In this document: in pieces, positions 1-64,000 of the stretch
How the letters are laid out: the number at the start of each line of letters is the position of its first letter
Position numbering within the stretch: position 1 is the first letter of the stretch
Assembly: GCF_031432215.1 (NCBI RefSeq)
Contig: NZ_JAVKGN010000002.1
Coordinates: forward strand, 1-64,000
From: Halodesulfurarchaeum sp. HSR-GB
GTDB lineage: Archaea; Halobacteriota; Halobacteria; Halobacteriales; Halobacteriaceae
Direction: 5' to 3'
DNA length: 64,000 bases
The notes under the pieces: generated by a model
What the model was told of the DNA's origin: nothing
The model's input: the letters and a program-made list of their open reading frames with translations, nothing else
Database searches by the model: none
Made by a program: the position numbers and the translations under genes

Positions 1-1
1 T

Positions 2-694
2 CAAATTGGTGCAACCGATTATACCGTGAATGCCAATGAGACATCAGCGACACAAGATCCCTCATTATCAGTAGAGGGTACAACCGTCTTCATACATTCA
101 GGGGTCTTCGACAAGAAACAAACTGTCGACGTCCCCTCATCTCTCCTGTCGACAGAGCCTACCCAATTCAACATCTCCACTTCGGACGGAACAATGAACT
201 GGACTGCCAACTACACAGCTCAAGCAGCACTCACTTCTACCACGGTCGAAGTAGGGGATAAATCGCACGTTTGGCCTGACGATTTCTCAGGATCAGGTAC
301 TCTACCCCTACCATCAGATGACTTGCCCGCCCAGGTCAATATCTCCTCACTAACGACCGGAGAACAATCAATTTCGATCCATACAGAGCCAGTAGAAGGC
401 ATTGAAACGAAAGCCGAAGCAACACTCGTCTATGACGGAAATACAAAGCAAAGCACAGATCCCGAGGTCACAATAATCAAACCAGACGGCTCATCTAACA
501 CGATGAAACTTCCAGATTCAGCCCTTGATGATGGCGAATTGATGTCCCAATTCGATACAACGATTCCACCAAATTGGCTTGGGACGAGAGAGAACGAAAT
601 CATCGTTCGAACAGCAGACGATTCAGTCGTTTCGGCGACAATCACCACAAAAGGCCTCGAGTACCAGAACAAATCACTTGATTACGGTAGCTGA
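2..694 (+). CDS. Exported/surface protein, C-terminal part (5' end outside window)
   Basis: The frame is open from base 2 to the TGA at 692-694, so the N-terminus lies upstream of the window and 230 residues are visible. A GTG at 26 is in frame, but the residues before it (QIGATDYT) have the same composition, so it is probably internal. The visible part is rich in Thr, Ser, Asp and Asn with alternating hydrophobic residues, as in beta-sandwich domains of haloarchaeal cell-surface proteins, and has no obvious membrane segment. I recognise no family. It ends about 155 bp before the first gene of the conjugation operon, so it may be a related surface component, which is inference. Confidence 0.7.
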   Translation, partial: QIGATDYTVNANETSATQDPSLSVEGTTVFIHSGVFDKKQTVDVPSSLLSTEPTQFNISTSDGTMNWTANYTAQAALTSTTVEVGDKSHVWPDDFSGSGTLPLPSDDLPAQVNISSLTTGEQSISIHTEPVEGIETKAEATLVYDGNTKQSTDPEVTIIKPDGSSNTMKLPDSALDDGELMSQFDTTIPPNWLGTRENEIIVRTADDSVVSATITTKGLEYQNKSLDYGS

Positions 695-740
695 TAACTA
701 CTCTTCTTATTCGTCCCAAGTCCCTGAGTTTTAAGTCAAG

Positions 741-821
741 GTCCAATTTACATATAGGGTACAGGGTGTTACGTAATACTCACCCGGGTCATCGTTCCAA
801 GCGAGGCCCCTAGAGTAACAC
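741..821 (+). promoter_or_regulatory. Candidate promoter with downstream inverted repeat for the conjugation operon
   Basis: A TATA-like box TTTACATATAG lies at about 748-758. Some 10-60 bp downstream an inverted repeat is formed by GTGTTAC (766-772) and GTAACAC (815-821). The next gene starts at GTG 850, so the transcript would have a leader of about 70 nt containing the repeat. This could be an operator or an RNA structure controlling the operon. Confidence 0.4.
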
Positions 822-849
822 TCCGGAACAGACACCAGGTGCTATAGGC

Positions 850-1173
850 GTGAGCAAGACAGGAAACGAAGACCAAAACGGAGAGAGCACCACTCTCGGT
901 CAGAAGGATGGGCTCCCCATGGTTCGGACTACATCAACCGTCGAACCGTGGCAGATGGCCTATGTCCCCCTCAAGAGCGACGTAAACGGTTCAGCTCTCC
1001 TTCGGGATGCAATCTCCGAACAGTTTGAAGAACCATCCGGATACAACAAACAAGAAATCACCAACGCGCTCGAGAAAATCCACGAACACGGCATTTCCCC
1101 AAAAGACGCTATCAAGATGAGTAGCTCGCTAACTGACCTCCTCAACAAACCTCAAACACTCTCCAATGAGTGA
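850..1173 (+). CDS. Small hypothetical protein, first gene of the conjugation operon
   Basis: A 107-aa soluble acidic protein with a GTG start. The N-terminal 35 residues look disordered; the C-terminal half is predicted helical (ISEQFEEP, then NALEKIHEHG and DLLNKPQ). I recognise no domain. Its last codons overlap the start of the pilin-like gene by 8 bp, so the two are translationally coupled. A similar phrase (INEHGIDS) occurs in the cytosolic tail of the VirB6-like protein encoded at 4327-6033, hinting at a shared small helical motif. A regulator or chaperone of the secretion system is a guess only. Confidence 0.65.
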   Translation: MSKTGNEDQNGESTTLGQKDGLPMVRTTSTVEPWQMAYVPLKSDVNGSALLRDAISEQFEEPSGYNKQEITNALEKIHEHGISPKDAIKMSSSLTDLLNKPQTLSNE

Positions 1174-1591
1174 CAAGACAATCTCGATCGGCTTCGGCAG
1201 ACCGACTCGTATCGCACTGATCACCTTCATCCTCTTCGGAGGATTACTCACCGCAACGACCGGCACCGCAATGGCCCAAGACTACGACGAAGATGACCCC
1301 GGATACGCTCTCTGTACAACGCCTTTCATTGGAGAGATCTTTAACTTCCTGATCAACTTCATCGTCTACGGAGGGATCGTCCTCGGGATTATCGGCTTCG
1401 CTGGTGCAAACCTGATCAGTGCAATCCCATACGTCGGCACATTCATGGGCGAACAAGTGAAGGCGTGGCAAGGTAATGCAATCCTCAGCCTCGGAAAGCT
1501 TCTGGTCATTCCTGCAATAATCATCGCAATGCTCTCTGTCGCAGGTATTGGCCTTCCAGTCTGTGTTGATCTCGCGATCTGGACAGGATAA
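1166..1591 (+). CDS. VirB2/TrbC-like pilin-type membrane protein
   Basis: A 141-aa protein. An N-terminal signal peptide (about residues 14-37, ending AMA-Q) is followed by an acidic stretch with one Cys and two long hydrophobic segments (about 52-80 and 108-135) separated by a short loop containing GTFMGEQVKAW. Signal peptide plus two closely spaced TM helices at this length is the topology of VirB2/TrbC major pilins of type IV secretion systems. Sequence similarity is too weak to name the subfamily. Position agrees: second in an operon that also encodes VirB6-like and VirB4-like proteins. Two Cys (positions near 46 and 133) could form a disulfide outside the membrane. The gene ends at the ATG of the next one (TAATG overlap). 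Confidence 0.65.
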   Translation: MSDKTISIGFGRPTRIALITFILFGGLLTATTGTAMAQDYDEDDPGYALCTTPFIGEIFNFLINFIVYGGIVLGIIGFAGANLISAIPYVGTFMGEQVKAWQGNAILSLGKLLVIPAIIIAMLSVAGIGLPVCVDLAIWTG

Positions 1592-3408
1592 TGCGACCAT
1601 CCACCACCACACTCCTCATAGTGCTGGTTGGTGGACTCCTCCTAGCGAGTGCTCACCCGATCGCAGCCGCAGATAGCGATACCAAGAACGGGATTCCGAC
1701 GAACGAGACGGATATCTATTTCTCAGAAGACCCAGACAACTACACGTCTACTGCCGATTACTACGACCTTACAGGCTCAAACCGAACTGCGATTGCGGCG
1801 CTCGCAAACGGGACAGATATCTACTTCAAACAGCCACCAGACCAAGTAGAAACTTGGAATTCGAACGATTTCGATGATCTACAGCCAGAGTTTTCAACTG
1901 ATACCGACACTTCGATCCACCCAGAAGGTGCCACAACGAAGGATGGTAGCAGGTTCATTGACGACGCCCATGTCTCCCTCTACAGTATTACACCATCTAC
2001 AGAGTTACACCGCACCAATGAGCAATCTAAGTACTATGTCGGACGATCTGGGACTGTAAGAGCCCTCGTCGATTACCGTATCGACCACCCGCTCGATGAC
2101 GTCGATCCAGGAGACGGAAAATTAGTCGAATGGGAGTTGCTCGATGCAAGCATCGAAAAAACCTACCTGATAGAAGGCACCCAAATCCCGGACGATGGAT
2201 ATCGTGGCAACACGCTTGGCACGGAAAACGGAGATACCCATACACCGGAATTCAATTACACGATTCGCGGGAAGGGGAAGAAAGACACGAGCCTCACAGT
2301 CGTTTCCGAGATCGACGTTGAATTCCTGAAAACCACACAGCTCGAGAAGACCAAAATCGAGCAAGTGTGTGAGCAGGTGACGACGGAGAACGGAACTTAT
2401 CTCGAATGTACAGAAGAAGAGGCGACGTATTGGGACGAAATCACCGAGACGCTTGATGAATCAGTCGTCGTTTCGCAAACCCTAGATCCGGTCAATACCC
2501 GCCAGTCGCAACAAATGGTCCAGAAAATCATTCACCCAACTGGACAGCGGGACTACGCAATCACCATCGAGGGACGACCTTGGGGGCAGGTCAATACGGG
2601 CGATAACGTTTCTGTAACCTCCCGATGGCGGTATTTCTCTCGGGGTAGTGCAGAGTGGGTATCAATAGTATCCGAAACCGACTCGGGGACAAGCGAAATC
2701 GATCTGGGGGCGACCCCTCTCCAAACGCATGGATTCCCCCATCAACACAACGATATCGGTGGGCAAACATCGATCGGTGAACCTGAAATCAAATCACTTT
2801 CAGAGACAAATATCTCCAACCCGCCTGAATTTTCGGATGCGATTAATCTGCCCGTTACGAATGAATCATACACCTATTCCCATAAATTCGCAATCCTCGA
2901 TCCTGGGTCAGCCCCCGATATACAGACTAAAACAGTCGTGAACGGGGATGAAGCAATCAGCGTCGAAGGACCGACTACCCGCATACGGGAAACCAATCTG
3001 GACCTCAGAATCCTCGAGCAAAACGCTTCCCACGTTTTAGTGCAAGCCCACCTCACAGAAAACGAAACGGGCTCGCCAATTTTGCTTCAAAATCGGAAAG
3101 GGAATATCACAGTTCAGGGGCAAAGCAAGAAGACGAATTCGAGTGGATATGCAGAACTCATCGTTGGTCAAGATTCACTCATCACAGCAGAGTACGACGC
3201 CACGCCTTGGTATGAAACGGACAACCCAACCGTGTACGCGAGCTCCTCAGCCAGCGTGACACCGGCAAATACAGACCTCTACTACAACTCGGCAGGATAT
3301 CTATTTAAATTAGGACTACAAGGAATTCCAATTATCCTCCTCACCACATATCTTGTTGATCACATTCCAATGGTCGATATTTGGCCGCCATGGAGGCATT
3401 TACTATGA
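1591..3408 (+). CDS. Large exported protein with C-terminal membrane anchor, T4SS operon
   Basis: A 605-aa protein. It starts with a Sec signal peptide (hydrophobic core LLIVLVGGLLLASAHPIAAA), followed by about 530 residues of extracellular, Thr/Ser/Asp/Glu-rich sequence with a predominantly beta pattern, and ends in one TM helix (about 570-592) and a short positively charged tail. Two Cys occur close together (EQVCEQ and YLECTE), perhaps a disulfide. Many N-x-S/T sites suggest N-glycosylation. I do not recognise the family; by position it is a conjugation-specific surface protein, possibly the mating-pair or envelope-spanning component replacing VirB7/9/10, which archaea lack. It overlaps the upstream gene by one base. 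Confidence 0.75.
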   Translation: MRPSTTTLLIVLVGGLLLASAHPIAAADSDTKNGIPTNETDIYFSEDPDNYTSTADYYDLTGSNRTAIAALANGTDIYFKQPPDQVETWNSNDFDDLQPEFSTDTDTSIHPEGATTKDGSRFIDDAHVSLYSITPSTELHRTNEQSKYYVGRSGTVRALVDYRIDHPLDDVDPGDGKLVEWELLDASIEKTYLIEGTQIPDDGYRGNTLGTENGDTHTPEFNYTIRGKGKKDTSLTVVSEIDVEFLKTTQLEKTKIEQVCEQVTTENGTYLECTEEEATYWDEITETLDESVVVSQTLDPVNTRQSQQMVQKIIHPTGQRDYAITIEGRPWGQVNTGDNVSVTSRWRYFSRGSAEWVSIVSETDSGTSEIDLGATPLQTHGFPHQHNDIGGQTSIGEPEIKSLSETNISNPPEFSDAINLPVTNESYTYSHKFAILDPGSAPDIQTKTVVNGDEAISVEGPTTRIRETNLDLRILEQNASHVLVQAHLTENETGSPILLQNRKGNITVQGQSKKTNSSGYAELIVGQDSLITAEYDATPWYETDNPTVYASSSASVTPANTDLYYNSAGYLFKLGLQGIPIILLTTYLVDHIPMVDIWPPWRHLL

Positions 3409-3478
3409 GGGGGAAGGTTTTTTGTTTCCTTGTCGAGAATCGGAGAGTAATTCAGCTAGTTCCATCCATCAGCAGACC

Positions 3479-4324
3479 ATGAGCCAGCAAATCACCCGTA
3501 GGTCAGTTCTCGGTAGCATCGCAGCAGTGGGTATCGCCTCGATCGCAGGGTGTTCTAGTTCCACGCCAGACGAAAACCAAACCGAATCACCCGATCAAAA
3601 CAGCGCCATCAAAAATTTCTCAGCTCAAGGGATGTCCATCGAAATCGAACTTTCCAACGAAGACATCGATGCCGTTCAATTGAATCATGATGGCGAGCGA
3701 GTGAAAGGCCCAGAACCCATTCCCAATTCGACTACTGTCACGTTCGACATGGGATACGACTACGATCCCGGAGAATACACGGTGAAGGGCCTCTCTAACG
3801 AAGACGAAGTTCTCGACGACACTATCACGATTCAGCCGGATCACGAGATCGTCAACATGGGACTCGGAATGAATAACCCTGAGAAAATCAGGGATCACCC
3901 ATACATTACCGACCTTGAAGACTACATCTACTTCGAGATCGAGAACCAAGGCACAGCCGCAGACAAAATCACCGGATTCAGAAGTCCAGACACGCCCCAT
4001 CCTGCAACGGACAACGAAGTGAAAAAGTCGGGTCTGTTAAACCCAGACGAGAAGGAGGTTACCTATTCTCCGATCTCACTACCCGTGGGCGAAAAAACTC
4101 TGATCGTCACCGAACCAGTATTTCTCACACTTGATGACGGTAGAAAATGGTACTGCGGAGAAACGCACACCTTTGACGTCACCCTCGTCTTTGCGAATGC
4201 AGATAACCTCAACCGCACACTCTCCTTTGAGACAACAACCACTACAAGCGAGTATGACAGTGAAGACCCCCTCGAAATAACAGATAGTGCATGTGAAGCC
4301 AGCAAACTAACAACAACCGAATAA
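3479..4324 (+). CDS. Tat-exported lipoprotein, T4SS operon
   Basis: A 281-aa protein beginning MSQQITRRSVLGS and reaching the lipobox at about residues 22-26 (SIAGC). This is a classic haloarchaeal Tat lipoprotein signal (RRSVLG, hydrophobic stretch, AGC), so I place the start at ATG 3479 although the frame is open 126 bp further upstream. The mature part is acidic and beta-rich, ending in a Thr-rich segment, with CARDB-like spacing of short beta motifs (for example VKGLSNEDE, FEIENQGTAADKI). A T-tract and GGAGAG-like patch lie upstream at 3418-3450. It probably sits on the outer membrane face beside the secretion channel; the specific role is unknown. Confidence 0.8.
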   Translation: MSQQITRRSVLGSIAAVGIASIAGCSSSTPDENQTESPDQNSAIKNFSAQGMSIEIELSNEDIDAVQLNHDGERVKGPEPIPNSTTVTFDMGYDYDPGEYTVKGLSNEDEVLDDTITIQPDHEIVNMGLGMNNPEKIRDHPYITDLEDYIYFEIENQGTAADKITGFRSPDTPHPATDNEVKKSGLLNPDEKEVTYSPISLPVGEKTLIVTEPVFLTLDDGRKWYCGETHTFDVTLVFANADNLNRTLSFETTTTTSEYDSEDPLEITDSACEASKLTTTE

Positions 4325-4326
4325 CA

Positions 4327-6033
4327 ATGGTCAGCATAGGCGAAGCCGTTGGAAATGCGATTCAAGCTGCAATTAATTGGTTCGCAACCAAATTATCTGA
4401 GGGATTCAAACCCCTTGTTGAGCCGATCATCGAGATGATTTTGAACACTCCCGTCCCCAAGCGGGAGATCGACGGAACGGTTACTCCGGCGATATTCAAC
4501 GAACCAACAAACAATCTTTTCCCAGAAGTCTATAGTTCGTATTACGAAGCGATCGTTGCCGTTCTTTTCTTAGGAATGGTCGCTTTCATGGCCCACTCAT
4601 TGTTCTCAATGATAGGCCTCGTAGGTGACAATACAGGCCTCAAAAGTAAATCGAACTGGTTCAAACTTCTCTTCGCTGTGCTTCTGGGGTACCCCTTCCT
4701 CATGGTGGGGTTACATGGGTTCAATATCCTCACACACCTTTTCGCCTCAGGTGAGACAATAGACACCATTTCTTCGATAGTTGGAACTGCCTTCGTTGCT
4801 GGGGTTGGTTTCTCTGCAATGGGGGGTGCGCCGATAGCAGCTATTGCAGGTGCAGTCTCAACTTTTGCCGTAGTGGCGGCCCTAGCATTCCTCGTGTTCC
4901 ATTCGATGTACCTCATGTTCTTCCCGATGTTTGCCCCCTATTTCATGCTCTTCTACTATGGAGAAATCCCCGTCTTGAAAAAAGTCTCAAAGGTTGCATT
5001 CACGCTCTGGGTGATTCTTGGAGTAAGCAAACCGCTGATGGCAGGCCTTCTCTCAATAACAACCACATTTATCGATGGTGCAGGAAGTGCGATATTCTCA
5101 GGCCAAATTGCTGAAGGGCTCCTAGCCTTGCTGGTCGCACTATCTATACCATTGATACCGATAGTTGTCCCAACAGCCCTCATCTGGGGTGTGGTATCAA
5201 TGGCAAGCGGCGGAGGAGCTCAAGGAGCAATGATGGGGGCCCGACTTGGGTCGAGATCACCGCCTGCAATGGCCTCTAAAGGGGGTTCAGGAGGGGGCTT
5301 TGCTACAGGCGCATTGGGAGCAGGTCCCGCAGCAACAAGTAGTGGTCCCCGGCCCGGTTCAATCGGAGTTACCCGACCCGGACATACCCTTCGGTCGGGG
5401 GCCGCAACCGTCAAAGAAGCAGCCGGAAAAGCACCGGGGGCAATTAAAAACAAAAATCCAGGTTTCACAAGTGGAGGCCGGTCCCAGATTGCAGGCCAAC
5501 AAGTGAGTCTGCCAGATTTCAATATGCCCTCTCGAGAACAGATGTCCATCTCAAGTGAGGCTAAAGGAAGTCTCAAACAAACAATACCCTATGGAGAGGC
5601 CGCTACAACAGCAGCAGCGAAAGGGAAAGGAGTCGCTTCAAGCGCCACAGAACGAGCCCTCAACACGGCTCCAGACGCCAAATGGAGCTTGCAGAACCGT
5701 TCGAAGTTCCAAGACTCTCTCGATACTATCAATGAGCACGGAATTGATTCTGACACTGGGCAAGAAGCCCTCGGTAAGGTCACCGAAATCATGGAGGAGT
5801 TGCCTGAAGGTGGCAAAACAAAATTCGCCCCAGATGAGGACGAAATGCTAGCCCAAATCTCGACTGGAGGGGCGAAATCAACTATGGTCAATTGGGAAAA
5901 TGATACCCAAAACACGATGACAAAAGTCATGGATGAACTAGAATCACGATCTGAAAAAATCAGCTTCAACAATTCGAAGTATAACTCGGTCAGAGAAGGA
6001 GAAAACGATCTGGGGTTGACCAATGGCGACTAA
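4327..6033 (+). CDS. VirB6/TrbL-like polytopic membrane protein
   Basis: A 568-aa protein. An amphipathic N-terminus (about 1-45) precedes roughly seven hydrophobic segments between residues 75 and 295, including VLFLGMVAFMAHSLFSMIG, a glycine/alanine-rich stretch (GVGFSAMGGAPIAAIAG) and a final pair ending IWGVVSMASGGG. The remaining 270 residues are a Gly/Ser/Ala-rich then helical cytosolic tail. This architecture (N-terminal amphipathic part, 5-8 TM, long low-complexity tail) is that of VirB6/TrbL channel components. It starts 2 bp after the upstream stop and overlaps the downstream gene by 11 bp, so it is embedded in the T4SS operon. Confidence 0.75.
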   Translation: MVSIGEAVGNAIQAAINWFATKLSEGFKPLVEPIIEMILNTPVPKREIDGTVTPAIFNEPTNNLFPEVYSSYYEAIVAVLFLGMVAFMAHSLFSMIGLVGDNTGLKSKSNWFKLLFAVLLGYPFLMVGLHGFNILTHLFASGETIDTISSIVGTAFVAGVGFSAMGGAPIAAIAGAVSTFAVVAALAFLVFHSMYLMFFPMFAPYFMLFYYGEIPVLKKVSKVAFTLWVILGVSKPLMAGLLSITTTFIDGAGSAIFSGQIAEGLLALLVALSIPLIPIVVPTALIWGVVSMASGGGAQGAMMGARLGSRSPPAMASKGGSGGGFATGALGAGPAATSSGPRPGSIGVTRPGHTLRSGAATVKEAAGKAPGAIKNKNPGFTSGGRSQIAGQQVSLPDFNMPSREQMSISSEAKGSLKQTIPYGEAATTAAAKGKGVASSATERALNTAPDAKWSLQNRSKFQDSLDTINEHGIDSDTGQEALGKVTEIMEELPEGGKTKFAPDEDEMLAQISTGGAKSTMVNWENDTQNTMTKVMDELESRSEKISFNNSKYNSVREGENDLGLTNGD

Positions 6034-7108
6034 CGAAATCCAAGGCGAACGGCCAGAAGGACGGCTCGTAATCGACTCACTCAAAGAACCATCCGTCATT
6101 CCTATGTTGGGATGGAGCGAGGTAGATACCTTCTTCGGGTTGGGAGCTCTCTCAATAGGAGGGATCATTGGAGTGATTCTAAACCTTCAATGGTATTTTG
6201 TCCTCGGATTAGGGCTTCTCACAGGCGGGATCGGAATGGCATTAGTCAACGCAGCACCGCCATATGGGAATGTTATTGAGTTCTTCAAAACGGTAAGCTA
6301 CTACACCAAGCACCACAATAAGGTAAAGAATCAAGCCGAAGCGGCTATCGAAGCAAATGATTCCCTTATCGCACAATTTCAGACGCCCGAAACTACTCGA
6401 GAACGCACGAATATCAAACGATTCATTCCCAAATATGGCCTGATTGAACGCACAACTGGCGAATTCCAGGTTATGATGAAATATTACCCTGCGAACCAAG
6501 ATTTCGTCGAACCGCAGGAACTAATCGATCTGATCAACACTATCGAGCAATGGGCCATCACCGATGGGAATTTCGACTGGGATTGGTGGGTCACAACCAA
6601 ATCAGTTGAAACAGAAGAATACATCGTAAACCTACAAGCCAAACGATATGACACCTCCAACGACCGAACAGTGATCGAACAAGAACTTCTCCGATCAATG
6701 GCCACAGAGGAGGCCGAAACCATCCGACGCAGCTCCGAAGTGCCAGAATACTACTTCCTTATCGATGTCACAATCAAGGAGGCCTCAGATGACTACGTGG
6801 GCGATAAATCTACTCTCCAACGGGCAGCTGAAACGCCCGTTATTGGGACACTATTTAAGGGATTCGTTGAATCACAAGAAGAATTGACTGAGGAAGAGAA
6901 ATATGATCAAATGCTCTCTGTCATCCAGCGCCGAGTCAACAAGATATCACGACTGGCGGAGAACCTTTCTGGCGCACGGATGGAAACCGTCCCAATAGAG
7001 GATTACATCAAACTCCAATTCGAGTACTGGAACGGTTACTCAACCGATCTAACCACACCCAGACAATCACCGATCGTCAAACCCGAAGAACCTCAAGGTG
7101 AAGCATAA
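6023..7108 (+). CDS. Two-TM T4SS protein with VirB4 N-terminal-like domain (PrgI/VirB3-type)
   Basis: A 361-aa protein. Two adjacent TM helices (about 34-52 and 56-76) are followed by a cytosolic domain of about 260 residues with an alpha/beta pattern. A short TM hairpin of this kind is typical of PrgI/VirB3 proteins, which pair with VirB4. The C-terminal part (VIQRRVNKISRLAENLSGAR, then PIEDYIKLQFEYWN) resembles the end of the N-terminal domain of CagE/TrbE/VirB4 proteins. I infer a VirB3-VirB4N arrangement split from the ATPase encoded next. It overlaps genes on both sides (11 bp upstream; TAATG downstream), consistent with stoichiometric co-translation. Confidence 0.65.
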   Translation: MATNEIQGERPEGRLVIDSLKEPSVIPMLGWSEVDTFFGLGALSIGGIIGVILNLQWYFVLGLGLLTGGIGMALVNAAPPYGNVIEFFKTVSYYTKHHNKVKNQAEAAIEANDSLIAQFQTPETTRERTNIKRFIPKYGLIERTTGEFQVMMKYYPANQDFVEPQELIDLINTIEQWAITDGNFDWDWWVTTKSVETEEYIVNLQAKRYDTSNDRTVIEQELLRSMATEEAETIRRSSEVPEYYFLIDVTIKEASDDYVGDKSTLQRAAETPVIGTLFKGFVESQEELTEEEKYDQMLSVIQRRVNKISRLAENLSGARMETVPIEDYIKLQFEYWNGYSTDLTTPRQSPIVKPEEPQGEA

Positions 7109-9768
7109 TGATGCCAGCAATCGCCTCAGAACTTCAAGAACCGATTTTCTACATACCAAGGGAGCTATGGAATTACGTCGTGAAGCCCCTCCCTTCCGTT
7201 GATGGCGCCTGTTCGACACCTGAATGTGCCGTCCCTCTCAGTGTTATTCTGATGTACGGTGCTCTACTCATCGGAATAGCTCTTCTCTTCTCAATCATCA
7301 GAGATTGGCGATCCAATGTAAAATCAAGCAGTGGTTCAGATTCGGACGATGGTGATTCTGACGGCCCAGACACATCAATACCCGAAGATTCTCTCATTCA
7401 ACGGCTCCCAGGCCCAATTGCCAAACTAGCAGTCAAATTCATAGGAGGCAGTTCAACAACCGGATCCGACTCAGATTCCGAAGGGAACGATCAGACAAGC
7501 ACAAAACCCGGTACAATTGAAAGCGATGAGGATCAAGAAGATCCCTTAGATACCAACGTTCCCACAGTTGAAGAACTCCACCAGCAACAAATTGCCTCGA
7601 GTGGGATCAATGACAGTTGGAGAAGCACCCAAACCGGCCAGTATCATCGGCGGGTTATGGTTGCCGATCCTGGAAAAATGGACGACGAGATAACCGTGGG
7701 AGGCCTACTGAAATTCTTCTCAGATCCCACCAATCAATTCGACATGAATGTCAGGGTCAAGCCAATTGATCCTGAGAAGGCCAAAAAAGAAGCCCAAGAG
7801 CGAACCGAAGGGCTCCAGGACTCAGCGAGTATCTTCAGCCAGGAAGGCCAAGATCAATTCATGGCGGGTGATTTCATCGAAGAAGCACAGAAAACAGCTG
7901 CGCTCGAAGAGGATTTCGACAATTCCCGCCCATTCAAAGTGGCAATTTACGTCTCAGCCAGAGCGAAATCAAAAGAAGAACTCGAGAACATCGTCGAGAA
8001 TATCCGCCGACAATTCCGTCGAGACGCAAACATCGAGCTTGTTACCCTTGAGGGTGAACAGAATCGGGGAAGCGTGGCAACGTCTCCGATTGCCGACGAT
8101 CCATTTTCAAACATGGAAACGTGGCACAACTTCTGGTTCGTGACCACAGCACGGGGCGTTGCGACCCTCCTCAGTTCATCAACCGAATCAACTGTCGTAG
8201 AAAGCGATGGTCAATTCTGGGGAACACACGCACTAAACGGGACGCCTATCATCAAAAACCCGTTCAACTCCCCGAAAAACTACAATATGACGGTTATCGG
8301 GGAGTCAGGGACCGGAAAGTCTCTCTACCAAAAATTCCTCGGAGCAAGCGCCGAAGTCCTCTTCGACGACACGAAGCTCATCGTCCTTGACCCACTCGGA
8401 GGGTTCACAGGACTCGCAGAAGCGTTTGACATCAATCCTATCACCGTCAGTGGTACACAGACAATTAACCCCCTCGAGATCGAAAAACCGCCAGAGGAAG
8501 TCATCAAGAGTGCCGAATGGTCCGATGACAGAGACCCCCTCGGGATGAAAATTAGCGAGGTAAAATCCTTCGCTCAAAACCTTGCAGCGGAAAACAACAT
8601 CACATTGAATAGAGAACTCCCAATATTCGAGCGAATCATCCTCGAGGTCTACGAAGATGCAGGAATTACAAGAGACGTCCGAACACACGGCAAAAAATCG
8701 CCGACCTTCGAGGACGTCTTCGAAAAGATCGATGAGATTGCCGTGGACGTTGAGGACTGGATGGATGGAGTCGCCATGGGAGCAGAAACCGAAACCATCG
8801 AGCGACACCTTTCGACTCTCAAAAACGTCTTCCGACCTCTGAAACACGGCAAATATGAGAATCTCGTTGGAGAAACTGATGTCAAGATTTCCGACGAGGA
8901 TATGGTCTACCTCAGTATGGAACAGCAAGACACCGGATCCGGAGGTGGTGCCGGTGTTATGGGCCAAATCTTGTTCAGCCGGATCTACGAACACGCCAAA
9001 ACGACGCCAAAGAACGTCATTTTCGTGATCGACGAGGCCCGGTTCCTCTTCCGAGATAGCGACTCCCTCGAATTCCTCACTCAGCGGGTCCGCCAATCAC
9101 GCCACCACAACATGTCTATTCGGTTCATTACTCAGGAGATTCAAGACTTCTTCTCCTACGACGGTGCCGAGGGGATCGTGAAGAACAGCACGTTCAAAAT
9201 CATCCACAACATCCCCCGGAGTACAGCCAAGGAATATCAGGATATCCTTGGTCTCAAAGATGCTCATATCGACTTCATCGTCGACATGAACACAGGTGGG
9301 ACGAACGAAGACTACTCCGAAGCACTCGTCCAAATGCCAATGGAGGGTGGGGAAATTAAATGGATTCCTGTAATGATCAGCCCCAACGAAACACAAATGG
9401 CAATCATCGACTTCGATGGCGATGAAGACACCCGAGCCGATCTACCTGGTGTCTCGGATCAAATCAGCCAATCTGCAATCGTCAGAGAACTACGAGCCCG
9501 GATGCGAACCGGAGAAACATCGCATGAGGCCGCACTTGACTCAGCCCTTGAAGATTGGCAAAAGCCAATCGTCAAATTCCTCTCGGATGAGGATATCAGC
9601 ATCACCCTCGATCGGGTAGCAGAAGGGGTCGATATACAAACTGCCCTCAGAGAACAGGGGATTGAACGACTCAAATGGGTCGCAGGAGAAACAGCCGGAC
9701 CCACAACAGCCAACGAGATAGAAGAGATATTCGAAGAGAACATCCCCCAAATCGAAGAAAACGTCTAA
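7108..9768 (+). CDS. virB4: VirB4-like conjugation ATPase
   Basis: An 886-aa protein. One N-terminal TM segment (about 46-66) and an acidic linker precede a VirB4-type N-terminal domain (about 190-350) and a RecA-like motor. Walker A is GESGTGKS near residue 398, Walker B is VIFVIDEARF near 636-645, and an arginine-rich stretch (RVRQSRHHNMSIRFITQ) follows at about 660, as in VirB4/TraC. The length is typical of the family. It powers assembly and substrate movement in type IV secretion. It is the last gene of the 850-9768 operon and is followed by a T-rich stretch at about 9788-9800. A second Met immediately follows the first (ATGATG). Confidence 0.92.
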   Translation: MMPAIASELQEPIFYIPRELWNYVVKPLPSVDGACSTPECAVPLSVILMYGALLIGIALLFSIIRDWRSNVKSSSGSDSDDGDSDGPDTSIPEDSLIQRLPGPIAKLAVKFIGGSSTTGSDSDSEGNDQTSTKPGTIESDEDQEDPLDTNVPTVEELHQQQIASSGINDSWRSTQTGQYHRRVMVADPGKMDDEITVGGLLKFFSDPTNQFDMNVRVKPIDPEKAKKEAQERTEGLQDSASIFSQEGQDQFMAGDFIEEAQKTAALEEDFDNSRPFKVAIYVSARAKSKEELENIVENIRRQFRRDANIELVTLEGEQNRGSVATSPIADDPFSNMETWHNFWFVTTARGVATLLSSSTESTVVESDGQFWGTHALNGTPIIKNPFNSPKNYNMTVIGESGTGKSLYQKFLGASAEVLFDDTKLIVLDPLGGFTGLAEAFDINPITVSGTQTINPLEIEKPPEEVIKSAEWSDDRDPLGMKISEVKSFAQNLAAENNITLNRELPIFERIILEVYEDAGITRDVRTHGKKSPTFEDVFEKIDEIAVDVEDWMDGVAMGAETETIERHLSTLKNVFRPLKHGKYENLVGETDVKISDEDMVYLSMEQQDTGSGGGAGVMGQILFSRIYEHAKTTPKNVIFVIDEARFLFRDSDSLEFLTQRVRQSRHHNMSIRFITQEIQDFFSYDGAEGIVKNSTFKIIHNIPRSTAKEYQDILGLKDAHIDFIVDMNTGGTNEDYSEALVQMPMEGGEIKWIPVMISPNETQMAIIDFDGDEDTRADLPGVSDQISQSAIVRELRARMRTGETSHEAALDSALEDWQKPIVKFLSDEDISITLDRVAEGVDIQTALREQGIERLKWVAGETAGPTTANEIEEIFEENIPQIEENV

Positions 9769-9832
9769 CGGTCTTCGCCCAACCACTGTTTATTTGTTTT
9801 CCGGCAAGGTGCAGAGGGGTGGGGGTAAACGG

Positions 9833-11026
9833 TCAGGACGCCGCCGTCGTCTCGTTCTTGCGGCTCTCTGATGATAGGCCGGCTTTCCACCCATTCGCCC
9901 GGGATCGAATCCATGTTGCCACTACGAAGGTGGGTGTCAGGCCCCAGAAGGCCCAAACGATAGCCAAGGCATCAACGAACACTACTGCCGTGGACACACC
10001 TCCAAATACGAGAAGAGGGAAGGCGATCCATGCCACCGATCCATCTTCTAAATCCCGGATGGTTTCGAAGGCGATGGGGTTTTTCAGATAGTGGTTGAGG
10101 CCAGCTCCTATGTCGATCACTCCGAAGCCCAAGATGAGGTAAACCAGTACGACAGTCCCGATCATCGAGTCACCCAATTCCGGACCCATGTAGACCTGAA
10201 AGCCCCACGCGATGACGAATACACCAATCAACGATCCCCAGCCGGGAGACATGAAGTGAAGGGCAACAGCCGCGACTCCAAGGCCAAACCCGATCGCGAG
10301 GGCGGTACCCGTGGAAGCCGGTCCATAATTGACATACATATTGTAGACCAGATAGGCGGGAATCAAGTGCGAGGCCAAGATCCCCACTCCGGTCAACTGG
10401 TAGACCATGAAATCCAGGTCCTCGAACAGCTCCGGGGCCGGGCGCTTCGACCGGACATTGTCGATCAGCAATGCCGTCGCGACCAAGGCCACAATCCCGG
10501 CAATCGTGATGGAGATAAGCTGTGAAACGTTGTAAGCCACCTCGAGCAGGTAACCAACGACTGAAACAGCCCCGATAACCATCCCGATTGAGACGGCCAT
10601 GCTACTCAGGATGCCGTCAGAACTCTCATCAGAATCGGCTTCTGAGGATTCCGTCTCTTCCTCTGTGGAGTGGTTGCTACTGTAGGGCTCACGAGCGGCT
10701 GCATTGCTCCGCTGACGGGTTTCTTCTTCCTCCGGGTCCGCATACCCTGTCTGATGCATCCCGTCCCCGCTCTCGCCCTCAAAATGCCTCGCATAGCCAT
10801 AGATATCAATCAACGCGGCCTCCTCACTCATCCCCTCGACTTCGATATTCAGAGCGACTTCTTTGGCATTCTGAATCCGCTTGAACACATCTTCGACATA
10901 CTCGGAGTCGTTCTGGTCGGGATGCGTAGCTGCCGCTTTATCGCGGTACGCAGATTTTATCTCCTCCTCGGTGGCTCCTTCCGAAACACCGAGGACCTCA
11001 TACAATGCCTCGACATCGTGCCTCAT
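9833..11026 (-). CDS. Membrane-anchored DnaJ-domain protein
   Basis: A 397-aa protein on the opposite strand. Residues 5-60 form a J domain (LYEVLGVSEGATEEEIKSAY, with HPD at 35-37). After a Ser/Glu-rich linker (about 90-140) come about eight or nine hydrophobic segments to residue 375. J-domain plus multi-TM proteins occur in haloarchaea and may recruit DnaK (Hsp70) to the membrane. There is no zinc finger, so it is a type III J-protein. It is transcribed towards virB4, with 64 bp between the two stops. A TATA-like CTTTTTATCC on the minus strand about 35 bp upstream fits a nearly leaderless transcript. Its role for the element is unknown; helping fold T4SS subunits is a guess. Confidence 0.85.
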   Translation of the reverse strand: MRHDVEALYEVLGVSEGATEEEIKSAYRDKAAATHPDQNDSEYVEDVFKRIQNAKEVALNIEVEGMSEEAALIDIYGYARHFEGESGDGMHQTGYADPEEEETRQRSNAAAREPYSSNHSTEEETESSEADSDESSDGILSSMAVSIGMVIGAVSVVGYLLEVAYNVSQLISITIAGIVALVATALLIDNVRSKRPAPELFEDLDFMVYQLTGVGILASHLIPAYLVYNMYVNYGPASTGTALAIGFGLGVAAVALHFMSPGWGSLIGVFVIAWGFQVYMGPELGDSMIGTVVLVYLILGFGVIDIGAGLNHYLKNPIAFETIRDLEDGSVAWIAFPLLVFGGVSTAVVFVDALAIVWAFWGLTPTFVVATWIRSRANGWKAGLSSESRKNETTAAS

Positions 11027-11191
11027 CAGTCACCTAATACTAGGCCGTTTTCGGATAAAAAGTCTCGTACCGCTTCTCGATACACTCGGTCCAAATGAAT
11101 GACCCCTCTTTTGATCTGGCGGTGAAGGCCACCTCGACGCCAGCTTCGACGCGACCCGAAATCCAAGCTGAATTATCTATCCAATGGGCAA

Positions 11192-11203
11192 TGATTTTAG
11201 TAG
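11192..11203 (+). promoter_or_regulatory. Candidate TATA box for the coupling-ATPase/primase operon
   Basis: GATTTTAGTAGG with TTTTAG at 11195-11200 is centred about 27 bp before the ATG at 11225, the spacing of a leaderless haloarchaeal promoter. It would drive the coupled operon running to 21498. Confidence 0.45.
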
Positions 11204-11224
11204 GCTTGGCTTTCATTAATCGGT

Positions 11225-12409
11225 ATGTGGAGCAGAGTTCAGCAGTCAGTACAATCACTATTTGGTGAAGACCCGCCTGATGAAACGTGGGGCGATCTCA
11301 ATAAACCTCAGCGGGAGGATTTGCCGGATCGGTTGGTAAAACTCCGCCCTCGACGCACTAACCCCGGAGTGAAAAGAGGCCCCGATCTTGCAAAACATCT
11401 CCACGGGTACAAATCTGGCAAATGGCCGTTTTCTAATGCGAGTGACGAATCATCGTTCGAGCTCTGGTATGAAGACGGAGAACTCGAGATAATTTTTGCT
11501 CCCGGGGGCCAATCCTCGACAGATCGCTTCCAGCGTTCAATTGAAACATTATACTCACGCACAGCCACGCGGCCTTCAAATCGGGTTTGGCCTTCGATCC
11601 CGGAAAATTACTATCTCCGGGGGGCAACCACCTCTTTTGAAGAGAAATTCTTCCTTCCGATAGCTCGAGTCCAGGAACTCAAAACTGATCCCTTGGACAC
11701 GATCGGAAACGCAATTGCAGTTGATGCCCTTGAGGCCACTCACGGAATTATTGACGGCTCTGAAGCCCGGTTTGTCTTTCAATTAATGTTGAAACCAGCA
11801 TCGGATGTTTGGGCTAAACGTCCGCCTTTCGGGATTGACATGGAGAGCGTAGCTGAGACGTACAAGAACAAGAAGTACAAAGGAGGAGCCTCCCGCCTGT
11901 TCGGAGACAAATCGGGGAATATTGACCCGTCAGCTGACGATATCCGGATTGCGCGGGTTCTCAAAGACCAATTCGGCCAACCCGGATTCTATATTAAAAT
12001 TCGGCTTGTGGCTGCGACACCTGATCCAACAGCCACCTCGAATTATTTCCGGCGTGTCGAAAACGCACTCACAGCCCTCGATAACCCCTATTCCCAACAG
12101 TCGATTTCGGCGGAAATTCAAAAGGAATCCAGGTTAGGCAAACTCATTCATAACATGATCGCACGAGATATGGGATTGAGTCTCACCGATCGTATGGGTG
12201 AGCGGAAAATGATGGCGACGACTGACGAACTGGCGTCTATTCTACACCTGCCAACTGATGGAAACATTACAGCCATTGACTGGGCTACGATGGACCAGGG
12301 TTATGGTGTCCCAGAGGATCTCCCGGGCTTCTGGGATGTCGTAGACGATACCGAGTTTGAGAGCGCAATGAAACAAGACCTACTCGAACTGACCGGAGTG
12401 AACCCATGA
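11225..12409 (+). CDS. Accessory protein of the coupling ATPase; resembles the N-terminal part of the 1666-aa ATPase
   Basis: A 394-aa soluble protein without Walker motifs. The order of recognisable blocks is ELWYEDGELEIIFAP (about 78-92), FQRSIETLYSRTATRP, ARFVFQLMLKPASDVW (about 181), FYIKIRLVAATPDP (about 258) and DELASILHLP near the end. The same blocks in the same order appear to precede the motor domain of the protein encoded at 14034 (ELYFGAEDDMETLDDRLREI; VMVQIIFRAKKDW; FSVNIRAISARP; AIELSSVFIIPSG), so this looks like the separate N-terminal partner of the next gene's ATPase. It overlaps the next gene by 4 bp (ATGA). The leaderless promoter supports ATG 11225. Confidence 0.75.
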   Translation: MWSRVQQSVQSLFGEDPPDETWGDLNKPQREDLPDRLVKLRPRRTNPGVKRGPDLAKHLHGYKSGKWPFSNASDESSFELWYEDGELEIIFAPGGQSSTDRFQRSIETLYSRTATRPSNRVWPSIPENYYLRGATTSFEEKFFLPIARVQELKTDPLDTIGNAIAVDALEATHGIIDGSEARFVFQLMLKPASDVWAKRPPFGIDMESVAETYKNKKYKGGASRLFGDKSGNIDPSADDIRIARVLKDQFGQPGFYIKIRLVAATPDPTATSNYFRRVENALTALDNPYSQQSISAEIQKESRLGKLIHNMIARDMGLSLTDRMGERKMMATTDELASILHLPTDGNITAIDWATMDQGYGVPEDLPGFWDVVDDTEFESAMKQDLLELTGVNP

Positions 12410-14031
12410 ACTCGTTTAATGATTCAGCAAGCGAAAGTACAGAGTCAGAACCCGACCCTCACAAAGAAGAGAAAGAACTGATCAAAAGCAGACTGGGCGA
12501 GTACACAGAGCGATATGCCCTACAGAGCGAGAGTATTGAAACCAAATACGGGCGAAATCTAATCTCCGACGCTAGGACTGTCGATGGCATTGACGGCCAA
12601 TACGCAAGCCCCGAATTACGGAAACGGATTGAATTTTCGCAGATCAATCGCGAACAACCCATTTGGTTAGGGATCGACACCAATTCTAAGCGAGACGTTG
12701 GGATCCCTCGCGAACGTTTCTTTCAACACACGCTCATTCTCGGGTCGACAGGATATGGAAAAACGACTCTTCTAAACAATACCCATCTTCAGCTCATCTT
12801 AAGCCAAACCGGGATGGCGATTATCGACGGCAAAGGGGACAACACGCCCCACCTGTTTCAACGGATCCCTCAGGGACGATTGGATGACGTAATCTACCTC
12901 GATATCGGCGGGTTCAAAGGCTATGCTTCTGGTTTCAATTACCTCGATACTGGCCTCTCTCCTTCCGATCCTGCCTACGATACTTTGGTCCGTTCGATTG
13001 TGACCAATCTCTTGCTCCTACTTGACGTCGATGCCGTGGTCGAAGACAGATTCGAAAACATTCTCGTCGAGGTCGTGGATACGATGATTCGTGTCGATAC
13101 AGACCTGACTTTGGCCGACCTCTACACATTCCTGGATGAGATCGATTTCAGCGCAACCGGGTCTTCGGAAAATCAGGACCAGGACGTTTCGTGGCCGAGT
13201 GAGACCAACTCGGCTGACAAAGAAATCAATCTTGAGGACATTTCCGACCGTTTCATTCAGAGTATCATGGAGACAAATACCGAAATCATCGATGCACTCA
13301 ATCACCTAACTACTGTCCCAGACGAACAGCTCGAGCATTTCCACAATGCCTTGGGGTCACTCCTTCGAAAGAAACCTCTTCGCCGGCTGATCAACCAACG
13401 CACTTCCGACTTGACGATATCAGATGCCGTCGACAATGGCAAGGTCATCATCTTCCGGTTAACAGGCAGTACGAAAGAACGGAAATTGCTCGGTACTGCA
13501 TTTCTTCGACGGCTATGGGCAGTCCTTCGATCGCGGAGTGAAATGCGTGAAGAGGAACGGAATCCGTTTTTCGTCTCGATCGACGAAGGCCAAAACGTCG
13601 TTCGGGACAGCGTAACCGTCTCAGAAATGTTGCGAGAGGCACGAGGGTACAATGTCGGCTTTCTCTTTGCCACTCAAAATTTAGCAGGAATAGACCCCGA
13701 GACAACCACTCAACTCTACAGCAACTCAGAGTCAATTCTAACATTCAGTCAAGGCGGCACCCAAGAGGTCGAACAAGTTGCCACTCAGCTGGATGTGGAC
13801 TCACAAACCCTCATAAACGAATCCAAATACCATGTGTGGCTCCGTATCGACCGACCTGACAAAGGCCAACGCACCGATCCAATCCGGGTCTATACTATGC
13901 CACCATACCCACCGCTTCGATCCCGAGAGGCGAGGGATAAAGTACTAGAAGAAAATATCAAGAAATACGGCACTCCAACCGATGAAATGAGCGCCTTCGC
14001 GGCCATCTCAGAACTTTCGATGTTCAACTGA
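12406..14031 (+). CDS. virD4: VirD4/TraD-like type IV coupling ATPase
   Basis: A 541-aa P-loop ATPase. Walker A is LGSTGYGKTT near residues 111-120 and Walker B is FFVSIDEGQNV near 387-397; a nearby MAIIDGKGD block is typical of the VirD4/TraD/HerA superfamily. The C-terminal region contains EARGYNVGFLFATQNLAGI, matching the sensor/TraG C-terminal motif (ATQ) of coupling proteins. There are no N-terminal TM helices, so it would dock to the membrane through partners. It is coupled to the accessory protein upstream (ATGA overlap), and the next ATPase gene starts 2 bp after its stop. It would deliver DNA to the VirB4/VirB6 channel encoded upstream. Confidence 0.88.
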   Translation: MNSFNDSASESTESEPDPHKEEKELIKSRLGEYTERYALQSESIETKYGRNLISDARTVDGIDGQYASPELRKRIEFSQINREQPIWLGIDTNSKRDVGIPRERFFQHTLILGSTGYGKTTLLNNTHLQLILSQTGMAIIDGKGDNTPHLFQRIPQGRLDDVIYLDIGGFKGYASGFNYLDTGLSPSDPAYDTLVRSIVTNLLLLLDVDAVVEDRFENILVEVVDTMIRVDTDLTLADLYTFLDEIDFSATGSSENQDQDVSWPSETNSADKEINLEDISDRFIQSIMETNTEIIDALNHLTTVPDEQLEHFHNALGSLLRKKPLRRLINQRTSDLTISDAVDNGKVIIFRLTGSTKERKLLGTAFLRRLWAVLRSRSEMREEERNPFFVSIDEGQNVVRDSVTVSEMLREARGYNVGFLFATQNLAGIDPETTTQLYSNSESILTFSQGGTQEVEQVATQLDVDSQTLINESKYHVWLRIDRPDKGQRTDPIRVYTMPPYPPLRSREARDKVLEENIKKYGTPTDEMSAFAAISELSMFN

Positions 14032-14033
14032 CC

Positions 14034-17000
14034 ATGTCAACGAAGACAAAACAAATCCACGGAGATGGAAAGTACGTCGACGAATACATCAAAATCGTCC
14101 CAACAGAGGAAAACGTCACAGATTCACAAATCGCCCAGCAGATCAAGAGCTTGCGAAATTTCAAAAAAGACATCGAAGGCGGTGTCTTAGCAAAGCGGTT
14201 CGGAAAAGAAGAGCCACTAAATATCGCACTTCATGCATACAGCGAAGGAGAAGACGAACCAGTTGAGCTCTATTTCGGTGCCGAAGACGATATGGAAACA
14301 CTTGATGACCGTCTTCGGGAAATATACCCTTCATCCTGGTCAGTAGAATGGGTGAAAATCGACCCACAAAAATTGATTCACCGGCCAGTTGAACTCGATT
14401 TGCAGGAATTCCAGCACCATCTTACTCATGGTAATCTCTTGATTGATGCCGAAGATTTCGCAGCCAATTCTGTAGTCGACAAAGAAAAAGACGAAGAAGG
14501 AGATGGAGCGGAAAGCGACGGCTCAAACGGACCTCTTGAAACAAATGACCCTTCTTCCAAACCTGCATCAGATGACGAAACCCAACCCGTCGAAGGAAAT
14601 TACACCCCCTCACCAGAGGAAGGGGCAGCGGGAGTCCAAGCCTTCGAATCCGAAGCCGAAACTGAACTCCCTAATCTCGCCGATGATGTTGATGTAGAAT
14701 CAACCATCTATCAATTGGACCCCGCCTCGAATATACCTCAAGATGGAACTCGTTCAAATCTAAACCGACCAACACTGACTGGCGATGGAACCGTCTACGC
14801 CCGTCTAGGCAAAGATGCGACGGCTTTCCAAGGGGTGCGATGGTTTGGTATTCCAGACCGCAAAAACGACTGGATGACGACCCTCGGACCAGGGGAATCC
14901 CATCTGTCAGATGTTACCGGAGAAAAAGAGACGTCAGAAGATGTCACCGTTCTAAATTCGCTCTTCAACAGAATGACGGATATGGCTGAACCTGTGATGG
15001 TTCAGATCATATTTCGGGCCAAAAAAGATTGGTCAAAATCAGCTGAAAAGCGCAAGAATTCGATTCGCAAAGGCGAAGACACGTTTGGACAAAAAATTCT
15101 CTCCGATATTGCAGTCGCAAGGGAGAAAAACTCGTCTAGTTCGCCATCGGATGAAGACTCCTCTTCAGAGGATGATTCTGTTGATTATTCAAGTCTCAAT
15201 ATGCAAACGGGCGATTTTGGCGAGGTATCCAAACAACAAAAACAACGGCTGGACCGGATCGATGCGAAAGAGCCGGAGAAAACCTTCTCCGTAAACATTC
15301 GAGCGATTTCAGCACGACCGATACTTGGCCCACTTTACGCGAATCGGACGGAAGAAGATCAACAGCATGAGCTCAGACAACTAAGCAACCTCCTCGACCC
15401 ACTCGAAGGCCGTTTCTACAATATTGAAGGCGAACTGGTCCTCGATGACAGTGGTGCAAAAGCTACAGACGGTGGAATCGTTAGTAGCGTGAAAGGGAAA
15501 ATCAGCAATCGACAAATAACCCCTCTCGACGTTTACGACCGGATTCTCGATTGGGAATTGCTATCTGAATTTGATAAGGACCCATTCCTCGAGCGCCTCA
15601 AACAGGGGAAGAAAAAACAGCCCGAGATCGTGATGAATGCAATCGAATTGTCGAGTGTGTTCATCATCCCCTCCGGAGATAAAATGTCTCGGGAAGCATA
15701 CCGAATGACCCACTCGACTCAAATGGACTCTCGGCCTTTGACTCCTCCAAAACCCAAATTGCTTAATCAGTTCAAAAACGGGATGGCAATCGGACATCCG
15801 GTTGACCAACAGGGTTCACCTCAAGACAAGCCAGTTGAATTGACTGAAGATGTTCTCAACACTCACTACGCCAGATTCGCTGCATCAGGTGCAGGGAAAA
15901 CCGTCGCGACGATAAACGATATTCTCTCACTTCACAGAAATATCGGTGGGCCCACGATCCTAATCGACCCGAAGGGGGGAGATATGTGTCCCTCCTATCT
16001 TCGAGCTCATTTCGCTCAGTTCGGCACGCTCCAAGACGTCCACTACTTCAAAGCACCAGAAAACATCCCGGCGATCCCATTCTTCGACATCCGCCCATTG
16101 ATAGCTGGGCGAATGGACCGCGAAGACGCGATCCAGCACAAGGTCGATCACTTCCATGAAGTGATGGCGATGATCATGGGAGAAGACTACGAGCGTGCCT
16201 ATGTCGGTCGGATGATTATCACCTATCTAATCAAGGCACTTTTCGACAGGAAAACCGCCGGGAATAAGGACCAAACTGACGATAACGCAAGTCCAGAGTC
16301 GGGCGGGGAAGGAGACAACGAACAAGATGCAGATGGGCAAGCAACCTCCCACTCTCCTGAAGACCCTGATAACGACGAAAAAGGGGCCTACCTTTTCGAT
16401 GAAGGTCCCGGTGACGAATCTGAAGAGGATCCCGATGGCGAATATATTGACGAAGATTCTGATATGGATGATCTGTTAGACCAATCCAAACTCTACGAAG
16501 AACGTGAACGAGGGCCTGATTATTTCGGATTCAACGAACTCTACTCGGCAGCAAAAGCAATGCTTGAGAATGAAGAGATACCTTCTACTTCCACCCCTGA
16601 CCAACCCGAAATGGCTCTCGAACGCCATACTGAGCAATCTGATCGGGACTTCCAGCAAACGATGAGCGCGGTGATCAACCGCCTCGACAAGATTCGAGAG
16701 AACATCCACATTTTCAAGATGTTCCAATTGATGGCTCATTGGGACGAAGAAAACGACAAATACGTCTACGAACACGAAGAGACGGGAGACGAACGACCAG
16801 TCTTAGACTTTGCTGAATTCTTCGACGAGGATGCAGTGATTCTCTTTGATATCGGCGATCTCCGAAACGAATCCCAGAGAGCGATGACTGTCACTATCGC
16901 CAGTCAACTTTGGGCTCAATTGAAAGCCAACCGAAGACGGGTCCAAGGAGAACTGAAAGAAGATTCACCACAGGTCAACCTGATCATTGAGGAAGCTAAG

Positions 17001-19034
17001 GACGTCATCGTTTCCGATCTATTCCGGAGTGACATCATCCCAGAAGCCCGTGAATTCGATTTATCTCTCGGTCTCATCATGCAGTACCCCGAACAGGCCA
17101 AACACGAAACGGGTGATAAAGGCCTGTATAGCGAGATTATGAATGATATTCAAGCGAAGATGTTTGGGAAAATCATGGTCGAAGACCGAGTGGCGGAGTC
17201 GATCACTCACGGTGTTCGAAATGAAACTAGCATCCGGAATAAAATACAAAGCCTTCCAAAGGGCCGGTGGATCGCAGACTTGCCTGCCCCCACATATGGG
17301 ATGGAACGTCCCTCCCCCTTCTCGATTTCTGGCCTCGAGATCCCATTAGGTCATCCGAAACACGAACGTGAAATGACTAAAGCTGGCTATAATGTCTTCA
17401 AAGATCAACGGCGGAAATCCTTCGAGAAGACTCACAAAGAACTCGCCCTAGGGCCAGTCATTGATTTCGACGAGGCTGAACCAGAAGAAGGTGCACCAGG
17501 TGTATCGAGACAAACAAAAGCACGCGAGGGAGACAAATATACAAGCGATCTCAAAGCCCAAAGTAGGATTTCTGGCAAACCAAAATCGCCTGACGCAGAT
17601 ATCACAGAACGAAAAGACTTTGACGATACCGGGGAGCATAGCGGGGCCATAGACAACCAACTCACAGAGGATGTGCCTACCAAAGGGGCCGGAACGTCAA
17701 ATACGAAAGACGAAACTCCATCGGAAAATGCGAGCGGTGCAGCAATTCCAGCCCAAGCTAATGCTAATCAACCGGCCAATCAAGGTCCAGACGTAGATGC
17801 CGAGGAAGGTGGCTCATTCGGCAAAGAAGACCGAGAAGAAGTCAATAACCTCCAAGAGGATTATGGAGGTGCTGATCAGCACGAAACAACTGACCCCAAC
17901 GAAGGACCGAAAACAGGCGGTTCAGATTCCTTCACAGACGACAACTCAAGCGAACCCGAAACACAATCCCAGCCCAAGAGAGAGAAAACGAAAACCCAGC
18001 TCGGCATCCCTCGATACGGAGACACATTCAAATTCGACGACGAATCGGTCGCCGAAGAAGACATACTCAAATTCATGAACGAATTCGGAGAAGGTGATCC
18101 ACACACCACCCTTTCGATGATTTCGAGATTGGAATTCAGTGCAGAGGGGTGGGTTGAACTCATCGGGGTCTACCTCGACCAAGATGATGACCGAACGATC
18201 GAGGACCTGAGTGAATTGCCAGAGGGGTATGAACTTGATACAGTTGAAGATGAACTCGATGACAAACGGCTAGGACTCGAGGATCCAGAAGTAGTCACCG
18301 CAGAAGAATTCCCGATTCAAGCAATAAATCTGGAAGGGAATGATCTGTCCGGCTCACAAGCGAAATTCCTCATTATGATTGGCCGTGCCGTCAAAGGCAA
18401 TCTGGATGATTATGACCTCCTTGATTCGATGAAAGACCTCCCCGAACGGGCCGGAGGTCCCGACCTCGACGACCTTGAGGATCGAGATTTCATCCAAAGG
18501 GAAAAACTACAGAGCAAGTACTTCACTCTACTTCCGAAGGGGTGGAAGGCAATCCCTGTAGACCAACCCACAAATCCAGGTGAGGGTGATTGGGCCGAAC
18601 ATACCCCTCACCGTGTGATCGTAGAAACTCTCAAACGATACTACGATGAAAAAATGGATTTCGATATTGTAATGAAATACTACAGAATTGGCGATTCTGT
18701 CTTTGACTTATTTGCAGCCGAATCTCTTGATGATGATGCCAAAAATGTAATTGCGGAAATTGAAATGGACGATAATGACCACAAAGGCACCATGCAAGAT
18801 TACCATAAAATGGCCGCTCGGAGTGGGGCGAAAAGTCTCTGGGTATTCAAATCCAGTTCGGAGGCGAAGAAAATCGTGAACAGGATCCTCGAGGAATTAG
18901 ATGAAGAACAATTGAGCACGGAAGATACACGCTCTATCACGAATATGAATGAGGCTTTGGAAGAGCGGTCATTGCCCGGGCTGAATGAGGTAATGACTTT
19001 CCACAATCTCAAGCAGGAGGTCAAATCAACATGA
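14034..19034 (+). CDS. Giant HerA/TraG-like ATPase (accessory domain fused to P-loop motor)
   Basis: A 1666-aa protein, very acidic. Order: an N-terminal domain resembling the separate 394-aa protein (about 1-560, interrupted by disordered Glu/Asp/Ser linkers); an FtsK/HerA-like motor with Walker A AASGAGKTVA near 617-626 and Walker B VNLIIEEAKDVI near 980-991, containing a large acidic insert (about 740-840, DDNASPESGGEGDNEQDADG); a low-complexity linker (about 1130-1320); and a C-terminal helical region (about 1330-1666) with possible winged-helix features. It looks like a fused duplicate of the preceding two genes, enlarged by acidic inserts. A second coupling protein or a DNA pump/segregation motor is the likely role. 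It overlaps the primase gene by 4 bp (ATGA). Confidence 0.8.
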   Translation: MSTKTKQIHGDGKYVDEYIKIVPTEENVTDSQIAQQIKSLRNFKKDIEGGVLAKRFGKEEPLNIALHAYSEGEDEPVELYFGAEDDMETLDDRLREIYPSSWSVEWVKIDPQKLIHRPVELDLQEFQHHLTHGNLLIDAEDFAANSVVDKEKDEEGDGAESDGSNGPLETNDPSSKPASDDETQPVEGNYTPSPEEGAAGVQAFESEAETELPNLADDVDVESTIYQLDPASNIPQDGTRSNLNRPTLTGDGTVYARLGKDATAFQGVRWFGIPDRKNDWMTTLGPGESHLSDVTGEKETSEDVTVLNSLFNRMTDMAEPVMVQIIFRAKKDWSKSAEKRKNSIRKGEDTFGQKILSDIAVAREKNSSSSPSDEDSSSEDDSVDYSSLNMQTGDFGEVSKQQKQRLDRIDAKEPEKTFSVNIRAISARPILGPLYANRTEEDQQHELRQLSNLLDPLEGRFYNIEGELVLDDSGAKATDGGIVSSVKGKISNRQITPLDVYDRILDWELLSEFDKDPFLERLKQGKKKQPEIVMNAIELSSVFIIPSGDKMSREAYRMTHSTQMDSRPLTPPKPKLLNQFKNGMAIGHPVDQQGSPQDKPVELTEDVLNTHYARFAASGAGKTVATINDILSLHRNIGGPTILIDPKGGDMCPSYLRAHFAQFGTLQDVHYFKAPENIPAIPFFDIRPLIAGRMDREDAIQHKVDHFHEVMAMIMGEDYERAYVGRMIITYLIKALFDRKTAGNKDQTDDNASPESGGEGDNEQDADGQATSHSPEDPDNDEKGAYLFDEGPGDESEEDPDGEYIDEDSDMDDLLDQSKLYEERERGPDYFGFNELYSAAKAMLENEEIPSTSTPDQPEMALERHTEQSDRDFQQTMSAVINRLDKIRENIHIFKMFQLMAHWDEENDKYVYEHEETGDERPVLDFAEFFDEDAVILFDIGDLRNESQRAMTVTIASQLWAQLKANRRRVQGELKEDSPQVNLIIEEAKDVIVSDLFRSDIIPEAREFDLSLGLIMQYPEQAKHETGDKGLYSEIMNDIQAKMFGKIMVEDRVAESITHGVRNETSIRNKIQSLPKGRWIADLPAPTYGMERPSPFSISGLEIPLGHPKHEREMTKAGYNVFKDQRRKSFEKTHKELALGPVIDFDEAEPEEGAPGVSRQTKAREGDKYTSDLKAQSRISGKPKSPDADITERKDFDDTGEHSGAIDNQLTEDVPTKGAGTSNTKDETPSENASGAAIPAQANANQPANQGPDVDAEEGGSFGKEDREEVNNLQEDYGGADQHETTDPNEGPKTGGSDSFTDDNSSEPETQSQPKREKTKTQLGIPRYGDTFKFDDESVAEEDILKFMNEFGEGDPHTTLSMISRLEFSAEGWVELIGVYLDQDDDRTIEDLSELPEGYELDTVEDELDDKRLGLEDPEVVTAEEFPIQAINLEGNDLSGSQAKFLIMIGRAVKGNLDDYDLLDSMKDLPERAGGPDLDDLEDRDFIQREKLQSKYFTLLPKGWKAIPVDQPTNPGEGDWAEHTPHRVIVETLKRYYDEKMDFDIVMKYYRIGDSVFDLFAAESLDDDAKNVIAEIEMDDNDHKGTMQDYHKMAARSGAKSLWVFKSSSEAKKIVNRILEELDEEQLSTEDTRSITNMNEALEERSLPGLNEVMTFHNLKQEVKST

Positions 19035-19933
19035 ATTGGAGACCCTCAAAACCCGGTGAGATGAATTCCTTCTACCAGGAGGAATTCCCAGATTACAAAG
19101 ACTCAATGCCGCCATTTGTGCAGGATAGACACCCCAAAGAGTACGGGATCGAATTGGAACCCCCCCACCCGATCAAGAAAAACGAAGCATCAAAACGGTC
19201 GTTCATCCGGAGGCATACAGCCACAACTAACGGAGAGAGAAGGCAACAACTGATCAGCCCGTTTGAGGGGGTCGGCGATCAAGGGATCCACCCAATCAAC
19301 TTCATACAAAACCCTGCAAAAAACGATCCAACGAACTCAGGTTATGAATTGACCGACCCCGCAGTGCTGGAAGATGGGACCGATCCAGTCGCTAAATCGG
19401 TGTATGCTTCTCTCGATAATTGGGATCGGAATCGGATCACAGCAGTTGATATCGACGCCAAAGATGTCGCCCTCAATCGTCTCCCTCTCGATGAGGACGA
19501 TCAAAAAGACGACGAGACAGAACAGCAGGCCAAGCTAAGACAATCAAATGTGGTTGAAGCAAGTCCCGAGGGATTCCCATACGAATTCAAGGACATTCGG
19601 CGGGCCATACAGATGGCCTTCGAGATCAAGAACATCTTTGAGACTAATTACGAAGCTGAATCCACACTCGTCGTTTACTCTGGTCAGGGAGCCCATGTTT
19701 ACCTATTAGATAACGACGACTACCACAACTATGACGAACCGAGCCGAAGGGTAATCGCAACGGACTTGATCGAAAATCATGGATACCCAATCGATAAAGC
19801 AGTCACCATCCAAGACAACAGACTCTTGCGGGTTCCGTTCACCCTTCACTCGGGGGTGAGTCGGGTAGTGACCCCGATCGAGAGCCCGGATTTCGACTTC
19901 AAAACGCAATCAAAGCCGAGGTTCCTACAATGA
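19031..19933 (+). CDS. priS: Archaeo-eukaryotic primase small (catalytic) subunit-like protein
   Basis: A 300-aa protein. It carries the three signatures of the PriS/AEP catalytic core: an acidic pair in AVDIDAKD (D140, D142), the S-x-x-x-x-H motif in VVYSGQGAHVYLLD (S217, H222), and LRVPFTLHSGVSRVV (near R267), which corresponds to the family's RLPGSLH-type motif and includes the basic nucleotide-binding residues. Host PriS is usually longer (about 350-390 aa), and no zinc-knuckle cysteines are visible here. It would make RNA/DNA primers for element replication or for the complementary strand after transfer. It overlaps both the ATPase gene upstream and the PriL-like gene downstream (4 bp each). 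Confidence 0.85.
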   Translation: MNWRPSKPGEMNSFYQEEFPDYKDSMPPFVQDRHPKEYGIELEPPHPIKKNEASKRSFIRRHTATTNGERRQQLISPFEGVGDQGIHPINFIQNPAKNDPTNSGYELTDPAVLEDGTDPVAKSVYASLDNWDRNRITAVDIDAKDVALNRLPLDEDDQKDDETEQQAKLRQSNVVEASPEGFPYEFKDIRRAIQMAFEIKNIFETNYEAESTLVVYSGQGAHVYLLDNDDYHNYDEPSRRVIATDLIENHGYPIDKAVTIQDNRLLRVPFTLHSGVSRVVTPIESPDFDFKTQSKPRFLQ

Positions 19934-21498
19934 GCAGTAACCTGGTCGAAAACACAACAGATGCCATTCAGATCGCTGCAAGCCCAGCTGAACAGCCGGA
20001 AATGGCATTTGAACAAGTGCTGAGTAAAGCTGTAGGGCGTTTCGGAAAAACCCGCAATCCGAAAGAAAAACTCGCTCAAAAAGTCGATGAATTTGGCGTC
20101 GAAGCTCTTTACAATCACACTTCAAAATTGTCGGTGGCTGAATACAGGGACATCGTTGTGAGGGACCCTCTTCAGTTGATGATTAGAGCAGGTTTTGCTA
20201 CTATTGTGATGGAGAATCACGACCGAGTTTCAGGGATTCCCAACGAGTACATCAAGCTCTCAGATTATGTTGCAAACGAATATGCGAGAAGTATTACTGG
20301 GTTAATTGACGCAGACGAATACGAAATTGATGAAGAATGGATCTACGACGTCATTGGAGATCGGCTGTATGCCAGTTCATCGCCAAAGAAGGAAACACAC
20401 CCGGGAACCGTCATTTCTCGAACGGATGCAACGTTTGAGGATAAAGCCGGGAAATTTGTTGAAATACCACTTATTTCAGCCTCACCAAAAGCACTGATTT
20501 ACGCCTCGGATAATTCGTGGGAAGGCAAATTCAATCAAGGGAATGGTCAGGTCGAAGGTGAACTACATTCCTTTGTGAGGAACAACAACCTCTACGTTCC
20601 ATTCCGTCATCTCAAATGGAAACACTACCACACTCTTGCGGATGATTTCGAGGTATTTGTCAACTGGCTCCAGGACAAAATCACAAGTGGCGAATTGCAG
20701 CACTTGCTTGAAAACACTCCAAAAATCGATAGTGAGATAGAAGGCTTCTATAGTAGAAACAAGAAAGGGGCTGTCGTTACAGGATGGACTGAAGACGAAC
20801 AATTGATTCGGGTTCTTACGACTGTATTAGAGGACTCAAACTTAGATGAAAACGCCCCACATTCAGCAAGCAAACTCCACAAACTCACAAATCATTATAC
20901 CCTCGAGGATTGGCAACAGGCAATAGTCAATCAGATCACGAGCCCAAAACAGCTTGGAAAGAAGCTCACAAGCATCGCCAAAAATAGCGGCTCCTCGAAC
21001 GTAACCATCCAAGAAAATGAGGAGGGTACAAGGAACGAATATATTATCGGTCAAGTCGGGCGAGACACGCGAAGATTGGCAGTGAATGAACTAGAGGATC
21101 TTTTCGAATTGCCCTGTTTCAACAACCTTGATGAGCGCCTGAAAAACAAAGGGCCTACTCGTTGGGAACTGTATTCATTGGTCCGCACCATCTCTTGGCT
21201 GCCGGAATACTATGACAATGATTTCGGAGACACTTTAGAGGATATCAAAGATCTCTTTTCGAGATGGTCATGGTATGATCCAGCTGAAACTGAATACCAA
21301 GTCCAGTATGAATTGACCGGGAGTAACAACCTTGGTTTGATGGATGCAGATGCGGAAGTGCTTCCGCTAAATTGTAACAACGAGAATTGGGAAGCCAATT
21401 ATTGCATTGGGGCAGATGAGTGTCCTTACTACACAATGTATTCGGCCCTTCCATTCCATCAAGACCTCTACGATCAACTCGATGATGGCAACGACTAG
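19930..21498 (+). CDS. priL: PriL-like Fe-S primase large subunit
   Basis: A 522-aa protein. The C-terminal part matches PriL-CTD layout: LPCF (C396), then GPTRWELYSLVRTISWL, an acidic helix, DPAETEYQVQYEL (the family's ...KTRYQIEH... element) and three more cysteines in PLNC (C482), NYC (C492) and ECPYY (C498). Four Cys at these positions ligate a 4Fe-4S cluster in archaeal and eukaryotic PriL. The N-terminal 380 residues are mostly helical and much diverged. The protein would regulate the PriS-like partner encoded immediately upstream (ATGA overlap) and start primer synthesis. It ends the operon and is followed by a T7 tract at 21532-21538. Confidence 0.8.
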   Translation: MSSNLVENTTDAIQIAASPAEQPEMAFEQVLSKAVGRFGKTRNPKEKLAQKVDEFGVEALYNHTSKLSVAEYRDIVVRDPLQLMIRAGFATIVMENHDRVSGIPNEYIKLSDYVANEYARSITGLIDADEYEIDEEWIYDVIGDRLYASSSPKKETHPGTVISRTDATFEDKAGKFVEIPLISASPKALIYASDNSWEGKFNQGNGQVEGELHSFVRNNNLYVPFRHLKWKHYHTLADDFEVFVNWLQDKITSGELQHLLENTPKIDSEIEGFYSRNKKGAVVTGWTEDEQLIRVLTTVLEDSNLDENAPHSASKLHKLTNHYTLEDWQQAIVNQITSPKQLGKKLTSIAKNSGSSNVTIQENEEGTRNEYIIGQVGRDTRRLAVNELEDLFELPCFNNLDERLKNKGPTRWELYSLVRTISWLPEYYDNDFGDTLEDIKDLFSRWSWYDPAETEYQVQYELTGSNNLGLMDADAEVLPLNCNNENWEANYCIGADECPYYTMYSALPFHQDLYDQLDDGND

Positions 21499-21530
21499 GT
21501 TTTGATATCATCCTTCACAATCTCCGCGCA

Positions 21531-21538
21531 GTTTTTTT
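21531..21538 (+). terminator. Poly-T terminator after the primase genes
   Basis: A run of seven T (21532-21538) lies 34 bp after the PriL-like stop codon and before the non-coding repeat region; oligo-T is the usual archaeal termination signal. Confidence 0.5.
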
Positions 21539-21682
21539 GGCACTATTCTAATAGAAGCCCCCTTGCAAGGTTGATGTGACGGATAAACGGGTTTAGAGAG
21601 GCTGAAAACCCCAAACCAGACTATATTCTCGTTTCCTATTGTACACTAATAGAGTGAATAAACCAATTTCTACCTATACAGC

Positions 21683-22049
21683 CCCTCACACAACCGTTTT
21701 CCTGCATATTGCTCGATCTATTCCACTAGTTGTATCAATTTTCCATATTTCAACCGTTTCAAGCCCTCACACAACTGTTTAGCCCAAATTAATGGGTTGA
21801 GACGTCGGTTAAAGTGGGCAAAACGCCGAATTATGGGGTTTTGGGGCGTCACACAACCGATTAGATTTCCAGAATACATCAGATGGCACCCTATCGGGCT
21901 CAATCGCCCGAATTTATAACTATCAAGCCCTCACACAACCGATTTGGAGACAAAACCCGGATTTTGATTTTTTCACAACCCCGGTTATTTGATTAGAAGC
22001 GAGTAAACGATCTATAGGCAAATCTAAGCCAGTTTTCACAACCCCAAAT
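21683..22049 (+). repeat. Phased iterons CCCTCACACAACCG, candidate replication origin
   Basis: Direct repeats of CCCTCACACAACCGTTT start at 21683, 21764 (one change), 21846 (shorter match, TCACACAACCGATT) and 21928: spacings of 81, 82 and 82 bp. Two degenerate copies (TTTCACAACCCC) follow at about 21971 and 22033. Further TCAACCGTTT (21750) and CGTCGGTTAA patches fall between. The 880-bp interval 21499-22377 has no convincing gene and is AT-rich compared with the following segment. Same-orientation iterons next to primase genes suggest an origin or replication-control locus. A centromere-like partition site is the main alternative. Confidence 0.55.
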
Positions 22050-22207
22050 CCTGTTTCTACTTCCGTAAGGGGGGTGGGGAAATAGTAGTAATAGAGAAGG
22101 ATGTCGGGAGAGGTGTAGAGCAGACGCCGGGACAGGGCTTGGAGGGAGATGGAAATATCAGTTAGGCTGAAATGGGTGTGGGACACCCAGGATTAGATAG
22201 AGGGTTG

Positions 22208-22240
22208 CCCCACCAGGGCTGGCTAAGTGATGGGGTGGGG
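22208..22240. repeat. Hairpin in the intergenic region
   Basis: Arms CCCCACC (22208-22214) and GGTGGGG (22234-22240) with a 19-nt loop. It lies in a gene-free stretch (22060-22377) where I see nothing else but a T5 tract at 22351 preceding the next gene. Confidence 0.35.
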
Positions 22241-22377
22241 TTCACGATGGCACAGGAACGTAGTGAGTAACGGACTCGAGCTGTGGTTTGGATATCGCGG
22301 AGACGGGAGACGCGGGGAAAGCGAGGTCGGGTAGCGCAGGGTGGCTGGAGTTTTTCTGCGCCGTGAGGAATTGAACT

Positions 22378-22584
22378 ATGAGCAGTAGTACTGCAGGAGT
22401 CCAGTCGACCCTGGGGAGTATCGAGCGGTCGCACGGGATCACGCCGGAGGAGCGGAAGCGTCAAGTCGGGTCAGAGAGCCTGCCAGCTCGAGGTCGGATT
22501 CGCGATGAACGCGAGTTCATCCCGGAGGGTCGAGGCGCGATGCGTGGGTCGGGGTTCACGCACACGATGGAGGGCGACCGATGA
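22378..22584 (+). CDS. Small basic/disordered hypothetical protein
   Basis: A 68-aa protein, Gly/Arg/Glu-rich, without recognisable domain. Support comes from context: a T5 tract at 22351-22355 and a GTGAGG patch precede the ATG exactly as at many genes further on, and the stop overlaps the next ATG (ATGATG). It opens the GC-rich segment, whose codon use differs from the genes to the left. Confidence 0.5.
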   Translation: MSSSTAGVQSTLGSIERSHGITPEERKRQVGSESLPARGRIRDEREFIPEGRGAMRGSGFTHTMEGDR

Positions 22585-22844
22585 TGCAGGAACGAGCCCG
22601 GCGGGAGCCGGAGTTCGATGAGGCGGGGTTGGAGAAGGAGCACGAGGCGACAGTTCAGCGGTTGCCGCACATCGACGATCGGGCATCGGGCGAGGAAGGC
22701 TGGTATGGGGCGTGGGTCACGGACAGGCCGTGCCCCAGGTGCGAGGTCGGGGTAGTGGTTCGATCAAACTCGACGTCGACGCCGCCGACGATCTCGAGCA
22801 AGTCGTGTTCGGCAAATTGTGGGTGGGGAGATTCCGATCTGTAG
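22581..22844 (+). CDS. Small zinc-ribbon protein
   Basis: An 87-aa protein. The C-terminal half has CPRCEVG followed about 20 residues later by SKSCSANCGWG, a C-x2-C/C-x3-C arrangement typical of small haloarchaeal zinc ribbons. The N-terminus is acidic and helical. It overlaps the previous gene by 4 bp. A T7 tract (about 22856-22862) follows the stop. Nucleic-acid binding is plausible but unproven. Confidence 0.6.
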   Translation: MMQERARREPEFDEAGLEKEHEATVQRLPHIDDRASGEEGWYGAWVTDRPCPRCEVGVVVRSNSTSTPPTISSKSCSANCGWGDSDL

Positions 22845-22876
22845 GCCACGACGTCTTTTTTTGCCGAGTACAAGAC

Positions 22877-22928
22877 GACCCGGTAACCGTACCGGGTCAT
22901 GGTCTACCGGGTGACCGTACCGGGTCAT
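22877..22928. promoter_or_regulatory. Palindromic CCGGGT operator-like repeats
   Basis: A near-perfect palindrome with 9-bp arms GACCCGGTA/TACCGGGTC (22877-22898) is followed by a second, partly repeated unit. ACCGTACCGGGTCAT occurs at 22886-22900 and again at 22914-22928, 28 bp apart (rather less than three helical turns). The block lies about 95 bp upstream of the histone-fold gene and just after the T7 tract closing the upstream gene, so it is probably an operator or other protein-binding site. Confidence 0.5.
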
Positions 22929-23021
22929 TGAGAGTCGTTGCGCCGCCGGGGGTAGACGTCGAGGGCGCTGATACGATCTGCGAGGGTTTAAGGGGGTTGA
23001 GACCGGAGAATTAGTTGTCGC

Positions 23022-23189
23022 ATGTCGGAGCTAATCGTCAAGGCAGCAGTCAAGGAAGCGGTCGGTGAAAAGAACGTCTCCTCGGAGTTTTACGAGGCGC
23101 TGGATGAGGAGGTAGGCGAGCTCCTCGATCGGGCGAGTGAACGAGCGGAGGCGAACGACCGGAAGACGGTGCAGCCGCGAGACCTGTAG
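23022..23189 (+). CDS. 55-aa histone-fold protein (DUF1931-like)
   Basis: A 55-residue protein that reads MSELIVKAAVKEAV at the start and RAEANDRKTVQPRDL at the end. The pattern (short helix, long central helix with EFYEALDEEVGELLDRA, then K-T-V-x-x-R-D) is a single minimal histone fold and closely matches small haloarchaeal DUF1931-type proteins as I remember them. A TATA-like TTTAAGG about 35 bp upstream and the lack of a clear Shine-Dalgarno suggest a nearly leaderless mRNA. It may act as an element chromatin or partition protein. The palindromic repeats just upstream could be its own operator. Confidence 0.8.
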   Translation: MSELIVKAAVKEAVGEKNVSSEFYEALDEEVGELLDRASERAEANDRKTVQPRDL

Positions 23190-24616
23190 GCAAGCCCACC
23201 GTCCAGGAAGCCGGTCGCCTCGACCCGCCGTGCCGCCGCTGCGCGACGGTGGTGTGCTTACGGCGTCAGGGCGGGCTCGAGATTGCCCGCTTCCTGAAAG
23301 ACCTGATTTCAGTTTTCGAGAGAGGCGATGCCCGGAAACCTCACGACCGTGTGAGGTATGCTTGCCCTCTCCGCAGGGCCGGGCCCCTTCTCGCACGGTC
23401 CGGGACCTGATCGCCGGGTCACGATCGTCGGGCGAACCTGCCCGCTCTAGACGCCGAGCGGGTCCCTTCACCCGAGATCGACCGCGTCAGGTCTCCGGTT
23501 ACCGAGCGAGAGAACTTCCCGGCGGTGGACACCCAGGTTCTAGGTCAACCGACCAACAACGTTGGGGGGCAAGTATCCCTCGGGATTCCTGCGCGGTCAG
23601 TTTGCCGATCGGCGCGACCGCCCCGCCACGCATCGCGCCGACGTTTACCTGCCCGCGCACCCCGGGTCCCTCCCGCTCTGACCACCGAGCGGGTCCCTCC
23701 CGGGGTACGGAACTGCGCGCGAGACTGCTCGCGCCTCAGCGCGAGCTTCCATCGTGCTCGGGTGCGCCATACGGGCCGGCGGCGCACCTCCTTCGACCGC
23801 GCGGGGTACGTAGTTCCCTGCTACCATTAATCTGAGTTACCCTATACGCCGCGCTCGACTGCGCTCCTCAACGACCGCTTGCGGTGCTCGCGTAGTCGTG
23901 TTCGCGCTTCGCCGTAGGGCTCGCGAACACTGCCGGGCTTGTGGGCCTGACACTATTCCACGACGGACTTGGTTGCGACGTGGAAGCCTTTTCTTGGCCC
24001 ATTCGCGGGCTGCCGGGCGCGACTCCTTCGCATGCAGATTCGACCGACTCTTGCTTCGGGCAACAACGCTCTCGCGCCGGTCGGACACTTCACCGACACG
24101 GCGCTGCGAGCCGCCGACGGACGGCGACTCCATCCCCAACGCCCCGCAACGCGGGGTCGCCGTTGCGACGGTTACAGGAACTTAATCCCCCCCAACAACG
24201 CCCCTTCAACCGACCAACACCGCCCCTTCGACGGGGGTTAAGTTCCCGGCGGTCGGCCCGCCCCCGACCGCGTTTGTTGCTCCTCGCGGGCGAGCGGACT
24301 TCATCGCATGCAGAATGCGTCGTGCCGGGCGATCCGCCTGACCGCAGGCGGACGAGCCGTATATGGGTAACTCTTCGGCGAGTGAGGGGAGATCGAAGGC
24401 TGCGGGCGCTGAGACGGACCGCTTCCGATGAGCAAGCTCATCGGCCGTCTCAGCACTCCTCGCAATACGATCTCTCCCTTCCTTCGCCTCGGTCGTCTTC
24501 GACGACCAGATCATAGAATAAATTGGCCCCGTCAGGGGCGTGCGCGACTCCGTCGGCGGTTGTGGCGAGTCGCGAGCGGTCAGTTGCGGTTTTTGCCCAG
24601 CTTGGGTGAAATAACA
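23190..24616. other. 1.4-kb GC-rich, palindrome-rich non-coding region
   Basis: No frame here has protein-like composition; the long open frames on both strands are Arg/Pro/Ser/Ala-rich products of GC-rich DNA. Visible structure: a repeated block CCCGCTCT...GAGCGGGTCCCT at 23441-23467 and again at 23672-23698 (spacing about 231 bp, itself able to form a hairpin); a hairpin TCCGCCTG/CAGGCGGA (24333-24352); a compound hairpin at 24408-24454; GCCCC/GGGGC (about 24526); and CGCGACTC/GAGTCGCG (about 24542-24574). Such density of inverted repeats suggests an origin, transfer origin, or degraded mobile DNA. Confidence 0.6.
24408..24454. repeat. Compound 47-bp hairpin (cruciform candidate)
   Basis: Outer arms GCTGAGACGG (24408-24417) and CCGTCTCAGC (24445-24454) are perfectly complementary. 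Inside them, CCGATGAG (24425-24432) and CTCATCGG (24437-24444) pair around a CAAG loop. Seven unpaired bases sit on the left only. That makes 18 perfect base pairs in two stacked stems, the strongest structure in this interval, about 160 bp upstream of the OB-fold gene. Confidence 0.65.
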
Positions 24617-25975
24617 ATGTCTGGTACCAACAGCAGTCAGTTTGGCGCACAGTCGGTTGAACAGTCTCAGGCCGAACGGTTCATGGCGATGAGCGGCATG
24701 GTGGATTCGCCGTTCTCGGTCCAGTCGGAGTTGTTCGGGAACGCGGAGCAGCAGCAGGTGATCCTGGCGAGTGCAGGTGCGATGGAGAATGACGGGTTCG
24801 AAGATGTGACGCCCATGCAGGCGGCAGTGACGAACCGGCAGGGTCGGCATGCTGATCCGGATTGGAAGGTCCGGGCGCGAGAAATCCTCGAGAATCCGGA
24901 ATCGGTGCCGCTCGCCACGGAGGAGCGGATTCGGGGCGAACTCGAGGAGCGTGAGCGTCATGCCGATACGCGAGCGTCGGCACAGCAGTCCCTCGAACAG
25001 CAGTTGGGGGGTCAGGATGTCGAAGCGATTCATAGGTCGAATGTGAGCGAGGCAGCAGCCGAGCGCCGGGCCGAGCGCGATTCGCGGGCTGTGCAGGCTC
25101 CGCGTGATTGGAACGATCGTGACCCATTGGCCGATATCGACGCGGAGTTCCGCGAGGTCCTGCAGGAACGCGCTCAGGATCACGCTGCGGAATTTGTCGA
25201 GGGTGCCACGGTTGGCGAGTTCATGCGGGATGTCGCGGCTCGCGTGGCATACGTGGGTGACTCCCCCCTCGACGCGCTGGAAGGCACCATCCAGGATTGG
25301 CAGGAGGATGGTCGAATGCACAAGCGGCTGGGAGACATCAACCCCTTCGGTGAGTCGGCTGATGAGGATGATGAGGAGTCGGTGGCTGCGGAGATCGGCG
25401 CGGAACTGGACGCGGGTGCCACGGTGAGCGAGGCAATCAACCGGGTCACGGACGGCGAGTGGCCGGAGATGGGGTGTCAGGGTTGGAGTGACATCGAAGG
25501 TCCGGATCTGGTCCCCCGGTTGGAGTCCCCGCGTGATGTCTCGATCTACGATGGTGATGACAACGTGAATGTGCGAGTCCAGGTGGATCAGTTGTGGGAT
25601 CCTGCGGGAGACTCGCAGTTCCAGGTTGGTCTGGTGAAGCCGGTCGATGACGCGGAGGAGTCGGGGATCAAGATGAAGTTCACCATCTGGAAGCGGTCGA
25701 ACGCAGATTGGGACACCCCGGATGGCGAGGAACGCCTGGTTGAGGGCGATGTGCTGCAGATCCGGGGCGCTCGGGTGAATGCGTGGTACAAGGGTGGATG
25801 GCGCACCACGCTGGCAGCAGATTCGGACACCCTGATCCGGGTTGAGGAGCGTGGCGAAGGCGGCTCGCCGGATGGAGCGTGGGACGTCGAGGTTAGCTAC
25901 GAGGGTGACCCCCAGGAGGCTGTCTCGCAGGATTTCTCGGTCGCGACTGGCACCGGCCCGTCAATCGGGCTGTAA
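24617..25975 (+). CDS. OB-fold (ssDNA-binding, RPA/SSB-like) protein
   Basis: A 452-aa protein. The frame is open upstream to 24428, but ATG 24617 is the sensible start: the upstream extension is Arg-rich and runs through the large hairpin. The N-terminal 310 residues are Glu/Gln/Ala-rich and helical; the C-terminal part holds one OB-fold (about 340-435), with beta strands NVRVQVDQLWDP, FQVGLVKPV, MKFTIWKRS, VLQIRGARVNAW and LIRVEERG. This resembles haloarchaeal SSB/RPA-like OB domains. Codon use (GTG, CGG, GAG-rich) differs from genes to the left. It could protect ssDNA during replication or transfer, in addition to the RPA encoded at 35465. Confidence 0.75.
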   Translation: MSGTNSSQFGAQSVEQSQAERFMAMSGMVDSPFSVQSELFGNAEQQQVILASAGAMENDGFEDVTPMQAAVTNRQGRHADPDWKVRAREILENPESVPLATEERIRGELEERERHADTRASAQQSLEQQLGGQDVEAIHRSNVSEAAAERRAERDSRAVQAPRDWNDRDPLADIDAEFREVLQERAQDHAAEFVEGATVGEFMRDVAARVAYVGDSPLDALEGTIQDWQEDGRMHKRLGDINPFGESADEDDEESVAAEIGAELDAGATVSEAINRVTDGEWPEMGCQGWSDIEGPDLVPRLESPRDVSIYDGDDNVNVRVQVDQLWDPAGDSQFQVGLVKPVDDAEESGIKMKFTIWKRSNADWDTPDGEERLVEGDVLQIRGARVNAWYKGGWRTTLAADSDTLIRVEERGEGGSPDGAWDVEVSYEGDPQEAVSQDFSVATGTGPSIGL

Positions 25976-26175
25976 TCGGGGGCCTTCGGGTCTTCGATTC
26001 GGCTTTTCTTTTTTCCGTATGCTACGTAGGGGGCGGTTCCTGACGGAACGCTCCAGTCGTGCCGGGCATACGTCCCGCTCTGGCCGATGCCGGGCGCGAT
26101 CCACGCTGCCTGGGTGTCGGTTCTGTTTTATTTTCCCCCTGCGAAGGTGGAGGTCCTGGATAGTGACATTGCACC

Positions 26176-26640
26176 ATGGCCCGAATTCCTGAGCTCGTTC
26201 GCAATCTCTCCGATCCGTTTGAAATCCGGATGGAGGAGATTCGATTCGAAGACTACTGTTCCAAGGTTGGTACCAGACCAGTAGTTGTTGACGGTCACCT
26301 CACCCACCTCCAGAGCCTCCGCTTTCGATACTCCGTTGACGTCCACGCCCCTGACAACCTGAACCCCCACGGGCGGCTCGCGATCTCGCACCCTGTGTAC
26401 CCTGACGGGGTGCGGGTCGTGATCCACTCTTCTCAAGAGTACCCGGTTTCGCGGTTCGACGTTTCCCGGCTTGCGCCGTCGACGTTGCGGCCTCATGCGG
26501 CCCATCTGCCGTTTGAGACCGCGCTTGACGTTGCGGTGGAGGCCGCTACATACTATCGGTTTTACCACTCCCCCGTGTTGCCGCCGCATCCCCGCGTTCG
26601 GCGGGCTGCCCGCCGTCTTCGGTCTGTCGTGTGGGGCTGA
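26176..26640 (+). CDS. Hypothetical protein
   Basis: A 154-aa protein with ordered alpha/beta composition; the C-terminus is basic (HPRVRRAARRLRSVVWG). No domain is recognised. The start at ATG 26176 is preceded by a T-rich tract (26126-26134), CCCCCTGCGAAGG and GGAGG, the junction unit seen throughout the accessory region, although here the tract is 41 nt from the ATG. Codon use is GC-rich like its neighbours. Confidence 0.6.
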   Translation: MARIPELVRNLSDPFEIRMEEIRFEDYCSKVGTRPVVVDGHLTHLQSLRFRYSVDVHAPDNLNPHGRLAISHPVYPDGVRVVIHSSQEYPVSRFDVSRLAPSTLRPHAAHLPFETALDVAVEAATYYRFYHSPVLPPHPRVRRAARRLRSVVWG

Positions 26641-26691
26641 TTACTTCCAGTTATTTTTGCACCTCTTGTTCTGAATTGGAGGTTTCGATTG

Positions 26692-26781
26692 ATGCACGAC
26701 CCCACTGAGTTCGTCGATGCAGAGTCCGATCACAAACTTCCTGATGGCGCCGAGTCCACCGCTCGGCCTATCCAGCGGTAA
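26692..26781 (+). CDS. Very small hypothetical protein (29 aa)
   Basis: Encodes MHDPTEFVDAESDHKLP and continues to 29 aa, acidic and haloarchaeal in composition. The T5 tract at 26654-26658 and GGAGG upstream match the junction unit of larger genes, which is the main reason for calling it. A following frame from ATG 26847 to 26993 (48 aa, basic), preceded by a GTTTGTGTTCC / GAGAGG junction, is possible but weaker, because another T-tract junction (26920-26942) lies inside it. Confidence 0.4.
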   Translation: MHDPTEFVDAESDHKLPDGAESTARPIQR

Positions 26782-26995
26782 TGCGTCGTTCCGGGGCACA
26801 AGCTCTCCTTCCGTTGGTTTGTGTTCCTCGTCGAAAACTGAGAGGAATGAGCCAGAAGCGCAGCAGTCACCGCAACGCAGGCCTGTCGGGCGTGCCGACA
26901 CCGAGGCTTCTGGTTTTTATTCCTCCTGAAAAACTGAAGGTGAGTAGCCCAGAGGGGGCGATCCGCCTTCGACACTTCGAAACTCCGAGGTAACC

Positions 26996-27637
26996 ATGAA
27001 ACGAAATATCTTGGTCTCGACCCACGGTATGTTCCAGAACGAAGAAAAACTCACGGACGAATTCGATGGCCTCGCGGAGGTCCTTGAATACGGTCTCGAA
27101 AAAGGCCTCGAGGAGATGATGGGCGTCGGCTCGCTCGAGGGCCGCACGATCCTCTTCGGGCGCGAGTACTCGGTCGGCGAGGCGTTCGAGGAAATCGACG
27201 GTATCGAGGAAGTCGTCAACGAGCCCATCTCCGGGAAGAAGCTCGTCAATCACGATTCCTTCGACGTCGGCGAGGATGAAATCGGTCGGGCGATCGGGCA
27301 GGCGCAGACGCTCGCCGAAAAGGCGCTCATGCACGACCCCGAGGACTACATCGAAACCGACCTCGATCAGGCCATCGCCATCGCGAAGAACACGCCCCGG
27401 CCTGACGGCGTGCTGATCCTCTCGGATGGTTCCACGCCGCAGGGTCTCACTCGCACGGTCCGAAACGCCATCGCCGAGGGCATCCCGGTCGTCGCGCTCG
27501 ACATCCGCGAGACGGTCGACTGGGAGTCCCACTTCGCCGAGCAGGAGGCCGAGGAGCAGGCCGAGCCGGCTGAAGCCCCGGCAGCGTCCCGCGAGCGCCC
27601 GGCGGCTGAGGCGCACGCTGTCGCAGGCGGCGACTGA
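26996..27637 (+). CDS. Hypothetical alpha/beta protein
   Basis: A 213-aa protein. The core (about 1-185) alternates strands and helices, with DGVLILSDGSTPQGLTRTVR and IPVVALDIRETVDW near the C-terminal end, resembling a Rossmann-like or vWA/PIN-like fold; the last 25 residues are Ala/Glu-rich and disordered. An NAD-binding or nuclease motif cannot be confirmed. GC-rich codon use places it in the segment 22.2-28.9 kb. It is followed by a T5 tract (27661-27665) and a large inverted repeat. Confidence 0.7.
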   Translation: MKRNILVSTHGMFQNEEKLTDEFDGLAEVLEYGLEKGLEEMMGVGSLEGRTILFGREYSVGEAFEEIDGIEEVVNEPISGKKLVNHDSFDVGEDEIGRAIGQAQTLAEKALMHDPEDYIETDLDQAIAIAKNTPRPDGVLILSDGSTPQGLTRTVRNAIAEGIPVVALDIRETVDWESHFAEQEAEEQAEPAEAPAASRERPAAEAHAVAGGD

Positions 27638-27674
27638 ACGCAGTCGCCGTCGCAACCCCCTTTTTGCTTCCCAC

Positions 27675-27724
27675 GCCTTATGTAACAGAATCCGGATCCC
27701 CCAGCACGATTCGTTACATAAGGC
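27675..27724. repeat. Long inverted repeat with 17-bp arms
   Basis: GCCTTATGTAACAGAATC (27675-27692) and GATTCGTTACATAAGGC (27708-27724) are complementary over 17 bp with one bulged base, around a 15-nt loop containing GGATCC. The arms are AT-richer than the surrounding DNA. It lies in a 150-bp intergenic gap after a T5 tract. Terminator, protein-binding site or recombination site are all possible. Confidence 0.6.
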
Positions 27725-27788
27725 ATGGCCGAGCACACACACCCGGCTCTGATTTTTCTCTCCTTTGAGCGAATTGAGGGTTTTGACC

Positions 27789-27923
27789 ATGTGCAAACAC
27801 CCGAGCTACCGGAAATGTGAATGCAGCGAACTGCCAACTGGTCCGACCGATGATGGCCCCCTGCCCGAGGGCGCGTCATCCGCAGCGGCTCCGATCGACA
27901 CCGGGCGAAAGCAGGTGTTCTGA
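27789..27923 (+). CDS. Small Cys-containing hypothetical protein (44 aa)
   Basis: Encodes 44 residues beginning MCKHPSYRKCECSELP; Cys2, Cys10 and Cys12 with His4 could bind a metal ion. A T5 tract at 27753-27757 and GAGGG precede the ATG in the usual arrangement. It ends 3 bp before the next ATG, so the two are probably co-translated. Confidence 0.5.
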   Translation: MCKHPSYRKCECSELPTGPTDDGPLPEGASSAAAPIDTGRKQVF

Positions 27924-27926
27924 GTT

Positions 27927-28319
27927 ATGAGCGCCCAGGAAGTAACGATCTACACGATCCTCGAGCAGTACATGAGCCTGTTCGAGGTCCAGGAAGCCGT
28001 CGATGACGTCTCCCTGCAACGCGAGGATCTTCGGACGGTGACGGCTATCCAGCTTCGGATCCGGAATACGTTCGTGGAGCCAATCGAGCTGCGTCTTCGC
28101 GAAACCAGGTCCGGGCGAGGGTACACGCTCGAGCAGCGAAGCCAAGGTGGCTGGGATCGATGGCACGGCATCGAATCCTTCGAATCGCAGACGGCTGGGG
28201 TATTCGGACTCTTCAAGCTGGCTGTCGAGAAATCCGGGTTCGATCCCGACAAACTGCCGAAAGCCGTTGGGGGACCTGAATCCGTGACCCGCTCGACTCA
28301 GGGAGGCAAGACCGCCTGA
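27927..28319 (+). CDS. Hypothetical protein
   Basis: A 130-aa protein with an amphipathic helical N-terminus (TIYTILEQYMSLFEVQEAVD) and a mixed C-terminal half. No family recognised. It starts 3 bp after the 44-aa gene. The last gene of the GC-rich segment; 565 bp of gene-free DNA follow. Confidence 0.65.
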   Translation: MSAQEVTIYTILEQYMSLFEVQEAVDDVSLQREDLRTVTAIQLRIRNTFVEPIELRLRETRSGRGYTLEQRSQGGWDRWHGIESFESQTAGVFGLFKLAVEKSGFDPDKLPKAVGGPESVTRSTQGGKTA

Positions 28320-28884
28320 CGGATGGCGCTGGAATTCTTTAGTAGACTGATGGCGCGTCACTTCGTTTTTTGGCCTCCCTGAGTCGGTGCGAGGTAATTA
28401 TCGTGAGAGGTCCCAATCTATGCTCGATTTTCAGGGTTGTCTGCGGGCCACTGACTCAGGGTTTTGCCGGTAGTTCAGCACAAGTTCGCCGGTTTCCGCC
28501 GATTCGATTCTGCCAATTTCAACGATGCAAATTGAGAGGGGACTATTATGGGAGAGGGGTGCAGAAGGAGGTGTGGCGGGGGATGGCTCCCGAAGGGGGT
28601 CAGTTTGACAGCACTCACCCACACCATGGCCGCCAGACCGCCCGCCCCCGCCCGGCTCCAGGTCTCCAGAGCACCCGCTTTCCCCAAGAGCAGGCTGACA
28701 TCCTACTATAGTGGGAAAGGGGCCCCAAGAGCAGGCCACCATACCACTAGAGGGAGGTGTCCCAAAAGCAGGCCACCATAGATGTCTAGAGTGGTATACA
28801 GAAGCCCCAAGAGCAGGCGGCCATCTATCCGTGTCTCCAGAGCACGCCTCATCTCCTTTTTTTTCGTCCCTGTCAGTGTGAGAC
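28320..28884. other. Gene-free interval with T-tract junction and repeat array
   Basis: No convincing coding frame. At 28366-28410 there is a T6 tract, CCTCCCTGAG, GGTGCGAGG and then GTG 28403, the same layout as gene junctions, but the frame that follows is not protein-like, so it may be a decayed gene. The direct-repeat array at 28653-28848 fills the right part, and the T7 tract at 28858-28864 belongs to the next gene's junction. Confidence 0.5.
28653..28848 (+). repeat. Direct-repeat array CCCCAAGAGCAGGC
   Basis: CCCCAAGAGCAGGC occurs at 28683 and 28724, as CCCAAAAGCAGGC at 28762, and again at 28806 (start-to-start about 41, 38 and 44 bp). TCTCCAGAGCACCCGC (about 28664) and TCTCCAGAGCACGCC (about 28835) flank the array as outer variants. 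Copies 2 and 3 continue with CACCATA. An inverted repeat ATACCACTAGA / TCTAGAGTGGTAT overlaps the middle. Unit and spacer lengths are wrong for CRISPR; iterons or a partition site fit better. Confidence 0.55.
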
Positions 28885-29268
28885 ATGGTCTCTCATGAAC
28901 AAGCTGACGCTAGTACGGTAGAAGTCGATAGTGGGGTCATCGCTAACCTTCTCGTCCCGTTTCGAATGGTCGAGACGTTGATTCCCAACGCTCCGGAGGA
29001 GTATCTCACCGAAGCGCTCCGGTCTGCCAACGCCCGATACAAGTTGCTCACTGCGTATCACGAGGCGACGTCGATTTCTGAGTCGATGAACGATACCGAA
29101 CGCGCCCTCCAGGTCCTCCGGAAAGACCCTGTCCTCTCCGAACGCATGGGGTGGCTCGAGTACACCTGGGACGATGTCGGGGATATGCTCGAGGACGATG
29201 ACTGGTTCTTCGATGAAGACGACCTTTGCGAAGCTGTCGCTCTCGCACTCGAAGTCCAGAGACAGTAG
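28885..29268 (+). CDS. Hypothetical acidic protein
   Basis: A 127-aa acidic helical protein (DVGDMLEDDDWFFDEDDLCE near the C-terminus). No domain recognised. The T7 tract at 28858-28864 lies 21 nt before the ATG, with GTGTGAG in between. It is the first gene of the long accessory array and begins the change back to AT-richer codon use. Confidence 0.65.
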   Translation: MVSHEQADASTVEVDSGVIANLLVPFRMVETLIPNAPEEYLTEALRSANARYKLLTAYHEATSISESMNDTERALQVLRKDPVLSERMGWLEYTWDDVGDMLEDDDWFFDEDDLCEAVALALEVQRQ

Positions 29269-29366
29269 TAAGCGAATCTCGGGTAGGTAGTGACACTAGT
29301 CGGCCGAAGGACGACCTCGATCGTTCGTTTTTGTCCCTCGGTGGGAGTGACGTCAGTATCTACGAA

Positions 29367-29495
29367 GTGATTGAAGAAGCCGAACGGACCCACGGTGTCT
29401 CGCCCACGGAAGTCGAACAAGCCCTCGAGGAGGCCTTGAAAAACGGACTCGTGTACCATCGTGGCCCGAGAACCAAAGTGAGTTCCATCGAATGA
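29367..29495 (+). CDS. Small winged-helix-like hypothetical protein
   Basis: The frame ending at 29495 gives 42 residues from GTG 29367: MIEEAERTHGVSPTEVEQAL, then EEALKNGLVYH. It resembles the helix-turn-helix end of small haloarchaeal proteins (E-x-x-x-x-x-G-V-x-x-x-x-V-x-x-x-L). The start is uncertain: the frame continues upstream through DVSIYEV without ATG, and a T5/GGTGGGAG junction (29331-29347) sits only 20 bp before the GTG. It overlaps the next gene by 4 bp (ATGA). Confidence 0.45.
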   Translation: MIEEAERTHGVSPTEVEQALEEALKNGLVYHRGPRTKVSSIE

Positions 29496-29983
29496 CTCGC
29501 AATTCCGATGGCGTCAAAGGCGCTAACAGTCGCTCGCTCACGAACTCCGCCATTCGAGAGCCCGACCAGATTCTCTATGGAGAATCGATCCCGACCTCTG
29601 GAAAGGTCCTGATAATCGCTGGCTCCCAATCGGCAACGGACGAGCTCTCCGAGCCCGGCCTGTCGCTCCTGATCGATAGTGCAATCGAATCGCTCCCCTT
29701 CAATCCAATCGCCGTCATCTCTGGCGGAGCTGATGGCGTCGATACGTTCGGCGAGAAGTGGGCCGATAAGAACGATCTGCCTATCGCCCGGTTCGAGCCA
29801 GAATGGGACGATATCGACCATCCCGATGCAGTCGTTCGAGAAGGACAGTACGGAAAGTACGACGCCGCTGCGGGGCCCCGAAGGAACCGATGGATGGCCG
29901 AGTACGCAAAGTTCTACGCCGAGCAAGGCGCCCTTCTCGCGCTTCCGGACCTCCCCAGTAGTGGGACCGAATCGATGATCTAG
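29492..29983 (+). CDS. SLOG-family (YspA/DprA-like) protein, interrupted by in-frame TAG
   Basis: 163 residues to the TAG at 29981-29983. VLIIAGSQSATD (about 38), VISGGADGVDTFGEKWA (about 74) and GPRRNRWMAEYA (about 130) are the nucleotide-binding landmarks of SLOG/YspA-type (DUF2493) proteins, which bind nucleotide-derived ligands. The frame continues after the TAG for 35 protein-like codons (starting IGREVLGDVDVFVVPIGG) to a TGA at 30089-30091 that overlaps the next ATG exactly as ATGA. The family normally continues past the T-x-x-M motif found here. So the gene is either a recent nonsense mutant, a sequencing error, or read through. Confidence 0.75.
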   Translation: MTRNSDGVKGANSRSLTNSAIREPDQILYGESIPTSGKVLIIAGSQSATDELSEPGLSLLIDSAIESLPFNPIAVISGGADGVDTFGEKWADKNDLPIARFEPEWDDIDHPDAVVREGQYGKYDAAAGPRRNRWMAEYAKFYAEQGALLALPDLPSSGTESMI

Positions 29984-30087
29984 ATTGGTCGCGAAGTCCT
30001 CGGCGATGTTGACGTTTTTGTGGTTCCCATTGGTGGAATTGAAGAGCCAACAAAGTACGACCACCTCGATCCCGTGCTTTTCCAATT

Positions 30088-30441
30088 ATGACAAACAGTA
30101 AAACCCAGTTCAGTAGCAGAGTTGGAAAGATCCACGAAGATGAAACAGATGTGTACATCGGACGGGGCGAGGGAGGTGATGTACACATACTAAACAGTGA
30201 AGTGGGCGAGTACGGATGGCTCGGAAACCCATATCCGCTATCGGATTACGACCGTGAAGAATCGATAGCTCGATTCACTCGGGATTTTCTTGACCGGATT
30301 GAAAGCGACAAAGAATTTCGACATGCAGTTGCAGAATTGAAAGGCGAGAATCTCGGATGTTTCTGCCAAAATTTGGTAGATGAAGGACCTGCCTGCCATG
30401 GCGAGGTGATTGCTCACGTAGCTGATTTGTTATACAAGTAA
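30088..30441 (+). CDS. DUF4326-family protein
   Basis: A 117-aa protein. VYIGRGEGG, GWLGNPYPL, then REESIARFTRDFLDRI and the paired LGCFCQN / ACHGEVIAH form the DUF4326 pattern, common in phages, haloviruses and plasmids, often near SLOG/YspA genes as here. Biochemical function is not established. The three Cys and one His may bind metal. It starts at ATG 30088, overlapping the extended frame of the SLOG gene, which argues that both are one translational unit. Confidence 0.8.
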   Translation: MTNSKTQFSSRVGKIHEDETDVYIGRGEGGDVHILNSEVGEYGWLGNPYPLSDYDREESIARFTRDFLDRIESDKEFRHAVAELKGENLGCFCQNLVDEGPACHGEVIAHVADLLYK

Positions 30442-30573
30442 TTGGCCTCCTTGATCAAAGTATGCCGATAGCGTAGCGTTGGATTAGAACATCTCTATTC
30501 GAATGTTTTGATCGTCCCCCATTCGCTAGTTCGTCGGTTGGTCTTCTTTTTCTTGGGCTTGAGGAATTGACCC

Positions 30574-30927
30574 ATGACCGTCAGAAACGGGCAAAATTGC
30601 GTGGTTTCGACGTTCAACCAGTTCCGCAACAAGCTCCAAGTCAGCGATCGGGAAATTGCCCAAGCCCTCCCCAACGAGAAACAGCAGGAGATGTTTCATA
30701 CGTACAACAACCCGCCTGAAGAGTACGGCTCAGAACCCGATCCAGTTGATTCGATTGAAGATCTCCCTGATTGGGCCGTTGTCGAATTCCTTGAGCACGT
30801 TCGTCCGATAAACGTCACCCGAACCATTCGCGAGATCCTGACTAATCGAGATCAAGGCTACACCTACGTGTGGAACCGTTTCCACGGCCAGGATTTGCAT
30901 ACGATCGTCGAACTGCGCGAGTGGTAA
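30574..30927 (+). CDS. Hypothetical protein, paralogue of the protein at 48746
   Basis: A 117-aa protein. FNQFRNKLQVSDREIAQALP, YNNPPE and DLPDWAVVEFLE match, block by block, FNRFRDILDVENEEILQAVP, YNNLHG and ELPAWAIDDYVI in the 88-aa protein encoded at 48746. The C-terminus is longer here. Family unknown. A T5 tract at 30547-30551 and GAGG precede the ATG by 22 nt. No catalytic motif is visible. Confidence 0.65.
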   Translation: MTVRNGQNCVVSTFNQFRNKLQVSDREIAQALPNEKQQEMFHTYNNPPEEYGSEPDPVDSIEDLPDWAVVEFLEHVRPINVTRTIREILTNRDQGYTYVWNRFHGQDLHTIVELREW

Positions 30928-30936
30928 ATTGATTCC

Positions 30937-31050
30937 ATGGCCCGAAGCATCTCCCTCGGAAACCCCGATTCCAACAACGGATCCAACGGTCGCGACATTG
31001 CTGATTCGATCACAAAACAACTTCAAGAGCAGAGAAACCAAACTTCGTAA
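30937..31050 (+). CDS. Very small hypothetical protein (37 aa)
   Basis: Encodes 37 residues beginning MARSISLGNPDSNNG and ending KQLQEQRNQTS, hydrophilic. It begins 9 bp after the previous stop, so could be co-translated. The evidence is position and haloarchaeal composition only. Confidence 0.4.
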   Translation: MARSISLGNPDSNNGSNGRDIADSITKQLQEQRNQTS

Positions 31051-31065
31051 TTTCTAAACATACCC

Positions 31066-31135
31066 CAACAGTATCTAGGATTTAATTATCAAGATATAAA
31101 ATAGACCCCAAGTTATTAGTTACTAGGACGTTTCA
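31066..31135 (+). promoter_or_regulatory. AT-rich promoter with paired AGTNNCTAGGA sites
   Basis: The 95-bp gap is the most AT-rich promoter-like stretch nearby, with TTTAATTATC and ATATAAAATAG (about 31094). AGTATCTAGGAT (31070-31081) and AGTTACTAGGAC (31118-31129) are near-identical direct repeats 48 bp apart, on both sides of the TATA-like region. They may be operators for the winged-helix protein encoded immediately downstream. Confidence 0.45.
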
Positions 31136-31145
31136 CCATATACCA

Positions 31146-31442
31146 ATGCGCCTTGCAACACCGACAGACTTTGGGATACTTGACGCTTTAGCCGATGGGA
31201 AGCGAAATCTGGCTGCGAATCTGTCTCCGGAGATCAAAAAAGATCGATCCTATATCAACACTCGTCTTCCAGCCCTCGAAGATTATGGTCTTTTAAATAA
31301 AATAGGTCCAGCTCCGAATAGCGGTCTATACGAAATCACAGATAAAGGAAAGCGAGTCCTCGAAATACACCAAGAACACCAGCCTGATAGTGCAGCATCA
31401 TTTGACTACGAAACAGAACTCGAAAATTTAACAGCAGACTAA
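31146..31442 (+). CDS. PhiH1-repressor-like winged-helix transcription regulator
   Basis: A 98-aa protein. FGILDALADGKRNLAANLS, the recognition-helix region RSYINTRLPALEDYGLLNKI and the wing GLYEITDKGKRVLE form the winged-helix pattern of haloarchaeal PhiH1-type/ArsR-like regulators. The Asp/Glu-rich C-terminal tail is probably disordered. The promoter upstream with paired repeats suggests autoregulation. In haloviruses this family includes lysogeny repressors, so it could control the early genes of this element, which is inference. Confidence 0.75.
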   Translation: MRLATPTDFGILDALADGKRNLAANLSPEIKKDRSYINTRLPALEDYGLLNKIGPAPNSGLYEITDKGKRVLEIHQEHQPDSAASFDYETELENLTAD

Positions 31443-31500
31443 AACGGGGTTTTTAGGCCTCATTTTGCAGGCAGAGTCCGGTTTAAACAGGTGTTCCTCA

Positions 31501-31845
31501 ATGGTTCACAAGCCACCACTCCCAAATAATTATGAAATCCCGACTGTCGTCAACGACTGGATCTTCAATCCAGATTCGAACAAGAACGGTCACGTCTGGG
31601 AAGGGCAGCACACCGATCGGTCTGTGGGCGTGTTCTCAAAAATCGGCGCACAAGGAGTGAGTGTGCGGGTCTTAGATGACCGAGTGAGCGGATTCGCTCG
31701 AAGCATTACACCCTACGAACGAGACGCCGATCCCGACGAAGACCACGAAAACGTCATCCAGTGGGGAATCGAACGAGCTGTTCGGTGGATGGAACGCCAC
31801 TCCTCAGAGTCCTGGTCGCACTCAGCTGTGAAGAAGCCGCTTTGA
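31501..31845 (+). CDS. Hypothetical protein
   Basis: A 114-aa protein starting at ATG 31501 (the frame is open back to 31465, but a TTTAAACAGGTGTTCC patch upstream suggests the downstream start). WIFNPDSNKNGHVWEGQHTD, then VIQWGIERAVRWMERH. No family recognised. Its stop TGA overlaps a TTG that opens the next frame. Confidence 0.6.
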   Translation: MVHKPPLPNNYEIPTVVNDWIFNPDSNKNGHVWEGQHTDRSVGVFSKIGAQGVSVRVLDDRVSGFARSITPYERDADPDEDHENVIQWGIERAVRWMERHSSESWSHSAVKKPL

Positions 31846-32216
31846 ATCCACCACCAGGACACACCCTCGGGTACTACTTCCTCGAAGAACGCGAACACAT
31901 CATCTATTATGGCCGCGAGAATGCCGAATCTGAAAGTTCGTTGAATCCACATAGAGACTACGACGAAATCGAGCCCACGATCGATAACTGGGGCTATCTG
32001 ACTGTTCAAACATACCGAGGGAGCGGGAATTCGACAATCGGTCTGGCACCGTGGGTTCGAGCTCACGACCACAAAAATCACGAAGTGGTTGATCCACCCG
32101 AAGAATGCGGGCTCGATGTCGCTCTAAAGCTGGCTCGAGAATACGTGATCGAAGAAACAGGCCTCGAACCTTCGGGCCCAGTATCCGGCCAAACTGGGCT
32201 TAACTCGTGGGCCTGA
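31842..32216 (+). CDS. Hypothetical protein with TTG start (4-bp TTGA overlap)
   Basis: 124 residues from TTG 31842, which overlaps the preceding stop as TTGA. The frame is also open upstream inside the previous gene, but those residues look like out-of-frame translation. The body (LGYYFLEEREHIIYYGRE, IDNWGYLTVQTYRGSG, ALKLAREYVIEETGLEP) is protein-like. An alternative is that 31501-32216 was once a single gene now frame-shifted at about 31840. Confidence 0.6.
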   Translation: MNPPPGHTLGYYFLEEREHIIYYGRENAESESSLNPHRDYDEIEPTIDNWGYLTVQTYRGSGNSTIGLAPWVRAHDHKNHEVVDPPEECGLDVALKLAREYVIEETGLEPSGPVSGQTGLNSWA

Positions 32217-32257
32217 ATGTTTTTTCCTCCGTTTGAATGCAATAGAGGCGTCCAACA

Positions 32258-32548
32258 ATGCAAAAATGCCCGAACTGTCAAGCTGAAACGTTAGTGACGA
32301 TCGTAACTGCGGTTGAAAAAGTGAGCGTTGATGATATCGGTGGGAACAATTCCCCTTCGCTGGTAGGACACAGCCACGATTTCTTCACTCGAGCGATTTT
32401 CAATGATTCAGACCGTCCACTCGTCAAGTGCCCCGAATGTGAGACGGTCTACTCCTTCGATTACGACAAGGGACTACTCCCCAACGATATCGACGATCTT
32501 CCGGACCCCGAACAGACTATTTCTACAAGCACTCCCGCTGGGAAATAG
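32258..32548 (+). CDS. Zinc-ribbon protein
   Basis: A 96-aa protein with CPNCQAE at residues 4-7 and VKCPECETVYSFDYDKG about 55 residues later, a two-knuckle zinc ribbon with a long insert. The C-terminus is a short disordered tail. T6 at 32220-32225, 32 nt before the ATG. Confidence 0.7.
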   Translation: MQKCPNCQAETLVTIVTAVEKVSVDDIGGNNSPSLVGHSHDFFTRAIFNDSDRPLVKCPECETVYSFDYDKGLLPNDIDDLPDPEQTISTSTPAGK

Positions 32549-32602
32549 ACGGTTTGGTGGCCCAATTTTTGCCACCCATATCACCAGTGAGGTAGTAAAT
32601 CA

Positions 32603-33004
32603 ATGGACCAGTCAGCCATCACCATCGAAGATGGGTCCGTATTCGTCGATCGGTCACCAGAAGCCGATGAACAACACGCCTGTCAAACGATGTCAGGAGA
32701 GGTATTCGAAGAGGGGGGCGTCATCAATCTCCGAAACGCCTTCCCCGCCCGATTTCTCGATTGGATGCCCGAGTATCCACCCGATGACCTTCCAGAAGAG
32801 GTGTACGAAGATCTCGACGATGACTATCCACACAGCATTGACGTGACCGAATCGCACCTCGTCGTTCCCGTGCGAGTCGAAAAACGGGGGTTCAAAGACC
32901 AGAGAAGTGCCCGAGAGGCCGCTGAACGACAAAACGAAGACGAACCCGGGGGAGAGAACTACCCCTACCAGGCTGTTCTACTGTCTGATACGCGGGGTCT
33001 GTAA
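32603..33004 (+). CDS. Hypothetical acidic protein
   Basis: A 133-aa protein. AFPARFLDWMPEYPPDDLPE and a strand-rich middle (SHLVVPVRVEKRG). No known domain. T5 at 32566-32570 is followed by GTGAGG and the ATG at 32 nt. The next gene begins 3 bp after the stop. Confidence 0.65.
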   Translation: MDQSAITIEDGSVFVDRSPEADEQHACQTMSGEVFEEGGVINLRNAFPARFLDWMPEYPPDDLPEEVYEDLDDDYPHSIDVTESHLVVPVRVEKRGFKDQRSAREAAERQNEDEPGGENYPYQAVLLSDTRGL

Positions 33005-33007
33005 AAT

Positions 33008-33265
33008 ATGACTGGGAGCAAACTCACCCGGTCACAGAAGTCAGCCCTCCTCGAACGAGCGAAAACGGTCGCACGACTGTGCTTCGAGCAGTTTGAAGAC
33101 TGGGGGATGGAAGCATCGATCCAAGGCGGGATCGATGACACCGCTGACGAAAGGGCCACCAATGCAGATTTCGAGGGGCCAAGGTGGGCCGCTTACGAGT
33201 TCCTCAACACCAAACGTGAGGAGATCGCCTGGGAGTTATTCGACAAACCGAGGGTCAGGAGGTGA
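33008..33265 (+). CDS. Small hypothetical helical protein
   Basis: An 85-aa protein, helical throughout (SQKSALLERAKTVARLCFEQ; AAYEFLNTKREEIAWELF). Start 3 bp after the previous stop and 9 bp before the next gene: one of a run of three tightly packed genes. No function can be assigned. Confidence 0.6.
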   Translation: MTGSKLTRSQKSALLERAKTVARLCFEQFEDWGMEASIQGGIDDTADERATNADFEGPRWAAYEFLNTKREEIAWELFDKPRVRR

Positions 33266-33274
33266 ACGATATCC

Positions 33275-34414
33275 ATGTCAAGACCAACTTTGGACAGTAC
33301 CACGGATTCCAACGAGCCTCACACTCCCAGGAATGCTTCTGAGGGTCAAGCGATTCTCAGTACCTTTGGAATCTCGAACGATTCTGAGGCGAATCTGAGC
33401 CGCTCTGAGCAATCTGATGAGATCGACGAATGGGGGCCGACCATGGACCAGCCCCTCCCCTTCAAAGAAACTGAAGCGATGGCTCTCCCCAACGGGATCG
33501 ACAAGCGTCGACTCGTCGATACTGGCCTTACTCCAAGGGACTTCAACCCCGATATCGGGCGATTTGACCCCGATTGCCACCCCGCAGACGCCGTCGATCC
33601 CGACGCGATCGAAGCGGAAACCGACCTCTTCCATGAAATCATGACCGAAACCACTCCATCAACCGACGAATCAGGCGAACAGATTCCCCATCCCTCGAGT
33701 GTTCACACGGAATTTCCAGACCTTGCAGAAATTCCAGAAAACGTCCCGACCGATGCGGAGAAAGCCGAAATCGAGCTCGCACAACGCTTCATCCGGGGCG
33801 TAATCCGAGAAATCGGGCATCACGACTCCGCTCGACGTGAATTGACCGACTGGGCTTCCAGTATCACTCGAGGCGACGAGACTGCATACCCCGAACCCCG
33901 GGTCAGCGACCCCCGAAAAGCCGCTTTCAGTATCGGTGTAGCGGAATTCGCCCGCTCTCAAGTCAAAGACGCCGAGAAAGTGAGCATTCTCCTCACATGG
34001 GGCAAAAACGAATACCCGGACGTGCTTCGCGACGTCAAAAAGCAATTCAACGAGCATCTTCGTGAGAAATGCGAAGCCCAGCTCGAGGAAGAAGAAAAGC
34101 ATCGTGAAGCACGTCTATTCGAGGAGAGCCCACCCGACCAAATCGGCAACTGGGAACAATTCGAGCCCGACAAGCCCGACGCCGAAGTCGCCTACCGAGG
34201 CGTGGTTGGAGACGTGACCTACATCATCGTCCTCTACGAGACCGAAGACGGCGATATCGATGGCCACGGAACCATCCAAGAATGGTGGGTCGAAGCCGAT
34301 CTCGCCCGGGAAACCGACGTGAACGCCCACCTCGTTCGCGTCACTCGAGACCCGATCGATCCATGGCGTGACCTCCTCAACCACCTCCAACACCGTGATT
34401 GCGAGCCGGTCTAA
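33275..34414 (+). CDS. Hypothetical acidic protein
   Basis: A 379-aa protein. The N-terminal 150 residues look disordered and acidic; a helical middle (AQRFIRGVIREIGHHDSARR; FARSQVKDAEKVSILLTWGK) is followed by a coiled coil (KKQFNEHLREKCEAQLEEEE) and a beta-rich C-terminal domain (VAYRGVVGDVTYIIVLYETE). No family recognised. Confidence 0.7.
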   Translation: MSRPTLDSTTDSNEPHTPRNASEGQAILSTFGISNDSEANLSRSEQSDEIDEWGPTMDQPLPFKETEAMALPNGIDKRRLVDTGLTPRDFNPDIGRFDPDCHPADAVDPDAIEAETDLFHEIMTETTPSTDESGEQIPHPSSVHTEFPDLAEIPENVPTDAEKAEIELAQRFIRGVIREIGHHDSARRELTDWASSITRGDETAYPEPRVSDPRKAAFSIGVAEFARSQVKDAEKVSILLTWGKNEYPDVLRDVKKQFNEHLREKCEAQLEEEEKHREARLFEESPPDQIGNWEQFEPDKPDAEVAYRGVVGDVTYIIVLYETEDGDIDGHGTIQEWWVEADLARETDVNAHLVRVTRDPIDPWRDLLNHLQHRDCEPV

Positions 34415-34473
34415 TCCAAATTGAAGCCGGAAGCTGGTTTTTGTCCCTTTTGTCGTTGGTGGAGGTTCTTACC

Positions 34474-34827
34474 ATGAGTCAATCCATCAGTTCTGAGCAA
34501 ACTCATCCGCACGGAACAACAATTGGAGACGGGATTCTTGCCCAAACCGGCGAATCCCTCTTTGCCATCTCCGTCGAGGGCTTCATCGAACATGCTGGGG
34601 TCCCGATCGCTGTCGTTTCGGTCGTGCCCGTGTTCGAACTTGCCGATGTCCCTGGGCGATACCATGCTCAATCCCCACCTGACCACTCTCAGTACTTCCC
34701 CATGGCCGTTGCTGAGGTCCAGCAGATGTTCCAAGATACCACTGGGCCACAAACGGTGAATCCCATCTACAAGATTCAGCGTATCGGGCACACAGAAAAT
34801 CGACCACGGTACGAAATCGAACGGTGA
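34474..34827 (+). CDS. Hypothetical protein
   Basis: A 117-aa protein. The start at ATG 34474 is favoured over the upstream open frame because a T5 tract (34438-34442) and GGTGGAGG precede it. VPIAVVSVVPVFELADVPG is a hydrophobic strand pair rather than a TM helix. It lies 6 bp before the RNase H gene and is likely co-transcribed with it. Confidence 0.6.
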   Translation: MSQSISSEQTHPHGTTIGDGILAQTGESLFAISVEGFIEHAGVPIAVVSVVPVFELADVPGRYHAQSPPDHSQYFPMAVAEVQQMFQDTTGPQTVNPIYKIQRIGHTENRPRYEIER

Positions 34828-34833
34828 TCTGGG

Positions 34834-35382
34834 ATGGAATTCATCTCCCGGACACCTTCTTGGGGGATCGATCTCCCCGAACTCTATTTCGACGCCGGAA
34901 CTACGTTGGGTGAAAATATCGGAACATATGGGTGGGTTATTCGCGACGAAGGTGAGGTCATTCGGCGCGGATATGGAGCCATCCGCCGATCGCAAGGAAA
35001 CTTGACATCACATTACGCTGAATTCGTCGGCGCTATCAAAGGCCTCCAAACAATGCTGGACCTCGGCTATGACCGAGTGCGGGTGAAAGGTGACAATATC
35101 CACGTTCTCGGTTCATTGGAGCGCCCTTCGAATTGGGACGATCCGCAAATTCAACAAGGAGCAGACCTTGCTCGGCGGTTATTCCATTCGTTCTCCTCCA
35201 TCAAAGAGGTCCAGAAGATCCATCGATCCGAGAATTCCGAAGCAGACGCACTTGCTCGCGATGCGTTTGCCATCTATCAGGACTCCTCAGAAGGTGCAGA
35301 AGTCGATCCCATCCTCAATCATTCAGAGCCGACTCCCTCGAAGCGCCGACGACTACATAATCCAGTCAAATCAATCGTGTAG
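34834..35382 (+). CDS. rnhA: RNase HI-family ribonuclease
   Basis: A 182-aa protein with the RNase H fold signatures: LYFDAGTTLGEN (first catalytic Asp, residue 20), SHYAEFVGAIKGL (catalytic Glu, near 64), VRVKGDNIHVLG (second Asp, near 88) and HRSENSEADALA (last Asp, near 136), the archaeal/plant-type RNase HI set. All four acidic residues are present, so it is probably active on RNA-DNA hybrids, removing primers made by the PriS-PriL-like pair or resolving R-loops. The C-terminal 35 residues are an extra tail. It stands 83 bp before the RPA gene, consistent with a replication cluster. Confidence 0.85.
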   Translation: MEFISRTPSWGIDLPELYFDAGTTLGENIGTYGWVIRDEGEVIRRGYGAIRRSQGNLTSHYAEFVGAIKGLQTMLDLGYDRVRVKGDNIHVLGSLERPSNWDDPQIQQGADLARRLFHSFSSIKEVQKIHRSENSEADALARDAFAIYQDSSEGAEVDPILNHSEPTPSKRRRLHNPVKSIV

Positions 35383-35464
35383 GCCGTTTTCCCCCGGGTT
35401 GTTTGTTTTTTCTTCCCGTCAAAAAGTTGGAGAATCGGTCATAAACCGCAGCCGATAATCAGCC

Positions 35465-36427
35465 ATGTCAGACAACAACACATCCGATCTGGTCGAAGAC
35501 GTCGTTGAACTGTTCGATGAAGACGTTTCAATCGACCCAGAAGCAGTCGAACAGGCAATCGAAAAATTCCGAGGCGAGTACAAGATCCCACAGGACGAAC
35601 TCCGGCCACTCCTGGTCAGTCAGTTCCAGGACAAACACGACATCGCCGATGAAGAGCTGTTCGGCGATTCAGATCCCGACGAGTTCGACCCCATCTCACT
35701 CAGCGAGATGGAGGAAATCTACGAAACAGCCCAAGCGAACGGCCAAAACGCCTGGGTTGACGTCATCGTGAAGTTCACTCAGGCCTGGGAGCCGAACACT
35801 GATTCCATCCAGAACGTCGGACTGGTCGCCGATGGAACAGGCCAGACGAAGCTCACGGTCTGGTCGAACAAGGAATTCCCAGTCCTCGAAGAGGGCGAAA
35901 CCTATCGCCTCGAAAACGTGGTGATCGAGGAATACCAGGGAGATCTGTCACTCAGTTCCACCCCGAATTCCACGATCGAAGTCGCCGAGGAATCCATCGA
36001 GGATACCAACACGTTCGAAGGGGTCATTCTCGAACTGAACGATACGAGTGGCCTCATCAAGCGGTGTCCCGAAGACGAGTGCTCTCGTGTCGTCACCGAT
36101 GGGCGGTGCAGCGTGCACGGAAACGTCGAAGGCGAATTCGACCTTCGGGTGAAAGCCATCCTCGACAACGGATTCGATTCCCGGACAGTCTACCTCGACG
36201 CAGATCTCACTGAAGAAGTGACGGGAATCGACCTCGAGACTGCCGAGCAGAAAGCACAGGACGCACTCGATGTGTCCGTCGTTCGCAACGAGATGGAAGA
36301 AATGCTCGTCGGGCGATACCTCGAGGTCACAGGATCGATGTACGACAACAACATCTTCGTCGACGAAGCCGAGTTCCAGATCGGTCCACGCGAGGAAGAC
36401 GTCGACGCTATCGAGCAGTTGGCCTAA
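35465..36427 (+). CDS. rpa: Replication protein A (ssDNA-binding, OB-fold + zinc finger)
   Basis: A 320-aa protein. A helical N-terminus (about 1-80) as in haloarchaeal Rpa, then an OB-fold (about 95-175, VDVIVKFTQAW; TKLTVWSNKEFP; YRLENVVIEEYQGDLSLS), a C4/C3H-type zinc finger (KRCPEDECSRVVTDGRCSVH, near 200-220) and a second OB-like region. The gene is followed by the RPA-associated protein gene, the same pairing as on haloarchaeal chromosomes. It is likely the main ssDNA-binding protein of the element. Length agrees with the family. Confidence 0.9.
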   Translation: MSDNNTSDLVEDVVELFDEDVSIDPEAVEQAIEKFRGEYKIPQDELRPLLVSQFQDKHDIADEELFGDSDPDEFDPISLSEMEEIYETAQANGQNAWVDVIVKFTQAWEPNTDSIQNVGLVADGTGQTKLTVWSNKEFPVLEEGETYRLENVVIEEYQGDLSLSSTPNSTIEVAEESIEDTNTFEGVILELNDTSGLIKRCPEDECSRVVTDGRCSVHGNVEGEFDLRVKAILDNGFDSRTVYLDADLTEEVTGIDLETAEQKAQDALDVSVVRNEMEEMLVGRYLEVTGSMYDNNIFVDEAEFQIGPREEDVDAIEQLA

Positions 36428-36488
36428 TCGGGTAAATTAGGCCTGGAATTGGTTTTTTACCCCCCTTCGAAAACTGAGGTTTCCCAAA

Positions 36489-37100
36489 ATGACACAGTAC
36501 CAGCGCGAACCGGCAGTCCGAGTCCTTGCATCGAGCTTCAACCAAGCCACCTACACCTTCAAAGAAGGTGACGACGAACGCTCACCAAAGTTCGCCGTCC
36601 TCCCAACTGGCGTGGTCGCGAACCGTGTCCTGTTCATGGGCACACTCACAGAGGTCGAAGACGTCGGAAACGACCAAACCTACCTTCGGGCCCGGGTGAC
36701 TGACCCCACAGGCGTCGTGAACGTCTTCGCAGGGCAGTATCAGCCAGAAGCGATGGCAACACTCGAGTCCCTCGAAGCGCCCACGTTCGTGGCCGTCATC
36801 GGAAAGGTCAACACCTACGAGACAGACGACGGTTCGACCTTCGTCTCGATTCGGCCTGAAAAAGTGACCACGATCTCTCAGGCCGTTCGCGACCGATGGC
36901 AGGCTCAGGCAACGGCCCGGACCCTGCGTCGGATCGACGCGGTCGAAAACGGCGAACATCCAAATCAGGGGATCGTCGATGACTACGACATGAGCATGGA
37001 CGAGCTCCGAGCGGAAGTCGACAAGGCGGTCGTCGAATTCGAAAACAGGGCTGAACAGCAGGCCGGTGCGACCGGATCAGAAACGACAGCGCACAGCTGA
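36489..37100 (+). CDS. rpap: RPA-associated protein (COG3390 type)
   Basis: A 203-aa protein with REPAVRVLASSFNQATYTFK, PTGVVANRVLFMGTLTEVED, LRARVTDPTGVVNVFAGQYQ and FVSIRPEKVTTI: the single OB-fold and C-terminal helical tail of haloarchaeal RPA-associated proteins, which form an operon with Rpa and are needed for its function. Junction T6 at 36453-36458, 31 nt before the ATG. Codon use is slightly GC-richer than neighbouring small genes, in line with capture of a chromosomal rpa-rpap pair. Confidence 0.88.
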   Translation: MTQYQREPAVRVLASSFNQATYTFKEGDDERSPKFAVLPTGVVANRVLFMGTLTEVEDVGNDQTYLRARVTDPTGVVNVFAGQYQPEAMATLESLEAPTFVAVIGKVNTYETDDGSTFVSIRPEKVTTISQAVRDRWQAQATARTLRRIDAVENGEHPNQGIVDDYDMSMDELRAEVDKAVVEFENRAEQQAGATGSETTAHS

Positions 37101-37437
37101 GGCGGCAGAGCAACTTTGGCTCCTCTTTAACTTCATGGAATATCCGCTACGGCGTGTTGAGTCAGTCGTATCGAATCCAGCCTATGTTGGCATCGGAGAG
37201 TGCCCCCAATACATCCCCCTCAATGATTGGGTTGAAGCTGCCCTGATCAGAGTCGAAGTCCACGGCCTCGAATACAGTATCGATCAAACTGTCGAACAAG
37301 TCAAGCAGACAGATGGGCTTCCAGAACCAGCTTCGACCAATCTCTACATCGAGATCGCAAGAGAACGGGGAGCAAAGTGGGCCTTCCTGTACCTGATCCA
37401 CGATCTCATCGAAAGAACAGACTCGCCCGACCCCTGA
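37066..37437 (+). CDS. Hypothetical protein
   Basis: 123 residues from GTG 37066 (overlapping rpap by 35 bp) or 100 from ATG 37135. I list the longer form because AEAAEQLWLLFNFMEYPLRR reads as one helix. NLYIEIARERGAKWAFLYLI suggests a helical C-terminal half. No recognised domain. The RPA module probably continues into this gene. Confidence 0.55.
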   Translation: MRPDQKRQRTAEAAEQLWLLFNFMEYPLRRVESVVSNPAYVGIGECPQYIPLNDWVEAALIRVEVHGLEYSIDQTVEQVKQTDGLPEPASTNLYIEIARERGAKWAFLYLIHDLIERTDSPDP

Positions 37438-37466
37438 TCATTTCCAACTCCACACTTTTTGACGTT

Positions 37467-37742
37467 TTGAACGAGGCCGAAGAAGATGATCGACTCCGGT
37501 TTTTCGGCTTTCGAACAGCCAATTTAGATGACTACATCTCTGTCGAGCTTTACGTGAATGAACGAACCACCGATTTTGGTTCAGGTTCAGGCCACATGGT
37601 CTCCCGAGAATTGATCGATGACTCGGTCACAGCCGCGATCGTAGAGGCCGAAAATTCGACGGTCATCCTTAGAGAGCAAGGAGTTGATAACGGTCTCGAG
37701 ATGCGAGTTGATTACGTCGATAATCGGCACAGGAGAAACTAA
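37467..37742 (+). CDS. Hypothetical protein with uncertain start
   Basis: From TTG 37467 the product has 91 residues (MNEAEEDDRLRFFGFRTANL and on). The frame is open back to 37377 inside the previous gene without an ATG; TTG just after a TTTTTGACG patch is the most plausible start. Beta-rich C-terminal half. No family recognised. Confidence 0.45.
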   Translation: MNEAEEDDRLRFFGFRTANLDDYISVELYVNERTTDFGSGSGHMVSRELIDDSVTAAIVEAENSTVILREQGVDNGLEMRVDYVDNRHRRN

Positions 37743-37798
37743 TGGTCAATTATTTTGGCTATTATTTTTGAACACCTTGGGTAGAATGTGGTCTACCA

Positions 37799-38263
37799 AT
37801 GAGTGAAGTTATTCCCAAAGACGTCCATACTGTAGGATCAGTCCCGGAGCTTCTCGATGCCTTCGACGCCGAGGACCTGCAAGACGAACTCGCTAAAGAA
37901 GTCGATGACATGTCGATGCTGACCGAGCCGGTCATCAAAGAGGCCCTCAAACAAGCCCCTGAAAAATACGTCTGGGATTATATCCCGCCCGAATACCCGC
38001 CTACTGAAGTGAAGATCTTCGAGCTCCCGGTTACAACGTGGTCCGATATCTCAGGGGTCACCGCCAACGAACTCCCGGATATCTGCCCAGCCTGTGAGGA
38101 CTCCCACCATTTCGACGTGCTGGAAAACCGAAAAGACGGAGTTAGCTACAACGGCAAGAACGATACGTTCCACCACGACCAAACGGTCGAAGTGAGATAC
38201 AGCCAAGTCGAATGCGCCGAATGCGGCACATTGCTCATCGAAGACGGCGAACTACAATTATAG
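37799..38263 (+). CDS. Zinc-ribbon protein
   Basis: A 154-aa protein. CPACEDSHHFDV (near 98) and VECAECGTLLIEDGE (near 142) make a two-knuckle zinc ribbon; the N-terminal part is helical and acidic. Function unknown. A slightly shorter T-rich stretch (ATTATTTTTG, 37754-37763) precedes the gene by about 35 nt. Confidence 0.68.
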   Translation: MSEVIPKDVHTVGSVPELLDAFDAEDLQDELAKEVDDMSMLTEPVIKEALKQAPEKYVWDYIPPEYPPTEVKIFELPVTTWSDISGVTANELPDICPACEDSHHFDVLENRKDGVSYNGKNDTFHHDQTVEVRYSQVECAECGTLLIEDGELQL

Positions 38264-38267
38264 ACCC

Positions 38268-38486
38268 ATGGCCGCCGCAGTGAATCCAACTCCGGATATA
38301 GACGAAGACGCCAATCCGGACAAGTGGCTTGAGTCCGGAAATCGTCAAGTGATCAAAGCTCGAATCGGTGGCCTTGAGTCACTCGAGAAAGTCCGGGCCT
38401 ACGTGTCATACGAAGTGCGTCACAAAGACCGGAAAGGGATCCTCGAGCTCCTCCAAGATCAGGCCAACCAACTCAGAAACGAATAA
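38268..38486 (+). CDS. Small hypothetical protein
   Basis: A 72-aa protein: a disordered acidic N-terminus (to about residue 20) then two helices (VIKARIGGLESLEKVRAYVS; RKGILELLQDQANQL). It starts 4 bp after the previous stop and ends 11 bp before the next gene. No function assigned; the short helical form would suit an adaptor. Confidence 0.6.
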   Translation: MAAAVNPTPDIDEDANPDKWLESGNRQVIKARIGGLESLEKVRAYVSYEVRHKDRKGILELLQDQANQLRNE

Positions 38487-38497
38487 CCAATTCGCCA

Positions 38498-39025
38498 ATG
38501 TCCAGGACCATCGCAATCGTTGGATGCGGCAACCAAAAGCGGGACCTGGATGATGGCGGACTGATCCCTCTCGCAGAACTCTACACCTCGAATTATTTTC
38601 AACTCAAAAGAGATTTTGCGGAGGAGTTCTGTGACGATTACCACATCCTTTCAGCCAAATTTGGTCTCGAAGATCCATACCGTCCGATCAGCGAGAGCTA
38701 CGACAAATCGATTACCGAATTGAGTACAACGGAGCTCATCAATCTGCGCCGATCTGTCGGTGAAACCCTTGATGAATACGAGGGTTCGACACGATTTGTC
38801 GTCTTAGCCGGTCAGAAGTACATCGACGCGATTGAACCAATTCTCCAAACCCATCAAGGGACATTCGCCTTCCCTTTCGAGAATACATCAGGAATCGGTG
38901 ACCAAATGGAATGGCTTTCCGACCACCTCGATAATCGCGAAGAGCACGAAGACTGTTCATTCCTTTTTGAATCACAATCAGTCCCTAGGCAAACATCCCG
39001 ACAAGGATCTCTCACTGATTACTAA
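38498..39025 (+). CDS. DUF6884-family (YaaA-like) protein
   Basis: A 175-aa protein. IAIVGCGNQKRD at the N-terminus, LAELYTSNYFQLKRDFAE, YHILSAKFGLEDPYRPI and YDKSI form the typical DUF6884/YaaA-like layout (strand-GC-x-x-K, then S-A-K-F/H-G-L-x-x-P, then Y-D). The family is frequent in phages and in modified-base gene neighbourhoods; here a TGT/DpdA-like enzyme lies 20 kb downstream. A catalytic function has not been fixed by anything I can see. Confidence 0.75.
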   Translation: MSRTIAIVGCGNQKRDLDDGGLIPLAELYTSNYFQLKRDFAEEFCDDYHILSAKFGLEDPYRPISESYDKSITELSTTELINLRRSVGETLDEYEGSTRFVVLAGQKYIDAIEPILQTHQGTFAFPFENTSGIGDQMEWLSDHLDNREEHEDCSFLFESQSVPRQTSRQGSLTDY

Positions 39026-39094
39026 CTCAGATCATTCTCAAATTCAACCTATTTTCAGGGCTACTTTTTTGGGTCGTGTATTTGAGATAGGACC

Positions 39095-40096
39095 ATGTCA
39101 TCTTCTCAGACGCTTCAGTCTCCTCCTCAAGAAAATGCTTGCCCTGAATGTGGCAATGAAGTCTCGTTCGACGAAAAACGAGGTGAAACTACCTGTTCGA
39201 GTTGCGGTTTAGTAGTCGAAGAAAACAAACTCGATCAAGGTCCTGAATGGCGCAGATTTCAAACAGACAACGATGAATCCCTTGTTCGGACAGGGGCTCC
39301 AAACACTGAACTGCGCCACGACAAAGGTATTGGATTCACCAAAATCTCGAAAGGGGAAACAGACGCAAACGGACACCAAATCGATTTGAAGAAGCGCCGG
39401 AAGTTTTCCAGACTACGACGCTACCATAAACAGTCACAAACCCGTAATACGAAAGAAAGGAACCTCCGAAACGGGATTACAGAAAACCTCCGAATGGGGT
39501 CTGCCCTCGGTTTAAGCGAAGACGTGAAAGAAACGGCGAGCATGATTTTCCGACGAGCAAGCCAAAAAGACATGATTGCAGGGCGGTCAGTCGAAGCTAT
39601 TGCCAGTAGTGCCCTTTACGCATCAATTCGGCTGACCGGACTTCCAATACGAATTCCAGAAGTTGCACAAGTTTCACGAGTCGAAAAGCAACGGATCAAG
39701 CATGGATATAGTATATTGAACAAAGAATTGAAGCTCGGCGTCTCTCCTCGATCTCCTGAAGATTATCTCCCCAAAATCATTTCAGAACTCAATGACCCAG
39801 ATATGGAACAAACCAACGGAAAGGCCAGCTATGCTGATGAATCAAAACTTGAGCTCAAGGCCCGGGAACTAATCGATATCGCCCGCAAGAAAAACCTATT
39901 CAGTGGGAAACGCCCCATCGGCATTGCAGGGGCAGCAGTCTACGCAGCTGATCAATTGCTATTGGACGATCCAGAGGCTGGTGAGAGTGTTACACTGAAC
40001 CAACACGCTATCGGTGAAATAACCGACAAATCACGCGTTACAATCCGAACCCGATACCAGGAATTGATAAACGCCTACAATGAGCATGCCGAATGA
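39095..40096 (+). CDS. tfb: Transcription initiation factor TFB
   Basis: A 333-aa protein. A zinc ribbon (C16, C19, C34, C37; CPECGNE then CSSCGLVV), a B-finger region with the family's EWRRF phrase, and two cyclin repeats (about 135-220, SVEAIASSALYASIRLTG; about 235-330, RPIGIAGAAVYAADQLL) ending with an HTH (SRVTIRTRYQELI). It is complete and of normal TFB length. Haloarchaea use several TFBs to choose promoters; an element-borne TFB could direct host RNA polymerase to the element's unusual T-rich junction promoters. T6 at 39065-39070, 24 nt before the ATG. Confidence 0.93.
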   Translation: MSSSQTLQSPPQENACPECGNEVSFDEKRGETTCSSCGLVVEENKLDQGPEWRRFQTDNDESLVRTGAPNTELRHDKGIGFTKISKGETDANGHQIDLKKRRKFSRLRRYHKQSQTRNTKERNLRNGITENLRMGSALGLSEDVKETASMIFRRASQKDMIAGRSVEAIASSALYASIRLTGLPIRIPEVAQVSRVEKQRIKHGYSILNKELKLGVSPRSPEDYLPKIISELNDPDMEQTNGKASYADESKLELKARELIDIARKKNLFSGKRPIGIAGAAVYAADQLLLDDPEAGESVTLNQHAIGEITDKSRVTIRTRYQELINAYNEHAE

Positions 40097-40195
40097 ATCC
40101 CATCACTCCTTCCTTGGAGTCACTCTCGTTTCAGATCATTTGAAAAACTACTGGCTATCACGGATCCGTACTGGCCGAGTTTGGTAAATGCGACC

Positions 40196-40708
40196 TCACT
40201 CAAACGTTCTAATATGCCGGACTGCATGACAATCCTTACACAGCGTTCGTAGATTCTCTCGGTTGTGATCCCCACCCCACTGACGGGGGATGATATGATC
40301 CGCATGAACTGAAACCCCCTCATTGGGCCCACCACGCTCACAGACTTGACACTGATAATTATCCAAACGATAGATTTTCCGACGTCTAGCCGACCAATCC
40401 GGTGGGAGATCATTCGACGCACGAAACCGCCCCATAATGGCTAACATGAACGTCATTGGGTCATACAGCCTACTCGCAAGGAAGAACCGCAACCGACGCT
40501 TTTGGACATCCTTTGACCCTGCCTGTAAGTGACGTATGAACTGAACAATCGAATCCACAAGTCGCCACGGGCGGGCCGGCAAATACCTCGATCGGCTTGC
40601 AACGAAACGCACAAACTGAACTGGAAGAACAAGAATGCCATAAAATAGCCACCAAATGGCCATAATCGGCCAAGGAATCGAAGGGCCTAATCGGTCAACC
40701 TTCGCCAT
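40196..40708 (-). CDS. HNH endonuclease with N-terminal membrane segment
   Basis: A 170-aa protein on the minus strand. The C-terminal HNH motif is YQCQVCERGGPNEGVSVHAD followed by HIIPRQWGGDHNRENLRTLC and KDCHAVRH: two CxxC knuckles and the catalytic H-x-H/N-x-H series. The N-terminal 35 residues (SIPWPIMAIWWLFYGILVLP) form a TM helix, unusual for this family and suggestive of a nuclease at the membrane. It is one of only three minus-strand genes called. It could process incoming DNA or be a homing-type nuclease. There is no relaxase in the window, but HNH alone does not fill that role. Confidence 0.85.
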   Translation of the reverse strand: MAKVDRLGPSIPWPIMAIWWLFYGILVLPVQFVRFVASRSRYLPARPWRLVDSIVQFIRHLQAGSKDVQKRRLRFFLASRLYDPMTFMLAIMGRFRASNDLPPDWSARRRKIYRLDNYQCQVCERGGPNEGVSVHADHIIPRQWGGDHNRENLRTLCKDCHAVRHIRTFE

Positions 40709-40787
40709 CTAATTGAATCTCAGTCGTATTCGGTTATAAGGTCGGGGGTCCTGTTTTTTGCTATCGTGCAGAGGGTGGTAGTAATCC

Positions 40788-41846
40788 ATGTCGGGTCCAG
40801 GTCCACTCAGAGTCTTAGACTTGTTCGCCGGGGCAGGCGGACTGTCCCAGGCCATCCGAGAAGTAGCGATCGAGGAAGGTCTCCTCGTTCAGCACGTCGC
40901 AATCAACCATTGGGAAGAAGCAGTCGAAACACACAGGAGAAACCACCCTTTCGCCGATCAGTACCACGCGAAAGTTGAGGAGATTCCACCAAGCAAAGTC
41001 TTCCCGAACGCAGATACGATCGATCTTCTCACGGCTGGGCCCGAGTGTACGCATTTCTCGTCAGCTCGAGGCGGGAAGCCGATCAACGAGCAGGCCAGGA
41101 CCTCGCCTTGGCACGTCCTCGATTGGGTCGAAAAACTCCGCCCAGACCAATTCCTGATGGAGAACGTTCCCGAAATCCAGAGTTGGTCTAAAGTCGATGA
41201 GGACGGCAAATCCGATCGCGACGGATCCCTTTGGGATGTCTGGACCAACGCTCTCCATGCGCTGGGGTACTCGGTCGATTGGAAGGTCCTCAATGCAGCC
41301 GACTACGGGGACCCTACTTCCCGACGACGACTATTCGTCATCGGTCGCCGGAACGAACAGCCCGTCTTCCCCGATCCGACGCATAGCGAAAACGGATCCG
41401 AGCCCGGAACCGAAGAGTGGCGTCCAGCGAAGGAAGTGATCGACTGGTCGGACCCCGTCGAAAGCATCTGGTCGCGAGACATTTCGCACAAACGAGTCCA
41501 TTCCCCGCCGAAAAACACCACCATGCAACGAATCGCAGAGGGGCTTCGGCGCTATGGCGACGATACGCCATCCAATTTCGCGGAGGTGCTCGACGATATC
41601 GGTCGCGACGAAATCTACGCCATGCGTGACGACCCAGTATCGATCGACGAACTTCTCGAAGCCTTAGAGGACAACGGCGGGCCCGTGAAGCTATGTACAG
41701 AGTGCTTCGCGTTCAACCTCACCGAATACGATCCCGAGGATCCGGGGCCATCCGTAGTTCCGCCAGAATCCGAGATGGGCGACATACTGACTCCCGAGGA
41801 AGAGGAAGCTCGAGAGATCAACCAGCAACTCTCGAAATTCCTGTGA
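40788..41846 (+). CDS. C5-cytosine DNA methyltransferase, shortened C-terminus
   Basis: A 352-aa protein. SAM motif DLFAGAGGLS (11-20), catalytic Cys in AGPECTHFSSARGGKP (C87; the variant of phage/haloarchaeal Dcm-type enzymes with E instead of the usual P before Cys), ENVPEI (125-130), and PTSRRRLFVIGRR (about 176-188). After EVIDWSDPVESIW the normal C-terminal conserved block (TRD and N-G-x-x-V/P-R-x-x-S-I-x-x-P) is not found; instead a helical acidic tail with one C-x-x-C (LCTECFAF) ends the protein. Activity is therefore uncertain. No cognate restriction gene is nearby, so it is probably protective. Confidence 0.85.
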   Translation: MSGPGPLRVLDLFAGAGGLSQAIREVAIEEGLLVQHVAINHWEEAVETHRRNHPFADQYHAKVEEIPPSKVFPNADTIDLLTAGPECTHFSSARGGKPINEQARTSPWHVLDWVEKLRPDQFLMENVPEIQSWSKVDEDGKSDRDGSLWDVWTNALHALGYSVDWKVLNAADYGDPTSRRRLFVIGRRNEQPVFPDPTHSENGSEPGTEEWRPAKEVIDWSDPVESIWSRDISHKRVHSPPKNTTMQRIAEGLRRYGDDTPSNFAEVLDDIGRDEIYAMRDDPVSIDELLEALEDNGGPVKLCTECFAFNLTEYDPEDPGPSVVPPESEMGDILTPEEEEAREINQQLSKFL

Positions 41847-41896
41847 GAGCCATTAGCCCAATCATTTACGGAGATGGGCGATTAAAATCCACATGC

Positions 41897-41970
41897 AGTC
41901 CTGTGGGATAGTGGCCAATTCCGCCGGCCTTTGGAGCCGAAGATCGCTGGTTCAAATCCAGCCAGGACTA
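41897..41970 (+). tRNA. tRNA-Gln (anticodon UUG)
   Basis: Cloverleaf by eye: acceptor AGTCCTG / CAGGACT plus discriminator A; D-arm with AGTGGCCA loop; anticodon stem CCGGC / GCCGA (outermost C-A mismatch) enclosing CTTTGGA, giving anticodon TTG; T-arm GCTGG-TTCAAAT-CCAGC. The A1-T72 pair and the AGUCC...GGACUA ends are as in haloarchaeal tRNA-Gln. No intron and no encoded CCA. It reads CAA (and CAG by wobble), which is the dominant Gln codon in the element's genes. Confidence 0.93.
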
Positions 41971-41982
41971 CTTACAAGTCGT

Positions 41983-42056
41983 GCCGGCAGAGCTGGGCCC
42001 GGTTCAGCACCTCCCTTGTAAGGAGGGATTTCCGAGTTCAAATCTCGGTGCCGGCT
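41983..42056 (+). tRNA. tRNA-Thr (anticodon UGU)
   Basis: Acceptor GCCGGCA / TGCCGGC plus discriminator T; D-stem GCTG / CAGC; anticodon stem CCTCC / GGAGG enclosing CTTGTAA, giving anticodon TGT; T-arm CCGAG-TTCAAAT-CTCGG. All stems perfect, 74 nt, no intron, no encoded CCA. It starts 12 nt after the tRNA-Gln and both appear to be one transcript. It reads ACA, a frequent codon in these genes. Confidence 0.94.
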
Positions 42057-42102
42057 TTTCAATTGTTTTTGTCTCCCGTATTGGCGGTGAGGTAATAGAC
42101 AA

Positions 42103-42231
42103 ATGGAACAGTTCAGGTTTTCCCGTGAAACCCGGGAGATATTTAGACGTCTCGCCGAGGCAGCCGAAGTCATCGCCCGCGAATTGGAACGGTACAACGA
42201 CCGGCAAGAAGAGTCGGACAGAGACGAGTGA
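42103..42231 (+). CDS. Very small charged helical protein (42 aa)
   Basis: Encodes 42 residues, MEQFRFSRETREIFRRLAEA and on, predicted as one charged amphipathic helix. The T5 tract at 42066-42070, GGCGGTGAGG and 33-nt spacing to the ATG match the junction unit. It directly follows the tRNA genes. Confidence 0.55.
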   Translation: MEQFRFSRETREIFRRLAEAAEVIARELERYNDRQEESDRDE

Positions 42232-42284
42232 ATCTCATGCCTGTAATTGCCGCAATCACCCAGCATCGATACCAGTAAGCGCCC

Positions 42285-42884
42285 ATGACCAGAGCCGATC
42301 AGCCCCTCGATCAGACCGAACCACGCTGCCCGATGTGTGGGTCTGTCGTCGAGGATCCCCACGTGGAAGGAGTGAACGCCAAAATATGCGTGCCCTGCGG
42401 CCATAATCTACACATCCATAACCCAGACGTCCTCCATGTGATCGGCGCTGAAAACACGTTCCAAATCTGGGTCTACTATCCACCCATCAACACCTGGGGT
42501 CACGATTCCTATCCCGTCTTCATCGACGCGAAATACGATGCAACGGGAAGCATCCCCCACGGAAAAAACATCGATTTTCAGGACCTATCCCGGGTCGAAA
42601 AGGATGTCGTAAAAGCAAAAGCCAACGGAGAAGATATCGGATCCCTCGAGGGTTTCTCTTCAATTGAAAACGGCGCCATCAGAGAAGACCTGGCTAATGC
42701 AGTCACACCATTCAAACGCCCGATCTCGACTCCCGATGAGTCTGCAATCGCTCACGTAGCCAGCAGAATCCCCGAACCAACCGTGTTTACTGCCGAATCC
42801 ATCTATACCAAAGACGAATCCGAAATTAGGGATATCTTCAGAGAATCGACTTCCGGATCAACATCACAATCAACCCTGGTCTAA
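42285..42884 (+). CDS. Zinc-ribbon protein
   Basis: A 199-aa protein. RCPMCGSVVED and ICVPCGHNLHIHNPD form a zinc ribbon at residues 14-45. The middle contains FQIWVYYPPINTWGHDSYPV and the tail is disordered. No further family. Ends 2 bp before the next ATG; co-translation likely. Confidence 0.65.
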   Translation: MTRADQPLDQTEPRCPMCGSVVEDPHVEGVNAKICVPCGHNLHIHNPDVLHVIGAENTFQIWVYYPPINTWGHDSYPVFIDAKYDATGSIPHGKNIDFQDLSRVEKDVVKAKANGEDIGSLEGFSSIENGAIREDLANAVTPFKRPISTPDESAIAHVASRIPEPTVFTAESIYTKDESEIRDIFRESTSGSTSQSTLV

Positions 42885-42886
42885 CC

Positions 42887-43519
42887 ATGAGCTCACAATC
42901 CTCGCTAGCCACCAGTTCGCCAGCGGATAAACAAGACGTCGACGACATCATGCTCGTTCGGCTGTGGCGAGTATTCAATGATCCCGTCATCTATCACGGA
43001 CGGAGTGGGGGATACGAGGGATACTTGCCTGACTGGATTTACGACGCTATCATCGTTGCTCGGATCCAGCGGGCATTCGAAACACCACCCTCAGAAAAGA
43101 TTACACATGCTACGTGGCCCGAACTCGCCGCCCACCTCGGAAGCGCAACAGGCGATGCCGGAGCGATCAACGGGAAGTTTGTCGCCGCGTATGGCCACAG
43201 CATCTCTCAGGCTGCAAGCGTGATCGGCGTGTCTCTCGATGGGGACGCTCTCACCGAAATTGCAGAGAAAGGAGGTCCCTCCTGGAGGCAACAGAACGTG
43301 AGTGACTTCATCGATACGCTCCGCCAAAATATCCAGAAGTCGCTCGATAAACGCTTCCTGAAAGCCGCACCAGACATCCTCGATGACGTCTCCATCCCAC
43401 GATCGAGATGGAACGGTGGGTTCGTCCTCGAGAATAACACAGAAGACAAGGACACCAAACATGAAGAAAAGCCAGCCAACGAAATTATTCAATCGGCCTC
43501 CTTGGAAGTTTTTGCCTAA
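42887..43519 (+). CDS. Hypothetical protein
   Basis: A 210-aa helical protein (VRLWRVFNDPVIYHG; DWIYDAIIVARIQRAFETPP; FIDTLRQNIQKSLDKRFLKA). No catalytic motif and no recognised family. It follows the zinc-ribbon gene by 2 bp. A T6 tract at 43543-43548 follows the stop. Confidence 0.65.
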   Translation: MSSQSSLATSSPADKQDVDDIMLVRLWRVFNDPVIYHGRSGGYEGYLPDWIYDAIIVARIQRAFETPPSEKITHATWPELAAHLGSATGDAGAINGKFVAAYGHSISQAASVIGVSLDGDALTEIAEKGGPSWRQQNVSDFIDTLRQNIQKSLDKRFLKAAPDILDDVSIPRSRWNGGFVLENNTEDKDTKHEEKPANEIIQSASLEVFA

Positions 43520-43601
43520 CCCCAGCCCCTTGAAATTGGGTGTTTTTTGCTACCCATGAATGGGTGAGGCAGTTAAAACCGCCTTCGTCGATTACTCAAC
43601 C

Positions 43602-43973
43602 ATGAGCACCAGTAACAACGCCTCCGATACAAATAGCATCGTTCCATTACTGCAACGACCTGGCACCCTCTTCGAAGTCAAGGGAGCCCAATTTGTGACG
43701 ACCGGTTTCAACTCAGGTGAAGAAATCGGGACTCGGCGTATAGATTCACTTAGCCGAGACTTGCTTCCCAAAGAAGGACTTGAACAAGCCTGGATCAATG
43801 GTAATTTAGAACTACTCCGAACCTACAACAAGTCCGCAGACGTCCCCGTCAACCGAATCACACTCGCCAATCTGATAGACTACATCGAGCAGGTCAGCGA
43901 TGATACTAACGTCCCTCTTCCAGATGATATACAAGAAGCTCTCACCGACGCAAAGGCTAGCCTTGAAGACTGA
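43602..43973 (+). CDS. Hypothetical protein
   Basis: 123 residues from ATG 43602. An ATG/GTG cluster at 43556-43562 would add about 14 residues; the junction (T6 at 43543-43548, GGGTGAGG at 43559-43566) fits either. Acidic; LANLIDYIEQVSDDTNVPLP near the C-terminus is helical. No family recognised. Confidence 0.58.
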   Translation: MSTSNNASDTNSIVPLLQRPGTLFEVKGAQFVTTGFNSGEEIGTRRIDSLSRDLLPKEGLEQAWINGNLELLRTYNKSADVPVNRITLANLIDYIEQVSDDTNVPLPDDIQEALTDAKASLED

Positions 43974-44004
43974 ACCCGTAACCTGAAAATAGAATTAGAC
44001 AACA

Positions 44005-44751
44005 ATGACTGACAACATTCCAAATTGGGAACCAGCGCCCGATCTAGCAAAAGGCTTCGGGGATACAGAAGAACTCTCCCGGGGATGGACCAACACCGTT
44101 ACTGAGGAAGTAATCGTCCGGCAACCGCTTACCGACGACAAGCATTCTGGCCTCCCGGAAATTGGAGTCTATCACTACCTAGGTATCTCCGAAGATTACT
44201 ACATAGGGACCAACAGACGCTTGCTTTTCAGAGGCGACGACATCGATACTCTCGACGAACGGGTCGAATCCATCATCAGAGAAGCTGACACGCCCAACAA
44301 CCCAGACTCATTCGACACAGCAGTTGACCCTGTGAAGGTACGACGGAAACACCTGGAAACGATCGCCAATATTGAAGACTGGGCCCACGTCGTCGGAGCC
44401 GATTTCTACATTGGGGAGAAAATCGGAAACCGGAAAGAATCAAGCGGCTCCGTGGCAATTTTCGAGGGGAGTACCCGGCGTGGAGAGGGGGCATATGTCG
44501 CCCTCGCCTCGGAAAACGGCCCTCGAGGCCGACCATTCGCGTCAGTCGGGTACAAATCGGGAGGCTACTACACTACAGCCCCATCGATTAGAAGAAACGC
44601 CTGGGAAGTCGAACAGCCAGCTGTCAAATTTGACGACACCACAATCACGATCTCATCGCCGAATAGTGACCGCTCGATTACGATCGAACCGCAAACAGGC
44701 AACCCCTCTGAATGTGTCCGTGAACAGCCGACCAATCCACATTCCAAGTGA
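44005..44751 (+). CDS. Hypothetical protein
   Basis: A 248-aa acidic protein with an alpha/beta first half (VYHYLGISEDYYIGTNRRLL) and a beta-rich second half (SVAIFEGSTRRGEGAYVALA). Unrecognised. It overlaps the next gene by 4 bp (GTGA), so that gene uses a GTG start and both are coupled. Confidence 0.65.
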   Translation: MTDNIPNWEPAPDLAKGFGDTEELSRGWTNTVTEEVIVRQPLTDDKHSGLPEIGVYHYLGISEDYYIGTNRRLLFRGDDIDTLDERVESIIREADTPNNPDSFDTAVDPVKVRRKHLETIANIEDWAHVVGADFYIGEKIGNRKESSGSVAIFEGSTRRGEGAYVALASENGPRGRPFASVGYKSGGYYTTAPSIRRNAWEVEQPAVKFDDTTITISSPNSDRSITIEPQTGNPSECVREQPTNPHSK

Positions 44752-44996
44752 GCAGTACACCAATAGAGAACTCCCCAATCGATTCAATCGAAGAAGGTCC
44801 TGACAAAGTGATTGTCAAAAGCGAAATGAGCGGTACAGAGCACGTCTGGAAATTTAACAGAACGGGGAAGGGAGATGTGTATCCCACCTACCTCATACAG
44901 GGCGAAGAAAGCTATCGACTCCACAATGTAGGTGTACCGGGTTTTGTCAGGGAAGCTCTCGAAACAGATCGGGGAATCGAGATTGTGGATCGGTAA
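44748..44996 (+). CDS. Small protein, tandem paralogue of the next gene
   Basis: An 82-aa protein with a GTG start. Blocks SPIDSIEEGPDKVIVK, EHVWKFNRTG, YPTYLIQGEESYRL and ETDRGIEIVDR align one-to-one with SPTPIEQVDETADRVTV, EHELYFTKVA, FPTSMLQDGESNSL and ESEFGIEIIRR of the following gene. The fold looks like a small beta-barrel plus helix. Function unknown. Translationally coupled to the 248-aa protein gene. Confidence 0.62.
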   Translation: MSSTPIENSPIDSIEEGPDKVIVKSEMSGTEHVWKFNRTGKGDVYPTYLIQGEESYRLHNVGVPGFVREALETDRGIEIVDR

Positions 44997-45051
44997 CCAG
45001 CCCTTCTAAATCTCTCTACGATTGGTAAGTGAAGACTGATTACCACCCCGC

Positions 45052-45315
45052 TTGAATGGGCGATTACACCCGGATTTGCCGATTAGCCCAACGCCGATTG
45101 AGCAAGTCGATGAAACCGCTGATCGGGTGACCGTTGAGGTCACACTTTCCAATATCGAGCACGAATTGTACTTCACCAAAGTCGCAGATGGGATTGCTTT
45201 CCCTACATCTATGCTCCAAGATGGAGAATCAAACTCTCTAATGAAACAAGATATCCCCCCGTTTGTCCTTGACGTCCTCGAATCTGAATTCGGGATCGAA
45301 ATTATCAGACGATAA
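45052..45315 (+). CDS. Small protein, tandem paralogue of the previous gene
   Basis: 87 residues from TTG 45052, the only start codon early in the frame. Tandem copy of the 82-aa protein upstream (matching C-terminal GIEI-x-x-R), diverged to about one third identity by eye. No junction unit precedes it, suggesting the pair arose by a local duplication and shares the upstream transcript. Confidence 0.58.
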   Translation: MNGRLHPDLPISPTPIEQVDETADRVTVEVTLSNIEHELYFTKVADGIAFPTSMLQDGESNSLMKQDIPPFVLDVLESEFGIEIIRR

Positions 45316-45337
45316 CTGCAATCGAAAATTCAAGTCC

Positions 45338-45350
45338 CAAAAACTTATAC
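45338..45350 (+). promoter_or_regulatory. Strong BRE/TATA promoter for the ncRNA candidate
   Basis: CAAAAACTTATAC with TTATA at 45345-45349 is a near-ideal haloarchaeal BRE plus TATA box. The expected start point is about 45372, immediately before the first hairpin of the structured region; no coding frame starts there. Confidence 0.6.
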
Positions 45351-45371
45351 GAAATTATAGAGTACTTTGAT

Positions 45372-45576
45372 CTGGGTGCTGTTGGTACCAGACACCCCAA
45401 AAATCCCCATCTCGGGGATTTAGGTCTGCCCGGTAGCGTGCCAAAGGACCTGTCCAGCATCGCCATGCCACCTCACTGTAGGCAGCCCCCATTGCCATCA
45501 GACGAACTGGGCGGACCGCACCTTTCCCAACCGTTGTGAATCAACCAGTCCCAAGTGGGGTGTGTATGGAGTTTTT
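45372..45576 (+). ncRNA. Candidate structured non-coding RNA (about 200 nt)
   Basis: Between a strong promoter and a T5 tract (45572-45576) lies a non-coding stretch with heavy pairing. Hairpin 1: GGGTG-CTG / CAG-CACCC (45374-45397). Hairpin 2: AATCCCC / GGGGATT around ATCTC (45402-45420). Long-range stem: GGTCTGCCCGGT (45423-45434) with ACTGGGCGGACC (45506-45517), 12 consecutive pairs including two G-U. Inside it GGCA / TGCC (45481-45496), and 3' of it GTTG / CAAC and CCC / GGG. It does not match tRNA, 7S, RNase P or common riboswitch consensus that I can recall. A long 5' leader of the 45600 gene is the main alternative. Confidence 0.55.
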
Positions 45577-45599
45577 CGTTCCCCTGTAAACGGTGACGC

Positions 45600-46082
45600 A
45601 TGACGGTATATTCCAGCGTTAGTGTATCAAACTACGCCGAAGTAACCGACGAAGAAACCGCCCGCGAAATACTTCAAGCACTCCGGGAGTCGTTCCCTGA
45701 CGCCTACTTCCAGACAGCATGGCACGAAGGGCACCTCAAAATCTACGCCGACAACGGAACCATCGCTCTCCCGCCAGAGCCCGAACAGTTCCTCGAAGAG
45801 CTCGCCGAGATCCTCGAAGAGCCGATGATGATCCGGTCGGTCGGGTTCGAAGGATGCCGATACAAACCGGACGCCTGGCAGGTGACGGTGTTCCCAGACG
45901 GCGAGATCACGAGGAACACCATGCCCGACGACCCAGAACAGACTCATCAAGAGGAAGAGGAAACGTTCCAGATCGAATCAATCGATGGACGCGAAGACGG
46001 CTATTACTACGGAGTTGATAGTGATAGCCTCGAAGGCGTCACCATCAACGAGCTCGAAGGAAAAGTCAAGATCCACAACTGA
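45600..46082 (+). CDS. Hypothetical acidic protein
   Basis: A 160-aa protein. Helical and strand elements (ETAREILQALRESFPDAYFQ; FLEELAEILEEPMMIRSVGF; WQVTVFPDGEITR) resemble small ferredoxin-like viral proteins, without a firm family. The ATG is 24 nt after the T5 tract, with CGGTGACG between. It could share a transcript with the ncRNA candidate. Confidence 0.65.
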   Translation: MTVYSSVSVSNYAEVTDEETAREILQALRESFPDAYFQTAWHEGHLKIYADNGTIALPPEPEQFLEELAEILEEPMMIRSVGFEGCRYKPDAWQVTVFPDGEITRNTMPDDPEQTHQEEEETFQIESIDGREDGYYYGVDSDSLEGVTINELEGKVKIHN

Positions 46083-46103
46083 ATCCTCACCCGTCTCAGA
46101 ACC

Positions 46104-46334
46104 ATGGTCAACACTTACAAAATCGCACTCGAAGTACCGCCATCCAAGAAACCGATCGCCATCGCAAAAGCGGCTCTCGAACTGTCCGATCGGGAGTTCG
46201 ATATCCTCGATGTGTGGGTAAGGACTGAGACCAAAAGCGCCACGACCGTGATTTTCGAGGTCGATACGCTCGAAGACAAAGCTCGCTTCGAGGAAAAGGA
46301 AATGGTCCAGTCCGTCGAAGAGATGGAAAACTGA
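46104..46334 (+). CDS. Small hypothetical protein
   Basis: A 76-aa protein with a beta-alpha-beta pattern (TYKIALEVPP; IAIAKAALELSDREFDIL; TTVIFEVDTLEDKARFE), perhaps a ferredoxin-like fold. Lies 21 bp after the previous stop. No family. Confidence 0.58.
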   Translation: MVNTYKIALEVPPSKKPIAIAKAALELSDREFDILDVWVRTETKSATTVIFEVDTLEDKARFEEKEMVQSVEEMEN

Positions 46335-46356
46335 CCCTCAATCAACTCATTTGAAA

Positions 46357-46629
46357 ATGGAATACTGGACTGAAGCCGATCAAGCCGTTCCTGCCGAAGA
46401 GGTCCGAGGCGTCCCAGATAACGCCGATATATGGCGTTGCTGGATAGCCGAAAACAGCTTGAAACACATTACAGTCTACAAAGACGGAAACGATTTCTAC
46501 ATCACCGCTTTGGGTCGATGCCGTCGAGAACACCTAGCCGGCCTCAGCCAAGAAGAAGCAGAAGCCAAAGTGGAAAAACTCCGTAACCAGATCCACGCGA
46601 ACGCTACGAATCAAGGCCAACCGGCCTGA
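46357..46629 (+). CDS. Small hypothetical protein
   Basis: 90 residues from ATG 46357 (a TTG at 46351 is also in frame). WCRCWI-like WRCWIAENSLKHITVYKDGN and a helical C-terminus (SQEEAEAKVEKLRNQIHANA). No family recognised. Confidence 0.55.
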   Translation: MEYWTEADQAVPAEEVRGVPDNADIWRCWIAENSLKHITVYKDGNDFYITALGRCRREHLAGLSQEEAEAKVEKLRNQIHANATNQGQPA

Positions 46630-46677
46630 GCAATCTTTTCGCCGCATCTGTTTTTCCTTCCCGTGAGGCGTTGAGGC

Positions 46678-47112
46678 ATGTGTCAATCCCAGCCCCAGAA
46701 CGCCCAGTTTTTCGTGATTCACAACGAAGGAGCCGCCCGTGGTATCCACGGCCCCTTCGATGACGAAGACAAAGCCGAGAATATCGCAGACAAACTCGGC
46801 CCCTATCACGTCGATTCAAGTGATGAACAGTACCCGACCTGCGAACTCTGCGACGAACCAGCCGTGATTAGGGGCTATCTCCAACTCAACACTCGGGTGC
46901 ATCCGAATGTGCCCCTCTGTGCCGGCTGTTACGTGCCCCTCGACGAAATCGAAGCCAAATTCCCCTACGGGATGGATCGCGCTGATTTTGCCGAAGAACA
47001 CCCGCCAGAAGTCATTACGACACCTGCCGACCACGTAATGACCCAAGGCGAAGAAGTGATCATCAAGCACGGACCTGGGGAGGAATCTCGGCTGCGAATC
47101 CCCTCGTTCTAA
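46678..47112 (+). CDS. Zinc-binding protein
   Basis: A 144-aa protein. YPTCELCDEPAVIRGYLQLN and VPLCAGCYVPLDEIE give two CxxC pairs about 30 residues apart, a treble-clef or zinc-ribbon layout. The N-terminal part has an INTEIN-unrelated FFVIHNEGA-like strand. Junction T5 at 46651-46655, GGCGTTGAGG, 23 nt to the ATG. Confidence 0.65.
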   Translation: MCQSQPQNAQFFVIHNEGAARGIHGPFDDEDKAENIADKLGPYHVDSSDEQYPTCELCDEPAVIRGYLQLNTRVHPNVPLCAGCYVPLDEIEAKFPYGMDRADFAEEHPPEVITTPADHVMTQGEEVIIKHGPGEESRLRIPSF

Positions 47113-47126
47113 CCCGAGTCACAACC

Positions 47127-47906
47127 ATGGCCGAACCCACATACACCGTCAGATCGCCGTACCGCCCGTTCACTCGAAATGCATACGCCGGCCTCAAAGA
47201 GCACAACATCCTCGAAGAAGTTGAGACAGAGGATTGCATCAGCAAGGAAATCACGGTCACAGAACGGCCAGCCGACAAATTCCTCGAAAAACACGAGTTG
47301 CAAATCCAAAACGAGCCCAGCGTGATATTCGAAAACGATCAAGGCAGCAAAATCCAGATATATACCGATCCAAATCAGGTCATTGCAGAAGGCGAGAAAA
47401 CTGTTCTCCACCCATGGGTAGCAGCTGATGAACTCACCGAATCCCCCGAATGGGAGCCAACAAAAGGGAATCCAGGAGAGGTCTACGACCCACCACTGCC
47501 AAACAAAGTATTAAAGAACAAATTCTTACCCGGGAGTTTTGAATTTGATTCGGTGATCGATCGGGTCCACACCACCGAAAATGGTCCTGATCCTTCTGGG
47601 CCTTGTTACGTGTGGAACCGCAGAGAAAGCAACAGTGACACGAGCAAAATCGGATTCTACCAGTCCGAAGAGTACGTCGACGACGGGTTTCCCTTCATCG
47701 TCGCCAAGCTGATCGATCCTCTCGATGACTCCCCGCCGGCCTGGAAACCAGTCGGGATCGCCGAAACAGAAGAATTCGCCATCGGCATGCTCCATCGACA
47801 AGCCGATTTCCGGACGTTCATCGAGGAAAGCCAGTCAGGTGAACTCTATCCTGAATGGCTGAACCGAACAGGTGGTACTGAATACGAACAGCCCGAAGCC
47901 CCGTGA
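47127..47906 (+). CDS. Hypothetical protein
   Basis: A 259-aa acidic protein, mostly beta in its first half (VIFENDQGSKIQIYTDPNQV) and mixed in the second (YVWNRRESNSDTSKIGFYQS; EEFAIGMLHRQADFRTFIEE). No family is recognised. It begins 14 bp after the previous stop. Confidence 0.65.
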   Translation: MAEPTYTVRSPYRPFTRNAYAGLKEHNILEEVETEDCISKEITVTERPADKFLEKHELQIQNEPSVIFENDQGSKIQIYTDPNQVIAEGEKTVLHPWVAADELTESPEWEPTKGNPGEVYDPPLPNKVLKNKFLPGSFEFDSVIDRVHTTENGPDPSGPCYVWNRRESNSDTSKIGFYQSEEYVDDGFPFIVAKLIDPLDDSPPAWKPVGIAETEEFAIGMLHRQADFRTFIEESQSGELYPEWLNRTGGTEYEQPEAP

Positions 47907-47934
47907 TTCGAAAACTCCCGGAAATGGGTGAGGT

Positions 47935-48060
47935 CGAGGGCAAGATCACACACCCACGTTCCCTTGGGGAAGGCAGGGCCGGCCCGAGAGCAAGACCAGC
48001 CATCTCTTCCCCAGTCCACGCTCCGTCGTGCTGACCGCTATCTTAACGGTCGCACGACAA
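47935..48060. other. Structured intergenic stretch with a strong hairpin
   Basis: GGGGAAG (47966-47972) pairs with CTTCCCC (48006-48012) around a palindromic GGGCCGGCCC. Further right, GTCGTGC and GACCG (48025-48037) pair with CGGTC and GCACGAC (48047-48058): 12 bp with a single bulged T and a 9-nt loop. No open frame here is protein-like. It could be the 3' part of the upstream transcript, a terminator or a small RNA. Confidence 0.45.
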
Positions 48061-48077
48061 TTGGGTTTGAACCACCA

Positions 48078-48092
48078 GAATTATTTAAACGT
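48078..48092 (+). promoter_or_regulatory. Promoter of the uracil-DNA glycosylase gene
   Basis: AGAATTATTTAAACG holds a TATA box TTATTTAAA about 35 bp upstream of the ATG at 48121, consistent with a short-leader or leaderless mRNA. It is one of the few clear classical TATA boxes in the accessory region. Confidence 0.55.
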
Positions 48093-48120
48093 TCGGCGTT
48101 GCGATTCGCAATAAGGCTGC

Positions 48121-48696
48121 ATGAATATCGACTCACCTGCCACCCAAATCGAAGGGCCTGATATCGTCTCTTGCTCCGGGTGTTCAGAGCTTGTGGAATC
48201 CAGAACTCGGATCGTGAACGGTACAGGGCCGGAAAGCGCAGACGTCCTATTTGTCGGAGAAGCCCCCGGCGCCAATGAAGACGAACAAGGTGAACCATTC
48301 GTCGGGCGGAGTGGCAAAATCCTCGATGAGACTCTTGAATCAGTCGGAATGCCTCGGAATGAGGTTCGGATCACGAATATCGTTCGCTGCCGACCACCTG
48401 AAAACCGAGATCCGCACAAAGCAGAGATTAAAAATTGCCTTCCACACCTCGATAACGAAATCGATCATATCGATCCGAACGTCATCGTCCCCTTAGGTGC
48501 GATTCCTGCAAAGACGATCATCGCCGATGAGATCGACAAAATCACGGAAGCCGCTGGGATGAAATATCGAACTGAGTTTGGTCGCGACCAGACTATCGCC
48601 ATCGCGAGCGTCCACCCAGCAGCAACGATTTACAACCGCGATTTGCGCCCCAAATTCGAGAAAACACTTGAGGAAGTCGCGAATTACACCGACTGA
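48121..48696 (+). CDS. udg: Type-4 (Fe-S) uracil-DNA glycosylase
   Basis: A 191-aa protein. VLFVGEAPGANEDEQGEPFV then GRSGKILDETL is the family-4 motif 1; NIVRCRPPENRDP and SVHPAATIY are motifs 2 and 3. The four cluster cysteines are C18 and C21 (CSGC) and those in VRCRPP and KNCLP. Length is typical. It removes uracil from DNA, protecting the element or limiting dU in ssDNA intermediates. It has its own TATA promoter. Confidence 0.93.
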   Translation: MNIDSPATQIEGPDIVSCSGCSELVESRTRIVNGTGPESADVLFVGEAPGANEDEQGEPFVGRSGKILDETLESVGMPRNEVRITNIVRCRPPENRDPHKAEIKNCLPHLDNEIDHIDPNVIVPLGAIPAKTIIADEIDKITEAAGMKYRTEFGRDQTIAIASVHPAATIYNRDLRPKFEKTLEEVANYTD

Positions 48697-48745
48697 CCTC
48701 AGTATCCCTTGGTTCTGTTTTTGGTTGGCGTGATTTGGGTAGACC

Positions 48746-49012
48746 ATGACCGTACTGACCGGCGAAAAGGTAGTCGTAGAGGGCTTCAATCGATTCCGGG
48801 ACATTCTCGACGTCGAGAACGAAGAAATTCTACAAGCAGTCCCAGAATCGGAACATGACGCCATCGTGGAGTCATACAACAACTTACATGGGAGTAAGTT
48901 GAGATCGGCCAAAGGCCCAATCGATAAGGTGACTGAACTCCCCGCATGGGCAATCGATGATTACGTCATCGGGGGGTTGTGCCAACCCGACAAGGTGGAG
49001 GTAGCAAAATGA
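48746..49012 (+). CDS. Hypothetical protein, paralogue of the protein at 30574
   Basis: An 88-aa protein sharing FNxFRDxLxV, the I-x-QA-x-P block, YNN and LPxWA with the 117-aa protein at 30574, so the element carries two diverged copies 18 kb apart. Function unknown. T5 at 48718-48722, 24 nt before the ATG. Ends by ATGA overlap with the next gene. Confidence 0.62.
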   Translation: MTVLTGEKVVVEGFNRFRDILDVENEEILQAVPESEHDAIVESYNNLHGSKLRSAKGPIDKVTELPAWAIDDYVIGGLCQPDKVEVAK

Positions 49013-49287
49013 CGGGGATTCAAATCGACTCACTCAGCGATTTCTTCGAACAAATCACAGTTCTCACGGAAGGCTACGAGTTCGAATACCAAGGATACAC
49101 CCTCCGAAAAGCCGAGACGAAAAGCCTCTCACCCGCCCACTCGACGGTGGAGGTCCTCAACACAGACGGGAATCACGTCGAAACACTGAATCTCGGAGCG
49201 TATGGCTCAGTAGAGTCGCTGAAAACGTTCCTCGACAGGGTTCTCGAGTACGATCCCGATTCGGTAGAAGACTGGTTGAACAGGTGA
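49009..49287 (+). CDS. Small hypothetical protein
   Basis: A 92-aa protein starting at the ATG that overlaps the previous stop. SDFFEQITVLTEGYEFEYQG and SLKTFLDRVLEYDPDSVEDW. No family. The close packing with its neighbours suggests a common operon 48746-49608. Confidence 0.6.
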   Translation: MTGIQIDSLSDFFEQITVLTEGYEFEYQGYTLRKAETKSLSPAHSTVEVLNTDGNHVETLNLGAYGSVESLKTFLDRVLEYDPDSVEDWLNR

Positions 49288-49293
49288 TCCAAA

Positions 49294-49608
49294 ATGGGAG
49301 CATTCTCTGACATCAATTGGGAAGGCGGAACCGTGTTTGGAGTCCTAGACCAGTTCTCATTCTTCCCCTACTCCGGTAGTGATGGCGACCTGTTCAGGAA
49401 AAACGGGCTTGCTGGCTGGCGAGTCTCAGTTTACGGAAACTGGATGATCAAAATCCAGAAAAAACGGCGGCCAGAAATCGGGGGTTGGGCAACAAAACGT
49501 AGGTGGGAAGTAGGACTTGACGAAGAACTGCCAAAAGAGTACATCGAAGATTTCGAATCGGTCCTCGAAACGCTCGTAGAAACCGGGGAACTCCCCAAAG
49601 ACGACTGA
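49294..49608 (+). CDS. Hypothetical protein
   Basis: A 104-aa protein, more basic than its neighbours (MIKIQKKRRPEIGGWATKRR), with possible nucleic-acid contact. FGVLDQFSFFPYSGSDGDLF at the N-terminus. Starts 6 bp after the previous stop. No family recognised. Confidence 0.58.
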   Translation: MGAFSDINWEGGTVFGVLDQFSFFPYSGSDGDLFRKNGLAGWRVSVYGNWMIKIQKKRRPEIGGWATKRRWEVGLDEELPKEYIEDFESVLETLVETGELPKDD

Positions 49609-49640
49609 TTTTTTGTCACCCTGTAGTCGGTGGGCTAACC

Positions 49641-49976
49641 ATGCAAGCAGAAACAACTCCACACACCAACGATATCGACGAACTCGCAGACATCGGACTA
49701 GCCAAACTCGGTCAAGGGAATCTCGATCAGGTCGAGTCCATCCTTCGGGAAATCCGAGACCTGAGCAAGCCACCGCAAAGCAAACGCACTTTCCTTCGGG
49801 TTGATGGATTCAACCCCGATGAATTCGAGCACGACGACGAAAGCGACCAAGCAGGCTATCTCGCCGACCAAGTTTTCAGCATCATGCAGGAGGACCTCGG
49901 CATGGATCCCAAAGGGGTCGTTCCGATCGTAAACCCTGAGACTGTCGTCATCGAAGTGCCGAAAAATCGGGACTGA
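49641..49976 (+). CDS. Hypothetical acidic protein
   Basis: A 111-aa protein. A helical N-terminus (ADIGLAKLGQGNLDQVESIL) and a strand-forming C-terminus (VVPIVNPETVVIEVPK). Junction T6 at 49609-49614, 26 nt before the ATG. No family. Confidence 0.6.
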   Translation: MQAETTPHTNDIDELADIGLAKLGQGNLDQVESILREIRDLSKPPQSKRTFLRVDGFNPDEFEHDDESDQAGYLADQVFSIMQEDLGMDPKGVVPIVNPETVVIEVPKNRD

Positions 49977-49980
49977 ACCA

Positions 49981-50175
49981 ATGGCTACTTCCTCGAGGTC
50001 ACCCGGGCCAACTTGGTTCGACGAGTCAAATCGGAAAACGTGTGACCACGACCGCGATCAATACCCCCCAGAACGAGTCCGGAAATACATCGGATACTCC
50101 GATTTCGGTTATTTCAGAAGCGAGTGCGGCCATCCCGAGTGTGATGAAAATTGGGACTGGTACATAGAGGGCTAA
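49981..50175 (+). CDS. Small Cys/His-containing protein
   Basis: A 64-aa protein. KTCDHDRDQYPPERVRKYIG and SECGHPECDENWDWY provide C, H, C, H and C, probably a small zinc finger. It begins 4 bp after the previous stop. Confidence 0.6.
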   Translation: MATSSRSPGPTWFDESNRKTCDHDRDQYPPERVRKYIGYSDFGYFRSECGHPECDENWDWYIEG

Positions 50176-50227
50176 CCAAATTACGGTTGGTTTGCTCTTT
50201 TTTGTACTCCCCGTGCAGAGGGTGGGG

Positions 50228-50740
50228 ATGAATTCAGACCGTCCGCTTCATCGTTTCGATGATATCCACCTCTGGCACGGTTCTTTTGCTGCGTATATTG
50301 AAGATTCCTTGCCCGAGAATACTGTTCTCCTAACACCGTCTGGGAAGATCGCGACCCAGCTCCTCGAAGAGTTGCCTGAGGTCCAGGACTCGGTGGAGAT
50401 CCATTCTGGCCCTCTTGATTCGCTCCCATTCGATGCGGATGAATTTGAGGCCTGTATTCTCTATACCGAAAAACGGGGCATTCACCAGCGCCATCAACCG
50501 TTTTACGAAGCGACTCGCGTGACCGAGAAGGGTGGAGAGATCCTATTCCGAGCATCCAATTACCTTCCTCATAGCAGGGCAGCCACGATCGAAGAAGTCC
50601 GAATCGGTGAGTGGGAAGGCCACGCCGATCCCACACTATTTGCATCATTCCAGATTACCGAATCCGGCGACCCATCAACAGGAGCGGAGAGCGTTTCACA
50701 CGTTACCTTGGGCGACTTTCAAGACCAGATCAGAGCATGA
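50228..50740 (+). CDS. Degenerate SAM-methyltransferase-fold protein
   Basis: 170 residues from ATG 50228, chosen because T6 (50198-50203) and GAGGGTGGGG precede it. VLLTPSGKIATQLLEELP, VEIHSGPLDSLPFDADEFEA and ILYTEKRG / VTEKGGEILFRASN reproduce the order of class I methyltransferase strands, but the GxG SAM loop is missing and no DPPY-type motif remains. I infer a non-catalytic partner. It overlaps the next methyltransferase gene by 4 bp. Confidence 0.6.
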   Translation: MNSDRPLHRFDDIHLWHGSFAAYIEDSLPENTVLLTPSGKIATQLLEELPEVQDSVEIHSGPLDSLPFDADEFEACILYTEKRGIHQRHQPFYEATRVTEKGGEILFRASNYLPHSRAATIEEVRIGEWEGHADPTLFASFQITESGDPSTGAESVSHVTLGDFQDQIRA

Positions 50741-51567
50741 AACCGAACAATCCAAACCACGATTTCCGAGCCTCTTGGCGGTGGCCTGCCGATTTCGAGG
50801 AGTGGGTGGCCAGTCAATGCGAAGGGGCGACCATCAATGTCTTCGCCGGCCTTTCGCCGATTGGGGACGTAAGATTGGACCTCCGAACACCTCAGGAGCT
50901 CAATGACGCTATGGAGGGAGCCGGCCAGTACGTTTCCAATGGTACAACGATCCGAGCAAACGGATTCGATGCACTTCCAATCTCAGAGGACACCTTCGAT
51001 ACTACGGTAGCTGATCCGCCCTGGAAGGATATTACTGAACAGATGCGGCGCCGTCTTTTCGATGAGCTGGTCCGGATCACGAAACCCACAGGTCGGATAA
51101 TCTTCAACGCTTGGTGGATCCCGGACCATCAACTGGTCTCATTAGATGAGATCCGGGTCAGGCAAGACACCGATCGGTATAGTCAGGGGACCCCCTCGAC
51201 GAGTTACGCCGGCATATACACCGTCCACAACACTCGAATCGAATCGGAGTCGGAGATTTTCTCCGTCCCTCGAGGTGAATTTGCGCCTGAGCTTTCGCCT
51301 ACTCAGTACCATTACGAGGCAACGATCGAGAGTAAAGATGGGCTCCATGAGGCAGTAGATAACTACGACAATCGCCTCTTGAATCCCGATCAAGAGGGAG
51401 AGTGTCCAAAATGTGGCAATGGAGCCCTCTTGCCTGTAGGGCCAGATGTCTCCCCGCCAACCTACAGCGACAGCGAGTTATACGAGTGTCCCAACTGTCG
51501 GTTTCGAACCGAATACGGGGAAATATTCCCGGAACCAAAATCCACTCAACAGCAATTGTGTAGTTAG
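50737..51567 (+). CDS. DPPW-type DNA methyltransferase with C-terminal zinc ribbon
   Basis: 276 residues from ATG 50737 (ATGA overlap with the previous gene). INVFAGLSPIGDVRLDL at the SAM-binding end, DTTVADPPWKDI (D93-PPW) as the amino-methylation motif, then ITKPTGRIIFNAWW; the C-terminus has a zinc ribbon ECPKCGNGALLP / LYECPNCRFRTEYG. DPPW is seen in beta-class N6-adenine methyltransferases and MT-A70-like proteins. The zinc ribbon may recognise nucleic acid. Specificity unknown. Confidence 0.72.
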   Translation: MKPNNPNHDFRASWRWPADFEEWVASQCEGATINVFAGLSPIGDVRLDLRTPQELNDAMEGAGQYVSNGTTIRANGFDALPISEDTFDTTVADPPWKDITEQMRRRLFDELVRITKPTGRIIFNAWWIPDHQLVSLDEIRVRQDTDRYSQGTPSTSYAGIYTVHNTRIESESEIFSVPRGEFAPELSPTQYHYEATIESKDGLHEAVDNYDNRLLNPDQEGECPKCGNGALLPVGPDVSPPTYSDSELYECPNCRFRTEYGEIFPEPKSTQQQLCS

Positions 51568-51604
51568 GCCTTCCCGGGGTTTTTGTCCACCGTGTGGAAA
51601 TAAG

Positions 51605-53026
51605 ATGAGTCAGGCAACCCTTAGTGGCGGTTCCATCGATTTCGGGGTTGACAACCCGCTTGCCTACTACACCACTCGAATCAATCGGTGGACCTTCGAG
51701 AACAAGAAAATACGCCGATACGTCGAAGACAAGCTCGAAGGACGGGTCCTTAATGCGACAGCCGGGAAGACCCATCTCAAGCACGATCAAGACGTCATCC
51801 GGAATGATATCGACCCCGAGAAGGACGCCGACGTCCACGTCGACGTTCGAGACCTCCTCGACGAATTCGAGCCCGAGTCTTTCGACACGGTCGTATACGA
51901 TCCCCCATTCACGAAATCGCAAGCTGACACGACTTACAACACCGATCATCCGGGATATGGGCAAGCCGTCAAGTCTGTGTTCGACGATCTCCTACGGCCC
52001 GGCGGGCAGCTAATTCAAGTCGGATACACCTCGAATGGGATGCCACTCGATTGGGGCTATGAACGGACGCATATCGGCCTGATGAACACGTTCGGACGGC
52101 AGTACGATATTCTCATCACCGTCGATCTTAATTCTCGGACGTCTACTGACCTCCCGGTGACGCTCGAGCGAACGGTCGCGATGAACGGGTCGCCGAAAGC
52201 CGGCGGACAAAACGAGCCGTTCCCAGTCCACTATCAATTCAGTCGCGACGAAACTGAGCAACAAGACGCACTCAGGTCCTTCCTGGAAGAGTACACCCAC
52301 GGATGGGTGGTCGATTTGTATGCGGATTCGCCGTCGATCGAAGCCGGCCCGCTTTTCGAAAACGACCCCAACAACCCAAGCAGTCACACGGATTTCGACC
52401 CCTTGGAGACTGCATCCGAACTCCCGTATCGATTCAACACCATCATCTTCGATCCAGGAGAGCAAACGTTTCTCGAACAAACCGAGTACGACGGTTCGAC
52501 TACAGGCAAAGATACGGCCATCAAACGAGAGATCAATCAGGTCCTCACTCAGCGAGGGCGAATTATCCAAGTCGGTCGGACCAGTTCGGTCATGCCCAGC
52601 TCAGTTATGGACGACGGCTTCGATTATGCACGAATCGGTGTGGGAATTTTCAGTCACCCCGGCGCCGGCCACGATCTGATTGCGACCGTCGACGAACGCC
52701 GATCGGAACCGGATACCAATGACTCAGAACCGATTCCATCAGGGCCAACCCGATTCGAGTGTTTTCATTGTGAGGAAGAGTGGTACGTTGCCGACTATCC
52801 GGCCATGCAAACCGACTGTCCCGAATGTGGTGCCCTGCCGGGGTCGATGTGTACAGAAGAAGTAGACGGCAAGTTGATACCTGCAAACCCACGAACTCCT
52901 CGCGAGGGGTTGCATCAGGCGCGAGAAGAATTCGCTCGCTCACTCGAGAAATTGGAGTGCCCCAACCACGAAAATGGGCACGTAGTGATGGAGACCTCCC
53001 AATATCTCCCCTTCCAAATAGGGTAG
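51605..53026 (+). CDS. Tandem two-domain methyltransferase-fold protein with zinc ribbon
   Basis: A 473-aa protein, start ATG 51605 after a T5 tract (51580-51584). Domain 1 (about 30-205): LNATAGKTHLKHDQDVIRND, then FDTVVYDPPFTK (D99) and LRPGGQLIQVGYTSNGMP. Domain 2 (about 225-395) repeats the plan, FNTIIFDPGEQTFL and LTQRGRIIQVGRTSSVMP, but with DPGE instead of DPPF, so it is probably inactive. Then FECFHCEEEWYVADYP / DCPECGALPGSMC forms a zinc ribbon and CPNHENGH closes the protein. With the two preceding genes it makes a three-gene methyltransferase cluster. Confidence 0.72.
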   Translation: MSQATLSGGSIDFGVDNPLAYYTTRINRWTFENKKIRRYVEDKLEGRVLNATAGKTHLKHDQDVIRNDIDPEKDADVHVDVRDLLDEFEPESFDTVVYDPPFTKSQADTTYNTDHPGYGQAVKSVFDDLLRPGGQLIQVGYTSNGMPLDWGYERTHIGLMNTFGRQYDILITVDLNSRTSTDLPVTLERTVAMNGSPKAGGQNEPFPVHYQFSRDETEQQDALRSFLEEYTHGWVVDLYADSPSIEAGPLFENDPNNPSSHTDFDPLETASELPYRFNTIIFDPGEQTFLEQTEYDGSTTGKDTAIKREINQVLTQRGRIIQVGRTSSVMPSSVMDDGFDYARIGVGIFSHPGAGHDLIATVDERRSEPDTNDSEPIPSGPTRFECFHCEEEWYVADYPAMQTDCPECGALPGSMCTEEVDGKLIPANPRTPREGLHQAREEFARSLEKLECPNHENGHVVMETSQYLPFQIG

Positions 53027-53029
53027 CCG

Positions 53030-53476
53030 TTACTGTTCGAGAGTGCTGTTCTTGACGTCCGAATATTCATCAGACGTAACAAGCGATCTCACATCCTCGC
53101 GTTCCAGAAGGTCCGTCAGTTGATCCTCCGGGCCTTCGACTAAAATCAAGCCCTTATCTTGGATTTCTGAGTCCGCCACCTCGAAGTCCTCCATCTCATT
53201 GATGCCTGAAATTGCCTCCTCAGTCTGGCTTGAAATGATCTCAGCCTCCTTTTCCTCGAAAGCATCCCAGTCCTCTTCCGAAGGTTGGGTCTTGTTCCCG
53301 ATCATTTCATTGTATACCTCACGAATCTCAGAATCATCGATCGAAACACCGACGCCAACTTCTGTCGTTTCGATTTGTTGCTCCTCGCTAGATCCTCCAA
53401 GGCATCCAGTTGTAGCCACAACAGCACCAGCACCAATCGCTCCGATCAACTGACGGCGTGAAAGCTCGCGAACCAT
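53030..53476 (-). CDS. Tat-exported lipoprotein
   Basis: 148 residues on the minus strand from ATG 53476: MVRELSRRQLIGAIGAGAVV, then ATTGCLGGSS, a Tat signal with lipobox. The frame extends 42 codons upstream, but that part would precede the signal peptide. The mature part is acidic, Glu-rich and helical. The 3 bp between stops of this gene and the methyltransferase gene make them convergent. An exclusion or surface role is conceivable, as for plasmid lipoproteins, but unproven. Confidence 0.78.
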   Translation of the reverse strand: MVRELSRRQLIGAIGAGAVVATTGCLGGSSEEQQIETTEVGVGVSIDDSEIREVYNEMIGNKTQPSEEDWDAFEEKEAEIISSQTEEAISGINEMEDFEVADSEIQDKGLILVEGPEDQLTDLLEREDVRSLVTSDEYSDVKNSTLEQ

Positions 53477-53569
53477 AAGTGGCGGTATTGCCCCCTCTGA
53501 ATTATATCTTTGCCATTTGTACCAATATCCTTCCCCGTTTTTCTTGCTGTCTGTGAAAGTGAAGCAGTC

Positions 53570-53977
53570 ATGTCCAATTTCCCACTCGACGGTGCTGGCC
53601 ATCTCTCCGAATGGTCAGAGCCCATGTTGAACGACGTTCGCGACGTTCTCTATCAGTTGAGAACTGCAACAGCCAACCCCGAAGTGGCCCAACGACTCGA
53701 CTGGCTCTTCGAAGCCCTTGGAGAAGAATTGGCCACTCGTCACGGATCTCACAACCCGGAGTTGGTCGGCACACCGCCACTCGAGGTCACAATCCATCAA
53801 GACGAAATCTACATCGAAGACGCAAACGGCCTCGATGTGGTGTCCTGGACGAAAGAAGAATGGGCCATGAATCCTCAAACCACTCTGGCTATCGCGAACG
53901 CCATCCAGCTGGCGCATACCGACCCAACCCGGCTTCTGATCGAGCAGCACAATCACATGCAAGCACAGATCCAGTAA
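53570..53977 (+). CDS. Hypothetical protein
   Basis: 135 residues from ATG 53570 (T5 at 53538-53542, 27 nt before). Helical N-terminus (VRDVLYQLRTATANPEVAQR) and C-terminus (TLAIANAIQLAHTDPTRLLI). No family. Ends 7 bp before the next gene. Confidence 0.62.
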   Translation: MSNFPLDGAGHLSEWSEPMLNDVRDVLYQLRTATANPEVAQRLDWLFEALGEELATRHGSHNPELVGTPPLEVTIHQDEIYIEDANGLDVVSWTKEEWAMNPQTTLAIANAIQLAHTDPTRLLIEQHNHMQAQIQ

Positions 53978-53984
53978 TCCAACA

Positions 53985-54347
53985 ATGGCACTACTTGAAA
54001 ACGGTCTAATCGACCGAGAGATCGTCAACGCCGAATTCGATTCGGGGTCCTTGATCCTGCATTTCGAAGAGGGGAATCCGCTAATCATCAACGATCGCGG
54101 CGGCGGAGGCCTTGGGTTCGGGGTCAAATCGGATGGAGACAATCTCCCACCTTATGAAGAAGTCATGCGGATTGCTCCGGAAAAGGCTCCATTAGAAGAA
54201 GGTGAGCCCTGCCCGGAGTGTGGATACCCCTTCGACGTCGACGAATGGGAAGAATGGTACTCCGGGAAGGGGATCGAAATGGGAGAAGAGACGTGGATAT
54301 ACACCTGCCCGAACTGCCTTCAAGAAACCTGCGAAGTGGGGACATAA
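53985..54347 (+). CDS. Zinc-ribbon protein
   Basis: A 120-aa protein. PCPECGYPFDVDEWEEWYSG and TYICPNC-like IYTCPNCLQETCE form a zinc ribbon at the C-terminal end; the N-terminus is strand-rich (LILHFEEGNPLIIND). It closely resembles in plan the 105-aa protein at 56219. Starts 7 bp after the previous stop. Confidence 0.66.
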   Translation: MALLENGLIDREIVNAEFDSGSLILHFEEGNPLIINDRGGGGLGFGVKSDGDNLPPYEEVMRIAPEKAPLEEGEPCPECGYPFDVDEWEEWYSGKGIEMGEETWIYTCPNCLQETCEVGT

Positions 54348-54350
54348 GCA

Positions 54351-55350
54351 ATGAGCTCGACAGCAAAAACGGGGTCTAATTCTCCGACCCACTTTCACCA
54401 TCGTTCCTCGAGTACGGCAAGCGAATGCCAATGCCCAATCCATCGCGAGCGAATTCATGAGCCGTTCACAGCCCCACTTGGCCTCTCTTTCGCCTCACAG
54501 GTTTCGGTCCAGGAGATCAGCCGAGAGGAGGCCCTTCAAATCTATCGCGAGCATCACTCATACAAAAACGACCTGCCCCAGATGAACATTACCCACCACG
54601 GCCTCTACTATCAGGACGAACTCCTAGGGGCGATCACGTATCGATATCCTCGATTCAGTTCTAAGAATGTGTTCTTCGACGAAGATGGCCAGATAACGAC
54701 TCAATCTATCTCCAAGCGAAAGCTGGATAACCTGCCTGAGGAAGTTCGGCCAGCTGTAGCCGAGAAGTTTCCCCGGCCCAAAAACAGCAGCGTGGCGTAC
54801 AAGGAGAAATTCTCCGGTGATGCGTTCGTGACTGCCTCTCGGATCTGTATCGGTGTTTCCATGCCAAATTTCGCGAGTGCCTCACTCGCCCGATCGTAAG
54901 AGAAATTTGTCGATGACTACAGAGACTGTCGTCTTCGACCCACTCCGAGAGGTCCTTCGGAAGGAGATGCTGCTGATTTTGATCGTATCGGATGAAGTTG
55001 TAGGTCACGGCTGTAATCGTACAATGTAAAGGGCTTCCCGTTAGTTAATATTTGGGAGAGGTTTCAGGTGGAGACGGGATCTAAGTGGGTTGTTGTGTCG
55101 ATGTTTTTTGGACAGGCTCTACAGCGATGAATTCCCGAATCTGCAATACCTGGGAACCTTCGTCAAATCCAATTTCGAAGGGAGCATGATCAAAGCCCTT
55201 CGAGACAAGGGATGGACTCTCGCTACACTTAGCGAGCCGTCTACCCCCTCGAATCGGGAGGAACAGGAGATCAACAGCGACTTCAAGTGGGTCTTCCTCA
55301 ACCCGGTCGAACGGATCCGCAAACAGTCCATGCTGAACGACTTTCAGTGA
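54351..55350 (+). pseudogene. Mom-like DNA-modification/GNAT gene, broken by a stop and a MITE-like insertion
   Basis: Two fragments of one gene. 54351-54896 encodes a 182-aa part with REEALQIYREHHSYKNDLPQ, LLGAITYRYP and TASRICIGVSMPNFASASLA; the second part (to TAA-free end 55350) encodes LGTFVKSNFEGSMIKALRDK. This is the block order of Mom-like/GNAT proteins. A TAA at 54897-54899 interrupts the frame, and 54917-55118 looks like an insertion flanked by CTACAG; deleting it joins EKFVDDYSDEFPNLQY in the original frame, giving about 265 codons with only the one stop. Mom-family enzymes modify adenine in phage DNA against restriction. The second fragment's own ATG at 55090 is probably not used. 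Confidence 0.65.
54917..55118. mobile_element. 196-bp MITE-like insertion with 6-bp target duplication
   Basis: The segment is bounded by direct repeats CTACAG (54917-54922 and 55119-55124). Just inside, the left end reads AGACTGTC and the right end, on the other strand, AGCCTGTC: terminal inverted repeats matching 7 of 8. There is no coding capacity for a transposase. Removal of 202 bp (one repeat plus insert) restores the host reading frame exactly. Confidence 0.6.
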
Positions 55351-55356
55351 TCTACA

Positions 55357-56184
55357 ATGGGAACAACAACCGATTCCACGACTAGTAACAACGCCGCTCA
55401 AGTCACCGAGAGAACCGATCAACTCCCCCGAACAGTCGCAGGCTGGGCCCGCGTCGAGCCAGAACGTGATGAAACAATCGTCGAATATTGGAAGAGGGGG
55501 AGCAACCACGTCAACGGCCAGTACGAACAACTCAGGATACGGCGGTTCCGTGATGGGGAATTCCGGCTCATCAAAAGTTCCTTCGACCAGTTTCGGCACC
55601 TACTGAGCAGCCAAACCATCAACACCTGGGATGATTTCGATTGGCTGTGGGAAACCGCTCAAAAAGAGATGAATCGATTCCCCGCCAACGAACAATTCGA
55701 TTCAAAGCCCGAACTCCCCAAGCAAGTCGGTAACTGGGAGTTGATGGACCTGTCCGGGGCCGAATCCCTCGACAAAACTCAGTGGGAATTGAACTGGGGG
55801 AGCGCCGAATTGTCGATCGAGGAAACGGAATTCGAATCCCATTACAGTCACACCAAGCGCCTCGAGAAGATTACCTACTCGGAGCCGGCCTTCAAGATAA
55901 CCGTCGCGACCGACGTGCCCCGAACGATGGCATACGAAATCGGTATTCATACACTCGAGACTGTGCAACAGCCTCTTTCCGAACTACAGCAGGAACAAAA
56001 TCGGCTTCAAGAAATCACAGGCATCGGGCCAAAAAAGGCCCAGCAGTTGATCCTTCTCGGGTTCACTACCCCCAACGACCTCGAGAGTTTCATCAAACAC
56101 GGTTCGGAAATCAATCATCACCACGGAGACGCCGTCGACAAACTTCTCACCGAGACAGTTCGCGAAGATCTCAGGAACCTGTAG
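55357..56184 (+). CDS. Helix-hairpin-helix domain protein
   Basis: A 275-aa protein. The C-terminal part LQEITGIGPKKAQQLILLGF, then TTPNDLESFI, is a classical HhH DNA-binding motif (about 215-250). The N-terminal 200 residues are mixed alpha/beta with many Trp, and have no recognised family. HhH motifs bind the DNA backbone without sequence specificity, which suits a DNA-processing role near the modification genes. Confidence 0.72.
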   Translation: MGTTTDSTTSNNAAQVTERTDQLPRTVAGWARVEPERDETIVEYWKRGSNHVNGQYEQLRIRRFRDGEFRLIKSSFDQFRHLLSSQTINTWDDFDWLWETAQKEMNRFPANEQFDSKPELPKQVGNWELMDLSGAESLDKTQWELNWGSAELSIEETEFESHYSHTKRLEKITYSEPAFKITVATDVPRTMAYEIGIHTLETVQQPLSELQQEQNRLQEITGIGPKKAQQLILLGFTTPNDLESFIKHGSEINHHHGDAVDKLLTETVREDLRNL

Positions 56185-56218
56185 ATGTGTGTTTTTGTGC
56201 CCGTGTATCAGGTGAGGC

Positions 56219-56536
56219 ATGAAAGCAGTTGCAGTAATCGACACCGACACCGTTCCCGGAGAATCGCCTGAAACCGCAATCGAGCCGGACGAAATTCTCA
56301 AAATCAAAGAGATCAACGTCCACGAAAATTGGGAGAAGGGAGAGCCCTGTCCCGAATGCGGCAGCGAAGAAATTTCCGTAATGTCGCTCGACGAAGATCG
56401 GTATCATAGTGCCGATGGGAAATACGAATTCATACGAAAGGGCGATGCTATCGGCCCCGGCGTCTCATTCATTTGTGGAGACTGTTTGGAAACTCTCCAA
56501 CACATCCCCGTCGAATCGATCCTCAACGAACTCTGA
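56219..56536 (+). CDS. Zinc-ribbon protein
   Basis: A 105-aa protein. PCPECGSEEISVMSLDEDRY and SFICGDCLETLQHIP form a zinc ribbon. T5 at 56192-56196 and GGTGAGG give the textbook junction unit, 23 nt to the ATG. Similar in plan to the 120-aa protein at 53985. Confidence 0.68.
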   Translation: MKAVAVIDTDTVPGESPETAIEPDEILKIKEINVHENWEKGEPCPECGSEEISVMSLDEDRYHSADGKYEFIRKGDAIGPGVSFICGDCLETLQHIPVESILNEL

Positions 56537-56570
56537 GATCGCTCCCAAGTTCCGAACTTTTCACATCACC

Positions 56571-56948
56571 ATGAAGACCATCAAAGAAATCCTCGACAGC
56601 CTCGAAGCCGAATCGCCAGAAGAACTGGAATTGGGAGAAGGGTATACGATCAAAGCAGACGGATCCATGGACCTGACTATCGAAAAGATAGCCGAACACC
56701 GCCTGTCCGTTGCTCATTACTTCAAGCAACGGGGCGACCTTATGAGGGATCCAGAAATCGTCTTCGACGTCAGCGATGAAGACTGGACCCCCATCGAGTT
56801 CCGAACTGACCCCCACACCCACGATTACGACGAAAACGGCCTTGGAATCAATGACTTCCTCAATCTGTGGAATCGGAACCTCCGAAACCAAAGATTCGTC
56901 AAAAACGCCGAAGACGAGTCGATGGTAGAACACCTCGGGGATTCCTGA
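56571..56948 (+). CDS. DUF6908-like protein
   Basis: 125 residues from ATG 56571. MDLTIEKIAEHRLSVAHYFK and RGDLMRDPEIVFDVSDEDWT match the DUF6908 phrase (D-L-x-I-E-x-I ... L-S-V-A-H-Y ... G-D-L-M-x-D-P), found in phage and plasmid proteins. No enzymatic role is known to me. The frame is open upstream inside the previous gene, but the internal start 35 bp after its stop is more sensible. Confidence 0.68.
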   Translation: MKTIKEILDSLEAESPEELELGEGYTIKADGSMDLTIEKIAEHRLSVAHYFKQRGDLMRDPEIVFDVSDEDWTPIEFRTDPHTHDYDENGLGINDFLNLWNRNLRNQRFVKNAEDESMVEHLGDS

Positions 56949-56989
56949 TTATATATCTCTGTTTTTTGTAACCTTGTGAGGAGTGAGTT

Positions 56990-57751
56990 ATGGAGTTAGT
57001 ACTAAACCGACTGCCCGAAGAAGTCACAGACTACGTCTTCGATCAGCTGGAAGACCGGCTCACGAGCGATGGGCTTGCGGTGGCAATGCAAGACATCGAG
57101 ATGTCAGTTGATTACGAAGGCCAGGAGATCACTACCGAGGCGTCCGTGATCGGACGGGTCGTGATCAACACCGCCCTCGAAAAGATCCGAGATATCGAAT
57201 GGGAGATCGAACACAACGAACGAGACGACTTCACTCTCGAAGAGATGCAGCAGGCCCGAGATACGCTGCGTCTTGCTGAAAGAGGCATTCGAGATCGCGA
57301 GACCTACACGAAGATCGACGTCCGATGCCCAGTCTGTGGTTCCACAGACGTTGATCACACAGAAGAAACCATTCCAAATGGCTTCAGCAGGCACTACGTT
57401 CACCCAACCTGCGGGAACTGCAAAACCACATATACTGTCGAGATGGTGGCCATCGACGTCTCCTTCCAAGACGCCGGCCACGAAGCTCACAGTGGTGTCT
57501 CGCAGATGGGCGTAACGACGAACGAGCACGAATACGCAACCGCTGAAGAATACGCCAAGGTCCCGGAAGTCGATCTTCAAAGCCTTAACTGGCCCCTCGA
57601 ATGCGACGAATGTGGAGAAGTTCTCAGAGGAAACAACCTTCTTTCGCCCGAATACGAGTCCGACCAGATATCCGAAGAAGCACTTGAAACGAAGGCCGTT
57701 TTTGAGTGCCCGAACTGCGAAAACCACCAAGTCGAGGAACCCGAACAATGA
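56990..57751 (+). CDS. Double zinc-ribbon protein
   Basis: A 253-aa protein. A helical N-terminus (to about 100), then RCPVCGSTDVDH / HPTCGNCKTTY and LECDECGEVLRGN / VFECPNCENHQ, two zinc ribbons. T6 at 56962-56967 with GTGAGGAG, 23 nt to the ATG. ATGA overlap with the next gene. May bind nucleic acid; no family name. Confidence 0.7.
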   Translation: MELVLNRLPEEVTDYVFDQLEDRLTSDGLAVAMQDIEMSVDYEGQEITTEASVIGRVVINTALEKIRDIEWEIEHNERDDFTLEEMQQARDTLRLAERGIRDRETYTKIDVRCPVCGSTDVDHTEETIPNGFSRHYVHPTCGNCKTTYTVEMVAIDVSFQDAGHEAHSGVSQMGVTTNEHEYATAEEYAKVPEVDLQSLNWPLECDECGEVLRGNNLLSPEYESDQISEEALETKAVFECPNCENHQVEEPEQ

Positions 57752-57984
57752 GCACAAGCGACACCGAATCGGCATTCCTAGGCTGCCCAAGCTGTGAACA
57801 AAAAGCATCGTTCACCATCGAAATAACCGGCGAACAACGAGACGTCGTATTCCAACAGACCAGCCGGGGCCGGGGCGTCCACTCAGCCGGCTCTGTCCAC
57901 GTCCACGATTACGACGAAACCAAACTCCGATGCGGCGAATGTGACGAAATCGTAGCCCTAAAGGATCTTATCCCGGTCGAATGA
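57748..57984 (+). CDS. Small zinc-ribbon protein
   Basis: 78 residues from ATG 57748, overlapping the previous stop (ATGA). LGCPSCEQKASFTI and LRCGECDEIVALK frame a beta-rich insert. Likely a partner of the double zinc-ribbon protein, because the two genes are coupled. Confidence 0.66.
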   Translation: MSTSDTESAFLGCPSCEQKASFTIEITGEQRDVVFQQTSRGRGVHSAGSVHVHDYDETKLRCGECDEIVALKDLIPVE

Positions 57985-58081
57985 AGTATCCAACATACAG
58001 AATTAACTGAAAACTGCAAATTCAGCATTATTTTGGACTGATTTGGTTTTTGTCCCTCTTTTCGACGGTGGCAGATCATCC

Positions 58082-58825
58082 ATGGCAATCTCTCAAACTC
58101 CCCAACAAACTGCCCGTTTGACAGCTCCAACAATCCAAGAGGCGGTCCCATACGGAGTCGAACGGCTCTATCTCAATCATCCACGAAGCTATATCGCCGT
58201 CCCCATCGCGACGGCCCACGATCTCGATACGGCCAGCCTGATCCAGAAGCACACAGCCGGGTCAGGAAGTCAGGCCAAAACCGGCGCGGAGGTCCTCGGG
58301 CTTATCGACGGAAACGGAAACACAACTGCCCGGGGCGAACAGGTCGTGCAGACGGCTCTGGGCAATTACGAGACACTCGGGGCCGCTCTTGGCGACCTGA
58401 GTAATCTCGAAGGTTCCTCGGGCCGGTTCGTCGACAAACGGCCACAGTGGGCGGATGCGGTCCGAGAAATCGGTCTACAATACGAGCCAGCGCGATTCAT
58501 CACCGAAGCAATTGCAAACAACGGCCCCACCACTCTCCCCGAGCTCGTCGTACTCGTTGGCGAACGTGCATCACAACCCTTCGCCCGCGAACTGTTCATC
58601 GATGATTCCATCGATATCCCATTTCCCCGGTTGAAAGCGACCGGCGCACTAGAGTCTCCTTCTGCCTACCGGGGAACAACCGTCTATCAACTGCATACCT
58701 GCCTCTTTCACTGTGGAGTGCTTCGCTCTCGAGGCTCCGATACATCGAACCTTCAACCCAAGGAATCGGTCTGGGAGCTAACTGACGCCGCTCAGAGCAT
58801 CCTGCAATCGGGGGGTCGGCAGTGA
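58082..58825 (+). CDS. Hypothetical protein coupled to the TGT-like gene
   Basis: 247 residues from ATG 58082 (T5 at 58047-58051; CGGTGG upstream). Mostly helical; YLNHPRSYIAVPIATAHDLD, then GNGNTTARGEQVVQTALGNY and ESVWELTDAAQSILQSGG at the end recall winged-helix/restriction-like plasmid proteins, but no family is certain. It overlaps the TGT-like gene by GTGA, so the two proteins may work together. Confidence 0.66.
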   Translation: MAISQTPQQTARLTAPTIQEAVPYGVERLYLNHPRSYIAVPIATAHDLDTASLIQKHTAGSGSQAKTGAEVLGLIDGNGNTTARGEQVVQTALGNYETLGAALGDLSNLEGSSGRFVDKRPQWADAVREIGLQYEPARFITEAIANNGPTTLPELVVLVGERASQPFARELFIDDSIDIPFPRLKATGALESPSAYRGTTVYQLHTCLFHCGVLRSRGSDTSNLQPKESVWELTDAAQSILQSGGRQ

Positions 58826-59697
58826 CTGACTCCGACAACCTCATGAGCCTTCTGAGCGGCCTCATCGATGGCCAATACGAGGTCCAAGATATCTACGCTC
58901 GAAACAACCGCCTGACTATCTACTCGGCCTCCTCTACTGGGGTTGGATCCAACTACGACTACCCTTACAAGCTCGAGAAATACCCCGGGTCTGAAACCAT
59001 TCGAGACACCTGTGTGGAATACATCCTCGACTCAAACATCAATGACCCGAGCGTAACGAACCAGGAAATCCTCGATATGGCCTTCGAGCGGCGAGCCGAT
59101 TACGTCGTGCCGAAAGACACACCCGGGAACGCAAAAGAAACGGTCGCCTCCCTCCGAGAATTTCGCAACCTGATGGACAAGCATCGCGACCTATACGGGC
59201 ATCTCACTCCGATCGCCCCACTCCAACCGCCTCACAAGGAAACGTACCTGAAATACGAATCGCTCTACGAGAAATTCCCCATCATTGGGATCGGTGGCCT
59301 TCGCAATGCCAATCCATCGCGGCAACTGGCTGCGGTGAAAAACGTTCGCGAAGTCGTAGGCCAAAAGCCCATCCACGGATTCGGAATGGGTGGTCAACTG
59401 GATTTCATCAAAACTGTTCGCGATAATCCGGGATTGATTCAATCGGTCGATCTATCCACACCCGAACAGGCGCCGATGAACGGCCATCAAATATCAGCCA
59501 CACTCAATCAAGTGGCGGGGCGAGCTCCCCACGGCGAAAAATCCAGCCAATTGCGTGGACTCTCTGCCGAACGCAATCTCTTAATCCTCAATTACCTCTA
59601 TTCGAACCTCCTCGATGACCACGAAATCGAATCGACGTGGAAATCAGTCTTCCAGGACCGGACTCTCGGTGAGTTTCGGCAATCGACACTGGCCTAA
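58822..59697 (+). CDS. dpdA: TGT-family base-exchange enzyme (DpdA-like, 7-deazaguanine DNA modification)
   Basis: 291 residues, GTG start overlapping the previous stop (GTGA). YVVPKDTPGN (D99), HLTPIAPLQPP, IIGIGGLRNANPSRQ, IHGFGMGGQLDFI and IQSVDLSTPEQAPMNG (D210) reproduce the order of tRNA-guanine transglycosylase motifs: substrate pocket, GG-loop, G-x-G strand, and the nucleophile Asp in the ...V-D-x-x-x-P... loop. Short DpdA proteins of phages, including a halovirus, share this and insert 7-deazaguanine bases into DNA. There is no zinc site and no PUA domain, unlike tRNA enzymes. Synthesis genes for preQ0 are not in the window; the host would supply it as in archaeosine synthesis. Confidence 0.72.
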   Translation: MTDSDNLMSLLSGLIDGQYEVQDIYARNNRLTIYSASSTGVGSNYDYPYKLEKYPGSETIRDTCVEYILDSNINDPSVTNQEILDMAFERRADYVVPKDTPGNAKETVASLREFRNLMDKHRDLYGHLTPIAPLQPPHKETYLKYESLYEKFPIIGIGGLRNANPSRQLAAVKNVREVVGQKPIHGFGMGGQLDFIKTVRDNPGLIQSVDLSTPEQAPMNGHQISATLNQVAGRAPHGEKSSQLRGLSAERNLLILNYLYSNLLDDHEIESTWKSVFQDRTLGEFRQSTLA

Positions 59698-59740
59698 CCC
59701 GTTGTTTTTTGACTGCCTGTAAAGCTGGACAGTTTCAACC

Positions 59741-61657
59741 ATGTCACAAGCAGAAATCACCTCTTACACCGTCGTAAAAGGCGGTCACGTCGAACCCGGG
59801 GCGGAAAACGTGATCGTCGGAACCGACAAGGAAGGCGACCTATTACCGCCCGAATCTGTCGGAAACTTCACCCTGATTGACGGGAAACGCTTCAAAGCTG
59901 GATGGGCCGTGCCGATCAGCGTGGTCGAAGAGACCGTTGGAGGCATCCCCACGAAGAAGCCGAAATTCTGCGTCGTCGAGCTGGATGGATTCCGTGACTA
60001 CGACGTCATCGTCAGAACGACAACGAAGCCACGGGGACGTCCCTCGAAGACGGATGAAGCAACCACTCTCGGAGCCGATCTAGACGAAAAAGAAGCTGCA
60101 AGCAAAGCCGTCGAATGGATGCTCGAACATCCGATAGAGCCACAAGTCTCGATTCCAACCCGTGATATCTCTGCCGAGTCCTCGTTTGACGATCTGCACG
60201 CTCAGTTCGAACGAATGCGAGCCGGTTCCCATCTCGCAATTCAACATTACGAGGGGCATTTCGAGGTTCTACACGAGCTGAAAATCCAACACCCATGGGA
60301 CGAGGGTTACTTGCTCGAGCATTCTTCCGGAGTTCTCTTTCGGCTTCTGAAGAACAGCGGCACTCTCGATAAAGCAACGCTCTATCTACAGCCGCTTCAC
60401 GGCCACGCAACCGCTATCTCGAGTGTGACAGTTTCGAACGAACACAATTTGCGCGATTCTGTCGACAAGTCCACCTACAATACGGTAAAGGAGGCTGTCG
60501 GGGAAATGATCGCACGACTCACTCCCGGTGAGCTGCCGAAATTCGAGGCAATCGAAGTCGAAACGGTCGAAGACGGATTCGTCAATCCATCAGAAACAGA
60601 CGACCTCGACCCGAATCAACGGAACTCCGCAACTTTCATCGACGATTCTGAAGCAGGAAAATGGGAACCTTTGCCCGAGGAGGTCCAGGCTCCACTCGAA
60701 GATGGCGAGTACTATATCGCCACCAAAAACGGTCTCTACAAGGCCTCTGACAACTACCTTCTCTCGCAGGTAGTGGACCAAAAGACGTGGGAAGGCACCC
60801 TCCCAGAATTGGAAGCCGAAGCAATCCCAACGGGTGAATTCGAGCTCAAGACCCCGATCGAAACACCGGAAGATCCCCCTGGATTGGACGATCCCGTAAC
60901 CGAGATTCCCTATGTCGGTGAGGCTCGCGCAGAGAACATTCCTGCAAACACAGTTGGCGAAGCCCTCGATCGGGGACTCCCCTTCTTCGACGTTCCCGCC
61001 AACGGGATGCGAAAAATCTTGGATGCTGTTCACGGAATGGACCACAGCAAGCGATTCGGGACAATCGCGAAATTCAGCATCCTCGGAATGCTCGGCGGTG
61101 TTGGTCACGATATCAACGGCGAACAAATTGGAACGATCGCAAGTCTGATCCTCGATGACCTGGACGAACGGGTCATCGAATGGGCATGGTTCGGAGCCGG
61201 CTACGGAATCAAAAACGAATACCGTGCCAATATCGATGAGACACCCATTCACGACGGATTTGCGGTGGGAGTAGGGACCCCTGAAACGGGAGATATCAGA
61301 CCGTATCTCGAGTCCAAAGAGGGTGAGGTAACCGAAGTCCCCATCGAAGACCTGCGCTCGCCGACGACCAACGTTAATTCGGTTGCTATTGGGAATGAAA
61401 ACGAAAACGTCTGGACGGATCTGCCAAGCAACCTCTTCGAATTCCTGATTCACACGCTTCAAACTGATTTCAGCGATCCCGATATCCTCGAAGAACACGC
61501 CAGTATCTACCTTCTCCAAACAGAGAAGAAAGAGAAACGATTCATCGAGCTTCGGCATCCTGAGACGAATACCGTTGCAGTAGTCCAACCCGAACGAACA
61601 GCAGGGCCTACTGGAAGAATCAACTTCGAAGAGTGGGCCCCGTGGGCTGGGGAGTAA
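59741..61657 (+). CDS. Large hypothetical protein with HhH-like segment
   Basis: A 638-aa acidic protein. About residues 388-410 (TEIPYVGEARAENIPANTVG) resemble a helix-hairpin-helix. N-terminal strand-rich region, helical middle (LHAQFERMRAGSHLAIQHYE) and a GGVGHDINGEQIGTIASLIL stretch. No recognised family. Junction T6 at 59705-59710, 31 nt before the ATG. It follows the TGT-like gene and could be part of the same module. Confidence 0.7.
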   Translation: MSQAEITSYTVVKGGHVEPGAENVIVGTDKEGDLLPPESVGNFTLIDGKRFKAGWAVPISVVEETVGGIPTKKPKFCVVELDGFRDYDVIVRTTTKPRGRPSKTDEATTLGADLDEKEAASKAVEWMLEHPIEPQVSIPTRDISAESSFDDLHAQFERMRAGSHLAIQHYEGHFEVLHELKIQHPWDEGYLLEHSSGVLFRLLKNSGTLDKATLYLQPLHGHATAISSVTVSNEHNLRDSVDKSTYNTVKEAVGEMIARLTPGELPKFEAIEVETVEDGFVNPSETDDLDPNQRNSATFIDDSEAGKWEPLPEEVQAPLEDGEYYIATKNGLYKASDNYLLSQVVDQKTWEGTLPELEAEAIPTGEFELKTPIETPEDPPGLDDPVTEIPYVGEARAENIPANTVGEALDRGLPFFDVPANGMRKILDAVHGMDHSKRFGTIAKFSILGMLGGVGHDINGEQIGTIASLILDDLDERVIEWAWFGAGYGIKNEYRANIDETPIHDGFAVGVGTPETGDIRPYLESKEGEVTEVPIEDLRSPTTNVNSVAIGNENENVWTDLPSNLFEFLIHTLQTDFSDPDILEEHASIYLLQTEKKEKRFIELRHPETNTVAVVQPERTAGPTGRINFEEWAPWAGE

Positions 61658-61696
61658 CAATACGACTAGTTTTTGCTGATCGTGTTGAAATAGATC

Positions 61697-62017
61697 ATGA
61701 CCAGGAAATTAGAAGCCGGCCATGAAGAAGTTGGGCGAATTGAACCAACAGGGAACACCCGGCCCCATCAATCCGGTACCTTCGGAGTTATCAAAGGAGA
61801 GGTCGCAAATTCGAATGGCCAAATGGAGTGGAGTCATTTCTGCGAAGGCGCACTCTACAAGTCGAAATGGTTCGCCTATCGGCACGGCCCGAAACGAGAT
61901 ACAGGCGGAGTAACGTCGAGTCCCGATCTGACGACAGAACTCCTCAAACGATTCGACACCAGAAAGGGAGCAATCGATTACCTCAAGAGAAGGAAAACCT
62001 TCGACGAAGAATTCTAG
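61697..62017 (+). CDS. Small basic hypothetical protein
   Basis: A 106-aa protein, unusually basic for this window (KSKWFAYRHGPKRDT; LKRRKTFDEEF). T5 at 61670-61674, 23 nt before the ATG. No family. Ends 3 bp before the next ATG. Confidence 0.6.
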   Translation: MTRKLEAGHEEVGRIEPTGNTRPHQSGTFGVIKGEVANSNGQMEWSHFCEGALYKSKWFAYRHGPKRDTGGVTSSPDLTTELLKRFDTRKGAIDYLKRRKTFDEEF

Positions 62018-62019
62018 TC

Positions 62020-62304
62020 ATGGAGAAATACAAGCAGTTTCACCTTACCCGAGTCTTTCTCTCGATCCGTGATTATCTCGTCGAAAATTACGATATCACT
62101 GAATCGGATTTCTCGCAGTTTGACGCCCTCGATTATGCTCCCCTCTATCTTACCGGCAACAAGACAGAAGAAGTAGCTGAAGCACTCTGGGCGATAGTGA
62201 AGGACCTGAGTGAGGCTCTAGATGAGATCGACCAGCAAGATCAATCACACCCAGAACCACAACAGCCTCATTCGAGCTCAGACCAAGAACGCATCAGAAC
62301 TTGA
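62020..62304 (+). CDS. Small helical hypothetical protein
   Basis: 94 residues from ATG 62020. VFLSIRDYLVENYDITESDF and EVAEALWAIVKDLSEALDEI form helices, with a disordered Gln/Ser tail. It is the last gene before the TnpB element, whose left end may lie in the following 100 bp. Confidence 0.6.
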   Translation: MEKYKQFHLTRVFLSIRDYLVENYDITESDFSQFDALDYAPLYLTGNKTEEVAEALWAIVKDLSEALDEIDQQDQSHPEPQQPHSSSDQERIRT

Positions 62305-62319
62305 TCGATGCCGGCCTAT

Positions 62320-62377
62320 TTCTATAAATAGAGCAGCGCGAGTCCCACGGACCATCGTGCCCGTGGGTGAAGCGCGT
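62320..62377 (+). other. Left end region of the TnpB element: TATA box and hairpin
   Basis: CTATAAATAG at 62322-62331 is a strong TATA box. Next, GCGC (62336-62339) pairs with GCGC (62372-62375) around an inner hairpin CCCACGG (62344-62350) / CCGTGGG (62361-62367). Such subterminal hairpins mark the left ends of IS200/IS605-group elements. The exact left boundary is not determined. Confidence 0.45.
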
Positions 62378-62421
62378 CAAAACACGAGCATTTAACAGCT
62401 ATCAAACCATATAGGAATACA

Positions 62422-63759
62422 GTGCAGTCGTCTGAACTCACCCACACATTATCCTTCAGTTTGAACATTACCACGGGGAGTGCCGACGACCTGCAAAACG
62501 GGTGTCGCGAAGCCCGCCGCATTCGTAACGAGACAAACCGTCTCGACCGACAAGGTTGGAAGTGGAGCGACATCAAATCAGTTATCGTCGACAACGCCAA
62601 CCACATCAAAAACACCAGTCAACTCATCGTTGATAAGGCGCTCGGTGAAATCGAAACCTACCTCGACAACAAGGATGACGGTTGGGGACGACCATATCCG
62701 TACATCGACCGGATGTACCCGATAGTGATGAACCATGAAGAAGGCTACCGCCTGTTCCTCGAAGACGATGGAACGGTTCGATTCCGTGTCACGGCCACGA
62801 GAGGAACACACGTCAAAGGCGAACTTCGTGGGAGTCCCGACCATTTCGACCGTCTTCGAATCGCGTTCAACGACGAGGAATGGCGTGTTGGGACTGCTGA
62901 AGTCGTTCACAAACACGACGAGTGGCGACTTCATGTTACCGTTACACATGAGCAACACAGAGTTGCCACCAAGGCCGATGCAGACCCGATCGTTGGCGTT
63001 GACGTGAACGAGGACTGCATTGCTCTCGTTGCAATGGATCGAAAAGGGGCGGTAAGAGACTCTGTAGTACTTGAGTATCCGTCGGTCAAAGAACAGCGCC
63101 ATGAGTTTTTTACCAAGCGCAAGCGGATGCAGAAAGCGGGACAAACTGCGTTCGAGACAGTCGTGCAAGCTGAAGAACGTAACTACGTTCACGACTGCTT
63201 ACACAAAGTGTCGCGTCGAGTAGTCGAATGGGTCTCGCAGTTTTCGGACCCGGTCATCGTCTTTGAAGACCTCAAAGACATGCGAAACAGTATCGACTAC
63301 GGGACGCGGATGAACCGTCGGCTGCACTCAATACCGTTCGCCGCACTCCAAGAGATGGTATCGTACAAGGCTGCCTGGAACGGGATTCCCTCAGACGAGG
63401 TTGACCCGAAGTACACGAGCCAACGGTGTCCCCGAACGGAGTGCCAGCACACAGAACGGGCGAACCGTCACAAAAAACGGTTCAAGTGCAATCAGTGTGG
63501 GTTCCAAGACCATGCCGATCGGAAAGCGGCAGTGTGCGTGGTGCAGAATTGGTTCGACAAGCAGGATGAGAATGTGCCGTCTCTCGAAACCCTTCCTCGT
63601 ATGGTAAAGGTGAGACGGGCGGCATCGGGGGCTGGTGGAGGCCCCGACTCTCACGGAGCGGGTTTCGCTTCGGGTGTTGACCGACACGGAACGTCGGCGC
63701 GACCAGAGGTGGAAGCGCGAGAGGAATTAAAGCCCATTGCCTCAGCAGTGCCAGAGTAA
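62422..63759 (+). CDS. tnpB: TnpB (IS1341-type RNA-guided nuclease)
   Basis: A 445-aa protein with GTG start. N-terminal OrfB helix-turn-helix region, then the RuvC-like core: IVGVDVNEDCIAL (D194), VIVFEDLKDMRNS (E about 281) and GFQDHADRKAAVC (D about 366), with the C4 zinc finger RCPRTECQH / FKCNQCGF between. All three catalytic acids and zinc ligands are present, so it looks active. The C-terminal 60 residues are Gly/Arg-rich. There is no tnpA, so it is an IS1341-type element moved in trans. Codon use is GC-richer than its neighbours. Confidence 0.93.
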   Translation: MQSSELTHTLSFSLNITTGSADDLQNGCREARRIRNETNRLDRQGWKWSDIKSVIVDNANHIKNTSQLIVDKALGEIETYLDNKDDGWGRPYPYIDRMYPIVMNHEEGYRLFLEDDGTVRFRVTATRGTHVKGELRGSPDHFDRLRIAFNDEEWRVGTAEVVHKHDEWRLHVTVTHEQHRVATKADADPIVGVDVNEDCIALVAMDRKGAVRDSVVLEYPSVKEQRHEFFTKRKRMQKAGQTAFETVVQAEERNYVHDCLHKVSRRVVEWVSQFSDPVIVFEDLKDMRNSIDYGTRMNRRLHSIPFAALQEMVSYKAAWNGIPSDEVDPKYTSQRCPRTECQHTERANRHKKRFKCNQCGFQDHADRKAAVCVVQNWFDKQDENVPSLETLPRMVKVRRAASGAGGGPDSHGAGFASGVDRHGTSARPEVEAREELKPIASAVPE

Positions 63760-63764
63760 ACACG

Positions 63765-63798
63765 GACGCCCCGCGCCACTGTGTGCGGGGTACTTCAC
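63765..63798 (+). other. Right end / guide-RNA hairpin of the TnpB element
   Basis: CCCCGC (63769-63774) pairs with GCGGGG (63785-63790), followed by TACTTCAC (63791-63798). This resembles the right end of haloarchaeal IS200/IS605 elements, where the 3' part of the tnpB transcript forms the omega RNA and the guide lies just beyond the element end. By that model the guide would be read from base 63799 onward. Confidence 0.6.
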
Positions 63799-63845
63799 GA
63801 CGGCACCATTACAATTTAATTCAGTGAACAACCATATGCCATAGT

Positions 63846-64000
63846 GTGAGCCAACTCGATCGCTGGATTGACGATCCCCAAGCAATCCCTGGTTCGCCCC
63901 GAAAAATCACCTCAAAACAGGGCCGTGAACCAGATTTTTCGCCTTTGGAGCTTTCAAACCCGATTCAAGAGACATTGAAGAATAACGGAATCACACAGCC
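63846..64000 (+). CDS. N-terminus of a possible DEAD/DEAH helicase (runs off the window)
   Basis: GTG 63846 opens a frame to the window end with 51 complete codons (MSQLDRWIDDPQAIPGSP and on). PLELSNPIQETLKNNGITQP is typical of the region preceding the Q-motif of superfamily 2 helicases (L-x-x-A-L-x-x-x-G-I-x-x-L-Y-x-H-Q), but the Q-motif itself is outside the window. The upstream 40 bp are AT-rich (ACAATTTAATTC), suitable for a promoter. Confidence 0.45.
   Translation, partial: MSQLDRWIDDPQAIPGSPRKITSKQGREPDFSPLELSNPIQETLKNNGITQ

Follow-up and report, generated by a model that had tools for sequence, protein, structure and literature searches.

Organisation of the S-L locus

The window analysed here, a 64,000-nucleotide stretch of plasmid DNA from Halodesulfurarchaeum sp. 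HSR-GB, carries two adjacent primase-like genes, designated S and L, downstream of a set of genes that includes several ATPases. The following features were recognised:

7108-9768, forward strand: VirB4-like transfer ATPase of 886 aa (NCBIfam CD1110-type VirB4, 3.9e-37; TraC-F-type, 9.5e-24)
11225-12409, forward strand: T3, an ORF of 394 aa with no family match, overlapping T2 by 4 bp
12406-14031, forward strand: T2, a 541-aa P-loop ATPase of the VirB4/VirD4/HerA group (VirB4_CagE, 4.4e-9; CedB, 6.1e-8; TraD, 6.1e-8)
14034-19034, forward strand: T1, a 1666-aa TraD/HerA-like ATPase with a long C-terminal region (SXT_TraD, 7e-5)
19031-19933, forward strand: S, 300 aa, PriS-like catalytic subunit (D140, D142, S217-H222, D255, R264/R267, H273)
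19930-21498, forward strand: L, 522 aa, PriL-like subunit, a 'primase-associated protein' matching NF038197
20791-21054, forward strand: predicted winged-helix domain of L (aa 288-375), between its N-terminal half and the Fe-S domain
21091-21456, forward strand: predicted PriL-type Fe-S C-terminal domain of L (aa 388-509; C396, C482, C492, C498; R411)

Both primase-like ORFs lie where the original prediction had placed them, and the ORF coordinates bear out the 4-bp overlaps between T1 and S (19034 against 19031) and between S and L (19933 against 19930). A profile search of the genome collection recovered 67 S-L loci, and T1 adjoins the pair in 66 of them, mostly with 4-bp overlaps. The T1 of the window matches TraD/HerA models weakly; among 13 aligned T1 homologues, 10 match DUF87/HerA and 5 match TrwB_AAD_bind. 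A VirB4 homologue is located upstream of T1 in 55 of the 57 related loci with enough sequence, which places S and L within a transfer locus with VirB4 and T1 conserved upstream. T2 and T3 were found in none of the 67 related loci.

Distribution of the S-L pair

Matches to S and L were found in 78 and 85 plasmid records, respectively, and L is present in 98 of 391 Halobacteria genomes. The pair is thus standard on plasmids of haloarchaea, and the earlier view that it is unusual has to be abandoned; a fused PriS-PriL protein encoded by plasmid pTN2 also counters it (PMC3973330). Primases built of two subunits are believed to occur almost only on chromosomes (PMC5862659), and S-L would mean that mobile elements use this architecture as well. 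A distant S-L pair was detected on the methanogen plasmid pMETHO01. The profile search gave no match in viral contigs, S and L had none in the phage collection, and single-sequence searches of the genome and viral collections returned no match.

L of the window matches NF038197, named primase-associated protein (prim_adj_arch) in NCBIfam, with 364.7 bits against a curated cut-off of 100; typical members score about 850 bits, which makes it a divergent member. Together with the neighbouring 'DNA primase' of haloarchaeal plasmids, NF038197 represents the same family in the same order (ATPase, primase, primase-associated protein), and neither PriL nor an Fe-S domain is assigned in the NF038197 annotation examined. 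In open-access papers we found neither a statement on the likeness of L to PriL nor a paper on the module.

S as a predicted PriS-type catalytic subunit

The profile comparison, the fold search and the motifs agree with the earlier proposal that S is a PriS homologue, and S, a predicted PriS-type primase, retains each of the three catalytic acids. D140, D142, S217, H222 and the segment LRVPFTLH are present as had been described; all 68 homologues share the first three residues, and 67 have H222, with a gap at this position in the other row. A third catalytic acid, overlooked previously, is D255, which corresponds to D280 of Pyrococcus furiosus in the profile alignment and is kept in 67/68 homologues, so that S displays motif I (DxD), motif II (sGxGxH) and the third acid of motif III of the AEPs. 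The family profile of S matches Pyrococcus PriS (1g71) with an E-value of 7.9e-9 in a collinear alignment, the N-terminal, DIDAKD, YSGxGxH and IDxxVT segments following each other in order. Despite the low confidence of the AlphaFold model of S (pLDDT 51), both structural comparisons recovered the AEP fold: the top 44 Foldseek rows are all PriS chains, and the best VIA-align match has a Z of 11.8 and an rmsd of 4.5 over 148 residues.

In motif III the window S has a private change, Q261-D262 where 66 of the 68 homologues have D-R, which leaves the catalytic acid untouched; loss of the third catalytic aspartate through Q261 was ruled out, as D280 of P. furiosus aligns with D255. It is very improbable that the window's own S-L copy is decaying and has lost primer-making. 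Its long branch (0.89) and the substitutions peculiar to it at conserved sites (W135R and D261Q) would fit such a decay, but the frames are open, the overlaps are kept, and the three catalytic acids and four cysteines are present. Plasmid S proteins form a single deep clade (100/99) in the tree; host gene capture as the origin of S was rejected because this clade falls outside chromosomal PriS.

L as a predicted PriL-type Fe-S subunit

L ends in a PriL-type four-cysteine domain, predicted to bind an Fe-S cluster. Against a wide PriL profile, the C-terminal domain of L was aligned by hhalign with a probability of 96.3, an E-value of 1.7e-9 and a score of 58.5, compared with at most 21.6 in 100 column permutations; these controls ruled out that L is unrelated and has its cysteines by coincidence. 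C396, C482, C492 and C498, present as originally described and identical in 68/68 homologues, align with C234, C306, C315 and C322 of PriL, all in register, with spacings of 80-86, 9-10 and 6 residues in L vs about 70-73, 9 and 7 in PriL. Given such conservation among the 68 homologues, the motif residues of S and L are not due to chance. R411, also found in 68/68 homologues, aligns with PriL R253, itself kept in 42 of 51 PriL; the equivalent arginine (R355 in yeast, R306 in human) is the initiation arginine (PMC5700102). Three divergent L proteins match a PriL profile directly (3e-5 to 3e-7). L of the window has no Pfam match and gave none in the PDB profile search, and Foldseek with its model (pLDDT 53, the C-terminus being below 50) returned no PriL at E < 0.001.

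The winged helix is the best-predicted part of the L model (10-residue means mostly 72-89), and winged-helix chains match the model at a Z of about 6-7, which is the level of a common fold. A relationship between this winged helix and the C-terminus of a second form of T1, described below, was marginal (16.2 vs at most 15.1 in permutations) and was not used. The N-terminal half of L, mostly below pLDDT 50, scored 14.3 against the PriS-docking N-terminal domain of PriL, with a permuted median of 13.1, and so does not match PriL above chance. As this half is the expected dock of S, the observation counts against the reading of S-L as a two-subunit transfer primase given below, and the description of the pair as a 'complete' PriS-PriL goes too far because it holds for PriS and the PriL C-terminal domain but could not be extended to the N-terminal half of L.

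S-L resembles the cellular archaeal PriS-PriL in its two genes, its AEP catalytic motifs, its four-cysteine predicted Fe-S domain with matching spacing and its initiation arginine. S is, however, about 100 aa shorter than the host PriS, and L departs from cellular PriL in that a winged helix is inserted and the N-terminal half is not recognisable as PriL. Another AEP encoded on a plasmid is PolpTN2 of Thermococcus pTN2, a PrimPol-PV1, in which parts resembling PriS and PriL are combined with a winged helix and a predicted Fe-S cluster (PMC3973330, PMC5862659). PolpTN2 is one fused polypeptide without the motif II histidine, whereas S and L are two proteins adjoined by a transfer ATPase; the relaxed conservation of this histidine that is part of the PrimPol-PV1/PolpTN2-like definition (PMC5862659) is not seen in S. 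These comparisons would give a likely biochemical identity, that of a PriL-type Fe-S subunit, to a plasmid family known only as 'primase-associated protein'.

Putative role in DNA transfer

Gene order is the best functional clue for S-L. Our preferred reading, held with a little more confidence than doubt, is that S-L is a plasmid-borne two-subunit AEP primase that is coupled to T1 of a VirB4-type transfer locus and primes DNA that is single-stranded in transfer. S would make the primer. The template and the initiating nucleotide would be held by the Fe-S domain of L, which contains the initiation arginine R411, and DNA or a partner would probably be held by the winged helix. The two proteins may be produced together with, and coupled to, the adjacent T1, and their most likely job would be to prime the complementary strand on transferred single-stranded DNA, in the donor or in the recipient. 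The model for such a role is SogL, thought to do likewise for ColIb-P9. SogL and TraC of RP4 are DnaG-type primases, not AEPs; like S-L, they are encoded within transfer regions, and they are thought to prime the transferred strand. Translocation of SogL has been shown and is a precedent for a transfer primase (PMC8406263, PMC6112013).

The transfer machinery of haloarchaea is poorly understood. On other plasmids, a second form of T1 is followed downstream by an NrS-1-type PrimPol in 10 of the 13 sampled loci, and such a PrimPol is nearby in only 1 of the 67 S-L loci. The two roles originally put forward, transfer-linked priming and host-independent replication, fared differently: gene order and the exchange of primases beside the same ATPase favour the first over vegetative replication, and the second is disfavoured because the Orc1/Cdc6 gene of the plasmid is about 88 kb away. 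Orc1/Cdc6 is far from S-L on both plasmids looked at and near it in only 1/67 loci.

A less probable alternative, though one to be taken seriously, is that S-L acts within one cell as a plasmid replication or repair primase at forks or stalled sites, T1 being its translocase and the neighbourhood of transfer genes reflecting module packaging. It would agree with plasmid AEPs such as pRN1 ORF904 being replication proteins (PMC8076596), and with one T1-short protein whose end region weakly resembles the phage/plasmid primase_Cterm (0.0023). T1 was absent from the stretch read around the pMETHO01 pair, so S-L is not bound to T1, a point in favour of this alternative and against transfer priming. 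The remote position of Orc1/Cdc6 and the conserved adjacency of T1 and VirB4 argue the other way.

We regard as decidedly unlikely a role of the VirB4/T1 machine in DNA import or packaging, by Ced-type import or in plasmid vesicles, with S-L making single-stranded cargo double-stranded. In favour of it, CedB matches were obtained for T2 and for the second form of T1 (9.2e-9), and vesicle loading is the presumed task of a VirB4/HerA-like ATPase encoded by pR1SE-type plasmids (PMC10818511). No relaxase was recognised, which likewise favours this reading; together with the typing of all matching plasmid records as 'non-mobilizable', it counts against priming during transfer. The lack of S and L matches in the phage collection weighs against the import or packaging reading, and the present data do not tell import from export.

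Returning to transfer priming, a broader and rather doubtful extension is that a class of archaeal conjugation-like systems has a two-subunit PriS-PriL primase of its own, which docks on the coupling ATPase or passes through it, is exchangeable with a single-chain PrimPol and makes transferred single strands duplex. This would be an archaeal counterpart, built of eukaryotic-type parts, to the bacterial SogL/TraC transfer primases, and with different primase types taking the place beside one ATPase, a connection of priming with DNA transfer can be put to the test in haloarchaea. The NrS-1-type PrimPol shares with S the AEP superfamily and the same neighbouring ATPase, but it is a single chain without a PriL partner, whereas S-L consists of two proteins.

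The primase pair and its neighbourhood

A PriS-PriL-type primase pair had been predicted within a conjugation-ATPase operon at 19031-21498, and both open reading frames, S and its partner L, were found at these positions, with overlaps of 4 bp each between T1 and S and between S and L.

7108-9768, + strand, VirB4-like transfer ATPase (886 aa), upstream of T1
14034-19034, + strand, T1, predicted TraD/HerA-like ATPase (1666 aa)
19031-19933, + strand, S, open reading frame of 300 aa
19930-21498, + strand, L, open reading frame of 522 aa

The window covers the initial 64 kb of a 170,342 bp contig (C2) in a haloarchaeal genome of three contigs, the others being C1 (1.97 Mb) and C3 (104,878 bp). A second, typical S-L pair is carried by C3 (identity to the window copy 44% for S and 32% for L), the window copy is among the divergent ones of the family, and ordinary chromosomal priS and priL are also present in the same genome.

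A search with the S profile gave 67 loci; all 67 contain S and L, 66 contain T1, and 4-bp overlaps prevail (S/L in 48, T1/S in 47). Among the 57 S-L loci with enough sequence, 55 have a VirB4 homologue upstream of T1. Weak but repeated profile matches identify T1 as a probable TraD/HerA-like ATPase. In the window, a DnaJ-domain gene (9833-11026, - strand) is inserted antisense between VirB4 and T3, a 394-aa open reading frame of the transfer operon.

S as a PriS-like protein

As a single sequence, the window S scored 21.1 bits in Pfam, under the gathering score of 26.8; DNA_primase_S was matched by 25/25 members of the S family (best 4.8e-6). The family profile matched Pyrococcus PriS at 7.9e-9 with all motifs in order, Pfu D280 aligning with D255 of S in the profile alignment. 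D140, D142 and S217 are kept in 68/68 homologues, and H222 and D255 in 67/68. The AlphaFold model of S is poor (pLDDT 51, pTM 0.49); the first 44 Foldseek rows for this low-confidence model are PriS chains without exception, and VIA-align ranks human PriS first for it (Z 11.8, rmsd 4.5, 148 residues). Profiles, motifs and fold matches together identify S as a PriS-like protein.

L as a PriL-like protein

With 364.7 bits, L is a member of NCBIfam family NF038197, "primase-associated protein". No curated model names the window L as PriL, and 19 of 20 L family members have no PriL match in Pfam, the remaining, divergent one matching at 3.6e-4. Profile-profile alignment of the last 147 residues of L with 51 chromosomal PriL sequences gave a probability of 96.3, an E of 1.7e-9 and a score of 58.5; the highest score among 100 control column permutations was 21.6. 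Three divergent L proteins match a PriL profile directly (3e-5, 5.6e-7 and 3.2e-7). C396, C482, C492 and C498 of L align with PriL C234, C306, C315 and C322, at close to identical spacing (80-86, 9-10 and 6 in L; about 70-73, 9 and 7 in PriL). All L proteins keep R411, which falls on the PriL arginine at Cys1+19, an offset that we take to be that of the yeast and human initiation arginine. Yeast R355 and human R306 are this initiation residue (PMC5700102). In the same type of alignment with permutations, the N-terminal half of L gave no match to PriL above chance, and residues 288-375 form a predicted winged helix in the AlphaFold model. On these alignments L is predicted to end in a PriL Fe-S domain and is called PriL-like here, its docking domain being putative.

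Solitary L homologues, with no recognisable S adjoining, occur in Halobacteria (L041:1423-3030, L042:9606-11150, L051:7970-9547), and two of the three match a PriL profile directly. Proteins of 758-768 aa (L045:1692-3998, L046:1311-3617, L047:1006-3312, L048:2489-4765) combine an N-terminus homologous to the N-terminal half of L with a later part homologous to the T1 C-terminal region; in L045 and L048 the gene is preceded, with an overlap of 4-8 bp, by one of 419-457 aa that carries CxxC motifs.

According to Kazlauskas et al. 2018, whose text does not mention haloarchaea, PriL is found nearly exclusively with chromosomal primases, and the AEPs of mobile elements carry PriCT domains instead. 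PolpTN2, a fused protein, is an exception. The family of L is already known by name; the proposed PriL-type nature, the linkage to a transfer locus and the primase exchange described below were not found in the open-access papers searched.

Distribution and ancestry

Plasmid records matching S (78) and L (85) are haloarchaeal throughout among the matches listed. The L cut-off was exceeded in 98 of 391 Halobacteria genomes, and 48 of the 86 genera have an L match of any strength. A distant pair, annotated as hypothetical proteins, lies on Methanomethylovorans hollandica plasmid pMETHO01 (family profiles: S 3.4e-35, L 2.1e-6). In a maximum-likelihood tree the plasmid S proteins, pMETHO01 included, form a single clade (100/99) apart from chromosomal PriS, which rules out recent capture of a host primase gene as the source of S. 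The tree is midpoint-rooted with long branches, and we therefore make no claim on deep order. Non-haloarchaeal Halobacteriota have short (243-312 aa) solitary PriS-like genes besides normal PriS (L260-L269, L271, L272), which form a clade of their own.

Primase exchange and the role of the pair

T1 occurs in whole genomes in two forms, one covering the full profile and adjoining S-L, the other matching only to about position 975. Thirteen loci of the second form were sampled on T1 score, not on neighbours. In 10 of them an NrS-1-type PrimPol lies 0.2-1.9 kb downstream on the same strand; all five PrimPols scanned match Pfam NrS-1 HBD (1e-29 to 1e-32), and one matches the NrS-1 primase in PDB at about 6e-38. 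Such a PrimPol is nearby in only 1/67 S-L loci. In the other three loci, the second T1 form is instead followed after 40 bp by a protein of 673 aa:

L289:7336-9357, 673-aa protein
L292:6120-8141, 673-aa protein
L293:8153-10168, 673-aa protein

This protein has no family match; its AEP-like motifs (DID and PLSIHA...VTPI) were recognised by eye only. It shares with the NrS-1-type PrimPol a C-terminal coiled-coil segment, which may be a docking piece common to both. The strongest evidence in this analysis for priming as part of this machine is that the primase beside one ATPase is exchangeable.

Both plasmids carry an Orc1/Cdc6 gene (C2 at 109 kb, C3 at 13 kb) far from S-L (19-21 kb and 64-67 kb, respectively), and Orc1/Cdc6 lies within about 10 kb of S-L in only 1/67 loci. 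Halobacterium NRC-1 needs its chromosomal primase genes, which are essential (PMC1906834). This distance and the essential host primase fit vegetative replication by the host primase and another job for S-L. Most simply, by analogy with SogL, a protein transported into recipient cells (PMC8406263, PMC6112013), S-L would serve the strand made during transfer. Two observations count against certainty on this role: no relaxase was recognised in the plasmid records matching S or L, and on pMETHO01 the S-L pair has no T1 close by. A link to DNA import or vesicle loading instead is a possible alternative (PMC10818511).

Other features of the plasmid

G+C reaches 58-63% at 22001-30000, where coding is ambiguous on both strands, and is near 50% in the rest of the plasmid. 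The plasmid carries genes for tRNA-Gln (ttg) and tRNA-Thr (tgt) at 41897-42056, adjoining those for a cytosine-5 methyltransferase (40788-41846) and TFB (39095-40096), and a TnpB-family RNA-guided nuclease gene is located at 62422-63759.
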